Positions 1 through 64,000 of a stretch of 64,000 nucleotides of DNA are shown here, in pieces (the stretch's first letter is position 1; every line of letters starts with the position of its first letter). The position numbers were made by a program, and so were the translations under genes. The notes beneath the pieces are model-generated. The model was given only the letters and a program-made list of their open reading frames with translations, did no database searches and was not told the DNA's origin. The stretch spans positions 2,542,001 through 2,606,000 of the forward strand of contig JAPNXP010000013.1 in NCBI GenBank assembly GCA_028753945.1, in the 5' to 3' direction. This stretch comes from Hexactinellida sp. DTS-2022 (Eukaryota > Porifera > Hexactinellida).

Positions 1-537
1 AACCACCTTATCTAATTATAGCATTCCACAATTTTTAAAGCTTAGTTCTGGGGAACTTTCTGAAGTTATATCGCTGAGATTTGGAATATAGCACTATGAT
101 AAGTAAACTAACACCTGTCAGAGTTCCGATTGTCCGAATTCGTCCTTAATATACAAACTGGGGCCCTTTGGGAGCAAAAAAGTGGCTCAAATGTGGGAAA
201 ACCGTCCGTTTTGTCTAAAATTGAGCAATTCCGATGAAAGATTTGACTTTTTGATATTAACACCTTCCTAGACTAACTCAAGGGGACATGGTAGAATGGA
301 TTAGACCAAAAATTAAAACTGTGCCCTTTTTCAATTTTTCAAGACTATGCTTTTAGTACTATATTATTCTCTATAGGACCTTAAATACAGAATTTCAAAA
401 AAATCAGTGGTTAGAAGCCTTATATTAGAGCAGTAGTAGTCTTAAAATAGCTTACATATATACTCCTTATAATATAGAAAATATCAGCTTACTAGGATAA
501 GCGAGTAGTGTGTTGTATATACTCACTCCATGCACTT
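1..537. other. Intergenic, nothing recognised
   Basis: AT-rich sequence with no convincing reading frame, terminal repeat or RNA gene. It may be the degenerate interior of an older element. Confidence 0.4.
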
Positions 538-905
538 CGAAAGCAACAGCGTGAATGACCTGAGTTTTGACTTTTGAGTGACCTGAGGCAATTTTTGTTA
601 AAGACCTGAAATGACCGAACTGGCCTGACGGGAAGAATTTTTTCAAAGACCTGACCTGACCTGAGTTAACAATTAGGGAACTTTTGACAAGCCTGGTCTT
701 ATCGTCATTTGGATGAATTTCTATTACACGTTTTGGTAAGTAATTTATGAGAAATTACCTAAATTGTCCTGAAAAGGATCTGAAAAGAACTGAAATGACC
801 TGATTCCAATATTATTTCTAACCTGACCTGACCGGAACAACTTTTTAAAGACCTGACCTGACCTAACCTGAGTTAGTGATTAGGGAACTTTTGACAAGCC
901 TGGTG
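538..905. repeat. ACCTG-rich repeat with two hAT-like ends
   Basis: The motif acctgacctg recurs in degenerate form. A block ending in gggaacttttgacaagcctg occurs twice as direct copies (about 680-702 and 880-902). Its reverse complement starts CAGGCTTGTCAAAAG, a style of terminus common in hAT elements. The arrangement suggests a duplicated or nested hAT-like MITE. I could not find matching left ends or an 8-bp duplication. Confidence 0.35.
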
Positions 906-1049
906 GAAACCTCAACTTGTTGTCGGGGTTTTAAAGTTACCCTTATATGTCAAAAATCAGATTTCGAAACCGTCCAGTTTCTTCAATCAACTCTGAGCAA
1001 CAAAAACAAATATATACACACATACACCCTTGTGTTTTAATATTATAGA
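905..1049 (-). mobile_element. Helitron 5' fragment (minus strand)
   Basis: Read on the minus strand, this begins with the 5' terminus shared by the Helitron copies here (TC, then tataatattaaaacacaa), preceded by an A. It continues into the family body (gattgaagaaactggacggtt, then caacaagttgaggtt). It is truncated about 145 bp in. Confidence 0.6.
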
Positions 1050-1079
1050 TATAAAGGATAGTCTTAATAGTATATCTAT

Positions 1080-1225
1080 CATTGCCGGCGCCACGTATTA
1101 TGAGGTGTTGCAGTAGTGGGTGTCCACTGTATAGTCTAGTGGGTGTCAGTGTACAAGCACCGCTTCATTTCCTTGAGGCAGTGGGTGTCCGGACACCCAG
1201 GACACCCCCGGTGGTGCCGGCCCTG
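1080..1225. mobile_element. Short GC-rich MITE with gtgggtgtcc repeats
   Basis: The ends are inverted around GCCGGC: CATTGCCGGCGCCAC on the left and GTGCCGGCCCTG on the right. The interior holds repeated gtgggtgtcc and gacaccc. A second copy lies in opposite orientation at about 17295-17436. The CAGGG-type end suggests the hAT group, but no exact 8-bp duplication was seen. Confidence 0.55.
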
Positions 1226-1227
1226 AG

Positions 1228-1738
1228 TCTATACTAATAAAACACAAACCTGTATGTATATAGCTGTGCTATATTTGTTTGTATGTTACGAGTTGATTGA
1301 AGAAAGTGGACGGTATCCAAATGTGATTTTTGGCATATAGGGGTATCTTTTGGCCCCTTCCAACAAGTTGAGGTTTCCGCTCGAAATTTCTCGCACCTCG
1401 ACAAGTTATGACATGATTGTCACATTTCGAGAACCCTGAAAATTCACTTAATCGCCCATAATTAGCGCCCTTTTGTAGATAAAAATCTGAAAATTTAATA
1501 GAACATGTACATTAATGATGCAGGCACGTTGGTCACACCAGATTGCCAATATGCTTACTCATTGTCGCATCATGACGTATTCACCAAAAATTTCACATTA
1601 TTAAATTTGACTATTTAGGTCTATTTACGCTTTATAATCAATGTTAGAAGTATATAAATCACACATACCACCCGCAAAGCGGTTGGTGTCTGTGGTTGTT
1701 TTTTGCCGCGAAGCGACCTAGCAAGCGAAGCGCGCTAG
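1228..1738 (+). mobile_element. Non-autonomous Helitron
   Basis: The 5' end is TCTATACTAATAAAACACAA. The 3' end is CGCGCTAG followed by T, with hairpin-forming GC-rich sequence (ccgcaaagcggttgg and aagcgaagcgcgct) just inside. TC start, hairpin, CTAG end and insertion before T are Helitron hallmarks, with no inverted repeats or target duplication. About 0.5 kb with no Rep/helicase coding, so it depends on an autonomous partner. Related copies lie at 5853, 20222, 25301 and 47718. Confidence 0.8.
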
Positions 1739-2289
1739 TGTGTATATATATATAAAAGATTGTGTTTTAATAGTATAGATAAATATTTGTATTTTTGATA
1801 AATTATACATATTCAAGAAGTAATATTGACCATAGCCTACTCTATATATGGCCTGACAGTAGATGTACCAGGGATGCACAAGAAGATGGGAAATTTTAAT
1901 TTTAGTGTTTTCTATATTGAACTACTAAGTTCTTTATGGGTCTCTAGGTCGTAAACATAACTCAGCAGTGCTAGCCCGTGATTAATATTAGCTGTAATGA
2001 GAACGGTGATTGGATTTTCATAATTTAATAGTAATAATAAACACAAACAGTACAATTTCTAATATTAATATACAGTAATAATACACAATTATTTGCTCTC
2101 TTTCCTCTCTCTGGCTCTAGCAGTGACACACGACACACTTAACTACATAATAGAAATAAGAATAACAGAGTAATACAAATCATGGTAAATACAAATAAGT
2201 AGACACATAATTAAGAGAATTTCTTAAATTTACGCTTTCTATACTTTTTGAAAGAACCAGCGAGTTATAATTCTTAACTTTGTTTGCAA

Positions 2290-2960
2290 GAAAGCAATTC
2301 GCTGCAGTAAAGACGAGCTTCGATAAGATGTTCCAACTAAACATACCACAGCTAATTCAAGTAGACTTTCAAATACTTGGATCACGATTATCACTATCTT
2401 CCAAATACATCAACGTGAGTTCAACTAGTATTTTCCTAGAAGGTCCACTTACAAGCTTCGCCATCAGCTCTTTATTGTTTTCGATGGCACTAAAGGTCTT
2501 CCATATAACAAATATGGAATTCAAAACTGGCTCAGATGGATATTTAATTCGCCACGGTCCGTTAGCTGCATAAGTTTATACTAGGAGTCCAGGTCTAAAT
2601 CAAGGAGAAATTCTTTATCAACTGTTAGCATATGTACAGACATGACACGGTTTTGTTTGTTTCAGGTACTGATGGACAGTATAGCCTGCAATAAAGGCTA
2701 ATGATTGAACAAACTGTGAACCACAATCAATTGTTGATAAATCATTAATCGCATCAAGAAATGGCTCCAAATTGAACTCATCATCAGTAGTGGAATACGC
2801 TATACGTAGAAGAAATGACTTAACAAATGACTGAATACATAGATTGAAAGGAAGTGTCTTGTTGGTCAGCAAATATGTTTGATTATGCTAGAAAGTTTAA
2901 GTCGACGCTCGGTTCAAGGATTTGAAGTTAGGAGATGTGATAATTAGAACCCGACATCAT
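2290..2960 (-). pseudogene. P-like transposase C-terminal remnant
   Basis: On the minus strand this encodes the C-terminal half of a P/THAP9-type transposase: the FNLEPFLDAINDLSTIDCG segment, then FIAGYTVHQYLKQTKPCHVC with a C-x2-C pair, then an ELKCP/WKTF/LVSGPSRKILVE region ending in ASKANK-type residues. The same order and near-identical residues occur on the plus strand at 60954-61602. Reading is broken into short frames, so this copy cannot encode transposase. Family assignment rests on the linked THAP domain and the full-length relative at 57896-63819. Confidence 0.7.
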
Positions 2961-2970
2961 ACGGTATAGA

Positions 2971-3138
2971 CAGTAGCGTAGCCAGCTTTTTTATTCGGGG
3001 GGGGGCCAATGTAGTTTCAAATTCTAGTATAGTTAGTCTCATTAGTTACTAGAAGCTATAGATATAATTGTAACTAATCATCAAAATATTTCGGGGGGGC
3101 CATGGCCCCCTTGGCCCCCCCCCCTGGCTACGCCACTG
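2971..3138. mobile_element. hAT MITE nested in the P-like element
   Basis: 168-bp element with ends CAGTAGCGTAGCCAGC and GCTGGCTACGCCACTG, flanked by an exact 8-bp duplication ggtataga (2963-2970 and 3139-3146). The sister P-like copy at about 60816-60830 has the empty site with one ggtataga (as its complement), so insertion and duplication can be read directly. Confidence 0.9.
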
Positions 3139-3549
3139 GGTATAGACCGAAATGGTCCAAGGGATTCGTCTGTAGAAAGGAGGACAAGACAACAGATATG
3201 TAATTCCACAAGATTGAGTCAAATGATTGGTAATTTGTGGTAAGGTAATACAAGCATGTCTAAAGCTGGTGTATGTTGTTTACTCAGTTTGCCAAATTTT
3301 TCTGGTAAAGTTTGCCAAGCATCTAACCAAAACTACATGAGTAAAAAATAGAAATCGCTCGTCATTAAAAGTCAAAGGCTAGAGAAATTATCGTTCAAAC
3401 GTATTCCTTTAAATGGTGTGTTAAAGCAAGTTCCTGCAAAACAGATTCAATTTCTCGGATGTCACTAATTGCAGCAATGGAAACGGATATACTCTGTCTA
3501 TTAAAATAGGCTGAGGTGGATAAATAAGTATTGATTTCAAGGTACAAAT

Positions 3550-4096
3550 CTACGGAGATATTTTTTCAGCCATTTTAGCGAGAACAAACGTTATGTTGCT
3601 TTCATTACGGAACCACTCCAACCAACTATTAGGTAAATAAATCAAGGTTAACTTATCTTTCAAGTCCTGTGGAGAGTTGACCACAAACTTCTCTTTCTCT
3701 TGACTCTCGGATCTCAAGCTGAGTTGTAGTGTTTGGTTCATCAATTCTTCCTCTTTTGCATCGTATGAGAAGCGATTCCGTTTGTAAGGTTTGGATGAGT
3801 AATATGCTGGGCAGCCGGGCAGTAAACTTGGTACAGCGCCTTCTTTCAGCTTTGGCTTTGCCCGCGGTACATCTCCTCTTGGGACTTGGAAAGTGTAGTC
3901 TATGTTTTCTTTCTGAAAATGGTTGATACATACATAGACCACCTTCAGGTCACCGATATCCTCGCGACGAAGAGCGCGAGCGCATGTCCAGGCATGATTC
4001 AGGGTTGGTGGATTTTGAGGCATCTTGAACACAAGGAACATGGTCATCAGGGTTGTAGTTGCTCTTGCATCCGGGGACAGAACACGAGTTAGGCAT
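3550..4096 (-). pseudogene. THAP-domain exon of P-like transposase (broken)
   Basis: The natural start is the minus-strand ATG at 4096 (MPNSCSVPGCKSNY in this family). A small frame change then puts the rest in the frame that begins with VFKMPQNPP. The THAP C2CH zinc finger is visible: C-x4-C at the start, W of NHAW, and VCINHF. A proline-rich stretch ending LKEGAVPSLLPGCP follows, as in P-element transposases. THAP domains bind the transposon ends. This fragment stops before the RNase H-like catalytic core, which the element lacks. Confidence 0.75.
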
Positions 4097-4346
4097 GAAT
4101 AGAAGCTAATATGAATAAAATACCAAAGCGAAATTAAAAGGATGAGATTTACGTCAATAGAAGAGTTTGGAATAAAATATGATCAATAATTGTATATATT
4201 TCAAGAATATTTCTAATTAATGTGGTTGATTATGATTATTATTTTTGAAATTAAATATTGTGGTTGGATAAATATTACCATCTTCTCCTTCATCCTTGGT
4301 CCACATTTTCTAGGTTACTGTCAGGCCATATATAGAGTAGGCTATG

Positions 4347-4543
4347 TATTGACAAATCTAAAATGACATTTATGACGGAATCATCATGAATTGTCTTGAA
4401 CTATGTATCTGAGACTACATACATCCTTTTTTTATAATGCCATTCACTTTGCAGCTACCGATAACGTTTATGTCAATAATACTATATTAGTCTATATACA
4501 TAATTTTCTTATTTTACTTCCAACCTTGAAAATATCCACTGTG
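4347..4543 (-). mobile_element. CACAGTG-ended element, terminal fragment
   Basis: Read on the minus strand from 4543, it starts CACAGTGGATATTTTCAAGG and continues through TATTGACATAAACG, GGTAGCTGCAAA and GAATGGCATTAT. This matches the left 200 bp of the complete element at 9503-11174. The P-like transposon 1831-4346 is inserted into it. The other end was not located. Confidence 0.7.
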
Positions 4544-4548
4544 CAATA

Positions 4549-5450
4549 TATTCCACAAATATATTTGCATCTTTATGAGATATAGCTTCATTAATTTTAA
4601 TATCTTTTTGTTCAGATGCTATCTTTCTATTATGATTGTACACTCAGAGCAATTAGTGTTAATTTAGGTAATGATTCCAGTTTAGCATTCAAATTATGTC
4701 CTCAACATTTATTTACCCGTAATTACGTTCTTCCAGATAATGATTCTGTTTTATCTTAATGGGCTATTACATTATGATTATTTTATTGATACTTGGGTTT
4801 ATGACAATCTCTCATAAAATATCATTAATCGCTAAATATGTGTAAAATCTGTGCTCAAATTAAGTCTTCCCATCTTTGATTAACTACATATTCTAGAATA
4901 CAACTGCAAGATGAACCTTACAGTCACACCAGCTGCAATTATATGGTATATATTCCAAACAATTACAATCACCATTGCTTGTGCTAATTTGTTTCTATAC
5001 AAAGCTTACCGTAGCAGGATTTAAGGAAAATATTATAGCACAAATCATGGGTTTATCTATGATTTCTTGGCCTGCACTTATTTTATAGAAGTTAAATCTT
5101 TATGGCACCCTAAAGGTGCAGTAATATTCAGGGGCGTAGCTAGAGTTTTTGAACTGGGGGCGCACAACCGGCGCACAACATTGACTGATGGCGGATTTCA
5201 TATATGGTTTAACATATATTTTACATCTCGGGGCTCATTCTTTTAGGCTCTGATGGATTTATCACTTCATGTTATTTCACAGTGTAATAATGGTTATTCT
5301 TTGAATGCAAACATTGTTCCACATATCACAGTATTTATTAGAGCTTCACACCAATAGGCAATAGAGACAATAATTATGAAATTATACTTTTTTTATCACT
5401 AAATACCTTAAATGAATTTTATGGTTACAAGTTCAAATTGTAAATGTGTC
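4549..5450. other. Intergenic; one isolated hAT-like end
   Basis: No gene recognised. At about 5134 a single GC-rich terminus, CAGGGGCGTAGCTAG, resembles the hAT MITE ends found elsewhere in the window, but no partner end or duplication was found. Confidence 0.4.
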
Positions 5451-5452
5451 TA

Positions 5453-5842
5453 CAGTCAACTCCCGTTATAACGAAGTGCTCGGTACCTTAGTTCATGTCT
5501 TTATAAGTGGAGTTTGTTATAACCGGAGTTCGGTACGGAGTTCGCTCTAAAAAGAGTTCATTACAAGTTTAATTTCGTTGTAACCGGAGTTTATTATATA
5601 CGGATTCGTTATAACCGGAGTTCGTTATACCCGGAGTAAATTCAATAGCTTAGACGCCATATGGGATTTAAATGACTTCGTTATAAGCGGAATTTCTTTA
5701 TATCCATTTCGTTGTAACCGAAGTTTTATTAATGTAATAAGATAGAAGGATTTCCTGGCCATTGGATGACTTCGTTATAACAGGTACTTCGTTATAACAG
5801 GTACTTCGTTATATCCGAATTGGTTATAACGGGAGTTGACTG
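5453..5842. mobile_element. Pogo/Tc1-like MITE (CAGTCAACTCCCG ends)
   Basis: 390 bp with inverted ends CAGTCAACTCCCGTTATAAC and GTTATAACGGGAGTTGACTG, flanked by TA on both sides. The interior holds many gttataaccggagttcgt repeats. Related pieces are at 51150-51292 and, more distantly, 62574-62758. TA duplication and CAGT start fit a non-autonomous Tc1/mariner (pogo-type) element. Confidence 0.8.
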
Positions 5843-5890
5843 TATATATATATCTATACTATTAAAACACAAGGCTGGGTGTATATATAT

Positions 5891-7115
5891 CAGTCCCCTA
5901 CCAAAGGTATTCGTACTCCAAAAAATTCCCATAGGAAATAGCTATATAGTGTGTCTAGAAAAATGAACATTGTATTCGTAATATATGGGATATTGCAAAA
6001 TTGATGCCAGATTCTTATTCTACGCATCCGATATATCCATTTCAGATGCCTTTTCCTCTAAAAGCTACTGATTAGGTTGGAAATTACCATCCTTTGCCAC
6101 TATGTGCAACTTGTTCCCACCCTATACCATGTTGGCAATTGGAAGAATGGTACATGCTTCCACCGCAAGATAATTTCTAAACAAATCAATATGTTATTCA
6201 GATGAAAGCATCTACAAAGGTTAATTCGGATTCGTTGAATACGATTCTGCAATTAAAATGACCACATCTCATATGATTTGAATGCATTAGCACATAATAA
6301 TAGACTTATATACAGTAATACCTCGTTTTACGCGTTTTTTTTTTTACGCGTTTACGTTTTACGCGGATCAATTTTTTATAACCAAAACTTTTTTTACGCG
6401 ATCCTCAACTCGTTTTACGCGGTTTATCTAAGATTTTCATACAATTAATTCACTTTTTTATGGAGATTTTAGATAATTTTTAACATTTAGTCGAAACAAA
6501 GCGATTCTACATTTCCAAAAAACAAAAAATGTTTATTAGGGAAAGTAGATAGTTAGCGATATGTATTTGTCATATAGTAAGTTCATCCAAATATATTATT
6601 GGTCAAATGAATACATATTTGCTTCACTATACACACCAATATACCCGGTTGTGGGAGGTACCCGAAGGTGTAGGGTAGCGGTGTGAAGGGAATTTTAATT
6701 CCCTTCACAACACAATTCCCTTTCTGTGGGAATTCCCAAATATTCTCACAAGTTGGTTTCTTTCAGGATTCCCATAGGTTAAAATAATTCCCATTCAAAT
6801 CCCATATTGGAAATCCCATGGGAATTCCCATGGGATTAACATACACACGGAAACCTTGGCTATCTGAGAGGTCCGGATGTTGGAGGTTTGAGTGTTTAAA
6901 CACTAGGTATTTAAAATTTTATTCGATGTTGATAATTTTTGGAAACGCATCTATTGGTTTAATATGTGTTACTATGAGAATATACCGTTTTTTTTACGCG
7001 ATTTCGTTTTACGCGGGCTTTTCAAGGAACGCATCTACCGCGTAAAAAGAGGGATACCTGTAGTACTATTTCCAATGGGAATTTTATGTGTACCATTACT
7101 TTTGGTAGGGGACGG
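5891..7115. mobile_element. Inverted-repeat element inside the Helitron
   Basis: Ends CAGTCCCCTACCAAAGGTA and TACTTTTGGTAGGGGACGG are inverted (two mismatches) and lie in a TA-rich microsatellite, so the exact duplication cannot be read. No coding. It contains the pogo-like MITE 6313-7060. Confidence 0.65.
6313..7060. mobile_element. Pogo-like MITE (CAGTAATACCTCG ends)
   Basis: 748 bp with ends CAGTAATACCTCGTTTTACG and CGCGTAAAAAGAGGGATACCTG, flanked by TA. A second copy spans 19629-22650 and is interrupted by another transposon. This copy supplies the empty site (aatcccatattgg near 6797) that reveals the 5-bp duplication there. Confidence 0.8.
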
Positions 7116-7611
7116 TATATATGTGTGTGTGTAAGTGTGTGTATATTTGTTTGTATGTTCCGAGTTGATTGAAGAAAGTGGACTGTTCCCAAGTATGATT
7201 TTTGGCGTATAGGAGTAACTTTTGGCACCCGCCAACAAGTTGAGGTTTCCACTCAAAATTTCTCACACCTCGACAAGTTATGATGTCATTGTCACATTTC
7301 GAGAACCCTGAAGATTCATTTAATCGCACATAATTCGTGCCCTCTAAAAGATAAAATCTGAAAATTTAATAGAATATGTACATTAATGATGCGGACACGT
7401 TGGTCACACAAGATTGCCAATATGCTAACTCATTATCACATGATGACGTAAGCATTAAAATTTCACATTGTTAAATTTGACTATTTAGGCGTATTTGCGC
7501 TTTATAATCAATGTTAGAGGTGTATAAACCACACATCAACCGCAAAGCGTTTGGTGTGTGTGGTTGCGTTCTGCCGGGAAGCGACCTAGCAAGCGAAGCG
7601 CGCTAGTATAT

Positions 7612-8080
7612 TAATAAATCACAATTGTTGTGTGCTTGTTTGTTTGTTTGTTTGTCCGGGTGTATTAAAGTGATGGGGTAATTGAAACCGCATTTATATA
7701 TGAGATATAAACTAACTTTCATATGTTATAATTGGTAAACAAATGTTTTAATAGGTAAACAAGTATGTTGATTTCGAATTTCGCATGTATAAATTTGTAA
7801 TATAAATATTTTGTTGTTGTTGTTGTTGTTTACAAAAATAGGTAAACAAATTAATGAAAATTCAAAATCAACCCAGAATTTAGCTTTCAACGGGTATTAT
7901 AAATAAACAAATTATAGGATGGAAAATGGTTAAATGGATGTATACAACTATGACAAATATTTACTAACTATGTAATCGATTGTTTAGTGAGGAGTAAGGC
8001 CGCATAGCGGCCGTTAACTTGAGGTGCGTAGCACCGATCTGACGCAAAGCGACCGAGACCGAAGGGTTCGTATATATATA
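7612..8080. repeat. Possible second Helitron-like repeat
   Basis: AT-rich, with a tttg microsatellite at the start and two GC hairpins near the end (ggccgcatagcggcc and ggtgcgtagcacc), then acgcaaagcgaccgagaccgaag. The hairpin-plus-agcga ending resembles the Helitron 3' ends here but is a different sequence. No definite boundaries. Confidence 0.3.
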
Positions 8081-8084
8081 TATA

Positions 8085-8352
8085 CAGGTAAACCTCCCAA
8101 AGCGGCACCTCCGAGTAGCGGCAACCTCCGAGAAGCGGCACAAAATCATTCTCCCGATGGGTGCCGCTTTGGGAGTTTTACCTTACGAGCAACCTCCCAA
8201 AGCGGCAACCTCCGAGAAGCGGCACAAAATCATTCTCCCGATGGGTGCCGCTTTGGGAGTTTTACCTTACGAGCAACCTCCCAAAGCGGCAACCTCCGAG
8301 AAGCGGCACAAAATTATTCTCCCGATGGGTGCCGCTTTGGGAGGTTTACCTG
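8085..8352. mobile_element. Pogo-like MITE with internal 84-bp triplication
   Basis: Ends CAGGTAAACCTCCCAAAGCG and its complement, CGCTTTGGGAGGTTTACCTG, flanked by TA. Inside, an 84-bp unit (cctcccaaagcggc to gccgctttgggagtttta) occurs about three times, at 8091, 8191 and 8275. Each unit is itself near-palindromic, like three end-to-end copies of one MITE. Confidence 0.75.
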
Positions 8353-8395
8353 TATATCAGAAACATATATTTCGAATCTATTGATCTATCCCAAT

Positions 8396-9083
8396 TCCAA
8401 GTGGGGGCGCTCGGGATCGTACTGGTGCCCCCCTGGCGACGCCCTTGGTCATATTACATAATCAGTATATTTCAATGATGTGGCATTTTTTGAAGAAGGT
8501 AAAATATTACGGTATCCAAACTGTGCTTAATCCAGGAATTTTCAGTGGCCAAAATCTTGTCAGAGACCTGGAACCTAATTATGTGCCAACCCGGCACATT
8601 AAAGTTCCGGACTGACACCTAGATAAATCCCTGGGTCTCCCGAGTTTCAAAGTGCAGCAGACCCTCGCTAATCCGAACCGCGGTGTTCTGATTCAATAAT
8701 TCTGTTCCGATTATTGAAATCGCTCGGATAATTGAAATAAACATTTTATATAGGCATCTATAGTATAGTATGAGAACCATTATAATAAGAACAAACTTAT
8801 CTAAACCTTACTATTCCGTATACACCTCTAGTGTCCTACTTAAATACTTTTATAAGACTTATTAGTTAATCTAGTACTTTTGCCCACTTTTATTGTAATT
8901 TTTTTGTCTCCGTTCGGGATTATTGATGATTCGTAGCGAGGGTGTACTGTAGTAGGAATCTTTGTTAGAACACAAGGCTGTATATATAAATGCTAAGTTG
9001 TTTAATACATCTTTTATTGGATACGTATTTCGTATAATACGTATAATGTCGCACATAATTCGAACCCTCTAATATATATATAT
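8396..9083. other. Intergenic; degenerate hAT-like end
   Basis: Around 8396-8446 a fragment ending gcccccctggcgacgcccttg looks like one end of a GC-rich hAT MITE. The remainder has no recognised feature. Confidence 0.35.
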
Positions 9084-9085
9084 AT

Positions 9086-9300
9086 ACAGTAGAGAAACCC
9101 AAAACGGACACTCCGAGAAGCGGACAACCCCTCTATAACGGACAATCCTCTTGGAACGGAATTAAATTACCATACATGTAATACTTAAGCAGTCCCCGAG
9201 AAGCGGACAACTCCGAATTCCGAACAACGGACAGGGAACTGGCCCCGAATGTGTGTCTTAATACAAAATTTATTCCAAACAACGGACAATCAGAAACTAC
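9086..9300. mobile_element. Pogo-like MITE, left part
   Basis: Starts after TA with CAGTAGAGAAACCCAAAACG and contains repeated ccgagaagcggacaa and aacggacaa motifs. No right end was found nearby. A related right end with gtccgttattcggagactcc is at 11691. Confidence 0.5.
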
Positions 9301-9923
9301 GCACAAAAGTTTACATGGATATCACTAATTTAACATGACAGGATGGCACCTATACAATTCCAGTGCCTTTCTTAGTCTTTCAAGAATTCTTTCATCTTGT
9401 CAATATAAACTTTAGGTCCATGTAGGCGGAGCACATGGGATTTCTAGTCCATAACCTGCTCCTCTATTTACTTTCTCTCCCGTAACCTCAGCAAATGCTT
9501 TGCACAGTGGGAATTTTCAAGGGTGTAAGGGGAAATAGGGAAACTATGCTAGATAGACTCTAATGAAGTATTATTGACATATAGGTTATCGGTAGCTGCA
9601 AACTGAATGGCATTATCAAAAATGATGTACATAGTCTCCTAAACGTAGTTCTAGACAATTAATGTTAATTCTGTCATAAATTATACTTTAGGTTTGTTAA
9701 CAAATTTTTTATTGTTCACCCATGATTATTGATTATATCTCTTGAACAAGGTATAATTTTTTCAAAAATCCTAATATATAAGGTTCAAAGTTATTAAGTA
9801 ATCTACGTCGCGCCTTTTCGCGCATTTAGAAACTATTTTATAAGAATATTACATCACCTAGGTTTTAGAGCTAGTAGAACCTAGTTTTGACAATATTGTT
9901 GAGATCTCAGTATGTAAAAAGTA

Positions 9924-10422
9924 CAGTGCAACCTCTATAAGTGGGGTCTCTATAAATGGGGAACCTCCATAAGTGGGGAATTTTTTTACCATATTCGTAT
10001 ATATCCATACAAATGAACCTCTATAGCGGGGAAGTGGGGAATGGGGGACCATAAATTTCAAGGAGTTTTTATCTGCATACAAAACAACCTCCATAAATGG
10101 GGGGAATGGACAAATCCTAACATGATTCTTATAAAATAATACAATATTTCCAATAAATCGACTCTAAAGTTCTACAGAAAAAATATTTTCGATTGATCTA
10201 CTCTGATGTTTTTAGAAGAAATCACCTAGTGTAGATCAGCAGTTAACTAAATTGTCATAATATACAAATAATAACTATAACGTGCATTAATGTGTGTGTT
10301 ATATGAATACTTTGTATAATATAGCATATATAATGTTTTTCCAATTGAATTTTATAACCGGGGAATGGGGGGCAATTGAAATTTTCGCCGTCCCATGCTC
10401 CCCACTTATAGAGGTTCCACTG
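9924..10422 (+). mobile_element. Pogo-like MITE, family TATAAGTGGGG
   Basis: 499 bp, ends CAGTGCAACCTCTATAAGTG and CACTTATAGAGGTTCCACTG, TA on both sides. Near-identical copies at 12825-13817 (interrupted) and 20262-20761 (opposite orientation) indicate recent mobility. No transposase coding. Confidence 0.85.
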
Positions 10423-10712
10423 TATGTTTCCACTAATTTGCCGACAGTTCAGCTCCCTGCTAAACTTTAATTCATCAAATTGACACCGAATTGTTTGATA
10501 TTAGTCAGATTCTAATTCATTGTAATCCATAACTCACTGGATTCGAGTTAAGAAATTCAAAAGCTTCCTTGTTATGCATAAGAAATAATTTTAATTGAAG
10601 GAGTATAATTTTTACTTGAATCACTTATCTTAATAAATTTATTAATATTAAAGGAAAATATCTGTGGGCAAAATTTAGCGCATCTGGAATTTGGTTTATA
10701 TTAAAGTTAAAT

Positions 10713-10760
10713 ATGTCTACTTTATATTAAAACACACAAAAAACCCCGCGTGAGCCTGGA
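10713..10760 (+). mobile_element. Degenerate Helitron 5' end
   Basis: TCTACTTTATATTAAAACAC resembles the Helitron 5' terminus of the window but with changes. The family body does not follow. Confidence 0.3.
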
Positions 10761-11237
10761 CACGATATTTCCCATCACCTTGAAGGAGGGGGACTAAGCT
10801 AGAATTTATTGTCCGAATCGTATATTTTCCGTTAGCCACATCCCATAATCAATTTATACTCAACTGTTATTATGATATCTAATATATATAATTAAACCAT
10901 GTATATCAGAATATTCAAAAGAGAAGTCATTCTCAAGAACAGTGTTCTCAAAATCTGCAATGAAGCATTAGTAACTTTCTATAACCGCAAAATAGAAATT
11001 CCAATTGTCAAAAATCTAATACTTTGAATAGTCATAACAACCAAAATATTTCTTAGATCAGAATGAAATTATGCATTACTAGGTTATTTGATATTCTGAA
11101 TTCAGTGGTAACCACGAATTCAAGTTTCAAGAGAATAACAATTTTACCCTATTTCCCCTTAAATTCCCACTGTGCTTTGTTTACTTCTCTTCTCAAATAT
11201 TGAGAAAACCGTGGTGCTAAATTATATGGTACGTGTC

Positions 11238-11400
11238 CAGAGACGGATTAACGGACCCTGGGGCCCCGGGCGGTAAGTAAACTATGTGCCCTTTAACATA
11301 CAATACTTTAAAATATCCACGAAAGTGCATATCTCAAGGTGAAGTAAGTAATTATGCGCCTAGGGCGGCCATTTTGAAATTCTTAGATTGCTTTAGCACC
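11238..11400. mobile_element. hAT-like end, partial
   Basis: CAGAGACGGATTAACGGACC followed by ctggggccccgggc resembles the CAGGGCCGGATTAAG type end seen at 57593. Only one end can be recognised. Confidence 0.35.
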
Positions 11401-11613
11401 TCATTAGTTTAGACTATGGAATCATCATGTATGCTAGTTATTTTTTGGATACTTATAACCTTCTTATTTTTATCGCAGTAAAATACGATTTGAATAACGA
11501 ATAACGAATCGAATTGAATTGAATCTCTCCTATAAACTATTCAACCTTAATTAATATATGTAAAACTGCATTTAAATTATGTATATTGTGTGATATGATA
11601 AAATTATGGGCCA

Positions 11614-11691
11614 GTCTCCGAGAAGCGGACAACTCTAAACAACGGACATAAGCCATTTCCCCAACGTGTCCGTTATTCGGAGACTCCACTG
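11614..11691. mobile_element. Pogo-like MITE, right-end fragment
   Basis: Ends GTTATTCGGAGACTCCACTG before TA. Contains ccgagaagcggacaac, as in the left part at 9086. The left terminus is missing. Confidence 0.5.
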
Positions 11692-11695
11692 TATA

Positions 11696-11856
11696 CAGTG
11701 TTTTTTTAAGGATTTTCTTAGAGGGCCCTGCCAACAATTAGAGGCCCTCACTCTACATTTCATGATATTGAGCACTTAGCACGTTAAAAATTAGAGGCCC
11801 ATTGAAAAAAATTAGAGGTCCATTTTGGGCCTCTAATTTGCCTTAAAAAAACACTG
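11696..11856. mobile_element. Short MITE, CAGTGTTTTTTTAAGG ends
   Basis: 161 bp with perfect inverted ends CAGTGTTTTTTTAAGG and CCTTAAAAAAACACTG, TA on both sides. Interior repeats of attagaggccc. Confidence 0.75.
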
Positions 11857-11858
11857 TA

Positions 11859-12043
11859 CAGTCAACTCCGCTTAATAGAGCCACCTCGAGACCAGGTTGT
11901 TTTGACCCGATTAAGCGGAGAAACCGATTATCCGAAAATATTGTAAGCCAAACTGTCATTCTGTCCTATAAATCCTGTGAAATTTTGACCCGATTTAGTG
12001 GAGAAACCGATTAACCGGTGGCTCTATTAAGCGGAGTCGACTG
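11859..12043. mobile_element. Pogo-like MITE (CAGTCAACTCCGC ends)
   Basis: 185 bp, ends CAGTCAACTCCGCTTAATAG and CTATTAAGCGGAGTCGACTG. It shares the TA at 11857-11858 with the preceding MITE, so one inserted at the edge of the other. Confidence 0.8.
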
Positions 12044-12552
12044 TATATACATCTGAAAATCACATCAAATTATCATTATGCTTACGCATTTTTGAATCAC
12101 GACTTAATCATTAAATTACTTATCACTTAAAATGTTTCTAAGGATTCTAAAATTTACTAATAGGCCTGCTTTTTTATCTAATATCGAATTGAAATATAAG
12201 TGTCTATTCATTATTTCCTACTAGATTGAAGTCCTGTGTATCCTGCAGTTGCCCAAAATTTTTCAAAATTTACTCAAACCAATAATTTCGGTCTAAATCT
12301 ATACTTATACGTTCTTCGACAAATTTTTCGATACGTTTACAACTACATTTTACTTTCTGCAAAAAAAATCTTTTTCCGACAATTTTTTCAGTCCCAGCGA
12401 CATTCGATATTAATATCAATGGAAAATATTCTCCGAAATTATTAAATACTGATTAAAATATAAAATTGTCAAAATTGACTATTTTATTCATTTTACTTTA
12501 TATTCATTTTACTTAATTAATATAATTAATGTTAATATAATTAATGTTGGTA

Positions 12553-12726
12553 CAGTGGAAGCCGCTTAATCGGGAGACGGTTAATCGGGAAATTCGGTTA
12601 TTCGGGACGAGCCTTTGGAAACCAATTCGTATTAAATAGTATAAAGTATATCGGTTAATCGGGAGAACCGGATAAACGGGACTAAATTCCTACTCCCGAG
12701 GCGTCCCGATTAAGCGGCTTCCACTG
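12553..12726. mobile_element. Pogo-like MITE (CAGTGGAAGCCGC ends)
   Basis: 174 bp, ends CAGTGGAAGCCGCTTAATCG and CGATTAAGCGGCTTCCACTG, TA on both sides. Confidence 0.8.
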
Positions 12727-12728
12727 TA

Positions 12729-12808
12729 GTATAAACCGCACACCAACCGCGAAGCGGTTTCTGTGTGAGTGTGTTTTGCTGCCAAACGAACTTGCAAGCG
12801 AAGCGTAC
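12729..12808 (+). mobile_element. Helitron 3' fragment
   Basis: Sequence cacaccaaccgcgaagcggtt to gcaagcgaagcg matches the 3' hairpin region of the Helitrons, but the terminal CTAG is lost. Confidence 0.5.
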
Positions 12809-12824
12809 AAATTAATTATTAATA

Positions 12825-13817
12825 CAGTGCAACCTCTATAAGTGGGGTCCAGTGGCGTAACTGTGGGGGGGCTGGGGGGAGCATTGCCCCCCCATTTTAC
12901 AATTCTTGCCCCCCCATCTCTGGAAAATGATTTATTCCAAGAAGCGAATAGTAATGACAAATAGGACATTAAAATTATTATCTGTTGAATAAATGTGTCA
13001 CTACTATATTCTCCACCCATAAACATCACATTCAAAGTTTCAAACTAGTCTAATGTCTTGGATTTTTACTAGTCCTTCATTCATTTCTAATATACCTATA
13101 GCACTTACTTTGTTTTATTTATAAATCGCGCGCTGGCTTTTATAGCATAACATAACCTTTCCACAGAATGAATATTAGATTTGATGATTAGATACCTACT
13201 AGGAATCGATATTAGTTTTTGTAATCCTAGCTTCATTACTAATTGTTCTAGATCATTTTGCCTTCTAAGATTTATTGCCCCCCCCCATTTAGGGTCTGTT
13301 GCCCCCCCCAAATTTAAAGTTTGTTACGCCACTGGTGGGGTCTCTATAAATGGGGAACCTCCATAAGTGGGGAATTTTTTTACCATATTCGTATATATCC
13401 ATACAAATGAACCTCTATAAGCGGGGAAGTGGGGAATGGGGGACCATAAATTTCAAGGAGTTTTTATCTGCATACAAAACAACCTCCATAAATGGGGGGA
13501 ATGGACAAATCCTAACATGATTCTTATAAAATAATACAATATTTCCAATAAATCGACTCTAAAGTTCTACAGAAAAAATATTTTCGATTGATCTACTCTG
13601 ATGTTTTTAGAAGAAATCACCTAGTGTAGATCAGCAGTTAACTAAATTGTCATAATATACAAATAATAACTATAACGTGCATTAATGTGTGTGTTATATG
13701 AATACTTTGTATAATATAGCATATATAATGTTTTTCCAATTGAATTTTATAACCGGGGAATGGGGGGCAATTGAAATTTTCGCCGTCCCATGCTCCCCAC
13801 TTATAGAGGTTCCACTG
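12825..13817 (+). mobile_element. Pogo-like MITE, family TATAAGTGGGG, interrupted
   Basis: Same family as 9924-10422 and nearly identical to it. A hAT MITE (12850-13334) is inserted 25 bp from its left end. Removing it and one duplication leaves about 500 bp. Confidence 0.85.
12850..13334. mobile_element. hAT MITE nested in pogo-like MITE
   Basis: 485 bp with ends CAGTGGCGTAAC and GTTACGCCACTG, and an exact 8-bp duplication gtggggtc (12842-12849 and 13335-13342). The uninterrupted copy at 9924 gives the empty site. Runs of g and c next to each end are typical of this hAT group. Confidence 0.9.
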
Positions 13818-13841
13818 TAGCTTGATAATTTTCTGTCAGCA

Positions 13842-14273
13842 CAGTAGATCTCGGTTATTAAGACGTACTACCCTGGGAAACAAAAAAGTACTACTCACCG
13901 ATGTACGTCTTATCCGTATGCATATTCCACAGGTCGAAATACTTGCATGTTCAATGATGTGATTACGATGTAGGATATTCAAGTTTTAACATACTTTATT
14001 GTACGATTAAATTATTTTAATTGTTACCTACTTACTTAAACCATTTACTAACCGAGTTCTACTGATAGTTTTCTAGAATCCGTATAACCATATTAAAATA
14101 AATAAAGGTTATTTACTTGGGAATATAAATTTGTTACGTCTTATCCGAGTACGTATTAACCGAATCATTTATAATGGATCAGATAGGAGAGATAATCAGT
14201 TATTAATTAAAGAACAGTACATAGTACCCAAGAGTAAGTCTTAAGCCGAGTACCTACTAGGCGAGTTCTACTT
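13842..14273. mobile_element. Degenerate pogo-like MITE
   Basis: Left CAGTAGATCTCGGTTATTAA and right ctactaggcgagttctact are imperfect inverted ends. Internal motifs such as gtcttatccg and cgtattaaccg recall the other pogo-like families. No clear TA duplication. It lies immediately 5' of the Smad4 reading frame. Confidence 0.45.
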
Positions 14274-14374
14274 TATATGGAACACAATTAATTTCATCTG
14301 AATTCCGTGATTGACTCTTACTATATCATTTTATTTATATTATGTAGATATTATTAGTTATAATTTATTATTCA

Positions 14375-16129
14375 ATGGATTTTCATCCTACTTTTCTTCC
14401 TATACCTCCAAATCCAATTTCTGATTTGTCTCAACAACATTCTCTTACCTTTTCATCCCAGATTATGCCTTTTAAGGGTATGTACACCCCTTCAGATATA
14501 AAGGTTGATCATTTTTTAACAATGGATTGTGCTCATTCAATGAATTCACTTGTTGGACAATCTTTTCCTCTCAACAATGCAACCCCTATTGTCCATTCCC
14601 ACTATGATTCTGTTCTACCGTTTACTACACCTCCTACCCCCCTTTCTGATGCTTGTATTAGTATAGTTACTAGCCTTCTTTGTCACAGAAAAGGTGGAGA
14701 AAGTGAAACCTTTGCTAGAAAGGCTATTGAATCTTTAGTTAAAAAGTTGAAGGACAAGAGAGATGAATTAGAAAGTCTTGTTGCTGCAGTTACATCCGGT
14801 GGTGCTCAACCAAGTAAGTGTGTTACGATTCCTCGTACACTAGATGGAAGATTACAAGTTGCTGGTAGGAAAGGATTTCCTCATGTAATTTATTCAAAGC
14901 TTTGGCGTTGGCCTGATTTGCAAAAAAATGAATTAAAACATGCCAAGTTTTGTCAATATGCTTTTGACTTGAAGTGCGAATCTGTTTGTGTTAACCCCTA
15001 TCATTATGAACGTGTTGTATCTCTTGTATCTTTTCCTAATTCTGAACCACCTTCTGGTATCTTACTACATCATACAGCAACTCCACCTTTGGTACTTGAT
15101 ACAACTAGTGATGAACATCTTGATATACCAAGTAGCTCTGTTGTAAAGAGCTTAAATTCTCAAGTGCTACTGAATTCATTAATACAACCTAGTCATAGTT
15201 CTGATGTTGCATTTCCTAGGGTATCTGAACTATACTTTTCATCATCCAATAATCCTACTTCAAATGATCCTTTATCAATTTCTATATCAACTAATACTAA
15301 CATTTCGGATTCAGGAATACTTTCTCCTAATAATGTACACTTTCCTAAAGCTAATGTATTTGATTCTGCCCTCGAGTTGAAATCTAATAATAGTCTGTTA
15401 TTATCGAAAAATACCCTACCGAAAATGTCTTGCCCAGATTACTGGTGTACTATATCATATTTTGAATTGGAATCACAAGTTGGCGAGTTATTTAAAGTTC
15501 CTAGTTCATCCTCTCATGTAATAATAGATGGTTATGTTGATCCAGCACCTGCAGGAAATAGATTTTGTTTAGGCCGATTATCCAATGTCCATAGGAATTC
15601 TGAAACTGATAGGGTTCGCCTGCACATTGGTAAAGGAATAAAACTAGAACACCATCAGTCAGGTGATGTACATTTGTGTTGTCTGAGTGAACATTCAGTA
15701 TTTGTCCAATCATTTTATTTAGATCGTGAGGCTGGAAGGCCACTTGGTGAAGCAGTCCATAAAATTTATCCTAATGCATGGTTAAAGGTTTTTGATTTAC
15801 ATTCTTGTTATCATGAAATGCAGCATCAATCTTTAACCGCTAAGAACATTCACAATGTTCAAACAGCAGCAGTTCAAGGTGGAAACAGTGTCACAAACGG
15901 TCCTCCTAGTTTTAAAATTCGACCTGATCGATTTGGTGGAATTGGAGTTGATGATTTAAGGAAGTTATGCATCCTCCGTTTAAGCTTTGTAAAGGGATGG
16001 GGTCCAGACTATCGAAGGTCTTGTATAAAAGAAACCCCTTGTTGGATTGAGGTCCAATTAAATAGAGCCCTGCAACTTTTGGATTGTGTCCTCCATTGTA
16101 TGCCACAGGATCTACAGATTCAGGATTAA
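14375..16129 (+). CDS. SMAD4: Co-Smad (Smad4/Medea homologue)
   Basis: 584-residue intact frame from ATG to TAA with no intron. The MH1 domain (about residues 92-220) contains RTLDGRLQVAGRKGFPH, the DNA-contacting hairpin, and its zinc ligands Cys149, Cys193, Cys205 and His210. The linker (about 221-355) is Ser/Asn-rich and poorly conserved. The MH2 domain (about 356-576) has WCTISYFELESQVGE, DGYVDP, NRFCLG, HIGKG, FVQSFYLDREAG and RLSFVKGWGPDY; the last segment and the lack of a C-terminal SSxS tail identify the co-Smad class. Known role: it partners phosphorylated receptor Smads in TGF-beta/BMP signalling and enters the nucleus to bind DNA. Its length is close to that of vertebrate and insect Smad4. 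A tttatattatgtag just upstream could be a 3' splice site for a 5'-UTR intron. Either this is the genuine gene with a single coding exon or an intact retrocopy; no poly(A) tract or direct repeat was seen. Confidence 0.95.
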   Translation: MDFHPTFLPIPPNPISDLSQQHSLTFSSQIMPFKGMYTPSDIKVDHFLTMDCAHSMNSLVGQSFPLNNATPIVHSHYDSVLPFTTPPTPLSDACISIVTSLLCHRKGGESETFARKAIESLVKKLKDKRDELESLVAAVTSGGAQPSKCVTIPRTLDGRLQVAGRKGFPHVIYSKLWRWPDLQKNELKHAKFCQYAFDLKCESVCVNPYHYERVVSLVSFPNSEPPSGILLHHTATPPLVLDTTSDEHLDIPSSSVVKSLNSQVLLNSLIQPSHSSDVAFPRVSELYFSSSNNPTSNDPLSISISTNTNISDSGILSPNNVHFPKANVFDSALELKSNNSLLLSKNTLPKMSCPDYWCTISYFELESQVGELFKVPSSSSHVIIDGYVDPAPAGNRFCLGRLSNVHRNSETDRVRLHIGKGIKLEHHQSGDVHLCCLSEHSVFVQSFYLDREAGRPLGEAVHKIYPNAWLKVFDLHSCYHEMQHQSLTAKNIHNVQTAAVQGGNSVTNGPPSFKIRPDRFGGIGVDDLRKLCILRLSFVKGWGPDYRRSCIKETPCWIEVQLNRALQLLDCVLHCMPQDLQIQD

Positions 16130-16555
16130 CAAGCTGGTATAAATGCTTTCCTATTGTTATCATATTATTGTTACCGTAATCTTATCTGATACTTACTTGT
16201 TAAATTTAATGACATAATTATTCATTCGATCAGTATATCATTGGCTCTAATGTGTTCTTTTGATTAATAGTTAGTGTTGTTATATTTTAATCGTTATTTA
16301 GAAGAATATTAATTCTCTGTATATTAAAATTTACTTTTTAATTATTAGCCAAAAGTTGGAATGATGTCCTTTTTGTCTTATCTTAGAGAACTAAACGGTT
16401 GATGCATGACCAACTTGGTACCACTTATGTACATTAGATACCGGATATCACAACACCGGTTATAAGAATATTATATACAGTTCCAGACGATGTTCTTATA
16501 ACAGGCATACACTGTATCCCTACGGGATATATATGTATATAAATATATATATACA
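16130..16555. other. 3' flank of Smad4
   Basis: AT-rich, no gene. attaaa at about 16325 is a possible weak poly(A) signal; no canonical AATAAA was noticed close to the stop codon. A degraded gttataagaaca stretch near 16460 resembles pogo-type MITE ends. Confidence 0.4.
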
Positions 16556-16690
16556 TTTCGTGACCAACAATGCGTGACCAGACATTTCAAGGCGCGCACA
16601 TTTGTGACCGTATGTTTAAAGGCACTTACAATTAGTGATCTAACAATGCACGTGCCATTTGTGACCTTACGTTTCGTAACAAGTAAAATT
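16556..16690. repeat. Subterminal repeats of a MULE-like element
   Basis: Repeated cgtgacc and tttgtgacc motifs (acatttcgtgaccaacaatg, gcgtgaccagacatttc, atttgtgaccgtatgttt). They sit just beyond the 3' end of a MULE transposase fragment on the minus strand, as the cgtcgaa repeats do in the MULE at 27012. Confidence 0.45.
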
Positions 16691-16815
16691 CTTATATATT
16701 GGCTTAATATAGTTAATGAAAAGCATGATAAATTGACCTAGAGATTGACAAAATAATAATTGTAGAAACAAATAAAAGAATTTATGTCACTCATATAAAT
16801 GAACAAGCTATGGTG

Positions 16816-17151
16816 TTAAAAGTTCAAATTATAGCTAACGCCTCTCAAGAAACTAACTGGATCTCTATTGTAATAATCGAAAACAAGTTGCAACAGCTGT
16901 TCTGCACGAGTGATACTTTTCTTCGATTTTGCAATTACACTTCCTGCTTCCCATTTGGCGAATTTTGCTTCTTGAACCGTTTGTTCCCTATGTAAGAATT
17001 TAAGGAACCTAACAAAATATGGGTGTAGAGAAGATATGCTTGATTTGATCGCGTTGTGCCATCCTTCGACTGTGTTATTTGTTTTAGTTTTTATTCTGTT
17101 TGGGACGAAATTTGGATGGGAGGAAATTTCCGAAACCCAAAATATAAGCAT
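16816..17151 (-). pseudogene. MULE transposase C-terminal fragment
   Basis: 111 residues: TKTNNTVEGWHNAIKSSIS, then LHREQTVQEAKFAKWEAG and a FLRG ending. The NN-x-VEGWHN motif and spacing match the C-terminal part of the FLYWCH-MULE transposase at 28257-28736 (NNHVEGWHN, LQREQSLQEAILAKWEAG), but the sequence differs enough to be another subfamily. The catalytic region is absent. Confidence 0.75.
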
Positions 17152-17159
17152 TTTGATTG

Positions 17160-17290
17160 TAGATACAGAGAAACTAAGTATTGTTAATATATAGATTATT
17201 TATAGCTGCAAACTGTATGGCATAATTAACAATTAGTTATGTAGTTTCTTAGACATAGTTCTGGACGATAGTTGATAATTCATTGTTAAA
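17160..17290 (+). mobile_element. CACAGTG-family internal fragment
   Basis: agtattgttaatatatagat, then atagctgcaaactgtatggc and acatagttctggacgatag match 9568-9680 of the complete CACAGTG element. Ends missing. Confidence 0.5.
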
Positions 17291-17294
17291 TAAT

Positions 17295-17436
17295 CAGGGC
17301 CGGCGACACCGGGGGTGTCCTGGGTGTCCGGACACCCACTGCCTCAAGGAAATGAAGCGGTGCTTGGACAGTGACATCCACTAGACTATACAGTGGACAC
17401 CCACTACACCCACACCTCATAATACGTGGCGCCGGC
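17295..17436. mobile_element. Short GC-rich MITE, second copy
   Basis: CAGGGCCGGCGACACCGGGG on the left, gtggcgccggcaatg on the right. Reverse-orientation relative of 1080-1225 with the same gtgtccggacaccc core. Confidence 0.55.
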
Positions 17437-17708
17437 AATGATAATCTTTTATCTTTGTTGCCAACTTTTTAGTCTCATGACTATCGAGTAAATTTCGAGT
17501 CAAATATGAAACAACCCAAAAATGCAATAAATTGTTTTATGACATTTCATGTATGGGGAATAACATAGAAGTTAGCGAAATCGGATAGCCAGAATTCGAA
17601 AATGGGTTCAAAATTGGTGTCATGTCGAAAATCGCATGTTTTGCGTATCAAAGTTACCCAGTTTAATACATTAAGATAACTCCTTGTTGTCATATTCGTA
17701 CTCAGCAT

Positions 17709-18095
17709 CAGTGGCGGCGCCAGGGGGGGCACATGCCCCCCTTTGAAAGATTCTTTGGAAAACAAATATTCTCAGATATTTTTAGCGAAATATGAACAAT
17801 ATTGAACATGAACAACAAGATTCATCAGAGTCTTCAAACATGAATGCCCAATCAATGTTAACTGTTAAATGCAAGTGTTATTAGACCAGTTTTGAATGCG
17901 AACGGCTTGCGATTCTTGGAGCTTTGGGAAAATTGGGATTAGTTTTCTATACTTTACTGGGAAAATATGTGGATTCTCGAGCTCGACGGCAACTATGAAT
18001 TCCTTCGTTTTTTTCTAAAAAGGTGTGCCCCCCCTGGGTTCAGGTTTGCTCATCTGGTGTCCCCCTCCAGTTGCGGCGCCCTGGCGCCGCCACTG
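17709..18095. mobile_element. hAT MITE
   Basis: 387 bp, ends CAGTGGCGGCGCCAGGG and CCCTGGCGCCGCCACTG, and an exact 8-bp duplication ctcagcat (17701-17708 and 18096-18103). Confidence 0.9.
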
Positions 18096-18103
18096 CTCAG
18101 CAT

Positions 18104-19130
18104 CAAATTTCCGGCAATTTTTAAATATATGTTGACCATATTTTGGGACCTTATTCTATTATCCTCCCTAGAAACGCCCTGGAATGTGAAAATTTATTAT
18201 CTCGATTTTGTATAAACGATATTTAGTGACCCCCTTGTTTAAATGGACTATCCTTAGTATTAATTGACTAAGTATAAATTTTCTAACGCTTTAATTTGGA
18301 AATATTATAGTTTAATGCTGGACGCTTAACAAATATATACCGTCACATTTCTTCATTATCATCATTTGATGCTACCCCCTCGCGCGCATATTATCAGTTC
18401 TCATCTTGGCACAGGCCTGCGGTCAATTACTCTAAAACAGAGATGGATCCACCGGGGGGTTTCAGGGGGATGCACCCCCCAAAGAATTGCTCAGGGAGAG
18501 TGCGAACCCCCCCTAAGAATTTGATATTATAATCCAAAAAATTATATCTAGGGACTGGCACAATTTCCGAGATTGGTAGAGAGAAATTTATCAGAGTTCT
18601 TTCCCTATCTCCCTATCTTCCCTATCATAAATTCTTAGTTTATAAATTTATTAATCGTTGACTGTTTATTAGTTGTGATTGTTGGTTAACGCCTTAACAA
18701 CTTCCTATTTCTTCACGAAAAATCAAATAAGCCAGTCCGAAGTTATAGAATTGTAATAGATAATTCCTATTACAATAGGTTCTATTATTATTACTAGTAT
18801 TACTATTACTATTACTATTACATCCTATTTGAAACACTATTACTTATTACTATTACTATTACTTGAATTTACTTCTAAAATGTAATCGTTACTAATACAA
18901 TTACTATTACATATTACTATTACCCCAGGCCTGTCTTGGCATCGTCCACATACATGTACATGAGAAAAGTTAATCCATTGTTTCCTGCAGCTATACTTCA
19001 GTGTATTTACAGCCGGTAGAATTGTTGCAGTTTATCATTTTCAAAATTGCTTCGGGTCCAGGATTAGTGTCAATCATGATTGGGTTTCGGCTGCTACCTT
19101 GGCGGCTCGCCCCCATTTGGTGACTTCCAT
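18104..19130. other. Intergenic; hAT-like scrap and (ATTACT)n repeat
   Basis: No gene. About 18440-18530 is a GC-rich scrap (cagagatggatccaccgggg) like a hAT end. About 18780-18925 is a degenerate attact/tta microsatellite. Confidence 0.5.
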
Positions 19131-19214
19131 ACCGTCAGCCTAGAGCTCTACGCGGGTCATATGCGGGACCCGCACCCGCCCCGCATCTAATAGTGATTGA
19201 CCCGCCCCGCCCCG

Positions 19215-19380
19215 CAAATCCGACAATATAAACAAATGAACCCGCACCAACCCGCAACTAACCCACACCAACCCGCAACTAACTCACACCAACCCGCAAC
19301 TAACTCACATTAACCCGCAACTAACTCACACCAACCCGCAACTAACTCACATTAACCCGCGCCCAACCCGCACTAACACT
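19215..19380 (+). repeat. 22-bp minisatellite
   Basis: About six tandem copies of a unit near aacccgcaactaactcacac, with small variation. Lies inside the hAT element. Confidence 0.8.
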
Positions 19381-20221
19381 CGATGACCAGTATTATCGCT
19401 AGGATTATATAATCGGGTGTAAACACTCGGCGCACAATGCGGGCACAAAAATATTAAATCCTTAAGGAATAAAGAAGACGGCAATATGTTTGGGCGGAGA
19501 TTTGAAGAATTACGAGTTTATTATTCGGGATTACGAAATAATTCCCTGTACAATTCGTTCCATCGCAAGACTTCTGCCATCTTAAGATTATATGTTCATT
19601 AATTTTGTTTAGGAACTATAGAGGGGTACAGTATTACCTCGTTTACTCGATTTTTTTTCCGCGTTTTCGTACGCGGAACATTTTTTATAACCCAAATTTT
19701 ACGCGGTCCTCAACTCGTTTTACGCGGTTTATCTATGATTTTCATACAATTAATTCTCTTTTTTATCGAGATTTTAGATAATTTTAAGATTTAGTGGCAA
19801 CAAAGCGGTTCTACATTTCCAAAAAACAAAAAATCATGATTTAGGGATAGTAGATAGTTTGAGATATGAATTTGTCATATAGTAAGTTCATCCAAATATA
19901 TTATTGATCAAATGAATACATATTTGCTTCACTATACACACTATAGATACCCGGTTGTGGGAGGTACCCGTAGGTGTAAGGTTGCGGTGTGAATGGAATT
20001 TTAATTCCCTATAGGTTAAAATATTCCCATAGGTTAAAATAATTTCCATTCCAATCCTATACACAGTGACACGAAACAGCCCAAATCTGGAAGTAGGCAT
20101 TTAGGTTGCAGATAGCATTATACACTATATTATTGTCCTATGGGAAATCTACCAGAATTATTCTATCTTAAGAATAATTCTGGTAGTCGTAATCAGAATC
20201 ATTCTATCTTAAATTTATGAA

Positions 20222-21211
20222 TCTATACTATTAAACACAAGGATGGGTGTATATGTGTGTACAGTGGAACCTCTATAAGTGGGGGAGCTGGGACGGGGAA
20301 AATTTCAATTGCCCCCCATTCCCCGGTTATAAAATTCAATTGGAAAAACATTATATATGCTATATTATACAAAATATTCATATAACACACACATTAATGC
20401 ACGTTCTAGTTCTTATTTGTATATTATGACAATTTAGTTAACTGCTGATCTACACTAGGTGATTTCTTCTAAAAACATCAGAGTAGATCAATCGAAAATA
20501 TTTTTTCTGTAGAACTTTAGAGTCGATTTATTGGAAATATTGTATTATTTTATAAGAATCATGCTAGGATTTGTCCATTCCCCCCATTTATGGAGGTTGT
20601 TTTGTATGCAGATAAAAACTCCTTGAAATTTATGGTCCCCCATTCCCCACTTCCCCGCTTATAGAGGTTCATTTGTATGGATATATACGAATATGGTAAA
20701 AAAATTCCCCACTTATGGAGGTTCCCCATTTATAGAGATCCCACTTATAGAGGCTGCACTGTATATATATATATTTGTTTGTATGTTACGAGTTGATTGA
20801 AGAAAGTGGACGGTTTCCAAATCTGATTTTTGGCATATCGGGGCAACTTTTGGCACCCGTCAACAAGTAGAGGTTTCCACTCAAAATTTCTCACACCTCG
20901 AAAAGTTATGACGTCATTGTCACATTTCGAGAACCCTGAAAATTCACTTAATCGCACATAATTCGCGCCCTCTAGGAGTAAAAAATCTGAATATTTAATA
21001 GAACATGCACATTAATGATGCGGACACGTTGGTCACACCAGATCGCCACTATGCTAACTCATTAAAATTCACATTGTTAAATTTGACTATTTAGGCCTAT
21101 TTACGCTTTATAATCCAATATTAGGAGTATATAAACCACACACCAACCGCAAAGCGGTTGGTGTGTGGTTGTGTTCTGCAGCGAAGCGACCTAGCAAGCG
21201 AAGCGCGCTAG
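20222..21211 (+). mobile_element. Helitron with nested pogo-like MITE
   Basis: 5' TCTATACTATTAAACACAAG after A, 3' GCGCGCTAG before T. Holds a TATAAGTGGGG-family MITE at 20262-20761; without it about 0.5 kb. Confidence 0.85.
20262..20761 (-). mobile_element. Pogo-like MITE, family TATAAGTGGGG
   Basis: 500 bp, TA at 20260-20261 and 20762-20763. Reverse orientation relative to 9924-10422 and nearly identical to it. Confidence 0.9.
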
Positions 21212-21215
21212 TTAA

Positions 21216-21531
21216 ATGTCACATTTCGAGAACCCTGAAAATTCATTTAATCGCACATAATTCGCGCCCACTATGAGATAAAAATCTGAAAATTTAATAG
21301 AACATGTACATTAATGATGCGAACACGTTGGTTACACCAGATTGCCAACATGCTTACTCATTATCACATGACGTGAATTACTAAAATTTCAAATTGTTAA
21401 ATTTTACTATTTTAGGCCTATTTACACTTTATAATCAATGTTAGAATTATATAAACAACATACCAACCGCAAAGCGGTTGGTGTGTGGTTGTGTTCTGTT
21501 GCGAAGCGACTTAGCAAGCAAAGCGCGTTAG
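21216..21531 (+). mobile_element. Helitron 3' part, 5'-truncated
   Basis: Begins in the family body (gtcacatttcgagaaccctg) directly after the preceding Helitron. Ends GCGCGTTAG before T, a changed CTAG terminus. It may be an older copy or the tail of a tandem insertion. Confidence 0.65.
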
Positions 21532-22939
21532 TATAAATTAAAGTACTCTAATTCCATAATTTAATACTATTTATTATGATTAAATTGATTATATTAAAGA
21601 ACCACAATATTTTATATTATATTTTTGACAAGCGAAATTTGGGCGATTTTTAACAAGTTGGCTTATATCTAAATAGAATATAACTATTTTGGGTCAACTT
21701 CGGGCATGTTAGTGCTGGTTTATTCTGATAGAGAATTAAAAGGGCTACAAAAGGAAACTTACGAGATAAGTTGACAGAGCGCGACAGAGTAAGTTCTGAG
21801 TACTCGAAGTTGTGATAAGACAGAAAATTGAATTCCAAAAATAGGGTTAATGAGTTTAATTCGTTTTCCTGTTTGTTTCACACTGGTAAATAAACTGGCA
21901 ATTTTTTTTTGAATTCTGAGTAGATTTGAAGTCAGTAGGACTCTGTGACCCAGGAATTCCCTGTTATATAGCCAATTTCGGACGAAAATTTAAATTACGG
22001 CCCCACAATGCTCGTCAGATAAATCGAGATTCAAATATAATGTGAATTTTCGATATATAATTTATGCTCCTTTTCTACATACTAATTTCTACATTATATG
22101 AACGTTGCATATAATAGAACTAAGAATTCTTTGAAATTGATATTTTGTTTACGCTTGACGCTTGATTCATCTCAAATAATAGCTGCTGTAGAACTTGAGA
22201 TGAATTCCATTAGAGAGCAATAGTTGACAACTCTTCTTTGGATTCCTATTGTTCTTCGAAACAAGTATATATTGATATAATATTTAACAGAGCTACAAAT
22301 TCAATATTGCTCTATCAAATGAGCGTAGATTTGAAAAGTTTAGAAGAAAGTCAAAATATTCCAAATTTCCAGATGGTGTGCCACTGTGCTGCTATATTGG
22401 AAATCCCATGGGAATTCCCATGGGATTAACATACACACGGAAACCTTGGCTATCTGAGAGGTCCGGATGTTGGAGGTTTGAGTGTTTAAAACTAGGTATT
22501 TAAAATTTTATTCGATGTTGATAATATTTGGAAACGCATCTATTGGTTTAATATGTGTTACTATGAGAATAGACCGTTTTTTATACGCGATTTCGGTTTT
22601 ACGCGGGCTTTTCAAGGAACGTATCTACCGCGTAAAAAGAGGGATACCTGTACATTGTTACAATTAGTGGACACTGCGCCCCAAATAATCCTTAGCGAGA
22701 ACTCTTGCGCAAACCCGCATCAACCCGCAGTAAGAATCTCTGATCCGCATCCTACCCGCAAGACGATTCCTTGACCCGCACCCGACCCGCCCCGAAAACA
22801 TTCTGATCCTTTGACCCGAAAATTTCGGGTTCCGCACCTCGCATTTATTTACCCGCTCTACGTCAGCCATATCCATTCACATAACCTGGAGGCAGCACCT
22901 CAGAGAGTGGAATTTGGGTAGAAATAGTATTATAAAGCT

Positions 22940-23240
22940 ACGCTAGGATATGTTTTACACCAAAACAAGAACAAGCTGTGATAGAAAGCACTGGTTGAAA
23001 TGCCATGATCACATTGTACTATGCACAGCCAGGGGACAGTCATCGTTACTTGAGATATAATGAAAGCACAGCCAAAAGCTTCGTGGCACCATAAAGGCTT
23101 CCGCCTATATAAGACGGAATCTTCTTTCATCATTTTGTGCAATGCACTTGAATGCAGACTATTTCCCCGACCCCAAATACTAGAATTGGTGTCACACCCA
23201 GTGAAACCCTGTAGCCACATCATGCTGTGGCTGCAGTGGT
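22940..23240 (-). pseudogene. XPG/PIN-like nuclease scrap (Academ-type)
   Basis: The minus strand reads GFTGCDTNSSIWGRGNSL followed by MMKEDSVL. The GCDTxSS-x-GxG signature corresponds to AITGCDTTS in the PIN-like domain of the Academ-type protein at 31427-32896. Only about 50 residues are recognisable; the rest is lost. It is a fragment of a different copy or subfamily. Confidence 0.45.
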
Positions 23241-23552
23241 GTAGAATAGGGGGGTTGAGCCCCCTTGTTAACATTTACTAGACTCCTTTCATAGGTACGA
23301 AGTTTAGCAAGTTTCAAAATAGCCTTGCGGGGGGGCGATTATTAAATATTTTCTTTACGCATTGATTATTCATCTGCATATACATTTTAATTTTTGATCT
23401 CTGATTATTAATCTGCAATAAACATAGCATATTTTTTCATAAACACCAGGAACGTATAAATAACATATTAATTATAGTAAACTGCTAAAAATATGATTCT
23501 AGTGGTATGTCAAAGTGCACTCACCTGTAGACTGGGGGTTCAGAACTCTAAA

Positions 23553-23640
23553 CACAGTGGCACGAAATGGTCAAATCCTGGAATTTGCTATTTAGATATG
23601 AGATAGCGCATAAACTATACTATTTACCTATGGGAAATCA
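23553..23640 (+). mobile_element. CACAGTG terminus beside RAG1-like remnant
   Basis: CACAGTGGCACGAAATGGTC then aaatcctggaatttgctatttagata and tacctatgggaaatc. This is the same left end as the element at 20062 (heptamer, 18 nt, ctggaa). The five bases before it are ctaaa. No matching right end was found. A RAG1-like reading frame begins about 300 bp inside. Confidence 0.6.
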
Positions 23641-23851
23641 TATCCATAGAATCTATTGACATAAATAGATTTTTTCTATGGCTTCAGGTGTGAAATTTAT
23701 GACGTCATTGTCACATTTTGTTATTTAAAATTGTTAATTAAGGCTATACAATAGCGATAGAAAAATAGACACTGAAGGTCTTGACAATGTATGCCGAGAG
23801 ACATAAGAATAAATTTCATGTCACACGTAATTCCAACATTACATAAATCAT

Positions 23852-24112
23852 GTGCCTCAAATCATTTCAGATCACAATGGTGGATATCGGTTAGAAGCTT
23901 GTAATAAGCTTGTGAGACGGTACCGCGAGAGGTTGTCTAGGAAATCTAGCTTTGAAGAAAACGTCAGAGATGTATTTATCAGGCTTATTTCCCATAGCGA
24001 TCCTATTTTGTCTTCATTTCGTAATAATACGAAAGAAGTCTTGGAGGTAGATGTAGCTAAAGAGCGATCAAGAGATTCTCGTAAATTCACTTATTATGAA
24101 AATCTACTGTAA
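23852..24112 (+). pseudogene. RAG1-like transposase, C-terminal part
   Basis: 86 residues: LEACNKLVRRYRERLSRKSS, then EENVRDVFIRLISHSDPIL and a charged tail. It aligns with RAG1 around catalytic Glu962 ([20 protein letters not shown]) and with the Transib ending of type E-A-x-x-K...R-K...SDP. The remnant ends in TAA, and AATAAA follows 8 nt later, so this looks like a true 3' end. It lacks the zinc knuckle of the copy at 54694. It lies in opposite orientation to the mid-protein piece at 24200-24841, so the gene has been rearranged. Confidence 0.75.
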
Positions 24113-24120
24113 TTGATATC

Positions 24121-24126
24121 AATAAA
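24121..24126 (+). promoter_or_regulatory. Poly(A) signal of RAG1-like gene
   Basis: Canonical AATAAA eight bases after the stop codon of the C-terminal fragment. Confidence 0.5.
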
Positions 24127-24199
24127 GTACTTTTTCCCCAAGAATTTGTACATAATAATAGGAAATTTAGATAATAAGGCTAGTATGGATATCATGTTC

Positions 24200-24841
24200 A
24201 ATTTTAGAAACTTTCTAATACAGATTGGGGTACCGAGTCAGTTAAAATAGCACCCAAAATATTAAAAAATTTGGTGATGTTTTCATGATTTTCTTGAGGA
24301 TAACTGTCAAAACCCAATAAATGATATCTTTGACTGTATCATCCTTATGTGTGAAACACCTCTGAACAACATTTCCTGTTGTTGAAGTTCCACCCTCGAC
24401 TTATCGTTATATTTATCTTTTCTTCGATTAGGTTGGTAATAAACCTCTTAGCACTCACACTTATAACGAAGTCGGTGACCATTTTTTAATAATAAGAACC
24501 AGCTGAAAGTTCTCAGATAAGCATGTAGAGGAGAAGCTGAAACTACATCTTTATCTGAGATTGGCTTGTGTGTTAAATTGAATCTCTGATTTGATGGTAG
24601 AGACAAAAATTCATCCTCCCACTCAACATCCTCAATATGCATCGTGAATTGACAAATTCATAGGATAGCAATTTTTACAAAACTAATGTCATGTATTTGA
24701 GCGAATGACACTGTACACAATTGGCAACTTGCTCCACCAGCGCCGCTTAAGATTTTTGCTAACTTCGTGTCGAAATGAGAACAAATTATATTGACCTCGG
24801 CATGACCATTGGGTAAACTCAAGTCGTTAGAATGCACAAGT
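24200..24841 (-). pseudogene. RAG1-like transposase, middle part (inverted)
   Basis: Read from 24841 leftward: LVHSNDLSL, KLAKILSGAGGASCQLCT (a C-x2-C zinc pair), EFLSLPSNQRFNLTHKP, then EGGTSTTGNVVQRCF and ITKFFNILGAIL. The order and residues match the copy at 54694-55605. They correspond to the RAG1 stretch from MKSSELMLEL through CTLC to NGNFARKL. At least two frame breaks and one stop are visible, so the copy is dead. It is about 0.6 kb from a CACAGTG terminus. Confidence 0.75.
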
Positions 24842-25019
24842 TGTATTTATTTATTCATTATGTTTGATATAAAACTAATTCTCTGTAAATTATTGGTAGA
24901 GCCATGGATATACCAAACCTACCGAAGTATGCGCACATTATACATGATGTATTTTATTAATTAGCATAAAATATAAAGTGATAAATATTAAATTATTAAA
25001 ATACAAAACTTTTACATTT

Positions 25020-25275
25020 AGGACAACTAGACATACTTGGATCTGTAAATCATGCTCCTTTTGTCTCTATCAAGCCGCTGATACTTGATAGTGTGATTAA
25101 GACGATCAGGGACACCAGGTAGGTATTTAGGTACTGCGCCTTTCTTCAATTAGTCTTTTATTGGTCGTATCTTCGTTTGGCCATCAATGTCAAGATAAGT
25201 TTGTGTGTCAATGATATAATCAGGATCAAAGTGTTTAGCACAAACGAAAATGATTTCAGTGTGTGAAGATCTAGC
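25020..25275 (-). pseudogene. P-like transposase THAP fragment (exon 2)
   Basis: The minus strand gives IIFVCAKHFDPDYIIDTQTY, then a stop, then LKKGAVPKYLPGVPDRLNH. VCAKHF holds the last Cys and His of a THAP zinc finger, and LKKGAVPKYLPG is the motif after it in P-like proteins here. It continues the THAP exon at 26920-29020. The intron between them holds a Helitron. Confidence 0.65.
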
Positions 25276-25300
25276 ATATAATTACATACGTAATTACGTA

Positions 25301-26699
25301 TCCATACTATTAAAACACAAACCTGTATGTGTATGTTTATGTATATATTTGTTTGAACTTTGTATGTTACGAGTTGATTGAAGAAAGTGGACGGTTTCCA
25401 AATGTGAATTTTGGCATATAGGGGTAACTTTGGCACCGCCAACAAGTTGAGTCTTCCACTCAAAATTTATCACACCTCGACAAGTTATGACGTCATTGTC
25501 ACATTTCGAGAATCCTGAAAATTAACTTAATCGCACATAATTCGCGCCCTTTAAGAGTTGAAAAATCTGAAAATTTAATAGAACATGTACATTAATGATG
25601 CGGACACGTTGGTCACTCCAGATTGCTACTATGCTTATTCATTATCGCATTATGACGTATTACTAAATTTCACATTGTTAAATTCTACTATTTTTGGCCT
25701 ATTTATGCTTTATAATAATTATTAGGAGTATATAAACCCAGTGGCGTTCGAAGGATCTGATCAGCCCGGAGCAGGGGCGCGGCTACGATTAAGCCCCCGG
25801 GGCATGTTTTGCTTTATGTTCTAAGGAACAGTGCTTCTACATCACAAACGTCCAACTGGATGGAAACCACCCTTAATACCATGGATCTTCTAAAGTACTT
25901 ACGTAATCCCCACTCAAATATTATCTACTAGTACAGGGATTTCCAACGTACCCCTCATATACAAATGTAGGGGATACGCGTACCCCCTCCCATTAACAGT
26001 AATGTAGCTTTTTTAGCTTCCACGTGTCCTACGTTGGGAACCACTGCACTGTATTAGTAGTTTGGATACGATTATCATATAATCATTCCTTTCAATAATG
26101 TTAATTGCATAGGCGTCGGATCCACCCGGCTACCCGGCACATTCCCAAAGTCCTAGAACCGTGTAGATCGATGAAGCGTCCGGCTAACCCGGCCATCCGC
26201 CCGGATGCACTGATGCACATAAACCCTTGCATGAACTGGCAGCGAGACGCAAGCCGTGAACGTACCGGCCCCTGAATCGATTGGGCCGGCCCTGGAGACT
26301 TCGGGCTCGGCGGCCCGAAGTCTAGCGGGCCTATTTCTGACGCCTATGGTTAATTAGTATAAGTTTGCTAAATAAAAAAACATCTAAGAACAGATTTTTG
26401 ATAATCGCTTTTGTTCGATGAATTGAATTTACGAGGTTCAAGTTCAAAACAATCAATCAATTAGAATATTCCATCACAGGAATATTCTAATTGATTAATG
26501 AAGCAATAGTTAATTCTACAAAAAGATTAGGATGGCAATTCAACCCGAAGTCTACCCGGGGCGAAAACAACTCAGGACCCGGGGCCGGGGCAGAGTCTAC
26601 TAAATCCGGTTGCCCCCCCCCTGGGACCGCCACTGTATAGACCACACACCAACCGCGAAGCGGTTCGTGTGTGGTTGTGTTTGCCGCGAAGCGCGCTAG
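25301..26699 (+). mobile_element. Helitron carrying a hAT element
   Basis: 5' TCCATACTATTAAAACACAA after A, 3' GCGCGCTAG before T. Interrupted by a hAT element at 25739-26635; without it about 0.5 kb. Inserted in the intron of a P-like transposase gene. Confidence 0.85.
25739..26635. mobile_element. hAT element nested in Helitron
   Basis: 897 bp, ends CAGTGGCGTTCGAAGG and CTGGGACCGCCACTG, with an 8-bp duplication tataaacc/tatagacc (one mismatch) at 25731-25738 and 26636-26643. Related to the 165-bp MITE at 30593. No coding recognised. Confidence 0.8.
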
Positions 26700-26915
26700 T
26701 GATTAATTAAAGAGCATCCTTATTAGTAGACGGTCTATAAAAAAAGCACATACAAATAAGCCAAAAATTTGTCGACCGTCTATAAATTCTGTAAACCAAA
26801 AGCCCTGCCATCTATGGGTATTACTAATGTATACGTAAGAAAACCTTGTCTAGAAATAGACGGTCTACATTTATGTTATTTCTTAATTAATTAAGCTTGT
26901 CCAACTAGTAAAGAC
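26700..26915. repeat. agacggtctat repeats
   Basis: Three copies of the palindrome-like agacggtctat or gaccgtctat within 200 bp (about 26727, 26773, 26867). A similar motif, tagaccgtctac, is at about 47568. Unknown nature, probably ends of small elements. Confidence 0.4.
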
Positions 26916-27011
26916 ATACTCACCATCTCTATGCAGAAACGTTTCCACTTATGGACGATGTCTTGCGGACAAGAAGGAATGTGAAATACTGCAACACACT
27001 ATGATCATTAT

Positions 27012-28974
27012 GGTAAACGGAAATTTCGTCGACGGAAAATACGTCGAATCTCTTCGTCGAACGGAATATTCGTCGAACGGAAAATTCGTCGAAAGGAAAA
27101 TACGTCTAAAGGAAATTCGTTGAAACAATTGAACGGGATAAGTTTTGTCTTGTCACCTTTACAAACAATGGGTCATTTTGTTTGTGATTTAATTCACACT
27201 TTAACTTTGAGAATAGATTTGTATTCAAAATTACATACATTATAAAAAGATATTGTTTCGTTTGAACATAAAGTTCCACATTACAATTACATTACTTACA
27301 TTACAATTTTCAGAATAAGATGTCCGTTCCACAAAACATTTATATCGAAAGAATAAAAAGTAATCGAAACAAAGGAAAAGCTGTTGTAGAAGGTTTCATC
27401 TATACTTTCAACAAGACTAATGGTAATATCCAGTATTGGGTATGTGAACAACGAGGTAAATGCAGCGCTCGAATCAATACAACAGATGATTATATTATAA
27501 AACCAACAAACATTGAACAAATGGTGGAAGATCACATCCATTCACCCATTCCAGGACGTATCGAGATGCTAAAAAGCTAGTCTAATTTAAAAACAGCTGC
27601 AGTAAATTCAGAACAAAGCACAAGGGGTATTTTATCTACGACGTTAGAAACTATGCATACAACTACAATTAATGCATTTCCAAAATTTGAATCTGTAAAA
27701 CGTACTATTCGTTCCTACAAAAGCAGAGGAATTGAAAGTTGTGGGCATCCCGATAATGCTGGTGGTATAATCATTCCAGATAAGTACAAAATGACTCTTA
27801 AGGGAGAGGCTTTCCTATTATTTTATTCCGGATTTGGAGATGAGCGAAAAATTATTATTTTTGCCAGTCGCAAATTTTTATCCATTCTAAGTGAATGTCG
27901 TCATTGGTATTGCGATGGAACATTCAAAGTTGTACCAGACTTATTCTTTCAACTATATACAATCCATGCTGAGAAGGAAGGAATGGTCATACCTTGCGTC
28001 TATGCTTTACTATTAAATAAACAAGAGTCAACGTATGATAGTGTTTTTCAAAAATTATTGGAAATAGAACCTGCCTTAAACCCACTTACCGTAATGGTGG
28101 ATTTTGAAAAAGGGCTATCAATGCATTAGAGAATAATTTTATATCTGTCATAAGTGGATGTTTCTTCCATCTTGCCCAAAATATTTATCGCAAGGTTCAA
28201 ACAGAGGGATTAGCGGTAAATTATCGAGAAGATAACGAGTTTTCACTTAAAATAAAATGTTACCTAGTCTTGCATTTGTACCTGAAATGGACGTGATTGA
28301 TAGTTTTAATTTACTAATGCAGGACTTCCCTGAATCTGCGATGAACATAGGGAAATATTTCGAAGATAATTATATAGGTAAAAGATTACCAAATGGGAGT
28401 AGAAGGATTCCAATGTTTCCAATCAGGCTGTGGAACATGTATTCGAGAGTAAGCAATCACCTAGCTCACACTAACAATCATGTGGAAGGTTGGCATAATG
28501 CCTTTCAGTCAACGATATCATGCTCTCATCCATCTATTGGAAAGCTATTAACATTTCTACAACGTGAACAGTCATTGCAGGAGGCTATATTGGCAAAATG
28601 GGAGGCAGGTGAAGTCATACACCCGTCTAAACTAAGTCAAGTACGCAATGAAAGAGTTAAAAGTATCGTTTCAAACTATCATAATCGTGAGATATTAGCA
28701 TACTTAAGAGGGATAGCTCATAACTTTGTTTTGTGATTTCTTATTATAAACATAAATTATTCCTACTTTTCATTACCATTATCATTATCATATATTATGC
28801 ATCAATTAGATTATATACGCAATCAAGACATTAAATTCATTATTATATATTATGAATCAATTTGGTTGTTATAGGTATGTATATACGCAATCAAAACAAG
28901 TGCATGTTCGACGAATTTACGTTCGACGAATATTCCGTTCGACGTATTTTCAGTCGACGAAATTTCCGTGATTC
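27012..28974 (+). mobile_element. FLYWCH-type MULE transposon
   Basis: Imperfect inverted ends containing ACGGAAATTTCGTCGACGG and its complement, followed by cgtcgaacggaaaattcgtcgaa repeats. An exact 9-bp duplication gatcattat (27003-27011 and 28975-28983) is typical of Mutator-like elements. It encodes a FLYWCH finger plus MULE transposase on the plus strand and is inserted in a P-like THAP exon. Confidence 0.9.
27320..28736 (+). pseudogene. FLYWCH-MULE transposase (broken)
   Basis: N-terminal FLYWCH zinc finger (about residues 10-75: YWVCEQRGKCSARI, then DHIHSP). The MULE transposase domain begins at 27653: RHWYCDGTFKVVP (first catalytic Asp), TVMVDFEKG (second), a downstream C-x2-H (GCFFHLAQN), then NNHVEGWHN and LQREQSLQEAILAKWEAG in the C-terminal part. 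A TAG stop at 27578-27580 and two frame shifts (near 28115 and 28250) interrupt it, so it is inactive though nearly complete. The FLYWCH finger is commonly fused to MULE transposases in animals and probably binds the repeated cgtcgaa end motif. Confidence 0.85.
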
Positions 28975-29115
28975 GATCATTATAGTATCCAGTAGCACAT
29001 CTGGGAGCAGAACAAGAGTTGGGCATGAGTCCAGGATATAAATAAACAAGGAGCTAGCATTATAAAGGCAAAGTATGTTTTAATTAAAGAGAAATTGTAA
29101 TTAGAATAGCTAATA

Positions 29116-29299
29116 CAGTAGAACCTCGTTAGTACGAACACATTTAATACGAATTCCCGGATAAGACGAACAAATAGTTCCACAAAATCAGGTCCCTACA
29201 ATGGCTATTCAATGGGTATTACTCCGGTTAATTCGAACTCCGGATAAAGCGAACAAATTTTTACCGTCCGTTGGTGTTCGTATTAACGAGGTTCCACTG
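29116..29299. mobile_element. Pogo-like MITE (CAGTAGAACCTCG ends)
   Basis: 184 bp, ends CAGTAGAACCTCGTTAGTAC and cgtattaacgaggttccactg, TA on both sides. Inserted in the 5' part of the third P-like element. Confidence 0.85.
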
Positions 29300-29398
29300 T
29301 ATTTAGACGAATCTCGTTAACTATTTTTCTATACCAGATAAGCATTGTAGTTATAATCAAAATATATAAATTTACATTATGGGTATATAAGAAAATCC

Positions 29399-29464
29399 CC
29401 TCCATCTTATCCCTGGTCCAGGCGCATTTGAGTCAGTGAAATGGCCTTATGTTTAGTAGGCTAT
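29399..29464. mobile_element. Decayed terminus of third P-like element
   Basis: ccatcttatccctggtccagg ... gtttagtaggctatg resembles the last 70 bp of the P-like copies (ccttggtccacat ... agagtaggctatg). Confidence 0.5.
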
Positions 29465-30584
29465 GACACTGTTCATTTGTGGTCTATGCCCATATATGGC
29501 TATAATGGTTTCTCTGATATACACCTCATTGACAAATCAAATTAACAATTTGTGCGCCCTCACAAATTTGTCTCCTTTGCCATAAAATAATCGTTGGATT
29601 GTACCTAGGGAATGTTTAACGGATGTGTGAAGTAGTAGGAAATAATGAATAGATTATGAGTTTACTAAATAGCAAGATACAAAACTAAGTGTGGACTTCC
29701 TACTGAAGCCTATATACTAAACATAAGCAATAACATTCTACATATAACTAACTATACTAGGACCACCAAACTAGGAGTAGCTTTACTATGTGTATCCTAG
29801 CTACATGACAGATGTAATCAAATCGATAAATTTTATCTCCATTATTATGAGAGATTAGATAATTGCCCACGCAGATTGAAAGGTTGGTTTACTTGTAACG
29901 CAATATTTTTCTGTAACGATTGTTTGTGATCTCTCTGTTCATGTAACAGAGGAGCAGTTGTGTAGATGTTCACATCTGCTGCTTGGTCTTTAAAGCAACA
30001 ATGTTGCACTTTGATTGCCCGGTTTGTCATTGATGTAGTATTCAATGTTGGTTAAGATATAACCCGTTATACCTAGCACGCAACTGCAGGCTAATGATTT
30101 TTGACAATGATGGTAGTCAGTCAAAGCAGATATATATATATATATCATATCATATCATATACTATATATATATATTATATATACTATTTATCGATGCACA
30201 GATTAGACTTTGTAGATATTTTATGTGTATGCCTTCAGAGCCATATTATTCATAGTATTGAGATTATGTATAACTATTTGCATTCAGAGCTCTCAAACAC
30301 TAAGTCTCCGCTATCGAAATCAAATGAAACACCGAGTCACATGAGGGGATGGAGCTTCATTTCAGGGTGTGAATCCGAAAATATGACAAGAATCAGCAAT
30401 ATTATCCTTGTAAATACTTAGGATGGTGAGGATTTGTAAGTGGACAGGTGTTCCGTTGAATTTAATTGTTGTGTCGATTGAACAGTGAGAAATTATTGAA
30501 TTTAATTTTAGTTAATTATAAATCTCAAATCAATTATAAATCGCAAGGTACGATCAATATTATCAAAATTTGACTTTTGCAAAT
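29465..30584. other. Intergenic; AT microsatellite
   Basis: No gene or element recognised. Around 30128-30185 is a (TA)n/catat microsatellite. Confidence 0.5.
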
Positions 30585-30592
30585 CTACGAAC

Positions 30593-30757
30593 CAGGGGCG
30601 GTCGCAGGATCTGGCCAGCCCGGGGCAAAAGAGCAGCTTTTAGTATAAATCCGGGGCATGCTCCATGTAATTATACTACCAAATGGGCTGGAATCCGGGG
30701 CAAAATATTTTAACGCGGGGCATTTGCCCCGAATGCCCCCCCCTAGGACCGCCACTG
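30593..30757. mobile_element. hAT MITE
   Basis: 165 bp, ends CAGGGGCGGTCGCAGGATCT and CTAGGACCGCCACTG, with an exact 8-bp duplication ctacgaac (30585-30592 and 30758-30765). Short relative of 25739-26635. Confidence 0.9.
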
Positions 30758-31426
30758 CTACGAACCCAAAACAATTTCTACTAAAACCTCCAATTAAATT
30801 CAAAAACTCAATTTCAGCCAAAAACCCACATTTATTTAATAAAAATAATATTCAAATTAAAAAAAATTCTGATTCAAAACTCTATTATATCAATGACGAA
30901 TATCAATTGTTGATAACACTGATATTATACAGGGTAAAAACCCTAACCATCTAAGGAAGTGCCTAACCAAAGTTTTTAAGGTTTGAATTGATACTTAGGT
31001 CACTAGGATTAGTTTAAGCCCAGACAACATTTTTGAAAATTGTTGGTTGTCACATAATAGGTGACGTCATCACACGACAAAAATTTCACACTATCGGCCA
31101 TAACTTTGAAACTATATGCCGCCATGACATGAAATTTGTAAATTTGAATAGAAACCAAGAAGACCTTTCGATTGATGTCTAAATTATTTTAATCTGACTT
31201 AATCTGTATTTTTACTCTATGACGTCATCAAAAACCCTTTCGAGGGATTTCAACTTTATTTATCACGACAAACGTCACTTTACTCAATTTCACCTCATGC
31301 ATGTCATAAAGGAATCCCGAAAATTACTTACGCACGTTTTCGCTATTTTCGTACGTACTTTACAGACTAATATTTACTGAATATACTATAATAATATACT
31401 GATACATAGTATTCATTATTAATGAT

Positions 31427-34400
31427 TCATAGCATCCATTCATCTCCAGAGTCCCCACTTGAAAGGAAGTCTGAAACCTCCCAGTCGCTCTCGTTTACAT
31501 TGCTATCCGCGAACGAAATATCTTCTTCTTCAATCAGTAAAGGTTGTGCAGCAGCTTCTTGAATTACATCCATCTCATCGTCCGCTTGGTAAATGAGATT
31601 ACTATCACTGATTTCTTCACTGTTCCTCAACGTCATCTGGCTCATTTTTCGTCTCCTCTTACGCCTCCCTCTTTGCGGTTCTAGGATATCTTCGGCATCT
31701 GCATCTCCGTCATCTACATTTTTTAAATTACTTTTCCTTTTTCTCCTCTTGCTACTCAGCGATAGTGGTAACTGACTCCCGGTGAACCATACTGGCACAA
31801 CAAGTTTCTGCTTCTCGCACCATATCCATCCATAATTGCTGAAGGGTATGATTTCATTATTGATTTCAGTACACCGACGCCAGAAGTAAACTTGATAGTG
31901 GACTCGCTTGATGACTTGTACAACAGAATCAGGATCTGGTGGGAGAACCATCGACGACTTCACTCCCATTTCTTTGTACAAACGAATTCTGGTTTGGATA
32001 TAGGTTTCTTTCTGCTTTCCTGTATAAAGCATCGAACGAAGAAACTCCTTTGCACTTTCCACAATTTCCTCTGTGATAGACTGGTCTTTACCAAGATTCA
32101 TGAGTAAGTCTGCTTTACTTGGCGTGTTCAGGAGCTTTTTCATGACCTTTACTTTCCCCACATTAAACAAGTATGATGTTGTGTCGCAACCTGTTATAGC
32201 ATGCACCGCTGGAAGAGCGAGACATATCTTTGGGCCCAGAAATGTGCAGATTGTATTAATATCAACATATTTATTGTGATCATATTTCAGATACCACTTC
32301 TTCTGAACGTTGCACTTTTCGTATGCCCATATTAATAGAATGAGAACATCGGTATCTTTTGAGACCACAACAACATCATTATCATCCAGCGAAGCATGTA
32401 GTACCAGACGCGTGTCAGCTTCTTCCTGATTGCACTTGTAAAGGATGCTAATCTCTCCATCTCTTATGGTATACGTCGTGTCTCCAGCAGTCACTATATG
32501 TGGATGATGTAATAGGCTTATTCCCTCTCTCGTTTCAAGGTACTTTACAACGAGTCGTATAAGTTCTTCCTTATTCTCCCCGCTATTCAAGAAATCTTGC
32601 CATTTGCTACCTTGCAGCATGTGTTGATCAAACCCTTCTATTATAACTCTTGGACCTGACTCGCCCCTTTCCTTTCTCGTGCCTCCTTTTATGCTGTCTT
32701 CTTTGTAGGTGTCGTTTATGAGTCCCACTTGAATTGCTTCTGACTCTTTAGGTGGAGTTATGAACTGCAACAAACTCTTTAGCCATTCGCGGTAAGTTTT
32801 CTTTGGGCGCAAAGATCGAATTGCAGCAAGGCCGTCAATATACCATGAACAATTTTTGGGTGTGTTTTCGAAAATTGAACAAGATTCGTTCATCAAATAA
32901 TTTCTGAGCGATGCCTTATTTGACTGCCTTAGTGTTGATTCAGATGTAGCGTAGCCACAGCTAGTGGGATTGTTGTTATTGGGTATTGAAATGCCTCTTC
33001 AAGATTGACCGATTTTGCAACGATAAGACCGAAGGCTTGGCGATCTTCTTTCATTAGATTCACTGCTTTGGGGGTTGTTTTCTTCTTCTGACATCCGTTG
33101 TTAAGCTTCACTTTCTTGATTGGAGAAAAAAAGTCTTTGACATTGCATTCGAGTCTCTCGTTAACGAAGGTCTTGAACAAGACATTTCCAGTAGCGGAAG
33201 CATTGAGCATGTCCCTGACAACAGTTTTGTCAATTTCAACACCAGTTGGTAAACATTTTGGTGGGCTTTTGTCAAAGGGATTGACACCGTAACTTCTCAG
33301 CTGCCTCTTTAGACTCTTTACATGATCTGCATGATTTTGTTTGCCACCCTGACTCAACTCCTTATGAGTGGAGGACGTCTTAAGGATCAGTTGTTCCCTA
33401 TAGGTCTCCTGAATTTTACTGTGGATATGGATGGTTCTTATCCATATATTTACAGCCTTTGTGTTGGTACTGAAACCGGAACGGAAAGGTCCAGCAGTTC
33501 CTTTCGTTTCTTTATTGAACAATTTCGTAATTAAGTCACCGTGAATTGATGAAAATGGCTTACCTCCGATGCTACCCCCAAAACCTTTCGCCTTCAGTTC
33601 TCCAAAAGCTGGGTGGCTTTGTTCTTCCATGGAGCGTAAGTAGACATGTTGATAGCTACAATATCTTGCGTAGTTTTGGTGATTGAATGCAAAGACTTGA
33701 TTCAGCATATCCCTCTCAGATTGGAGGTGTACTGGTGTAGTTCTATGTTTCCTTCTCTAACGGCTGAAACCATTGCCAGCATGGACGAGACATCTTTGAG
33801 GTAAGAAATGGTCATGCTTGCTTCAGTGCTATCCTCAGCTCGAGTTACATCTGAAAGTAGGTTCTCAAATCCTGATGACTTCACAACATTGTCAACTGTG
33901 CTTGAACTAGGTTGTTTTCTTAGAGCAACGAGCGAAAACAGCAATTCAGGTTCTGTGATGGTATGGCCGGATGTAATTTCTTCGACTTTGAACTGAACAA
34001 CAGCGTCAAAGCATTCTTTATGAACTCTCATACTTCTATAGTAATGACGTCCTTCGAACGCTTGATCTGCAGACCCCGAGGCTATTATGCCTGAATCTAC
34101 ACACCACTGCTTGTATCCTCTACAATTATGGCGTTTGAAGAGCAATTTTTGTCTCACACGCAGTTGGTGAAATCCGCCCATTAGCAAGATTACATCTTTA
34201 TAGAGCTCCTTATTCTTCCAGAGGATATGGCACAATTTGGAATAAACCGCTTCATCAGAATGGACGTATATGTAGGGAATCTCTAGGTCTTGCATGATGC
34301 CCAGCAGGAAATCAAGGTATTCTTTACACACCGGATAATCGGGTGCCGCTGCAGTGACTGGCAAATATTCTTGGATGCACTTCTCTGTTACGAAATTCGA

Positions 34401-36235
34401 GACCATTTTATTGAAGGAAGTCCAAGAGCCGAGTAAGGGTAATTCTTCTCCTTTGTATTCCAACGGCAATGACCCTGCAGCAGACCATGCTATATTTTTT
34501 TTGAAGTGGGCATCAAGTTCCATGCACAAATTGCCATCATCTTTGTAATTTGTTATAAGCGAGGGTCCAACACGTCTTCCAATATAATAAGGCGCTGGAT
34601 TTGTCTGCTCATTATCTACGCTGTCACATATATCAAGTTGTCGCTCTACTTGAGATCCGATTTCTGAGATGGATTCTTTCTCCTCTTTACTTGGCAGTTG
34701 AAATAAAGTTTTGTTGGTGTCGTGAGTTGTGCCGGCACCTGTCAATGTGTCTTGCTTTCCATCGTTGTTGTCTATGGTACTGTGTGTGCAGATTCCTTTG
34801 CGCATGTTGGACAGAAGTAGCTGCCTTGAAGACACCATTCTTGACCAGGCCAGGTTCTGAGTTCTTATATCTTGATAAGATATGGTGTGATTGCATTTGT
34901 GCAACAAATTTGCAACCTCCTTGTTACCTGTCATTCTATTAATAACAAGCCCCATTACTGCTTGCTTTGGAGATGGATCTCTTGTAATAAGACTCTCCCA
35001 GTCGTTTGCTAGAGACCAAATCTTAATAGCTGTCGTGTGAGAACTTGTCACAGCATAGCCATATCGATTAATGTTGGCAAAATTATGCATGGTGTAGTAG
35101 ATGACGTTGTAAAGATCTTGCATTGGTCCACGATTCAGCATTTCTGTCAGTTCTTCAGGAGTCAAAGGCCATTGTTTTTGATGATCAGCAGATTTTTGCA
35201 ACTTTCGTCTAACCATCCTACTGAATGACCTAGCTAGGTCATCATCTCTCAATCCAGAGCCATGTAGAGCAGCAATTGCGTATTCACATGGATTTACGTC
35301 TGATGCATGTACTAATAGGTATTTTCCACTCGGAAAGAAAGATATTCTATCCTCGAATTCTTGGACGAGTTTCTGCTTCAACGTAGCTGTATGTTCGACA
35401 GCAGGGAATGATAGCCCCTGTTCATCACTCAATATTTTACATCTTCTAACAGTTCGTTGAGAAGGAATGCATTCTTGTCCCGAATAATTCTAGTTCGGAC
35501 TTGGTAACAAAAAGCTTGCAATACGTCCTGTTTCCTTTCTTTATTGAGATCATCATCATCAACTTGAAGTGGTGCAAGAGCAAACTTGATATAACAGGAC
35601 TGGTGATAGAAAACATCCAACGCAAAAATGTCGTGAGAGGGACCACTTAAGAGAATATCTAGTCGTTTTGCTGCTTGAAAGAAACGATGTGATGGATCTT
35701 TCATATAAATCCATTTCCTTTCTATGAGGCGTTTACTTGCGCTAAGAACAGAACATCGTCCAAGACCGCCTACATTGTACCTGCTATCATCACTGTCGCG
35801 CTTAGAGTCGCAGATAAAACAATGGCGTTTTCCTTGGAAAAGGTTTCTTGAAGTACATGCTTCTGAAATAGAAATTTCATTCTCGGTTTCAGAACTAACG
35901 AAAATTTCTTGTCTGCTGATATCAATAGTGCCGTAGCTTTTAATGTAGCGACCACTGTTACTAGCAAATTCAGTCCGACATGTTTTATGAATTTCTCCAA
36001 ACGACTCTTTCGCATCTTTAACTTTTCCAAAAACTTCTGTAAAACGATGTTTAGGCTCATGGGGTGGAATATTTATGCTCGCCCATGTTTCAGCGTCCAA
36101 TTTAAATTGCATCCAGCCTCTTTGTCCTAGATTTTGTTGGTTCTCCTTTGGTCCGATTGCACCATTGCATATAAGACAGGTATTATCAGTTTTTCTAGTT
36201 TCTGAACTCAGGAATGGTATTGAAGAGTGCATCAT
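31427..36235 (-). pseudogene. Academ-like transposase/nuclease gene
   Basis: About 1,590 codons in four collinear open stretches: 36235-35429 (268 aa), 35432-33702 (576 aa), 33708-32929 (259 aa), 32896-31427 (489 aa). N-terminal zinc-type pairs: CLIC ... CFIC with further Cys/His. Central motif LLMGGFHQLRVRQ ... SADQAFEGRHYYRSMRVH, a pattern I recall from large transposon proteins of cnidarians and other invertebrates. The last stretch carries the PIN/XPG-like acidic motifs: NQEEADTRLVLHAS, VVVSKDTDVLILL and AITGCDTTS, then a basic KRRKRK segment and an acidic tail. The stretches meet with one-base frame changes near 35430, 33705 and 32960 rather than at splice sites, so the copy is probably dead but young. 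Confidence 0.65.
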
Positions 36236-36403
36236 CAGTCAAGCGTATTGGGTGCAAACTTTATAGATATACATATAAAACTTATATATCAATTCCAACG
36301 AAGTGATCAGATATCTTCAGAAACGATTAGAAAAGAAAAAAAGGGGGCCCAAAAATAAAGCGACGACTTATAATGAGTTTATGGAAAAGTTTTGGCTTAT
36401 ATA

Positions 36404-36884
36404 CAGTATCCGGACAAAAGTATTCGACCACCCAACATTTGCCCATTGAAAATAGTACTATAGTGGTATTAATAATATTGTTAAATGTATTAAAACTATA
36501 TGACATATTGATTTTTCGATTGCAGATTCGCACTCTACGCATTCGAATTACCCATTGTAGATGCTATCAAATTGATTAAATATTAGTTCGAGTTAAAATC
36601 ATCATCAAATGCCAACTTGTGCCACCTGTTCCCATATCTCCCATAGTGGCAATTTGGGAAAAGTGGTGCACAGTGACACAGGATGATAATTTTTAACCAA
36701 ATCAAAAAGGGATTAAATTGAAAGCTTCTACAATTGTTAATTCGAATGCGCAGAATACGAATTTTTAATCGAAATAACAATATCTCATGTAATTTGAATA
36801 CACTATCTTCCATTGTTCAACCTCCTATAGTACTATTTTCAATGGGAAAATGTTGGATGGTCGAATACTTTTGTCCGGGTACTG
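36404..36884. mobile_element. Tc1-like MITE (CAGTATCCGGACAAAAG ends)
   Basis: 481 bp, ends CAGTATCCGGACAAAAGTAT and its complement, TA on both sides. A 65-bp piece of the same family lies at 45083-45148. Confidence 0.85.
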
Positions 36885-37690
36885 TATATACTATATATAC
36901 TCAGCTCAGGAGTCATCTTAATTAGACGTTAAATACAGTTAAGGTCTAATATTAAGTCTCCCTAATCCACCACTGGACTTTTTCACTTTGCTAGTTCTCG
37001 AAAGGGTCCCCCCTGATCCGGCTCTGCTGAATCCCTCGAAAGGGTTTTTGATGACGTCATAGAGTAAAAATACAGATTAAGTCAGATTAAAATAATTTAG
37101 ACATCAATCGAAAGGTCTTCTTGGGTTCTATTCAAATTTACAAATTTCATGTCATGGCGGCATATAGTTTCAAAGTTATGGCCGATAGTGTGAAATTTTT
37201 GTCGTGTTATGACGTCACCTATTATGTGACAACCAACAATTTTCAAAAATGTTGTCTGGGCTTAAACTAATCCTAGTGACCTAAAGTATCAATTCAAACC
37301 TTAAAAACTTTGGTTAGGCACTTCCTTAGATGGTTAGGGTTTTTACCCTGTATATATACAAGACAAAAATATTTTGATGATGATCTTGTTCTAATACCTG
37401 GATTTAACAAAGTTTGAGACGCTGATTTCAATTCTAAAAGCCGTTTTCTCACAACGGGTATGAATTTTTATATTTTTAGGCTTGAATATTTTAAAGAAAA
37501 TCACTTATAAATATTACTTAATTAACAATATAGTTCAATCTACCTAATTGTAATCACATCCATTCCAAACATATTATTGTTAGCAACAGCTACAAATTCA
37601 AGTTTCTATAAATTGTCGTTTCTTTGATTTTCTTTTGTGCACAAAATCTGGTATTGAACGTTTTAAACACCACAGTAGTCCGCCATCATA

Positions 37691-39258
37691 TTACAATTCC
37701 ATTTCCCTTGATATCTGGTCTCCATCACGCTGATGTCCTGATGAAATCGCTCCCCTTGTTCTTCGCTTAATGCGCCAAGATTGTTGGGAAAATAGTCCAA
37801 ATGAGAAATCAAGGAAGTGAATTTTTATTGACATTCTTGCGCCGATGTTTCTATAATTCTCTACAAGCTCCTCAACTATATCAACATAATTGTCTGCTTT
37901 GTGGTTACCCAGAAAGTTTTCCACCACGTTTTGAAAGCTGAGCCACGCTTTACTTTCTAAGTTATTTAGATTAGCAACAAATACATGATCTTTAAACAAC
38001 TCTCGAATTTGTGGTCCAACGAAGATACCTCCTTTAATCTTCGCATCTGAAATTGCAGGGAATTTTTGGACAAGGTATAAAAAACCTGCACTATCTTTAG
38101 CTAACGCTTTCACAAAGTTTTTCATTAGTCCAAGTTTTATGTGAAGAGGTGGCAACAACACATTTTTTCGCTCAACTAGTGGCTCCTTTACAACATTGTG
38201 TTCTCCAAGAGCCAATTCATCACGTGTTGGCCAAATCTTCTGGACGTAATGTCTTGCGTCTGCGCGACTATCCCACAGACACATAAAACATGGATACTTT
38301 GTGTATCCACCTTGCTGCCCGAGAAGTAAAGAAATGACTTTGAGATCTCCACAAATCAACCATTGATGTAAGGAGTAATTTAGAGCATTTAGGAGGAGTT
38401 TCATGTTGTCGTAGCTCTCCTTCAGTTGGACAGAATGTGCTACTGGAATGCACGCTAGCTTGTTTCCATTGTGGAGCAACACTCCCTTCAAGCTTCTTTT
38501 CGATGAATCAATGAATAAGCGCTATTCAACTGGATCATACTTGACTCCAAGATTTTCTACAAGACCAAGAACATCTACACAGTATACAAGTGAATCCTGC
38601 ATTTTGAAAAACTGAAGAAATTCTCGCTCTCTATTTCGATATTTTGTAATCCTCGTTCCTGGAAGTAACAGATTCCTCTCTTTCAGACGTGAAGCAAGAA
38701 TCTCTGATGTTGATTTCGACAAATTAAGATCTCGGATTAGGTCATCAAAATCATTTTAGTCAAAAGGCTGAGGCAACTTTTCATTTTGTCGTGGGATGAA
38801 CTCAAACTCATCCCCACTTCCATCACTATCGCTGATTTATCAAACATTTCCACCGATGGAACTGGGACAGGCAAATTTTCAGAATGCGGAACTGGTCTGA
38901 TTGCTGACGGGACATTAGGATATACAACACTGCCCTTGTTTTTCTTCGTGATACCATCTACATTAGTAAGACAGAAATAACAATCTGTGGCACAGCATGT
39001 CGATTCTCTCCATATCATTGGAACTGCAAATGGCATCTTATTTCGCTTCCCTGCATACCACAAGCGTAAATTTTCTACACATGTTTTACATGCACTGTGA
39101 GGAGCCCATAGCTTGTCTTGATCACCAAGATGGCAGCCAAAGTACGCAAAATAAAAGCGCTTCACGGATTTGGTGATACATTGCCTTTGATCAATAGTGG
39201 TATACTTTCCACAAACATAGCAAAAAAATTCGGGAGAATTTCCGCAATTTCGAGGCAT
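37691..39258 (-). pseudogene. Transposon-associated gene of the aphid/Hydra SPEFCYVCG family
   Basis: Starts MPRNCGNSPEFFCYVCGKYT at the minus-strand ATG near 39258. Cys pairs FFCYVC, CKTC and CYFC suggest zinc binding. Next comes VYPNVPSAIRPVPH, then LNLSKSTSEILASRL after a frame change (about 38760), a TAG at about 38521, ICGDLKVISLLLGQQGG, YPCFMCLWDSRAD, LPPLHIKLGLMKNFVKA and IFVGPQIREL. Another frame change (about 37820) precedes EEQGERFHQD. I recall this protein as abundant in aphid, spider and Hydra genomes, where it behaves like a repeated transposon gene. I do not know its reaction. No terminal repeats were found. Confidence 0.6.
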
Positions 39259-39534
39259 TGCACGGCTAAAATCCACAAAATAGAAATCTAATGAAGCAGG
39301 AAACAATGAATACGAATAACAGAATTAAAGAAAAATAACAGTGAATGCGTAAAAGATATTCGTTGCATGTAGAAATAATAATAGGAGGTTCAATAGCAAG
39401 TGCATTTTCTACAACAAAAAATTTAAATGCAAATTTCAAGAGAAAATAGAAAAATATCAACTTTTTGTGTAAAATTTTTCACAGACCCTTGAGAAGGGTA
39501 AAAATGGCGTAGGATGTGCCAAGAATATATAAAG

Positions 39535-40497
39535 CAGGGGTCGGCAACCTTTTGAACCTACGGGCCAGATTGATTAATTTACCGCATTAGTCGGGCCAAG
39601 CTACTTACCATCCTTTAGTCTTACTCCGTATTGTTCCATTGTTGAATTGTTGATCATATGAGTAAATTTGAATTGACTTATCTCAACAATGTTACCACAC
39701 TATAATGTATAAAAATATTGTTCACCCTCCCTATTCCGAACCTCGCTCGTCCGAACAGCAGATCCAAAATTATCATTCGTAAAATTTGGAATTTTGGAAT
39801 TGTGAAAAAATGTCCTAGAGAAGTATTTGGGCAGTACATTAGATGTCGAATATAAGCACACCGGTTATAACAACATATTGGATCTAAGAAGACTATTTGG
39901 AAAAACGGTTGACATTTACCCTATATAATTTATGTCGGTTATAAGAACATGCCAGTTATAAGCACATTAAGTGCAGTACCCGACGATGTGCTCATACCCG
40001 GTATACCGCGCTTTGGGGACGCCCAGCGTTTTAGGGACCACGTCCCTAAAGCCCCAGCGTTTTGGGTCCCCCGTCCCTAAAGCCCTAGCGTTTTAGGAAC
40101 CCCCGTCCCTATATCGCTAGTGTTTTAAAGCCCAGGGAGCCCAAAACGCTAGCGATTTAGGGACGTTATATAAGTTATCCCTAAAACGCTGGGCGTCCCC
40201 AAAACGCGTTTACACCGGCATCCAACGTACCATGTTAAATGTTTAGTTTGGACTTGTATGGTTTGGATTATCAGGATCTCATTTATAGAGGCTTATATAA
40301 TCGTAGTAGTTGACTATTCCATACGAATTCACAAATCGGAACACCTCTCTTCCGGATAGCGAGGGTGTACTGTATTTGGATTTATTTGAATGAACGAATC
40401 GGATGTCATGATGAGCATTTTTATAGAGAGCAGCGGGCCGGATCATTTCGCCTCGCGGGCCAGATCTGGCCCGCGGGCCGGGGGTTGCCGACCCCTG
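39535..40497. mobile_element. hAT element (CAGGGGTCGGCAAC ends)
   Basis: 963 bp, ends CAGGGGTCGGCAACCTTTT and GGGGGTTGCCGACCCCTG, with an exact 8-bp duplication atataaag (39527-39534 and 40498-40505). This terminus is typical of hAT-Charlie-like elements. The interior includes a palindromic tract of gtccctaaa/cccagcgtttt (40000-40215) and MITE-like gttataaca motifs. No coding. Confidence 0.9.
40000..40215. repeat. gtccctaaa / agcgtttt repeat inside hAT element
   Basis: Four direct copies of an agcgtttt-agggac type unit of about 35 bp, followed by two inverted ones, bounded by ctttggggacgcccagcg and cgctgggcgtccccaaaa. Probably another small element with inverted ends. Confidence 0.6.
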
Positions 40498-41921
40498 ATA
40501 TAAAGAATAATAAATTATTACACATAACAATTCATCAAAATGTATGTATACCAGTGTAAAATAACTAATACTATTTCCTTTTAAGTTATCTTCTTTTCAG
40601 TTGTCAACTAATACCAGATTGGCGTGCTTAAAAAGTAAATATATATGCCATGTTCAAGTGAACTAGTTGGATAAATACTCATTTTAGAATCAACATCACA
40701 TTCAGTATATAATATCATGATCGGATCTAAATTTATTTGAGATAATTTCAAGTTGCTATCAAATCAATCAATTCAAATATTATTACTGTGTCGACTATAC
40801 TATAGTATAGTGGCCCAGTATTGGTCTTAGTGCTTTGGTATATTATTATTTCTTATCCGTATCCTCTACACAGAACAGAGTTTAATTAACTAAAAGCCCA
40901 AATTTTCAGGATATGTGTCTCATTGGTTACAGATGTGCACCTGGGGTCACGATATTATATCACATTTTTTTTGACACATTTTTACACCTGTTTAATGTTA
41001 GCAAAAGCACAATAAATAGTGCGAGAATATTCAATTTAAATGCATTCGATAGAGAATCTAATTCTACACCTTTTCACAGTGCACGAATTTTTAAATTGGG
41101 TTTTATTTGTGCCACAATTGAGTTGCAAGTTTCCTTTGTTTACTAACACTTCAGTTCTATTGAAAGTGTTAAATCTAATTCTATTGTTTCAACTTGTGAT
41201 AATTATATTGATTCAACTTGTGAAACCGAGTAGCCTTCTATTTTCCAATTGAAAACTAAGATTCTAAATTCCATAACAACGACAGATTATGTGATTATAT
41301 TTACTTCTGCTTAGAATATTCTTGCACAATGGATACATGGCATATTTAATTCTAATTAATTCGCTCTGTGTTTAACTTATAGAGATGGTTCCAAATAGAT
41401 TATTGAGGTTATCGAGTGCGCTGAATTCAAATATGATAGTGAAATTCAATTTAGATTAATAATTATTGCAAATAATTTAACTTAATTTATTTGATTTACA
41501 TAATATTGGTATTAAATTATTAATCGATTATTTAAATATTTACACTAATTATCTAAATTTCATTTATCTCAGAGATTATACAAGATAGAGACAAACTTCC
41601 AATTTATCAATTGATCCTTATGCCACGTAGCACCACTACAAATGTGTCTTGACACCTTGAGGTGTTGATGACATCGTAAAAAAATGTTTTCACAATTTTG
41701 TGGATTATAGAACTCAAATGGGTTGTTTTGTTTTGGGTGATCACCCAACACGCACATAAAAAATGCTAACTCCTCACCGATTACATTGACTGAAAACTTA
41801 AATAACTCTGAAATGAAGTGAGCTAAAACGAAACTTCCACAACTCTAAGGATCGTTGCCCTCCGAAACACCTCTCTGGAATAATTTAACACCTTCATGGT
41901 GATGATGACATGGCGAAAAAA

Positions 41922-42042
41922 AATCCAAAATTGCAGCCTGTGCCGACAGCATGTTCCTTTGGAGGCACTATCAATAAACAACCATCAAAATATAGTGCCA
42001 CCAAAGGAACATGCGTCGGCACAGGCTGCAATTTTGGATTTT
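41922..42042. repeat. Long hairpin, unit A
   Basis: Left arm aatccaaaattgcagcctgt to ggaggcactat, right arm atagtgccaccaaagg to ggctgcaattttggatt; about 50-bp arms and a loop near 18 nt. The pairing is almost perfect. Confidence 0.85.
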
Positions 42043-43046
42043 TGTCTACTAATCTTATCATACGAATATAGTTTTTCTAACATTTGTAATTACTCAAAAC
42101 TAAAAACTAAATATGGCATACAAGTCATAAACTATGGTTCCATGTGGCAGAGGTTAATAAGGACTGAAATTGCCTAGAAGCTAATTAAAAATGTCCTTCC
42201 TTTGATTTGGAACACTGATAGTGTAAGCAAGAGAGATCTAAGTTCTAGTCCTGTTTTACTGTGCCGACTATACTATAGTATAGTGGCCCAGTTCTAATCT
42301 TACTGCCTTTATTTTTATTATTATTCTTTTTCTCCGTAGCAGGTGCATGGCCACACCAATATACATAGAGGGCTGAAACTTGGATGTAATTTCGAAGTTG
42401 ACTTCTAATTTGCACCTGGGGGTACGATTTTTTATTAACATATTTTGGACACATCTTTAACACGTTTCAAAATTTGTCTGGTCCATAACTCAAAATATGT
42501 TTTACTAAACTCCCAAATTTTATTTCATATTTGGATTCATCTTAAAATACTGCGTCTGTTGGGAGAAGAAGATTTTTAAAAATGGGTTTAATTTTTGCCA
42601 TAAATGGGGGTTGAAATTTCTTTGTTTACTCACACTTGAATTTCTGTAAAAGTGTTAAATCTAATTCCATTGTTTTAACTTGTAATAATTATATTGATTT
42701 AACTTGTAAATCCTACTCTATTGATTCAACTTACGATAATTAAATTGATTCAACTCATAAATTCCAGCTGGCTTCTATTTAATTGTAGCATTACTATACA
42801 ATGGATTAAATGAAATTAATTTATATAAGGAATTTGTTGACTTTACTCAACTCACCGTGGATAACATTGCTAAAATATATAACTAAAAATATAATTTATT
42901 ATCAATACATAATGAATGAATGGCATTAAACTCTAGATGGTTTATGATAGAAAAAAACTTCAAATTCAACAATCGTTCCTTGTGACTCCGACCAATTAAC
43001 AAATGGTTCTTCACACCTTGGGCGGTGATGACTGGGCGGAAAAAAA

Positions 43047-43165
43047 ATCCAAAATTGCAGCCTGTGCCGACAGCATGTTCCTTTGGAGGCACTATCAATA
43101 AACAACCAACAAAATATAGTGCCACCAAAGGAACATGCGTCGGCACAGGCTGCAATTTTGTATTT
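43047..43165. repeat. Long hairpin, unit B
   Basis: Same hairpin as unit A, arms intact, followed at once by the start of unit C. Confidence 0.85.
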
Positions 43166-43961
43166 TACTGTGCCGACTATACTATAGTATAGTGGCCCAG
43201 TATTGGAATCACTGCCTTTATTATTATTTGTATTTATTTTTTTATTTTTTCTCCGTAGACGGTGCCCTGGCCAGAGCTTTATAGTTGATGGGCTGAAACT
43301 TGGCATGTAGGTGCGATGGGACCGTCTAATTTGCACCTGGGGTTACGATTTTTGATTAACCAATTTTGGACACATCTTTAAAACCTTTCAAATTTTGTCT
43401 GGTCCATAACTCAAAATATGTTTTACTAAACCCCCAAATTTTATTTCATATTTGGATTCATCTTAAAATTCTGCGTCTGTTGGAAGAAGAAATCTTTTAA
43501 AAATGGGTTTAATTTTTGCCCTAAATGGGGGTTGAAATTTCTTTGTTTACTCACACTTCAATTTCAGTAAAACTGTGAAATCTAACTCCATTGTTTCAAC
43601 TTGTAACAATTATATTGTTTTAACTTGTTAAACATTTCACTATTGTTTCAACTTGTAATAATTAAATTGATTCATCTTATAAATTCCAGCTGGCTTCTAT
43701 TTAATTGTAGTATTACTATACAATGGATAAAATAATATAATATAAGGAATTTGTTGACTCAACTCAACCAACCGTGGATAACATTGCTAAAATAAATAAC
43801 GAATAATATAATTTAATATCAATACACAATGAATGAATGGCATTAAACTCTAGATGGTTAATGATAGAAACAAACTTCAAATTCAACAATCGTTCCTTGT
43901 GACTCCGACCAATTAACAAATGGTTCTTCACACCTTGGGCGTTGATGACTTGGGGAAAGAA

Positions 43962-44080
43962 ATCCAAAATTGCAGCCTGCGCCGACAGCATGGTCCTTTG
44001 GAGGCACTATCAAAAACCACAAACAAAATATAGTGCCACCAAAGGAACCTGCGTCGGCACAGGCTGCAATTTTGGATTTT
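43962..44080. repeat. Long hairpin, unit C
   Basis: Same hairpin with several unpaired substitutions (gcgccgac, atggtcc). Confidence 0.8.
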
Positions 44081-44800
44081 TTTCTTTCTCCGTAGACGGT
44101 GCCCTGGCCAGAGCTTTATAGTTGATGGGCTGAAACTTGGCATGTAGGTGCGTATGGAGCGTACAATTTGCACCTGGGGTCACGATTTTTGATTAACACA
44201 TTTTGGACACATCTTTAACACCTTTCAAAATTTGTCTGGTCCATAACTCAAAAAATGTTTACTAAACCCCAATTTTTATTTTACCATTGGATTCATCATA
44301 AAATTCTGCGTCTGATGAGATAAGAAATTTTTAATAATGGGTTTATTTTCTGCCATTAATGGGGGTTGAAATTTCTTTGTTTACTCACACTTCAATTTCA
44401 ATAAAACTGTTAAATCTAATTCCATTGTTTCAACTTGCAATAATTATATTGATTTAACTTGTTAAATCTTACTCTATTGTTTCAACTTGCGATAATTATA
44501 TTGATTTAACTTATAAATTCCTGCTGGCTTCTATTTAATTGTAGTATTACTATACAATGGATTAAATAAAATAAAATAATATATAGAATTTGTTGACTTT
44601 ACTCAATTCACCGTGGATAACATTGCTAAAGTAATTAACTAATAATATATTTTATTATCAATACATAATGAATGAATGGCATTAAACTCAACATGGTTTA
44701 TGGATAGAAACAAACTTCAAATTATCTACCGTTGCTTGTGACTCGGACAAATTAACTAATGGTTCTTGACACCTTGAGGCGTTGATGACTTGGCGAAAAA

Positions 44801-44920
44801 ATCCAAAATTGCAGCTGTGCCGACAGCATGTTCCTTTGGAGGCACTATCAATATACCACCAGCAAAATATAGTGCCACCAAAGGGACATGCTGTCGGCAC
44901 AGCTGCAATTTTGGATTTTT
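44801..44920. repeat. Long hairpin, unit D
   Basis: Same hairpin, but both arms have lost the same base pair: gcagctgtgcc and ggcacagctgc against gcagcctgtgcc and ggcacaggctgc in unit A. The 3' arm also has gctgtcgg, which pairs fully with ccgacagc. Confidence 0.85.
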
Positions 44921-45082
44921 TATTTGATGATCACATTCCACTACCATACATGTGTATGAAATGTACACTAAACAGCCAAAATATTTGAACAACAGAAATT
45001 GTAATGCATACACAATATTCGTTTGGTAACTTATTAACGGCTGTTTAAACTACTCTGAAATTACTATAAATATCTTATTATA

Positions 45083-45148
45083 CAGACCCGGACAAAAGTA
45101 TTCGACCACCCAACATTTTCCCATTGAAAATAATACTATATATAGTAG
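45083..45148. mobile_element. Tc1-like MITE fragment
   Basis: tacagacccggacaaaag to ttttcccattgaaaat matches the left 65 bp of the MITE at 36404. Confidence 0.7.
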
Positions 45149-45265
45149 GCCTGTTTCGTACGATTACAATCCACTGTACGATTACCAACCATCCTACGAT
45201 TACTATCCGTCGTACGATTACTATCCAAAGACAGACAGTTATATCATAGTGTAGAAAATGTTAGG

Positions 45266-45954
45266 TCTGTTGTATGCCCGAATGATTCGCATGCTAGAAT
45301 GACACAAACCAAGGATATTCACTATCTATGCTAGAATTTTGATAGAATTGAATTATAACAATATAACTATGGTTATTGAAAGGAATCTTACTGTATGTAT
45401 GCCTTAATCTAGTAAATCTACAAGCACAGGAATATTAATTAGAACAGTATTCTACCAAACAATTTAAATACCAAATAATCGGTGTTAATACATATCTTAA
45501 TGTCTTAATTTTAAACATACTTTTTGCTTTTTCTATCAGCGAATATTGGTTTTAAAATAATGGAATCAAATACGAAATATTAGAACTCATTAAAAACAAG
45601 TAGTACCTGTAATGCTATTTTAAAATCTAAAGATAAAGAAGCCATATCAAAAAGTGAAATGTAATTGTCTGAATGAACTGAGAAACCTGTGAAGTTCTAA
45701 CAGTCATTAGATCAGCGATTCCCAACCTTTTTCAATCGTGGACCCCCTATAGTCATTCTGTGGACCCCCTCCCATTGACCGTAATACATCCTGTGGACCC
45801 CCTACAGACATCCGTGGACCCCTAAGGGGTCCATGGACCCCAGGTTGGGAACCACTGCATTAGATGATTAGTAGAGCGTGTCATTCTAGCATAGATAGTG
45901 AATATCCATGGTTTGTGTCATTCTAGCATGCGAGTCATTCTGGCATACAACAGG
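45266..45954. mobile_element. MITE with ~70-bp inverted repeats
   Basis: Left CTGTTGTATGCCCGAATGAT and right atcattcgggcatacaacag-like end are inverted over about 70 bp (45266-45338 and 45876-45954), including gcatgctagaatgacacaaacc. The target duplication is not clear. A hAT MITE is nested at 45713-45857. Confidence 0.7.
45713..45857. mobile_element. hAT MITE
   Basis: 145 bp, ends CAGCGATTCCCAACC and GGTTGGGAACCACTG, with an exact 8-bp duplication cattagat (45705-45712 and 45858-45865). Confidence 0.9.
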
Positions 45955-46259
45955 TCATACTCATACTCAGTGTTACTCACTTAGAACACAAATATCGTTT
46001 ACTTATTCATTCAATAACGTCGTGAGCATTATTTCAATAAACAAAATACTTATTTACTTAACATGTACATTGTTAAAATATGTCATATGTTTAGTGCCGA
46101 TGGCGAATGTGATAAGTGCCGATGGCGCATGTATGTGTTGAGTACTTATAAAGATCTGAGATATGTGGATCTAGAAGCTACGAATTATATTTGCATTGTA
46201 TTTTAATTTATTTATTGGAACGTCTTCGCATTTCCTTTTAAAATGAACAGTGAGTAATA

Positions 46260-46506
46260 CCGTATTTATTCGAATATTAGCCTCTATTCGAATAATCGCC
46301 TACCTCCAATAATCGCCCCCCTAAAGTAGCAAATAAAAATTTATTACTGCTACCCGGAGTAAACATTTCTATCTAATATAACTCACAATACGATTATCAT
46401 AAATAAATTGTAATAAAATGTGATATTCTAGAAAATTGCTCAAAATTATTGGTCCAAAAATGGAGTAAAACAATAATCGCCTAGGCTACTATTCGAGTAA
46501 ATACGG
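46260..46506. mobile_element. MITE with CCGTATTTATTCG ends
   Basis: 247 bp, ends CCGTATTTATTCGAATA and tattcgagtaaatacgg, TA on both sides. Fits a Tc1/mariner-type MITE. Confidence 0.75.
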
Positions 46507-46560
46507 TACTCTTACATCTTAAGTATTCTATCAACTGAAGAATATCCGTTGTATTTTAAC

Positions 46561-47128
46561 TAGGGCATTAGGATCGAACGATCAATGATTGCGCGATCAC
46601 GAAGCGATCCTTTTTTGACGATCGAAGCAGGATCGTCGATCGTATTTTACAGAATCATCGAAATGGAGATCTCGATCATTTTTTTGCATAAAATTTCGAT
46701 CTTACATTCCGATCTTTTAGAAAAGGTCCCATTAAATTCATTAATAATATAGCATTATTAATGAATTCGGTGGCTTAAGAAAGACTTTTGGTGGCTAAGG
46801 CCACCAAACCATCTAATTTGTTTGACACTTATGTATTTACTTTGAATATGATTATTAATTCAATTTATCCATAAACAGGCCCGTTTCAAGGTATAAATAT
46901 TTTTCATGTTGTTGAAAATCTAACTTCACTGTTTCTAAAAGTTGGTCAAGTTGAAACCTGAGCATCCTGAATAGTTACTATGGCAAATAAGAAATGATAG
47001 CAAAAATGATCGGGATCGAATCGGCGATCATTTGTAAAAATGCGATCGGGATCGAGATCGCGATACTATTTAAAGTGAAGATCGGGATCGAGATCGCGTC
47101 TATTTTTTGGCGATCGACTAATGCCCTA
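46561..47128. mobile_element. GATCG-rich hAT MITE
   Basis: 568 bp, ends TAGGGCATTAGGATCG and CGATCGACTAATGCCCTA, with an exact 8-bp duplication attttaac (46553-46560 and 47129-47136). Both subterminal regions are packed with gatcg/cgatc motifs, probably transposase-binding sites. Confidence 0.9.
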
Positions 47129-47136
47129 ATTTTAAC

Positions 47137-47715
47137 CAACTCAAAAAGCAAAGCCAGTGCCACTATAGGACAAATTTCGGCTCAGGTTTGTGAAAATAAA
47201 CCTTTCAAGGTAAGCAGTTTAAAAATTATTATTACACTATCTTTGAACTACGTATACTCAACTAATTTGTAAATATACTCCTATTTTCTGGTGCCAAGTG
47301 TAGATCTGTTCGCATATATGCAACCCAAAGAGGCAAATATACAAACAAAAAAGTTCACTTTCACTCAAGGTTACTAATAGACGAACAACAATAAAATTAA
47401 TTGGAACTATTTTGTAAAAAAGATCTAGGAAAGATCTAGTTTATATTGTCATTAGAAAGTTGATTAGATTTGGATTTCTTTTTTTTACTTGAGTATTTTT
47501 GGGAATTTCCCATAAGTTTATAGTATTTTACTTTTATTGAGAATAATCTTATTTCTAGACCGTCTACAGAACTGTAGAATGTTTTAAAAACAGTCTATGA
47601 TATTTCGTAATAGCTTCTATTGTTGGTTAGTACATTATTATACTGAATTTACTAATTATGTCCCTAAATACTAATTGTGTCCCTAAATGTGCGATTGAGA
47701 GACACTTTCTAGCGG
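47137..47715. other. Intergenic, nothing recognised
   Basis: AT-rich. Contains one tagaccgtctac motif like those at 26700-26915. No gene. Confidence 0.4.
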
Positions 47716-47717
47716 TG

Positions 47718-48182
47718 TACATATTTGTTTTTATATTCCGAGTTGATTGAAGAAAGTGGACAGTTTCCAAATGTGATTTTTGGCATATAGGGGTAACTTT
47801 TGGCACCCGCCAACAAGTTGAGGTTTCTACTCAAAATTTCTCATACCAGGACAAGTTATGACGTCATTGTCACATTTCGAGAACCCTGAAAATTCACTTA
47901 ATCGCACATAATTCGTGCCCTTTAAGAGATAAAATCTGAAAATTTAATAGAACATGTACATTAATGATGCGGACACGTTGGTCACACCAGATTGCCAATA
48001 TGCTAACTCATTATCACATGATGACGTAAGCATTAAAATTTCACATTGTTAAATTTGACTATTTAGGCCTATTTTCGCTTTATAATCAATGTTAGAGGTG
48101 TATATACCACACATCAACCGCGAAGCGGTTGGTGTGTGGTTGTGTTTTGCCGCGAAGCGACCTAGCAAGCGAAGCGCGCTAG
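47718..48182 (+). mobile_element. Helitron, 5'-truncated
   Basis: Family body from gtacatatttgtttttatattc to the 3' hairpin and GCGCTAG before T at 48183. The TC 5' end is missing. It directly abuts the terminus of the next transposon. Confidence 0.75.
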
Positions 48183-48647
48183 TACGGCTAAATATCTCAC
48201 CGAGAAGGCCATGAAACGTGAAGGCAAGTTTCTAAATTCATTCTCAGCTAAACTATGCCTCCTATTGTTATTATTTGCATTGTATACAGTGTTCCCTCTA
48301 AGCCAATTTTTGGACCGGCCGGCCGGTCAAAACTGGATTTAGCCTGCCAGATGGCTGGTCAAATCGATTTTGAGGCCGATCAGCACACCATCCGGCAGGT
48401 TGTTAAAGAAAACACCATTCCGATATAGTTCAGCAAGCTCATATAAAAATGATTTCACACATCTAGGTAACCAATAAATTCTTCTCGACTGTTATTTGGA
48501 TTCAGTGTTCAATAATATGATAACATTATTTAACAACTGGACAACTCAATTAAAATATAAATGGGTATCTTTCCTAAACTTATACAACAAAATATTAATT
48601 AAACTAAATTTCCAGTCTTAATTATTTAGTTTGTTAATAATTCATTA

Positions 48648-50654
48648 ATGGGCAAGGTTACCAACTGGGTTAAAGAATTTGCAGCGTGGCTGGAGGTGAG
48701 AAAGATTGGTGGAACCATTGAGTATCACTGTAAATTATGCGCTGAAAGGGGAACTACTCTCATCTGGAAGGATTGGCGCGTGTGCACAGGGAATACTAAG
48801 AAAGAGAGATTCAATGAACACACCACGAACAAGCATACATCTCAATTGTCGATTGAATACACTTGCGAGAGGAACAGAGGTCGTCTACAAAAGAAAAAGG
48901 ATGATCATGAGCACGAGATTCATAAGAGCGTAGTTCCTCTTGTTAATATCGTGGCGCTTTGTATGACTGAAGAGCTGGCATTGATGAAAGTCAACCCAAT
49001 AGCTGAACTACTAGAGAAACACGAAGTTCATATTACACCTTTCTGGAGAGGGAAGAATTATCCTTTAGTTTTCGTCCGTTCTGGCGCGACTTTACAGTTT
49101 GAGGAAGTTCGTGAATTCGCGAAAGGTCCATTTGGACTTACCGTGGATGAGACCACCGACATTGCTGTTCAGAAGCAGATGATCGTATACGCTAAGGCCA
49201 AGCCTGCTGTAAGGTTTTTGGGTCTCATCAACATTGAGTCTGGATCAAGTCAGGGATTGCTTGAAGCCACTGTGAAACTCGTTGAAGATCGTGGGATAAA
49301 CATCTGCAACGTTACTTGTTTCAGCAGCGATGGTGCTTCCACCATGGTAGGAGCCAAACGAGGACTTAGGACTCGCCTGAACAAGTACATTTATAGCAAA
49401 CTTCATTTGGAATTTGATGAAAAATGCTGTCTGTTTTTCAGTGTTCACTGCGTCTGTCATAGAGTGAACCTTTCTGTCGACGATGTATTTAGGAAAGAGG
49501 GGGTGGAGCGACGAGTCTCGGAGCTTGCTGATAAGATTGAAATTGTGGGGAAGTACTGTTACAATTTCTTTTCCAGAAGTTCCGAGAGAAGGCGTGAGTA
49601 CAAGAAGCTCATCAGTACGTTTTCCAAGATTACTCTTCCTAGCAGTTGGTGTGACACGAGGTGGTTGAGTCGTTTCTCTGCAGTGTCGTGTGTTGTGGAC
49701 AATGCTAAAGCAATAGTAGAATGGGCATCCAGCACCGCAACCAAGTACTCTCATGAAGCGCAGTTCGTATTCTCGTCTCTAACAGACGAAGTTTTCATGC
49801 GCGATATGAAAGTGACGAGACAGGCTTTGCGAGTGCTTTACAGACTGTCTATTCGTCTTCAGTATAACTCTCAGTCTCCTTGGCAGTCTTATCTAATCAT
49901 CCAGCGTGCGGTGGGCTTGATGGAGGATGTTGAAGAGGAGTCGGAAGGTGCTGGACAGGCACTCTCCAAAGAACTCAAGTTAAGAACGGAAAGGCGTTTT
50001 CCGCCTGAAGAAGGCAAACTCTATGCTATTTACGATTTTCGTATTTTGAAAAACTCTGATGGGTCGGAACAGCATCATTTCCCAAGGAACTAATAGAGGA
50101 AAGTTTAAAGCATCACCTCTCCACGTTTTACCGGTTCTACAAAGATTTTGGGATTTTTTTCTCTTGTTCTTAAGATCTTGTCGCGTATTCACAGACACCT
50201 TTGTCGTGACGCCCACCCCCGAGACCTCTACGATTTATTCAATGTGGCTACAACGCTGACTCTCGAAGAGACAGATCAAAAAGTTATCGACGTTTTCGTC
50301 AGCATCCTTAGCTCTTTCTCTTCGGACAGTGCTGTTGCGGAACGCGGATTCAGTGCGCTAAACAGGATTCGAACAAAAACGAGAAATCGTCTATGCGGTG
50401 ACAACCTGGAGGCTGTAATATCCATGCGTCTGAATCCGTTGCCGTCAAGTTCCGACATTGTGACCGACTGGAAGGCGTCGAAGGAGAGGAGACGTCGACA
50501 GGTAGCTAGCAAGCCAAAGACAGACAATCGCCACAATTTTCACGAGATGTCCATTGCTGAGTTGAACGAGCTCGATGACGAAGAATATAGTGAAGAACTA
50601 CGAGAAAATGAAGATAATTTGCTAATATACTCAGTAAACATTTTCAGAATATAG
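48648..50654 (+). pseudogene. hAT transposase (ZNF862/Zaphod-like), one break
   Basis: The first stretch, 48648-50093 (481 aa), starts with a zinc-finger-like region (YHCKLC ... FNEHTTNKHT). It then has LTVDETTD (first catalytic Asp), CFSSDGASTMVGAKRG (second Asp) and SVHCVCHRVNL (the hAT C-x2-H), followed by DTRWLSR. The second stretch, 50148-50654, contains the hATC dimerisation region FSSDSAVAERGFSALNRIRTK with the catalytic Glu, and RNRLCGDNLEAVISMRL. A stop at 50091-50093 with a frame change separates them; otherwise all hAT hallmarks are present. hAT transposases cut and paste elements with 8-bp duplications, so a close relative could have mobilised the hAT MITEs here. Confidence 0.8.
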
Positions 50655-50659
50655 AATGA

Positions 50660-51010
50660 GAATGAATATATATATAAACCAGCAATTATATTCGTTTTAT
50701 GGGCGAAAATATTAAGTTGTAACTCGGATAATATTTGTATTTTAGCATGTGGTTGCTTTATAATTTAAAAAAATTATATTGTTGCCATTTTCTGTTTTAG
50801 TAGCCTTTGGGTATGAAATATGTCCCTATTTAGTATTCCTGTTATAAATTCTAAGAAAGTAGCAAGAAAATGAAATTTATGACATTTGAAATTTTAAAAA
50901 TTTTACTATAGATTGTCACCGCCACCATGAAATGGCGCCTAAACATCTTAACCACAAATCTCAGATTCTCAAAAGTGGTTCCATTCGACTCGCGATGGTT
51001 GATTACCCCA
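50660..51010. other. 3' non-coding part of the hAT-bearing element
   Basis: AT-rich sequence between the end of the hAT gene and the right inverted repeat. No AATAAA signal was noted and nothing else recognised. Confidence 0.4.
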
Positions 51011-51149
51011 TATACAGTGCAAATAGTAACAATATGAGGCATAGTTTAACTTAGAATGAAAATTAGAAACTGGCCTTCTCGTTTCGTGGCCTTCTCGGTG
51101 ACATATTTAGCCGTATATTAAGTAGGCCATGAACCAAGACGGATATATC

Positions 51150-51292
51150 GAAGTACCTGCTTATAACGAAGTCATTCAATGGTCCTAAGATCCTTCTATC
51201 TTATTACATTATTATAACTTCGGTTACAACGAAATGAATATAACGAAATTCCGCTTATAACCAAGTAATTTAAAATACTTATAGCCTCTAAG
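51150..51292 (-). mobile_element. Pogo-like MITE fragment
   Basis: ttataacgaagtcattcaatgg to gaaattccgcttataac matches the interior of 5453-5842 in reverse. Ends missing. Confidence 0.55.
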
Positions 51293-51639
51293 CTATAATT
51301 ATTATATCAAATTCTAATTTAGATTGAAACAATTGAAGACACTACAACTTGGATCTTCGGGATTGAGAAGCAAACTTGTATAGACGAATCGAACGGCTTT
51401 AAGGTTAGCGGTTTTATAATAGATACATTTACCTACAATCCCAAGCGCCATTCACAACTAGACATTCCCGGTAATTGTGTTCATATTTATGCATGGATTT
51501 GAATATCCGGAAGGCTAAAAAGTGAAATAAGTATCGTTCACCATTATTTCACCTTTCCAAGTAAATGAAAGGTTAACAAATTCTAATATTAGCATCAAAA
51601 TAATTAGTTAAGAATTACCCTTTAGATAAAATTTTCGGA

Positions 51640-52230
51640 AGTTCGGAAGAAGGGAGAATATCTATCTGATTTTCATGAAGAATTAGAAGCACAGTCCTCT
51701 AAGAAAAGTGTTTACGTACCTGACACATTCGTTTATGATTTGTTAAAGGATGCTACAGCTGGATCAAAGGTAAGAACAGAGCTATAATTTACCTTACCCA
51801 CTATTTTTGGAGGATTTTTATTCAACTACCAACTATTTTATAGGAGGGAAGTTCTCTATACTCTAATGGAATATTCATGACAACAGTTTCCAGAATTAGG
51901 AGCATCACGTTCCTATGATTATGTTATTAAAGTTTTGTATGGAGTGGTAAGTGTAATCCATCAGTGCTGGTATATAAGTTGTTAGCAGCCGTGTGAGCTG
52001 AGCTGTTAACAGCCTCCTTCTGGTTGTTAACGACTGTCAGATGTTTCCAGCCCTGGATATAATAAATTCAAAATATCAGAGATTAGTTTGCACAGAAGTA
52101 AATGATGAGTTAATAATGTTCTCATTTAGGCAATGAAGTATATAGGAATGAAGTCACTTTACGCACCGTTAGATGATTCTCTTTTTGATTTGTTTCACCT
52201 TTCGACCGATACCCCATCATTTAATATCCC
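51640..52230 (+). other. Possible small exons upstream of OTU gene
   Basis: About 51650-51770 is open as YLSDFHEELEAQSSKKSVYV and ends at a donor-like aaag|gtaaga. About 51843-51948 lies between a tttatag acceptor and a gtaagt donor, but contains a stop in its most plausible frame. A ctcatttag acceptor is at about 52130. They suggest an old multi-exon gene, possibly the 5' part of the OTU gene. Confidence 0.3.
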
Positions 52231-52969
52231 TCTATTCAATGGAAAAAGATAAAAGTATCATGTTGGGAATTGAATATCAAGCAGAAATTGAACAAGACGC
52301 AAGCCTAAATAGACAGAGTTTAAAGACTTACCAACCTTGGAGGTATATTGATAACCAAGGTGATTGTAGTTGTCTCTTTAGGTGTTTTTCAAAAATACTT
52401 ACGGGCAGTGAGAAGCATCACCTCAAGTTGCGAGGAGAGATATGCGGTTATAAGGTCACACAAGGACGCAACACTACAGGTTGGTACTTTCAACAGGTTC
52501 AATCAACTACACCTTCAAAATACTTGAGAGCAAGTGGCATGTTAATGAAAACGATTTGGGGTGTTGATGTCGAATTGATGGCTCTATCCACATTGCTGAA
52601 GACGGAAATATTTGTTGCAATCGTTTTACTTAACAGAGGATACTCTTATACTTGAAATAAGGTGGTCACGTACAGGGCTGGCGGAAGAGGGGCGGCCTGG
52701 GCCGCCCCACTTTTTCTGTGATTTTTTGGTACTTTAAAATTATGCGGGTGTGGTTCGTGATTCTATTATACAAGGCCGCTCCACCTCTCACGAGCTTCCG
52801 CCTTCCATGCTCACGTATCAGAGCTTGTAATGACACACAATCAACGAGCTGTATATATATTTCAAACTTTAAGGAGTATTTTGAACCTGTGGGCAAAATG
52901 ATAAACAGCACGACTCTAACATATTTCCCTCTAATCCAGTGCGATCAAGTAGTATATTCAGTTGAATGA
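52173..52969 (+). pseudogene. OTU-domain protein remnant
   Basis: WRYIDNQGDCSCLFRCFSK, then LTGSEKHHLKLRGEI matches the N-terminal part of OTU cysteine proteases (D-x2-C-LFR with Cys nucleophile). WGVDVELMALSTLLKTEIFV is the OTU middle motif. After a hAT MITE (52673-52809) the frame resumes as CIYISNFKEYFEPVGKMINS and ends at 52969. The usual C-terminal catalytic His is not evident (QCDQVVYSV), so activity is doubtful even before the insertion. OTU proteins remove ubiquitin, and OTU genes also occur as passengers in transposons. Confidence 0.65.
52673..52809. mobile_element. hAT MITE in OTU gene
   Basis: 137 bp, left CAGGGCTGGCGGAAG and right CTTCCGCCTTCCATG, with an 8-bp duplication gtcacgta/ctcacgta (one mismatch). 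Confidence 0.75.
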
Positions 52970-53398
52970 ATAATAAATTTCTTATATCAAATATGTTAAC
53001 TGGATATTGATAAAATTATATGTTGTTCACACGATCTTATAATCAAATGCATAAACAAATAAAATTATACACGAAGTAATGAATATCAATTTTCATGATA
53101 ATAATATTTGGGAAATTCGTGAAAAAGTTTGAGTCCCCGGTCCAAGCCTGTAGGGGGGTCCATTTCGACAAAACAAGTGGTTCCCAACGGGGGGGATTAT
53201 CGCTCTCAGAGGGGTGACTATTGAGGACACAGTTGAAGGGGGGCGATGTTGTTTTAAACACTATTTTAAACAATGTCTAATCCAAATTGTTATCTAGGAG
53301 GGTCTACCGAGACTTATATTGGGACTGAATTATCCGAGTCAAAATGTTACAATATATTAAACCACTATAAATGTTTCATTAGAACTGTTGCATGATAT
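52970..53398. other. Intergenic; one hAT-like end
   Basis: About 53170-53215 contains aagtggttcccaacggggggg, like a hAT CAGTGGTTCCCAAC end. No partner. No gene. Confidence 0.4.
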
Positions 53399-53785
53399 TT
53401 TGAGACGCGTGAGATTTTGAGACATACTATTAGCAAACCATGGATGTGCTATCAGAAATTATACAGTGATATTTTGAGACACTATAAAAGGAATTTTGGC
53501 TTATTTTTACATTTTATTATGAATTTAATTTAAGAATGAGACGCGTGAGATTTTGAGACATACTATTAGCAACCATGGATGTGCTATTAGAAATATACAG
53601 TGAGTTTTGAGACACTACTATAAAAGTAATTTGTACTTAATTAAGTTAGTTAATTAATTAATTTAACTTTTTTATTATGAATTTAAGATTCTAACAATTT
53701 TGAGACGATAGTATAGATAAACCAATGACATAGATGTGCTATTATATATATTGTTTTGAGACTCTGGTATATAACAATTTCTGAC
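53399..53785 (+). repeat. ttttgagac imperfect tandem repeat
   Basis: Two well-matched copies (about 53399-53500 and 53537-53625) sharing gagacgcgtgagattttgag, ccatggatgtgctat and ttttgagacacta, and a third, decayed copy at 53695-53785. ttttgagac occurs about eight times in total. Confidence 0.7.
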
Positions 53786-54109
53786 TTGATTACATGTTTT
53801 GAACTTCTCACTATATTCTATCTGGAATATGTATCCCTTTTAAATTAACTTAAATTACTGATAATTATAGCAAGTTAAACCAGTAGCCCAATTTCCAATG
53901 TATATCTGATTTGACTAGTTTTTCCTAATCTAATAATTTCCCAATTCTGTATATGGTTATAATACTACCAATTACAGGGACACAACTTTAATTAATTCAA
54001 AAACAAAAAGATAGAAATACTAAATTAATTAAATAAATACCTATACTAAACAAAAAATAATACATAAACTAAATAAAAAACTCAACAACTAATTAACTTA
54101 AACTAAAAT

Positions 54110-54290
54110 TCCCAAAACCCTTCCCTTCCTCCGCCACACTCTCCGTTTCATCGCCTCCCTCCTCCTCCCCCGTAACATCCTCCGTAACGTCAGGACATCT
54201 CCTTCCCCACACCACACCTCCACCTCCACCTCCCACGTCCTCTTCTCCTCCCATGCCTCCTCTCCTCTTCCCACTTCCGCTAAAACCACT
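54110..54290. repeat. Polypyrimidine tract
   Basis: Very C/T-rich on the plus strand (cctccctcctcctcccc, cctccacctccacctccc), strikingly GC-rich for this region. The reverse strand is open for 63 codons, but with low-complexity Glu/Arg/Val composition, so I do not call a gene. Confidence 0.6.
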
Positions 54291-54365
54291 GCATTATAAC
54301 GAAAATGTTAACAATTTATGAATTAAATTAGGTTGGTTGTTTCCTATTACTTATAGTTATGAATT

Positions 54366-54640
54366 TAGTAGCCAACATATGAAATTATAATACGCAGTAT
54401 AATTTACGTCAATAGCTAACACTACCTTACCTGATTACGTTAACAAAAATAATATAAACTAAATATTTTAAACTAAATTTGTTGTTAAGTTAGCTAAGTT
54501 TGTTACCTATGACTTAAAGTAAACTTTGTATAACCCACATACGAAAATTATAATACACAGTGTCAATTAGGTCAATTGCCAGCACTTACCTTATCTGATT
54601 TCGATTAACAAAATAATACAAACAAAATGTTAAAAGTACC
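54366..54640 (+). repeat. Direct duplication upstream of RAG1-like gene
   Basis: About 110 bp repeated (54366-54480 and 54532-54640): attataatacgcagt/attataatacacagt, then gtcaatagctaacact/gtcaattgccagcact and cttacctgatt/cttatctgatt. On the minus strand each copy contains a donor-like gtaag. Confidence 0.6.
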
Positions 54641-54693
54641 TCCTCCCAAAGCTCAACATTCTCCTCTGCAATTCCAGATAGCACATGGACTAG

Positions 54694-56017
54694 ATGGGTT
54701 TGGAAGTCACACTGTATACAATCAATCAAAAACAAATACAGATACAAAGTAATTCATCTTATTCTGCTTCAAGCCTATACAGATTACTAGCTTTAGTGGT
54801 CGGGAAATTTGGAAAATACCTGTCCCGATTCTCCTTTCACTCAGCGTCCGATTTTCCTTCTAGCTGCGAAAGAAAGTCAAGTTACATAAAGCAATTCATG
54901 AGCGATTTGATCAACCCGGACACAGATCTAATGAAGAGTGAAGAATTAATTCTTGAAAGTAATGAGCAGGTCCGTGTTGACATTGTTCGATCTATGTTTG
55001 ATGGGAAAATCGCATCCATTCTATCTGGCGCAGGTGGGGTAAGTTGCCAATTATGCACCGCTGCCCACAAAAAACTAAAGGATCCTGATTAGATAATACA
55101 GGGATTTCCTATTAATAGATATATCACAGAAGCGATTCAACTTTTTGGCGAAATAGAAGATAGCAATTCTTTCTTCTCACTTCCTCCAAAAGAACGGTGC
55201 AATTTAACTCACGAACCAACCTCATCAATAAATATCACCATTGCATTCATACATTGCATTTTCAGGTGGTTCAACCTGCTAGTCTATCATTTAAACAGTG
55301 GTAAACTTACATGATCACCAACCTCATTAGCAATAAATAAATTGATGATATTTGTCAGAACGCTAGTGGAAGAAAAAACAGGATTGAGAATAGACCAGCC
55401 TGATCCGAGAGGAGGCACAACCTCTACTGGCAGTGTTGCGCGTCGAGCATTTTCATTCGAATCTAGTTACATTGAATGTGTATTGTCAGTTGTTAGAACT
55501 GAACATAAAGAAACACTCTCAAAGCTACATAGCCAGTTGTCCGCTATTCTTAGAATAATAAACACTGACAGAATTATTGATACTGAAGAATTTGGGGATC
55601 TGTGATCGTTGAGTCTCAACCTTATCTCATGATCGTTGAGTCTCAACCTTGGGAGAGCATTACATCTACATTGCATAGCGTATTAGCTCACTCAGAATAA
55701 AATTTGAAAGAGTTTAACCATGGCCGTGGCTTGAAAAGTTTTCTGAGAAAGGATCCGAGGTATGCAACAAGCTACTAAGAAAGTATAGGGAGAATCTCGC
55801 AAGGAAATCTTCGTTTTAAGATAATGTGATGGAAATTTTCGTGAGATTGGCTTCGGAAAGTGACCCCGTACTAAATCTATATCGATCAAATTTAGTCTGC
55901 GAAAGGTGTGGGGAACACGGTCACACAAGAAGAGCTAAGTGTTGTAGAGATAATTATAATAATGCGTTAGAATCGTCCATTGATAAAATTGTTGATTCAC
56001 TCATAATTATTTCTTAA
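54694..56017 (+). pseudogene. RAG1-like (RAG/Transib) transposase remnant
   Basis: Collinear pieces of a RAG1-like core. At 54694-55311: LMKSEELILES, MFDGKIASILSGAGG, then the zinc pair SCQLCTAA, FFSLPPKERCNLTHEP and FRWFNLLVYHLNSG, with one TAG at 55090-55092. At 55342-55605: LRIDQPDPRGGTTSTGSVARR ends in the counterpart of RAG1 NGNFARKL; then HSQLSAILRI. At about 55630-56017: WESITSTLHSVLAHSE, FSEKGSEVCNKLLRKYRENL (the RAG1 Glu962 region), FVRLASESDPVL, and a terminal CERCGEHGHTRRAKC, a C-x2-C-x4-H-x5-C knuckle like that in RAG1-like transposons. The N-terminal region with the first two catalytic Asp residues is not recognisable. Stops and a 24-bp tandem duplication (55605-55660) show it is dead. 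Transib is the main alternative family. Confidence 0.8.
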
Positions 56018-56046
56018 AAATTTGAGATTATTAATTATAAGAGATT

Positions 56047-56192
56047 ACTTATATGGAGCTCAGTTACTGGTACCTGAAATGCCATATAAGGAGCTGTTTC
56101 AATTCTAAAAGACCCATAAGCTCAGAAATTAAATTTAGACATAAATAAAAACCTACTTCAGTTACCAGTAACTCAGCTCCATATAAGTATTT
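56047..56192. mobile_element. Short MITE with ~35-bp inverted repeats
   Basis: acttatatggagctcagtta and its complement taactcagctccatataagt flank 146 bp, 30 bp after the end of the RAG1-like remnant. Flanking duplication is not clear. Confidence 0.65.
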
Positions 56193-56690
56193 TGTAAATA
56201 TAATAGCTAAATAATAATTAAAATATTAGTTTAGGGAGTAGTTATTATTTATCAGAAATACCAAGTTACATAGTAGTGAAAATTAAACCGGATCAATCTA
56301 AGACTATTGGTATTGGGTTGTTCCTGGTCAAGTGATCTGGTTTAACTTGGGTTTCGATTTAGCTGAGTGATTGTAGTTTTAACGGGGGGTGAAGTGGAAC
56401 GATAAAATGTACATAGAGCCGCTATTGTATCCATCGTGTTCATACTTCGATAACATCCTGGAGTGAAATAATATACCGTATATAAAATAAATATGGGTTA
56501 GTAATACTATATAGAGAAGGAAAATTATTTGATTAAAAAAAATCAAATCATTCTAAAAATGAAATCGAACAAATCAATCATCAGATCATTGAATGTAACT
56601 CAAAGATCAATCATAAATCATTGATTTGATTTGAAAGAAAATCATCAAAATAATTTTTGCAAAGCCCTGCTCACAATCAATAGTGGATCA
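56193..56690. other. Intergenic; hAT-like end
   Basis: No gene. aaaatcatcaaaataattt to tttgcaaagccctg at about 56640-56668 has the look of a hAT right end (reverse CAGGGCTTTGCAAAAAT) following an aatca-rich tract. Confidence 0.4.
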
Positions 56691-56695
56691 TTTAA

Positions 56696-56960
56696 AACCA
56701 ACGTGTCCGACGTGTCCGCATCATTAATGTGCATGTTCTATTAAATTTTCAGATTTAATCTTTTATAGGGTGTAAATTATGTCCGATTAAGTGAAATTTC
56801 GCGGTCGTAAAATGTGACAATCACGTCATAATTTGGCGAGTGTAAACTTCAACTTGTCGGGCGCCAAAATTATCCCTATATGCCAAAAATCACATTGGAT
56901 CCGTCCAGTTTGTAATTCAATTCAGAAATTACAAACAAGTACGTATATATCTGGGCTTCA
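56696..56960 (-). mobile_element. Degenerate Helitron fragment
   Basis: Minus-strand homology to the Helitron body (gtgtccgcatcattaatgtg, aacttgtcgggcgccaaaat, gccaaaaatcacattggat). Both ends lost. Confidence 0.6.
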
Positions 56961-57075
56961 TTTAGGGGATGGCGAGGGATGGCTCCCGCCATCCCTTGGT
57001 AATAACTCGCCATCCGTTATTCCTGAAAACCATAATTTTGCCATCCCTTAAGTTAATGTCTAAATAGGAGCCTGT
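56950..57075. mobile_element. Short hAT-like MITE
   Basis: Imperfect inverted ends CTGGGCTTCATTTAG and CTAAATAGGAGCCTG around repeated gccatccc/ggatggc, in a TA-rich flank. The exact duplication cannot be read. Confidence 0.5.
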
Positions 57076-57095
57076 ATATATATATATATATACAG

Positions 57096-57890
57096 CAGGC
57101 TTGTCCAACCTTTTCTCTTTACGGACCAAAGTAGAAACTGTTTAACTGCTTGCGGGCCACCCATATATATTATGGCTTATTAACCGAATATGATGACTGT
57201 CAATATTATTTGGAAGAGGGAGGTTGTAGTTTTGTAAACAATCGAATCGCCAACTGGGATCTGGGTCGCTAGCCTCCCAGGCGGGTCCAGCGAAGAAGCC
57301 CCTGGAAACCAGAAACAAAAATAGAGCTAGTCGCCCAAATTACTCAACCAATAGGTGCGATACTCAGTTGATTATTCGAGTTTATTTAAAAAATGTGAGC
57401 ACGAGTAAGATAGAAATTCCCAAAATATCCAATTCGACAACAAATCCTAATGTTAGATACATCACGCCATTTAAGGAAATTGTCAGCAGGGGGCTCAAAA
57501 TTTTCCTTACGGAGCTCAGCACCCCTCGTCCCACTGGATGCGGGCCTGGCAACGTATATGGTTCTAAAAACAGTTTGACTAATACTTGTAGTCAGGGCCG
57601 GATTAAGACTGTGCGGGGCCCTAGGCCAAAAGTTTTTTGGGGGCCCCATAAGACTAAATACATATTAATGAAAATAAATTTATTAAGTATTATCATAGAT
57701 GACTCAATAAAAGGATTAATCATTAAAAGACCATGGATAAGCGCGAAGGCCATTCAATCTGTTTAATAATATAAGAAAGTAAAAGTAAATACACGTATTG
57801 ATTGTTTTTGGTTCTCTAAAACATTTCTAAGAGATGGTTACCAATATAAGTGCATATATACGTGCGTAAAACATAAATAAATAACATAGA
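57096..57890. other. Intergenic with hAT-like ends
   Basis: CAGGCTTGTCCAACCTTTTC at 57096 and CAGGGCCGGATTAAGACTG at 57593 are termini of hAT type, each without a recognised partner. No host gene seen. Confidence 0.4.
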
Positions 57891-57895
57891 ACATT

Positions 57896-60800
57896 TTAAT
57901 TGTGTGTAAATTTCTTTGCCTTTCGCGAATTATCTCCACGAGCAGCTATGTCTGAATTGAAATTTTTAACTTTGTTTGATATCAAACAATTCGCCATGAC
58001 GGAATACAAGTGCTTCAAAATATCCCAATAAGCAGTGCTACAAGAGGGACATGTATTTCTCCATGTTTCACTATCATTATTTTCTATATATGTAATACCT
58101 AGAGAAACCAATATATGTCGAGAAGCTCCTTGGACCAATACGGTCATTAGTGAGTTATTTCCATCAATAGTAACAAAAATTCTCCATAAAACAACTACTG
58201 CATCTATAATACTATCTGAAGGCCACTTGAGTGATCCTCTGTCAACGATTTCCAGATAGGTATACTTTGAATCAGGTAGTTGTTCGAACAGAAATTCCTT
58301 GTCGATTGTGAGGAAATTCAGGCATGTGGAACATTTCGAAGATCTCATATAAAATTTGTGCACAGTATAACCAGCCATAAAAACTAGTGCTTGCAATGTT
58401 TGGGAGTCGTACATGATAGTTTCTAATTCTGGAAGTTGGTTTAGCAATTCTTCTATGGTTTCAGATGAAACAGTTGAAGACACTAACTCATCAGGACAAT
58501 TTGAGAATTTTCTGATGAAGTCCCTAACAGAAATCTGTTCTGCACTAGTTTGATAAAGTTTAAGTATACTGGATAGTTTGAGTCTACGCTCTGACTCTAG
58601 AATTTGGCAGTAGGAAATATGGTAGTTAGCACCTGACATCTGTCTGTATAGTCCAAAATGATGTTCTAACGGGTCATTCTGAAGAAAAGAAGTTAAGACG
58701 TAAGAAAATCCGCAATTATTTGTTAGATGGTTAACTATATGTGGTAGTGCTTGACATGTATGCTTTAAACTAGTGAATGTTTGGCGGGATAAGGATGATT
58801 TATTTGATTTTGAATTTGCTTCCCAAGCTTCAAGCCAAAATACAACTCGCTCTAAGAATAAGAAGCGAGGATCTGCATTTACAAGAGGATTAGAAATTTC
58901 ATCTCTCAAACGGATGCCCTTCTGAGGTGTACTAACATTAAAAATTTTCCAGATGTTAACAATAATAGAGATAAATTCTGCTGATTGCGTTTTAAAATTA
59001 TCAATTCGCGAATTGTTCTGAATTTTTAAACCAGCGCTAGTTGACTCGCTAAAAACCTTTAGAGCAAGTTTTACATTCTGACGCTCAAAAGTTGAAGGCC
59101 AGCATGCTTTTGCTGTCAATTGATGTGCGATTTTGGCGAAAGAGTGTTGCTCTTGTCTGTAAAGTAATCGTACATCTTCAAAACACGCTTTGAAATTCGT
59201 AAGAGGGTATTTCGTAGAGATGTTAGAAATTTCTTCAAAATTAGGAAAAACAAAAGTGTGGTTGAAATCTTTTGTATTAATCCAATTATTGCGAATAGTT
59301 TTCAAAATATGAACAGGATCAAAGAATAGGAAAAGGTTCCTGCATAGCCTACTCTATATATGGCCTGACAGTAACCTAGAAAATGTGGACCAAGGATGAA
59401 GGAGAAGATGGTAATATTTATCCAACCACAATATTTAATTTCAAAAATAATAATCATAATCAACCACATTAATTAGAAATATTCTTGAAATATATACAAT
59501 TATTGATCAGATTTTATTCCAAACTCTTCTATTGACGTAAAATCTCATCCTTTTAATTTCGCTTTGGTATTTTATTCATATTAGCTTCTATTCATGCCTA
59601 ACTCGTGTTCTGTCCCCGGATGCAAGAGCAACTACAACCCAGATGACCATGTTCCTTGTGTTCAAGATGCCTCAAAATCCACCAACCCTGAATCATGCCT
59701 GGACATGCGCTCTTCGTCGCGAGGATATCGGTGACCTGAAGGTGGTCTATGTATGTATCAACCATTTTGAGAAAGAAGACATAGACTACACTTTCCAAGT
59801 CCCAAGAGGAGATTGTACTTTTACTGAAGTAGCGCGGGCAAAGCCAAAGCTGAAGGAAGGCGCTCTACCAAGTTTACTAACTCGCTGCCCAGCATATTAC
59901 TCATCCAAACCTTACAAACGGAATCGCTTCTCATACGATGCAAAATAGGAAGAATTGATTAACCAAACACTACAACTCAGCTTGAGATCTGAGAGTCAAG
60001 AGAAAGAGAAGTTTGTGGTAACTCTCCACAGCACTTGAAAGATAAGTTAACCTTGATTTATTTACCTAATAGTTGGTTTGTGTGGTTCCGTAATGAAAGT
60101 AACATAATGTTTGTTCTCGCTAAAATGGCTGAAAAAAATATCTCAGTAGATTTGTACCTTGAAATCAATGCTTATTTATCCACCTCAGCCTATTTTAGTG
60201 GACAGAGTATATCCGTTCCCATTGCTTAGTGACATCCGAGAAATTGAATCTGTTTTGCAGGAACTTGCTTTAAAATACAACTCTAGTTCTTATTGTGATT
60301 ATCCCCTTAAGTTCGGTTGTGCATATATAATTCAGAAAGAACAAGTTTATCCAAGTTAGCTCCTCATTTGACTATGGAGTCATGTTTTCCGTCTTGCAAT
60401 GAGCGTCAAAATGTCAAACTGGTTTTGAAAGTCGTTAACGAATTAACTATATCTGCGCTAACTATCCAGAATATAGAAATAATACTCCGGAGTTTGTTGA
60501 TACCCTTCTTACTGTTTGGTAATTATTCAACCTTAACACACCATTTAAAGGAATACGTTTGAACGATAATTTCTCTAGACCTTTGACTTTTAATGACGAG
60601 CGATTTCTATTTTTGACTCGTGTAGTTTTGGTTAGATGCTTGGCAAACTTTACCAGAAAAAATTGGCAAACTGAGTAAACAAACATACACCAGTTTTAGA
60701 CATGCTTGTATTGCCTTACCACAAATTACCAATCATTTGACTCAATCTTGTGGCTTTACATAGTATGTGTTGTCCTCCCTTCTACAGACGGATCCCTTGG

Positions 60801-62511
60801 AACACCATTTCGGTCTATACCGTATGATGTCGAGTTCTAATTATCACATCTCCTATCTTCAAATCCTTGAACCGAGCGTCGACTTAAACTTTCTAGCATA
60901 ATCAAACATATTTACTGACCAACAAGACACTTCCTTTCAATCTATTCAATCATTTGTCAAGTCATTTTCTTCTCCGTATAGCGTATTCCACTACTGATGG
61001 TGAGTTCAATTTGGAGCCATTTCTTGATGAGATTAATGATTTATCAACAATTGATTGTGGTTCACAGTTGCTTCAACCATTAGCCTTTATTGCAGGCTAT
61101 ACTGTCCATCAGTACCTGAAACAAACAAAACCGTGTCATGTCTGTACATATGCTAACAGTTGATAAAGAATTTCTCCTTTATTTAGACCTGGACTCTCAG
61201 TATAAACTTCTGCAGCTAACGGACCGTGGCGAACTTAAATGTCCATATGAGCCAGTTTTAAATTCCATATTTGTTATATGGAAGACCTTTAGTGCCATCG
61301 AAAACAATAAAGAGCTGATGGCGAAGCTTGTAAGTGGACCTTCTAGGAAAATACTAGTTGAACTCACGTTGATGTATTTGGAAGATAGCGATAATCGTGA
61401 TCCAAGTATTTGGAAGTCTACTTGTATTAGCTGTGGTATGTTTAGTTGGAACATCTTATCGAAGCTAGTCGTTATCGCAGCGAATTGCTTTCTTGCAAAC
61501 AAAGTTAAGAATTATAACTCGCTGTGTCTTTCAAAAAGTATAGAAAGCGTAAATTTAAGAAATTCTCTTAATTATGTGTCTACTTATTTGTATTTACCAT
61601 GATTTGTATTACTCTGTTATTCTTATTTCTATTATGTAGTTAAGTGTGTCGTGTGTCACTGCTAGAGCCAGAGAGAGAAAGAGGAGAGAGGAAAGAAAGC
61701 AAATAATTGTGTATTATTTACTGTATATTAATATTATAAATTGTACTGTTTGTGTTTATTATTACTATTAAATTATGAAAATCCAATCACCGTTGTCATT
61801 ACAGCTAATACTAATCACGGGCTAGCAGGGCTGAGTTATGTTTACGACATAGAGACGTATAAAGAACTTAGTAGTTAAATATAGAAAACATCAAAAAATT
61901 AAAATTTCCCATCTTCTTGTGCATCCCTGGTACATCTACTGTCAGGCCATATATAGAGTAGGCTATGGTTCCTGGTAATGTCGACCGGGTGAGGAACGAT
62001 AGGAGTGAGAGTTTTTTTATCGGGAGAAAACTGTTTATATATTTTAACATTTTGAGGATAATTATCAGAACAAAGTACATGGACATAGAGACCGCATTTT
62101 TCAACGTCGCAAATTACAGATTTGATAGTAAGATATAAATTCGTTGCTTGGGTAGATGCTAGGGGAACTAGGCGAACAATCGATGACCATTTTTTGTGCA
62201 GACTTGACACCATAATTGCTAAAACCGTCCGTATAGGATCTTCTGTGTCCAAAGAAGGTGCAATAATTTTGCCTCCTTTATAAGTTATATCGGATTTGAC
62301 ATGGACTTCATCTATTTGAATAATTACATTCTTTTGTTGAGTTGAGAATTCACAAGCCACGTTTTTCAAGAAAAGAAAGTATTCGCTCTGTAGTCCAATA
62401 GGATGGTATAATCTCTCTAGTGTGTTAAAATGTGGAAGAGATAGACAGTCAAGAGACTGTAAATAATTATAGCATGCGCGAGAATAAATATGAGCCTTGA
62501 GCGATAATATC
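57896..62511 (-). CDS. P-like transposase, exon 2 (interrupted)
   Basis: Begins near 62511 after a tttattttag acceptor: LPHFNTLERLYHPIG, then the RNase H-like core start VIIQIDEVHVKSDITYKGGK (first catalytic Asp) and LCSDNYPQNVK. At 61968 it is cut by the nested element and resumes at 59335 in the same frame as FFDPVHILKTIRNNW, the P-family FDPPH-type motif. Then follow the alpha-helical insertion and LEHHFGLYRQMSG (Glu region), FMAGYTVHKFYMRSSKCSTC and a C-terminal part to the stop at 57896. One extra base near 62460 shifts the first 17 codons. Apart from that and the insertion the frame is open, so the copy is young. Confidence 0.8.
59343..61967 (+). mobile_element. P-like element nested in P-like transposase gene
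   Basis: 2625 bp with perfect inverted repeats of about 31 bp (CATAGCCTACTCTATATATG start) and an exact 7-bp duplication gttcctg (59336-59342 and 61968-61974). Same subfamily as 1831-4346, which also has a 7-bp duplication. It carries THAP and C-terminal transposase remnants on the plus strand, but the catalytic core is deleted. Confidence 0.9.
59594..61602 (+). pseudogene. P-like transposase, core-deleted
   Basis: From ATG at 59594: MPNSCSVPGCKSNYNPDD, a small frame change, then the rest of the THAP finger (VCINHFEKEDIDYTF), ALPSLLTRCP, a stop at 59946, and DKLTLIYLPNSW. At 60160-60360 comes a linker; then at about 60358 it jumps directly to LAPHLTMESCFPSCNERQNV, which in the intact relative lies C-terminal to the catalytic core, so the RNase H segment (IDEVHVK to FDPVH) is absent. 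Fragments LEPFLDEINDLSTIDCG, FIAGYTVHQYLKQ and WKTFSAIENNKELMAKLVSG finish it. Such deletion derivatives are known in P elements and may act as repressors. Confidence 0.75.
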
Positions 62512-62573
62512 TAAAATAAAAATAGAACTATAAAGTAAATTCAGAACTGGATGATCACTACCACAGTCAACTC

Positions 62574-62758
62574 CTCTATGCTGAAGCTCAAGGACCCCCC
62601 CCCATTATTTTATTATATACAAAAGCATTTCAATATTTACGTGTATATCAAATTGGTTGAGAGCATTTTATTCAAAAATAGTTTTCGGCTCTTCGAGACA
62701 ACTTCGATATAACCAGGTATTTCAGAATATCAGGCTTGGTTATAATAGGAGTTGAGTG
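62574..62758. mobile_element. Pogo-like MITE in P-transposase intron
   Basis: Ends CAGTCAACTCCTCTATG and gttataataggagttgagtg, TA on the right side. Degenerate relative of 5453-5842. It lies wholly inside the intron between exons 1 and 2. Confidence 0.6.
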
Positions 62759-62898
62759 TAGATGTAAAAAAATCAATAACAATGTCATAAGGAAGTAGTG
62801 AATATACAATTATATAATGTTCAAAGTTTGCGGTAAACACGTGTTTATAATATATTTGTGTCAATTAAATCGTTAAAAAAACTAATTAATTGGCATAC

Positions 62899-63819
62899 CT
62901 GCGTTAGGATATTGTATCTTCGCCTATTCTTTGCGACTGTGGCATTCTCGATCTGACATAAAATAAATTGGAGTCGAGGGAGATAAGTAGAAACGCTAAC
63001 TTTCTCTTTTAACTCTGATTCTGTGTCATCAAGACTAAATTTCTCAATATTATCCATTGCCTTGATAATGTGCTTTTTCGCTGAATCAATGTGATGTTGC
63101 ACTATATCTGTGTGATGATCATCATTTAGGTATGAGTAACATTCACTGAGAAGGACTTCAATTTGGCGTACATCTGTCAAGCATTTGATGGATAGGGGGG
63201 TAGGTTGGTTATGGCAAAAAGCTTTGGTTCCCAAATGAGAATTAATTGTTAGGCTGGCTTGGATTGTGATCTTAGAATTTTCTATATGTGGAAGTATGAA
63301 ATGAACAAAATTATCACAGGTAGACCAAAGTAACCAGTTGTTGAGAGAAATGAGATTAAGCTTTTCCTTTAATACGTCTAAAGTATCTATACTAAACCTC
63401 TCCTGAGCAACTTCAGCAGTTTGCTGGCTCTCTTGAATTGCCTGAACAAAAAACTGAGCTTCTTTCGAGTCCATTTTCAAACGTTTACTCGACGTAGACG
63501 ATGAGGGTATTGAAAGATACTTAGGACATCCAGGTAAGATACAAGGAATGGCGCCTTTAAGAAGCACTGGTACCTTTCGAGGAATTTGTTGAATGGATCC
63601 ACTAGGCCCAGAAGGTACAGAATAAGAACGACAGATGTCTTCATCACGAAAATGCTTCTCACATACAAATGTGTTTGGGTGAATATCTTCTAGATATAGC
63701 GCACTAATCCATTTCTGTCTCAGTTCAGGCGGTTCATTGGGGAGTTTGAACACGGTTACGTGCACATCAGTCGAACTGTAGTTCCCTTTACAGGCAGGAG
63801 CTGAACATTTGTTAGGCAT
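62899..63819 (-). CDS. P-like transposase, exon 1 (THAP domain)
   Basis: 307 codons from ATG at 63819 to a donor CAG|gtatgc at 62898. An intact THAP finger spans about residues 1-85: MPNKCSAPACKGNY (Cys5, Cys10), FKLPNEPPELRQKW, and FVCEKHFRDED (last Cys and His). Next come the VPVLLKGAIPCILPGCPKYL motif shared with the other P-like proteins, a Ser-rich stretch and a helical segment likely to dimerise. THAP binds the transposon ends. Exon 2 continues after an intron of about 390 bp. Confidence 0.85.
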
Positions 63820-64000
63820 AGAAGTATGCTAATTACAGATGATTGAAGATAAGATATAAATCAGTAACACTAATTCAATAAAAACAAATAAATGTCTAGC
63901 AATTTCACTTCTACTACGTAAATTAAATCCAATACAGTATAAACAATTCTAAGTATTAGTATTTCAAGCTACTAGAGTTATTAATACTAATGGGTAGATA
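63820..64000. other. 5' flank of P-like transposase gene
   Basis: AT-rich, likely promoter and 5' end of the outer P-like element. No inverted repeat reached. Confidence 0.4.

Follow-up and report, generated by a model that had tools for sequence, protein, structure and literature searches.

The decayed reading frame at positions 54627 to 56017 of the forward strand, in the 64,000-nucleotide stretch of glass sponge DNA that was analysed here (the window), is in all probability (roughly 80%) the remains of a Transib-superfamily transposase of Subgroup I-like make-up and not of a RAG1L element; more exactly, it would be a 5'-truncated, dead copy of a cut-and-paste DNA transposon. The copy is untranslatable and inactive now: it is disabled by four frame changes and by five stops within its blocks, with a sixth directly after the third block. 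The sequence-only reading had described it as a RAG1-like transposase remnant in an invertebrate genome. It is indeed a remnant of the RAG1/Transib superfamily, the group that gave rise to the antibody-gene recombinase RAG1, and its closest named relatives point to an invertebrate host, but it does not belong to RAG1L in the strict sense.

The layout of the relic was established by tblastn with P0002, a 724-residue relative whose residues 263-722 align (E=1e-171) over positions 54627-56008 as five overlapping blocks of 57.5-78% identity, all on the plus strand. Block 1 (54627..54815; aligned at 54627-54827 to residues 263-329 of P0002, 66% identity) is the part of the RNase H fold that holds the Asp equivalent to D600 of RAG1, and has one internal stop. 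Block 2 (54818..54880; aligned at 54812-54880 to residues 325-347, 78%) lies in another frame and reads PDSPFTQRPIFLLAAKES, with a Glu that aligns to RAG1 E662. In the third frame, block 3 (54886..55602; residues 339-592, 69%) carries MKSEEL, the D708-equivalent Asp, the ZnC2 pair CQLC, a long ZnB loop and GGTTSTGSVARRAF; two stops interrupt it and a third, TGA at 55603-55605, follows immediately 3' of it. Block 4 (55623..55742; residues 597-636, 57.5%) comprises ZnH2 (TLHSVLAH, 55668-55691) and a linker, and block 5 (55742..56017; residues 633-722, 77%) the E962-equivalent Glu, the C-terminal domain and a CCHC knuckle, each with one internal stop; the natural stop of the frame is TAA at 56015-56017. 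Where the frame shifts from block 3 to block 4 there are two direct copies of a 21-nt repeat (55603-55623 and 55630-55650, plus strand), for which we saw, by eye, no counterpart in the proteins of the relatives. The remnant had been thought to start at 54694, within what is in fact block 1; the open reading frame 54694-55092 was rejected as the start of the protein because its opening 64 codons lie in a different frame from the transposase. Taken as single-ORF pieces, 54694-56017 gave no RAG1 or Transib match against Pfam and PDB; the matches of this kind came from a read-through joined with X across frames, or from relatives.

Absent from the relic are the first 262 residues, that is, the N-terminal third including the NBD-like part. 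A search upstream turned up no convincing N-terminal remains (the match at 54636-54698 is block 1 itself), and a direct duplication of ~149 nt (54323-54467 and 54485-54631) precedes block 1. The 5' part of the element is lost, and no element ends could be recognised, nor any CAYWGTG in 56018-57000. Just 3' of the relic there is a near-perfect hairpin (56046-56189) with 33-nt arms that are 94% complementary; this inverted repeat was considered as a pair of element ends and rejected, since it does not bracket the relic.

Despite this decay, the catalytic and metal-binding residues can be read. In mouse RAG1, by PDB alignment numbering, the catalytic residues are D600 in SCDGMG, D708 in TGYDEK and E962 in ASEGNE; their counterparts in the relative P0009, aligned to mouse RAG1 by profile, are D282 (GLDG), D385 (SMFDGK) and E639 (SEEGSE). 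The DDE triad and the ZnC2 and ZnH2 residues all have aligned counterparts in mouse RAG1 and do not vary in any of the 13 relatives aligned. In the relic itself the triad is made up of Asp 54693-54695 (GLDG), Asp 55000-55002 (SMFDGKI) and Glu 55757-55759, and the zinc pairs of CQLC (55045-55056) and the two His of TLHSVLAH. Thus the two Asp regions that had been called missing or unrecognised, those of D600 and D708, are both legible. The four RAG1 blocks and the terminal knuckle that had been named are indeed present and in order when aligned by tblastn with P0002: the MKSEEL block starts at 54931 and is followed by CQLC, GGTTSTGSVARRAF (55411-55452), SEKGSEVCNKLLRKYRENLARK (55742-55807) and the knuckle CERCGEHGHTRRAKC (55898-55942), which has the spacing Cx2Cx3GHx5C. 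A chance resemblance of short motifs was a legitimate concern as long as the earlier reading relied on motifs alone; it is refuted by the best block, which scores 352 bits against 22.3 for the top match that the same protein gave in 100 versions of 54501-56100 shuffled by dinucleotide, and its probability is practically nil.

The relic has a large family behind it. At E<=0.01, a search of 5.8 billion proteins returned 86 homologues, the best of which (P0001) has 73% identity across 85% of the query. The 19 of these that carry a species name are different proteins of a single species, Oopsacas minuta (class Hexactinellida), and are 45-70% identical to the relic; they belong to the same family, are known as predicted genes alone and bear one of two automatic names, “Dna-mediated transposase” and “V(D)J recombination-activating protein...”. 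A protein search with a mixed profile likewise gave no named match outside Oopsacas among the best 120 of 147. Of the relatives that we aligned, 13 in number, ten are 706-725 residues long in unbroken frames (the other three are 631-654), from which we infer that the sponge-type family has probably been active recently. The proteins of these relatives start ~100 residues ahead of the NBD-like block, and in the 13 scanned there was no Pfam match to a RING-type or N-terminal zinc region (the relic itself has no N-terminus); at E<=0.01 the only Pfam family found was RAG1, in 12 of the 13 and weakly (best E 5.6e-6). Among genome contigs, viral contigs, plasmids and phages, no relative that could serve for rooting was confirmed. 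Two distant Transib-type proteins, P0085 and P0086, both encoded on contigs shorter than 2 kb, are 25% identical to the relic, with a loop of 72 residues and no knuckle seen, and perhaps represent a further lineage.

Among solved proteins the closest match is HzTransib (PDB 6pqn), which we take to be the Helicoverpa zea transposase. A profile of the 13 relatives scores 141 bits against it, compared with 62.9 bits (less than half) against the RAG1L of amphioxus ProtoRAG (PDB 6b40) and 45-53 against RAG1 cores; P0012 alone gives 78 bits for HzTransib, 45 for RAG1L and at most 20 for RAG1, and the relic compared directly gives E=1.3e-8 for HzTransib and E=1 for amphioxus RAG1L (one Transib and one RAG1L reference). 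The sponge-type family and HzTransib also have the motifs DGK, GTT..GN, SEExSEA.NK and SDP in common: at the D708 site both have DGK, in contrast to the DEK of mouse RAG1 and amphioxus RAG1L, from which the GTT of GTT..GN is also absent. We built two maximum-likelihood trees, both unrooted, of 25 and 30 rows, with 21 and 26 sponge-type proteins of the 152 fetched and with HzTransib, RAG1L and RAG1 as outside rows (P0085 was added in one). Support is 100/100 for the split between RAG1L with RAG1 and HzTransib with the sponge-type proteins, and 99/99 for the pairing of the relic with P0001 within the sponge-type group; branches are long, and both RAG rows have an unequal amino-acid make-up. The trees show that the sponge-type family does not nest inside RAG1/RAG1L. 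Its side of the root is left undecided by them: because they are unrooted, with three outside references, long branches and a skewed RAG composition, a position “inside Transib” and one at the “stem of RAG1L” are not separated. A RAG1-like identity, as first proposed, was to be refuted by a placement with Transib, and such a placement is largely what was obtained, with some affinity to RAG1 persisting in the weak Pfam RAG1 matches, the loop and the knuckle.

It is these last two traits that make the family Subgroup I-like. Tao et al. (2022, PMC9435367) divided Transibs into two subgroups, of which Subgroup I, the one nearer RAG1L, retains a CTT1 tail and also that part of the zinc-binding domain which binds RAG2 (the alpha11-alpha12 region), while Subgroup II is without the alpha11-alpha12 region and has a different type of tail, CTT2; Subgroup I elements were proposed as intermediates between Transib and RAG1L, and, going by the order in a figure legend, they seem to include ctenophore elements and one from Hydra. 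By inference, HzTransib belongs to Subgroup II. We counted loop length as the residues from the second Cys of ZnC2 up to the LH that follows, motifs that 80 of 152 proteins hold together (72 are without one of them). The loop is 66 residues in the relic (counted to the His of its degraded LH block), 65 in mouse RAG1, 61 in amphioxus RAG1L 62-68 in the sponge-type proteins (n=78) and 72 in P0085 and P0086, compared with 31 in HzTransib; by loop length alone, we judge the alpha11-alpha12 region to be kept in the ZnB of the relic. As a trait, the loop is better established than the knuckle. The relic's knuckle is close to the tail motif of RAG1L, given as Cx2Cx3GHx4C by Martin et al. (2020, PMC7204232), but its last spacing is x5 where that of CTT1 is x4, and several lineages of the same group have no knuckle. 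By pattern, 46 of the 152 proteins reach the C-terminal block; the knuckle is found in 27 of these under a relaxed pattern and in 19 under a strict one, so that 19 are without it even by the relaxed pattern. Knuckle-less proteins form a clade in the tree (P0088, P0092, P0093, P0095 and P0096), and three more (P0056, P0089 and P0090) diverge close to the base of the sponge-type group. The knuckle may thus have been lost repeatedly or, since it is absent from several lineages near that base, gained inside the sponge-type family, in which case it would not have been inherited as CTT1.

Could the relic nevertheless come from a true RAG1L element, i.e., a RAGL transposon with both RAG1L and RAG2L? 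The knuckle, a loop as long as that of RAG1 and RAG1L, and the weak Pfam matches in the relatives all speak for it. The amphioxus element has the DDE triad, the zinc pairs, the loop and a knuckle (CTT*) in common with the family and, in addition, an N-terminal zinc region and a RAG2L partner (PMC7204232); the sponge relatives, with their short N-terminal extension, show no sign of the former by Pfam, and none of the 19 ORFs scanned in the window outside the relic matched RAG2 or a kelch family (the relic's element being truncated). Among solved proteins HzTransib leads by far, its motifs at the D708 site and at GTT..GN are those of the family, the relic falls outside the RAG1/RAG1L pair in the trees, and long loop and knuckle are both found in Subgroup I Transibs as well (PMC9435367). 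We therefore consider a RAG1L element quite improbable. Another reading would place the family as a stem lineage on the RAG1L branch, nearer RAG1L than the insect Transibs and predating the gain of RAG2L. It would account for the loop length and for the knuckle of many members, which are common to the family and RAG1L and not found in HzTransib, and Subgroup I Transibs have been put nearest RAG1L (Tao et al., 2022). Yet overall similarity favours HzTransib, the loop could be an ancestral trait, the knuckle could be confined to some members of the family, and the tree is unrooted; we think such a position unlikely. The same low odds hold for the broader picture that it suggests, of glass sponges with a large, recently active, RAG2-free family of stem-RAG1L type in which the RAG2-docking loop is present and a CTT1 tail occurs in many members.

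That the relic is a domesticated host gene, or a recent pseudogene of one, and no transposon copy at all seems very unlikely, even though RAG1-like genes have been reported as domesticated in sea urchins (PMC9885083). The 19 Oopsacas proteins speak against it, as do the stops and frame changes of the relic, the other transposon debris nearby and a second, different Transib-type relic 30 kb away (23738..24930), with its core on the minus strand (24930-24243) and its E962 block on the plus strand (23738-24070); by tblastn, the best summed scores of this second relic are with the knuckle-less relatives P0018 and P0088. 

The window also contains other transposon debris. Pieces of P-element/THAP-type transposases lie at 3550-4182 (-), 57896-59353 (-), 59541-59948 (+), 61120-61602 (+), 61899-62510 (-) and 62845-63828 (-); five of the six have a THAP or TNP-like Pfam domain and the remaining one, 61120-61602, was assigned by eye, as was a near-identical THAP segment common to 3550-4182 and 59541-59948. 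There is a MULE transposase piece at 27581-28129 (+), an ORF at 48630-50093 (+) with a sub-threshold DUF4371 match that looks hAT-like by eye, and a piece with an OTU-protease domain at 52173-52655 (+). An interspersed repeat of ~250 nt at 56703-56945, perhaps a MITE, has five further copies, 75-76% identical, near 1.3, 7.1, 20.8, 25.4 and 47.7 kb, and a partial one near 21.2 kb. Two other features were noted in the window: an intron-free, single-frame ORF of 593 residues at 14348-16129 (+) with SMAD MH1 and MH2 domains by Pfam (SMAD4-like by eye), and four long overlapping ORFs in different frames at 31427-36238 (-), perhaps a single broken large gene or an unknown element, of which three were scanned and none rose above the Pfam cut-off.

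Reading the relic, then, as a Subgroup I-like Transib copy, the intact element would have encoded a DDE enzyme of the RNase H fold, whose ZnC2/ZnH2 zinc-binding domain included a long loop like that of RAG1 and whose C-terminal part carried a CCHC knuckle. In Martin et al. (2020), Transib and RAG are described as cleaving element ends at the heptamer by nick and hairpin, with target duplications of 5 bp, Transib elements as single-gene elements without RAG2, and the CTT* tail of amphioxus RAG1L as binding end DNA. By homology, the sponge transposase would bind paired ends, cut at the heptamer by a nick and then a hairpin, and insert the element with 5-bp target duplications and no involvement of RAG2; the knuckle, if it is a CTT1, may touch the DNA beside the heptamer. 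Like the Subgroup I Transibs of PMC9435367, the family has an NBD-like block, the DDE triad and a long loop in ZnB, and many of its members bear a knuckle of CTT1 type; it differs in that part of it is knuckle-less, and glass sponges are not named in the main text of that paper. Subgroup I Transibs have asymmetric ends, of which none were seen in the relic, which has no recognisable element ends.

We found no description of a sponge Transib or a sponge RAG1L in the literature searched (supplements, Repbase and most subscription papers, where a sponge Transib may be on record, lay outside its scope). By term counts, the main text of the O. minuta genome paper (PMC10280926) contains neither “Transib” nor “RAG1,” and the parts examined of the two glass-sponge genome papers, this one included, give no account of a Transib-type family. 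The kind of transposon is known; its occurrence in glass sponges is probably new. By itself, the relic is ordinary transposon debris; more useful is the family behind it, which is apparently present in many copies in glass sponges, with unbroken frames of ~720 residues in some of them. The order in which Transib and the RAG transposon arose is a question posed in PMC7204232, and the sponge-type sequences could help to test these two orders against each other and to ask whether the RAG2-docking loop predates RAG2. Should the family after all prove to be a stem lineage of RAG1L, both this loop and the CTT1 tail would be dated before the capture of RAG2, in early-branching animals, and the knuckle-less members would show the gain or loss of the tail inside one host group.
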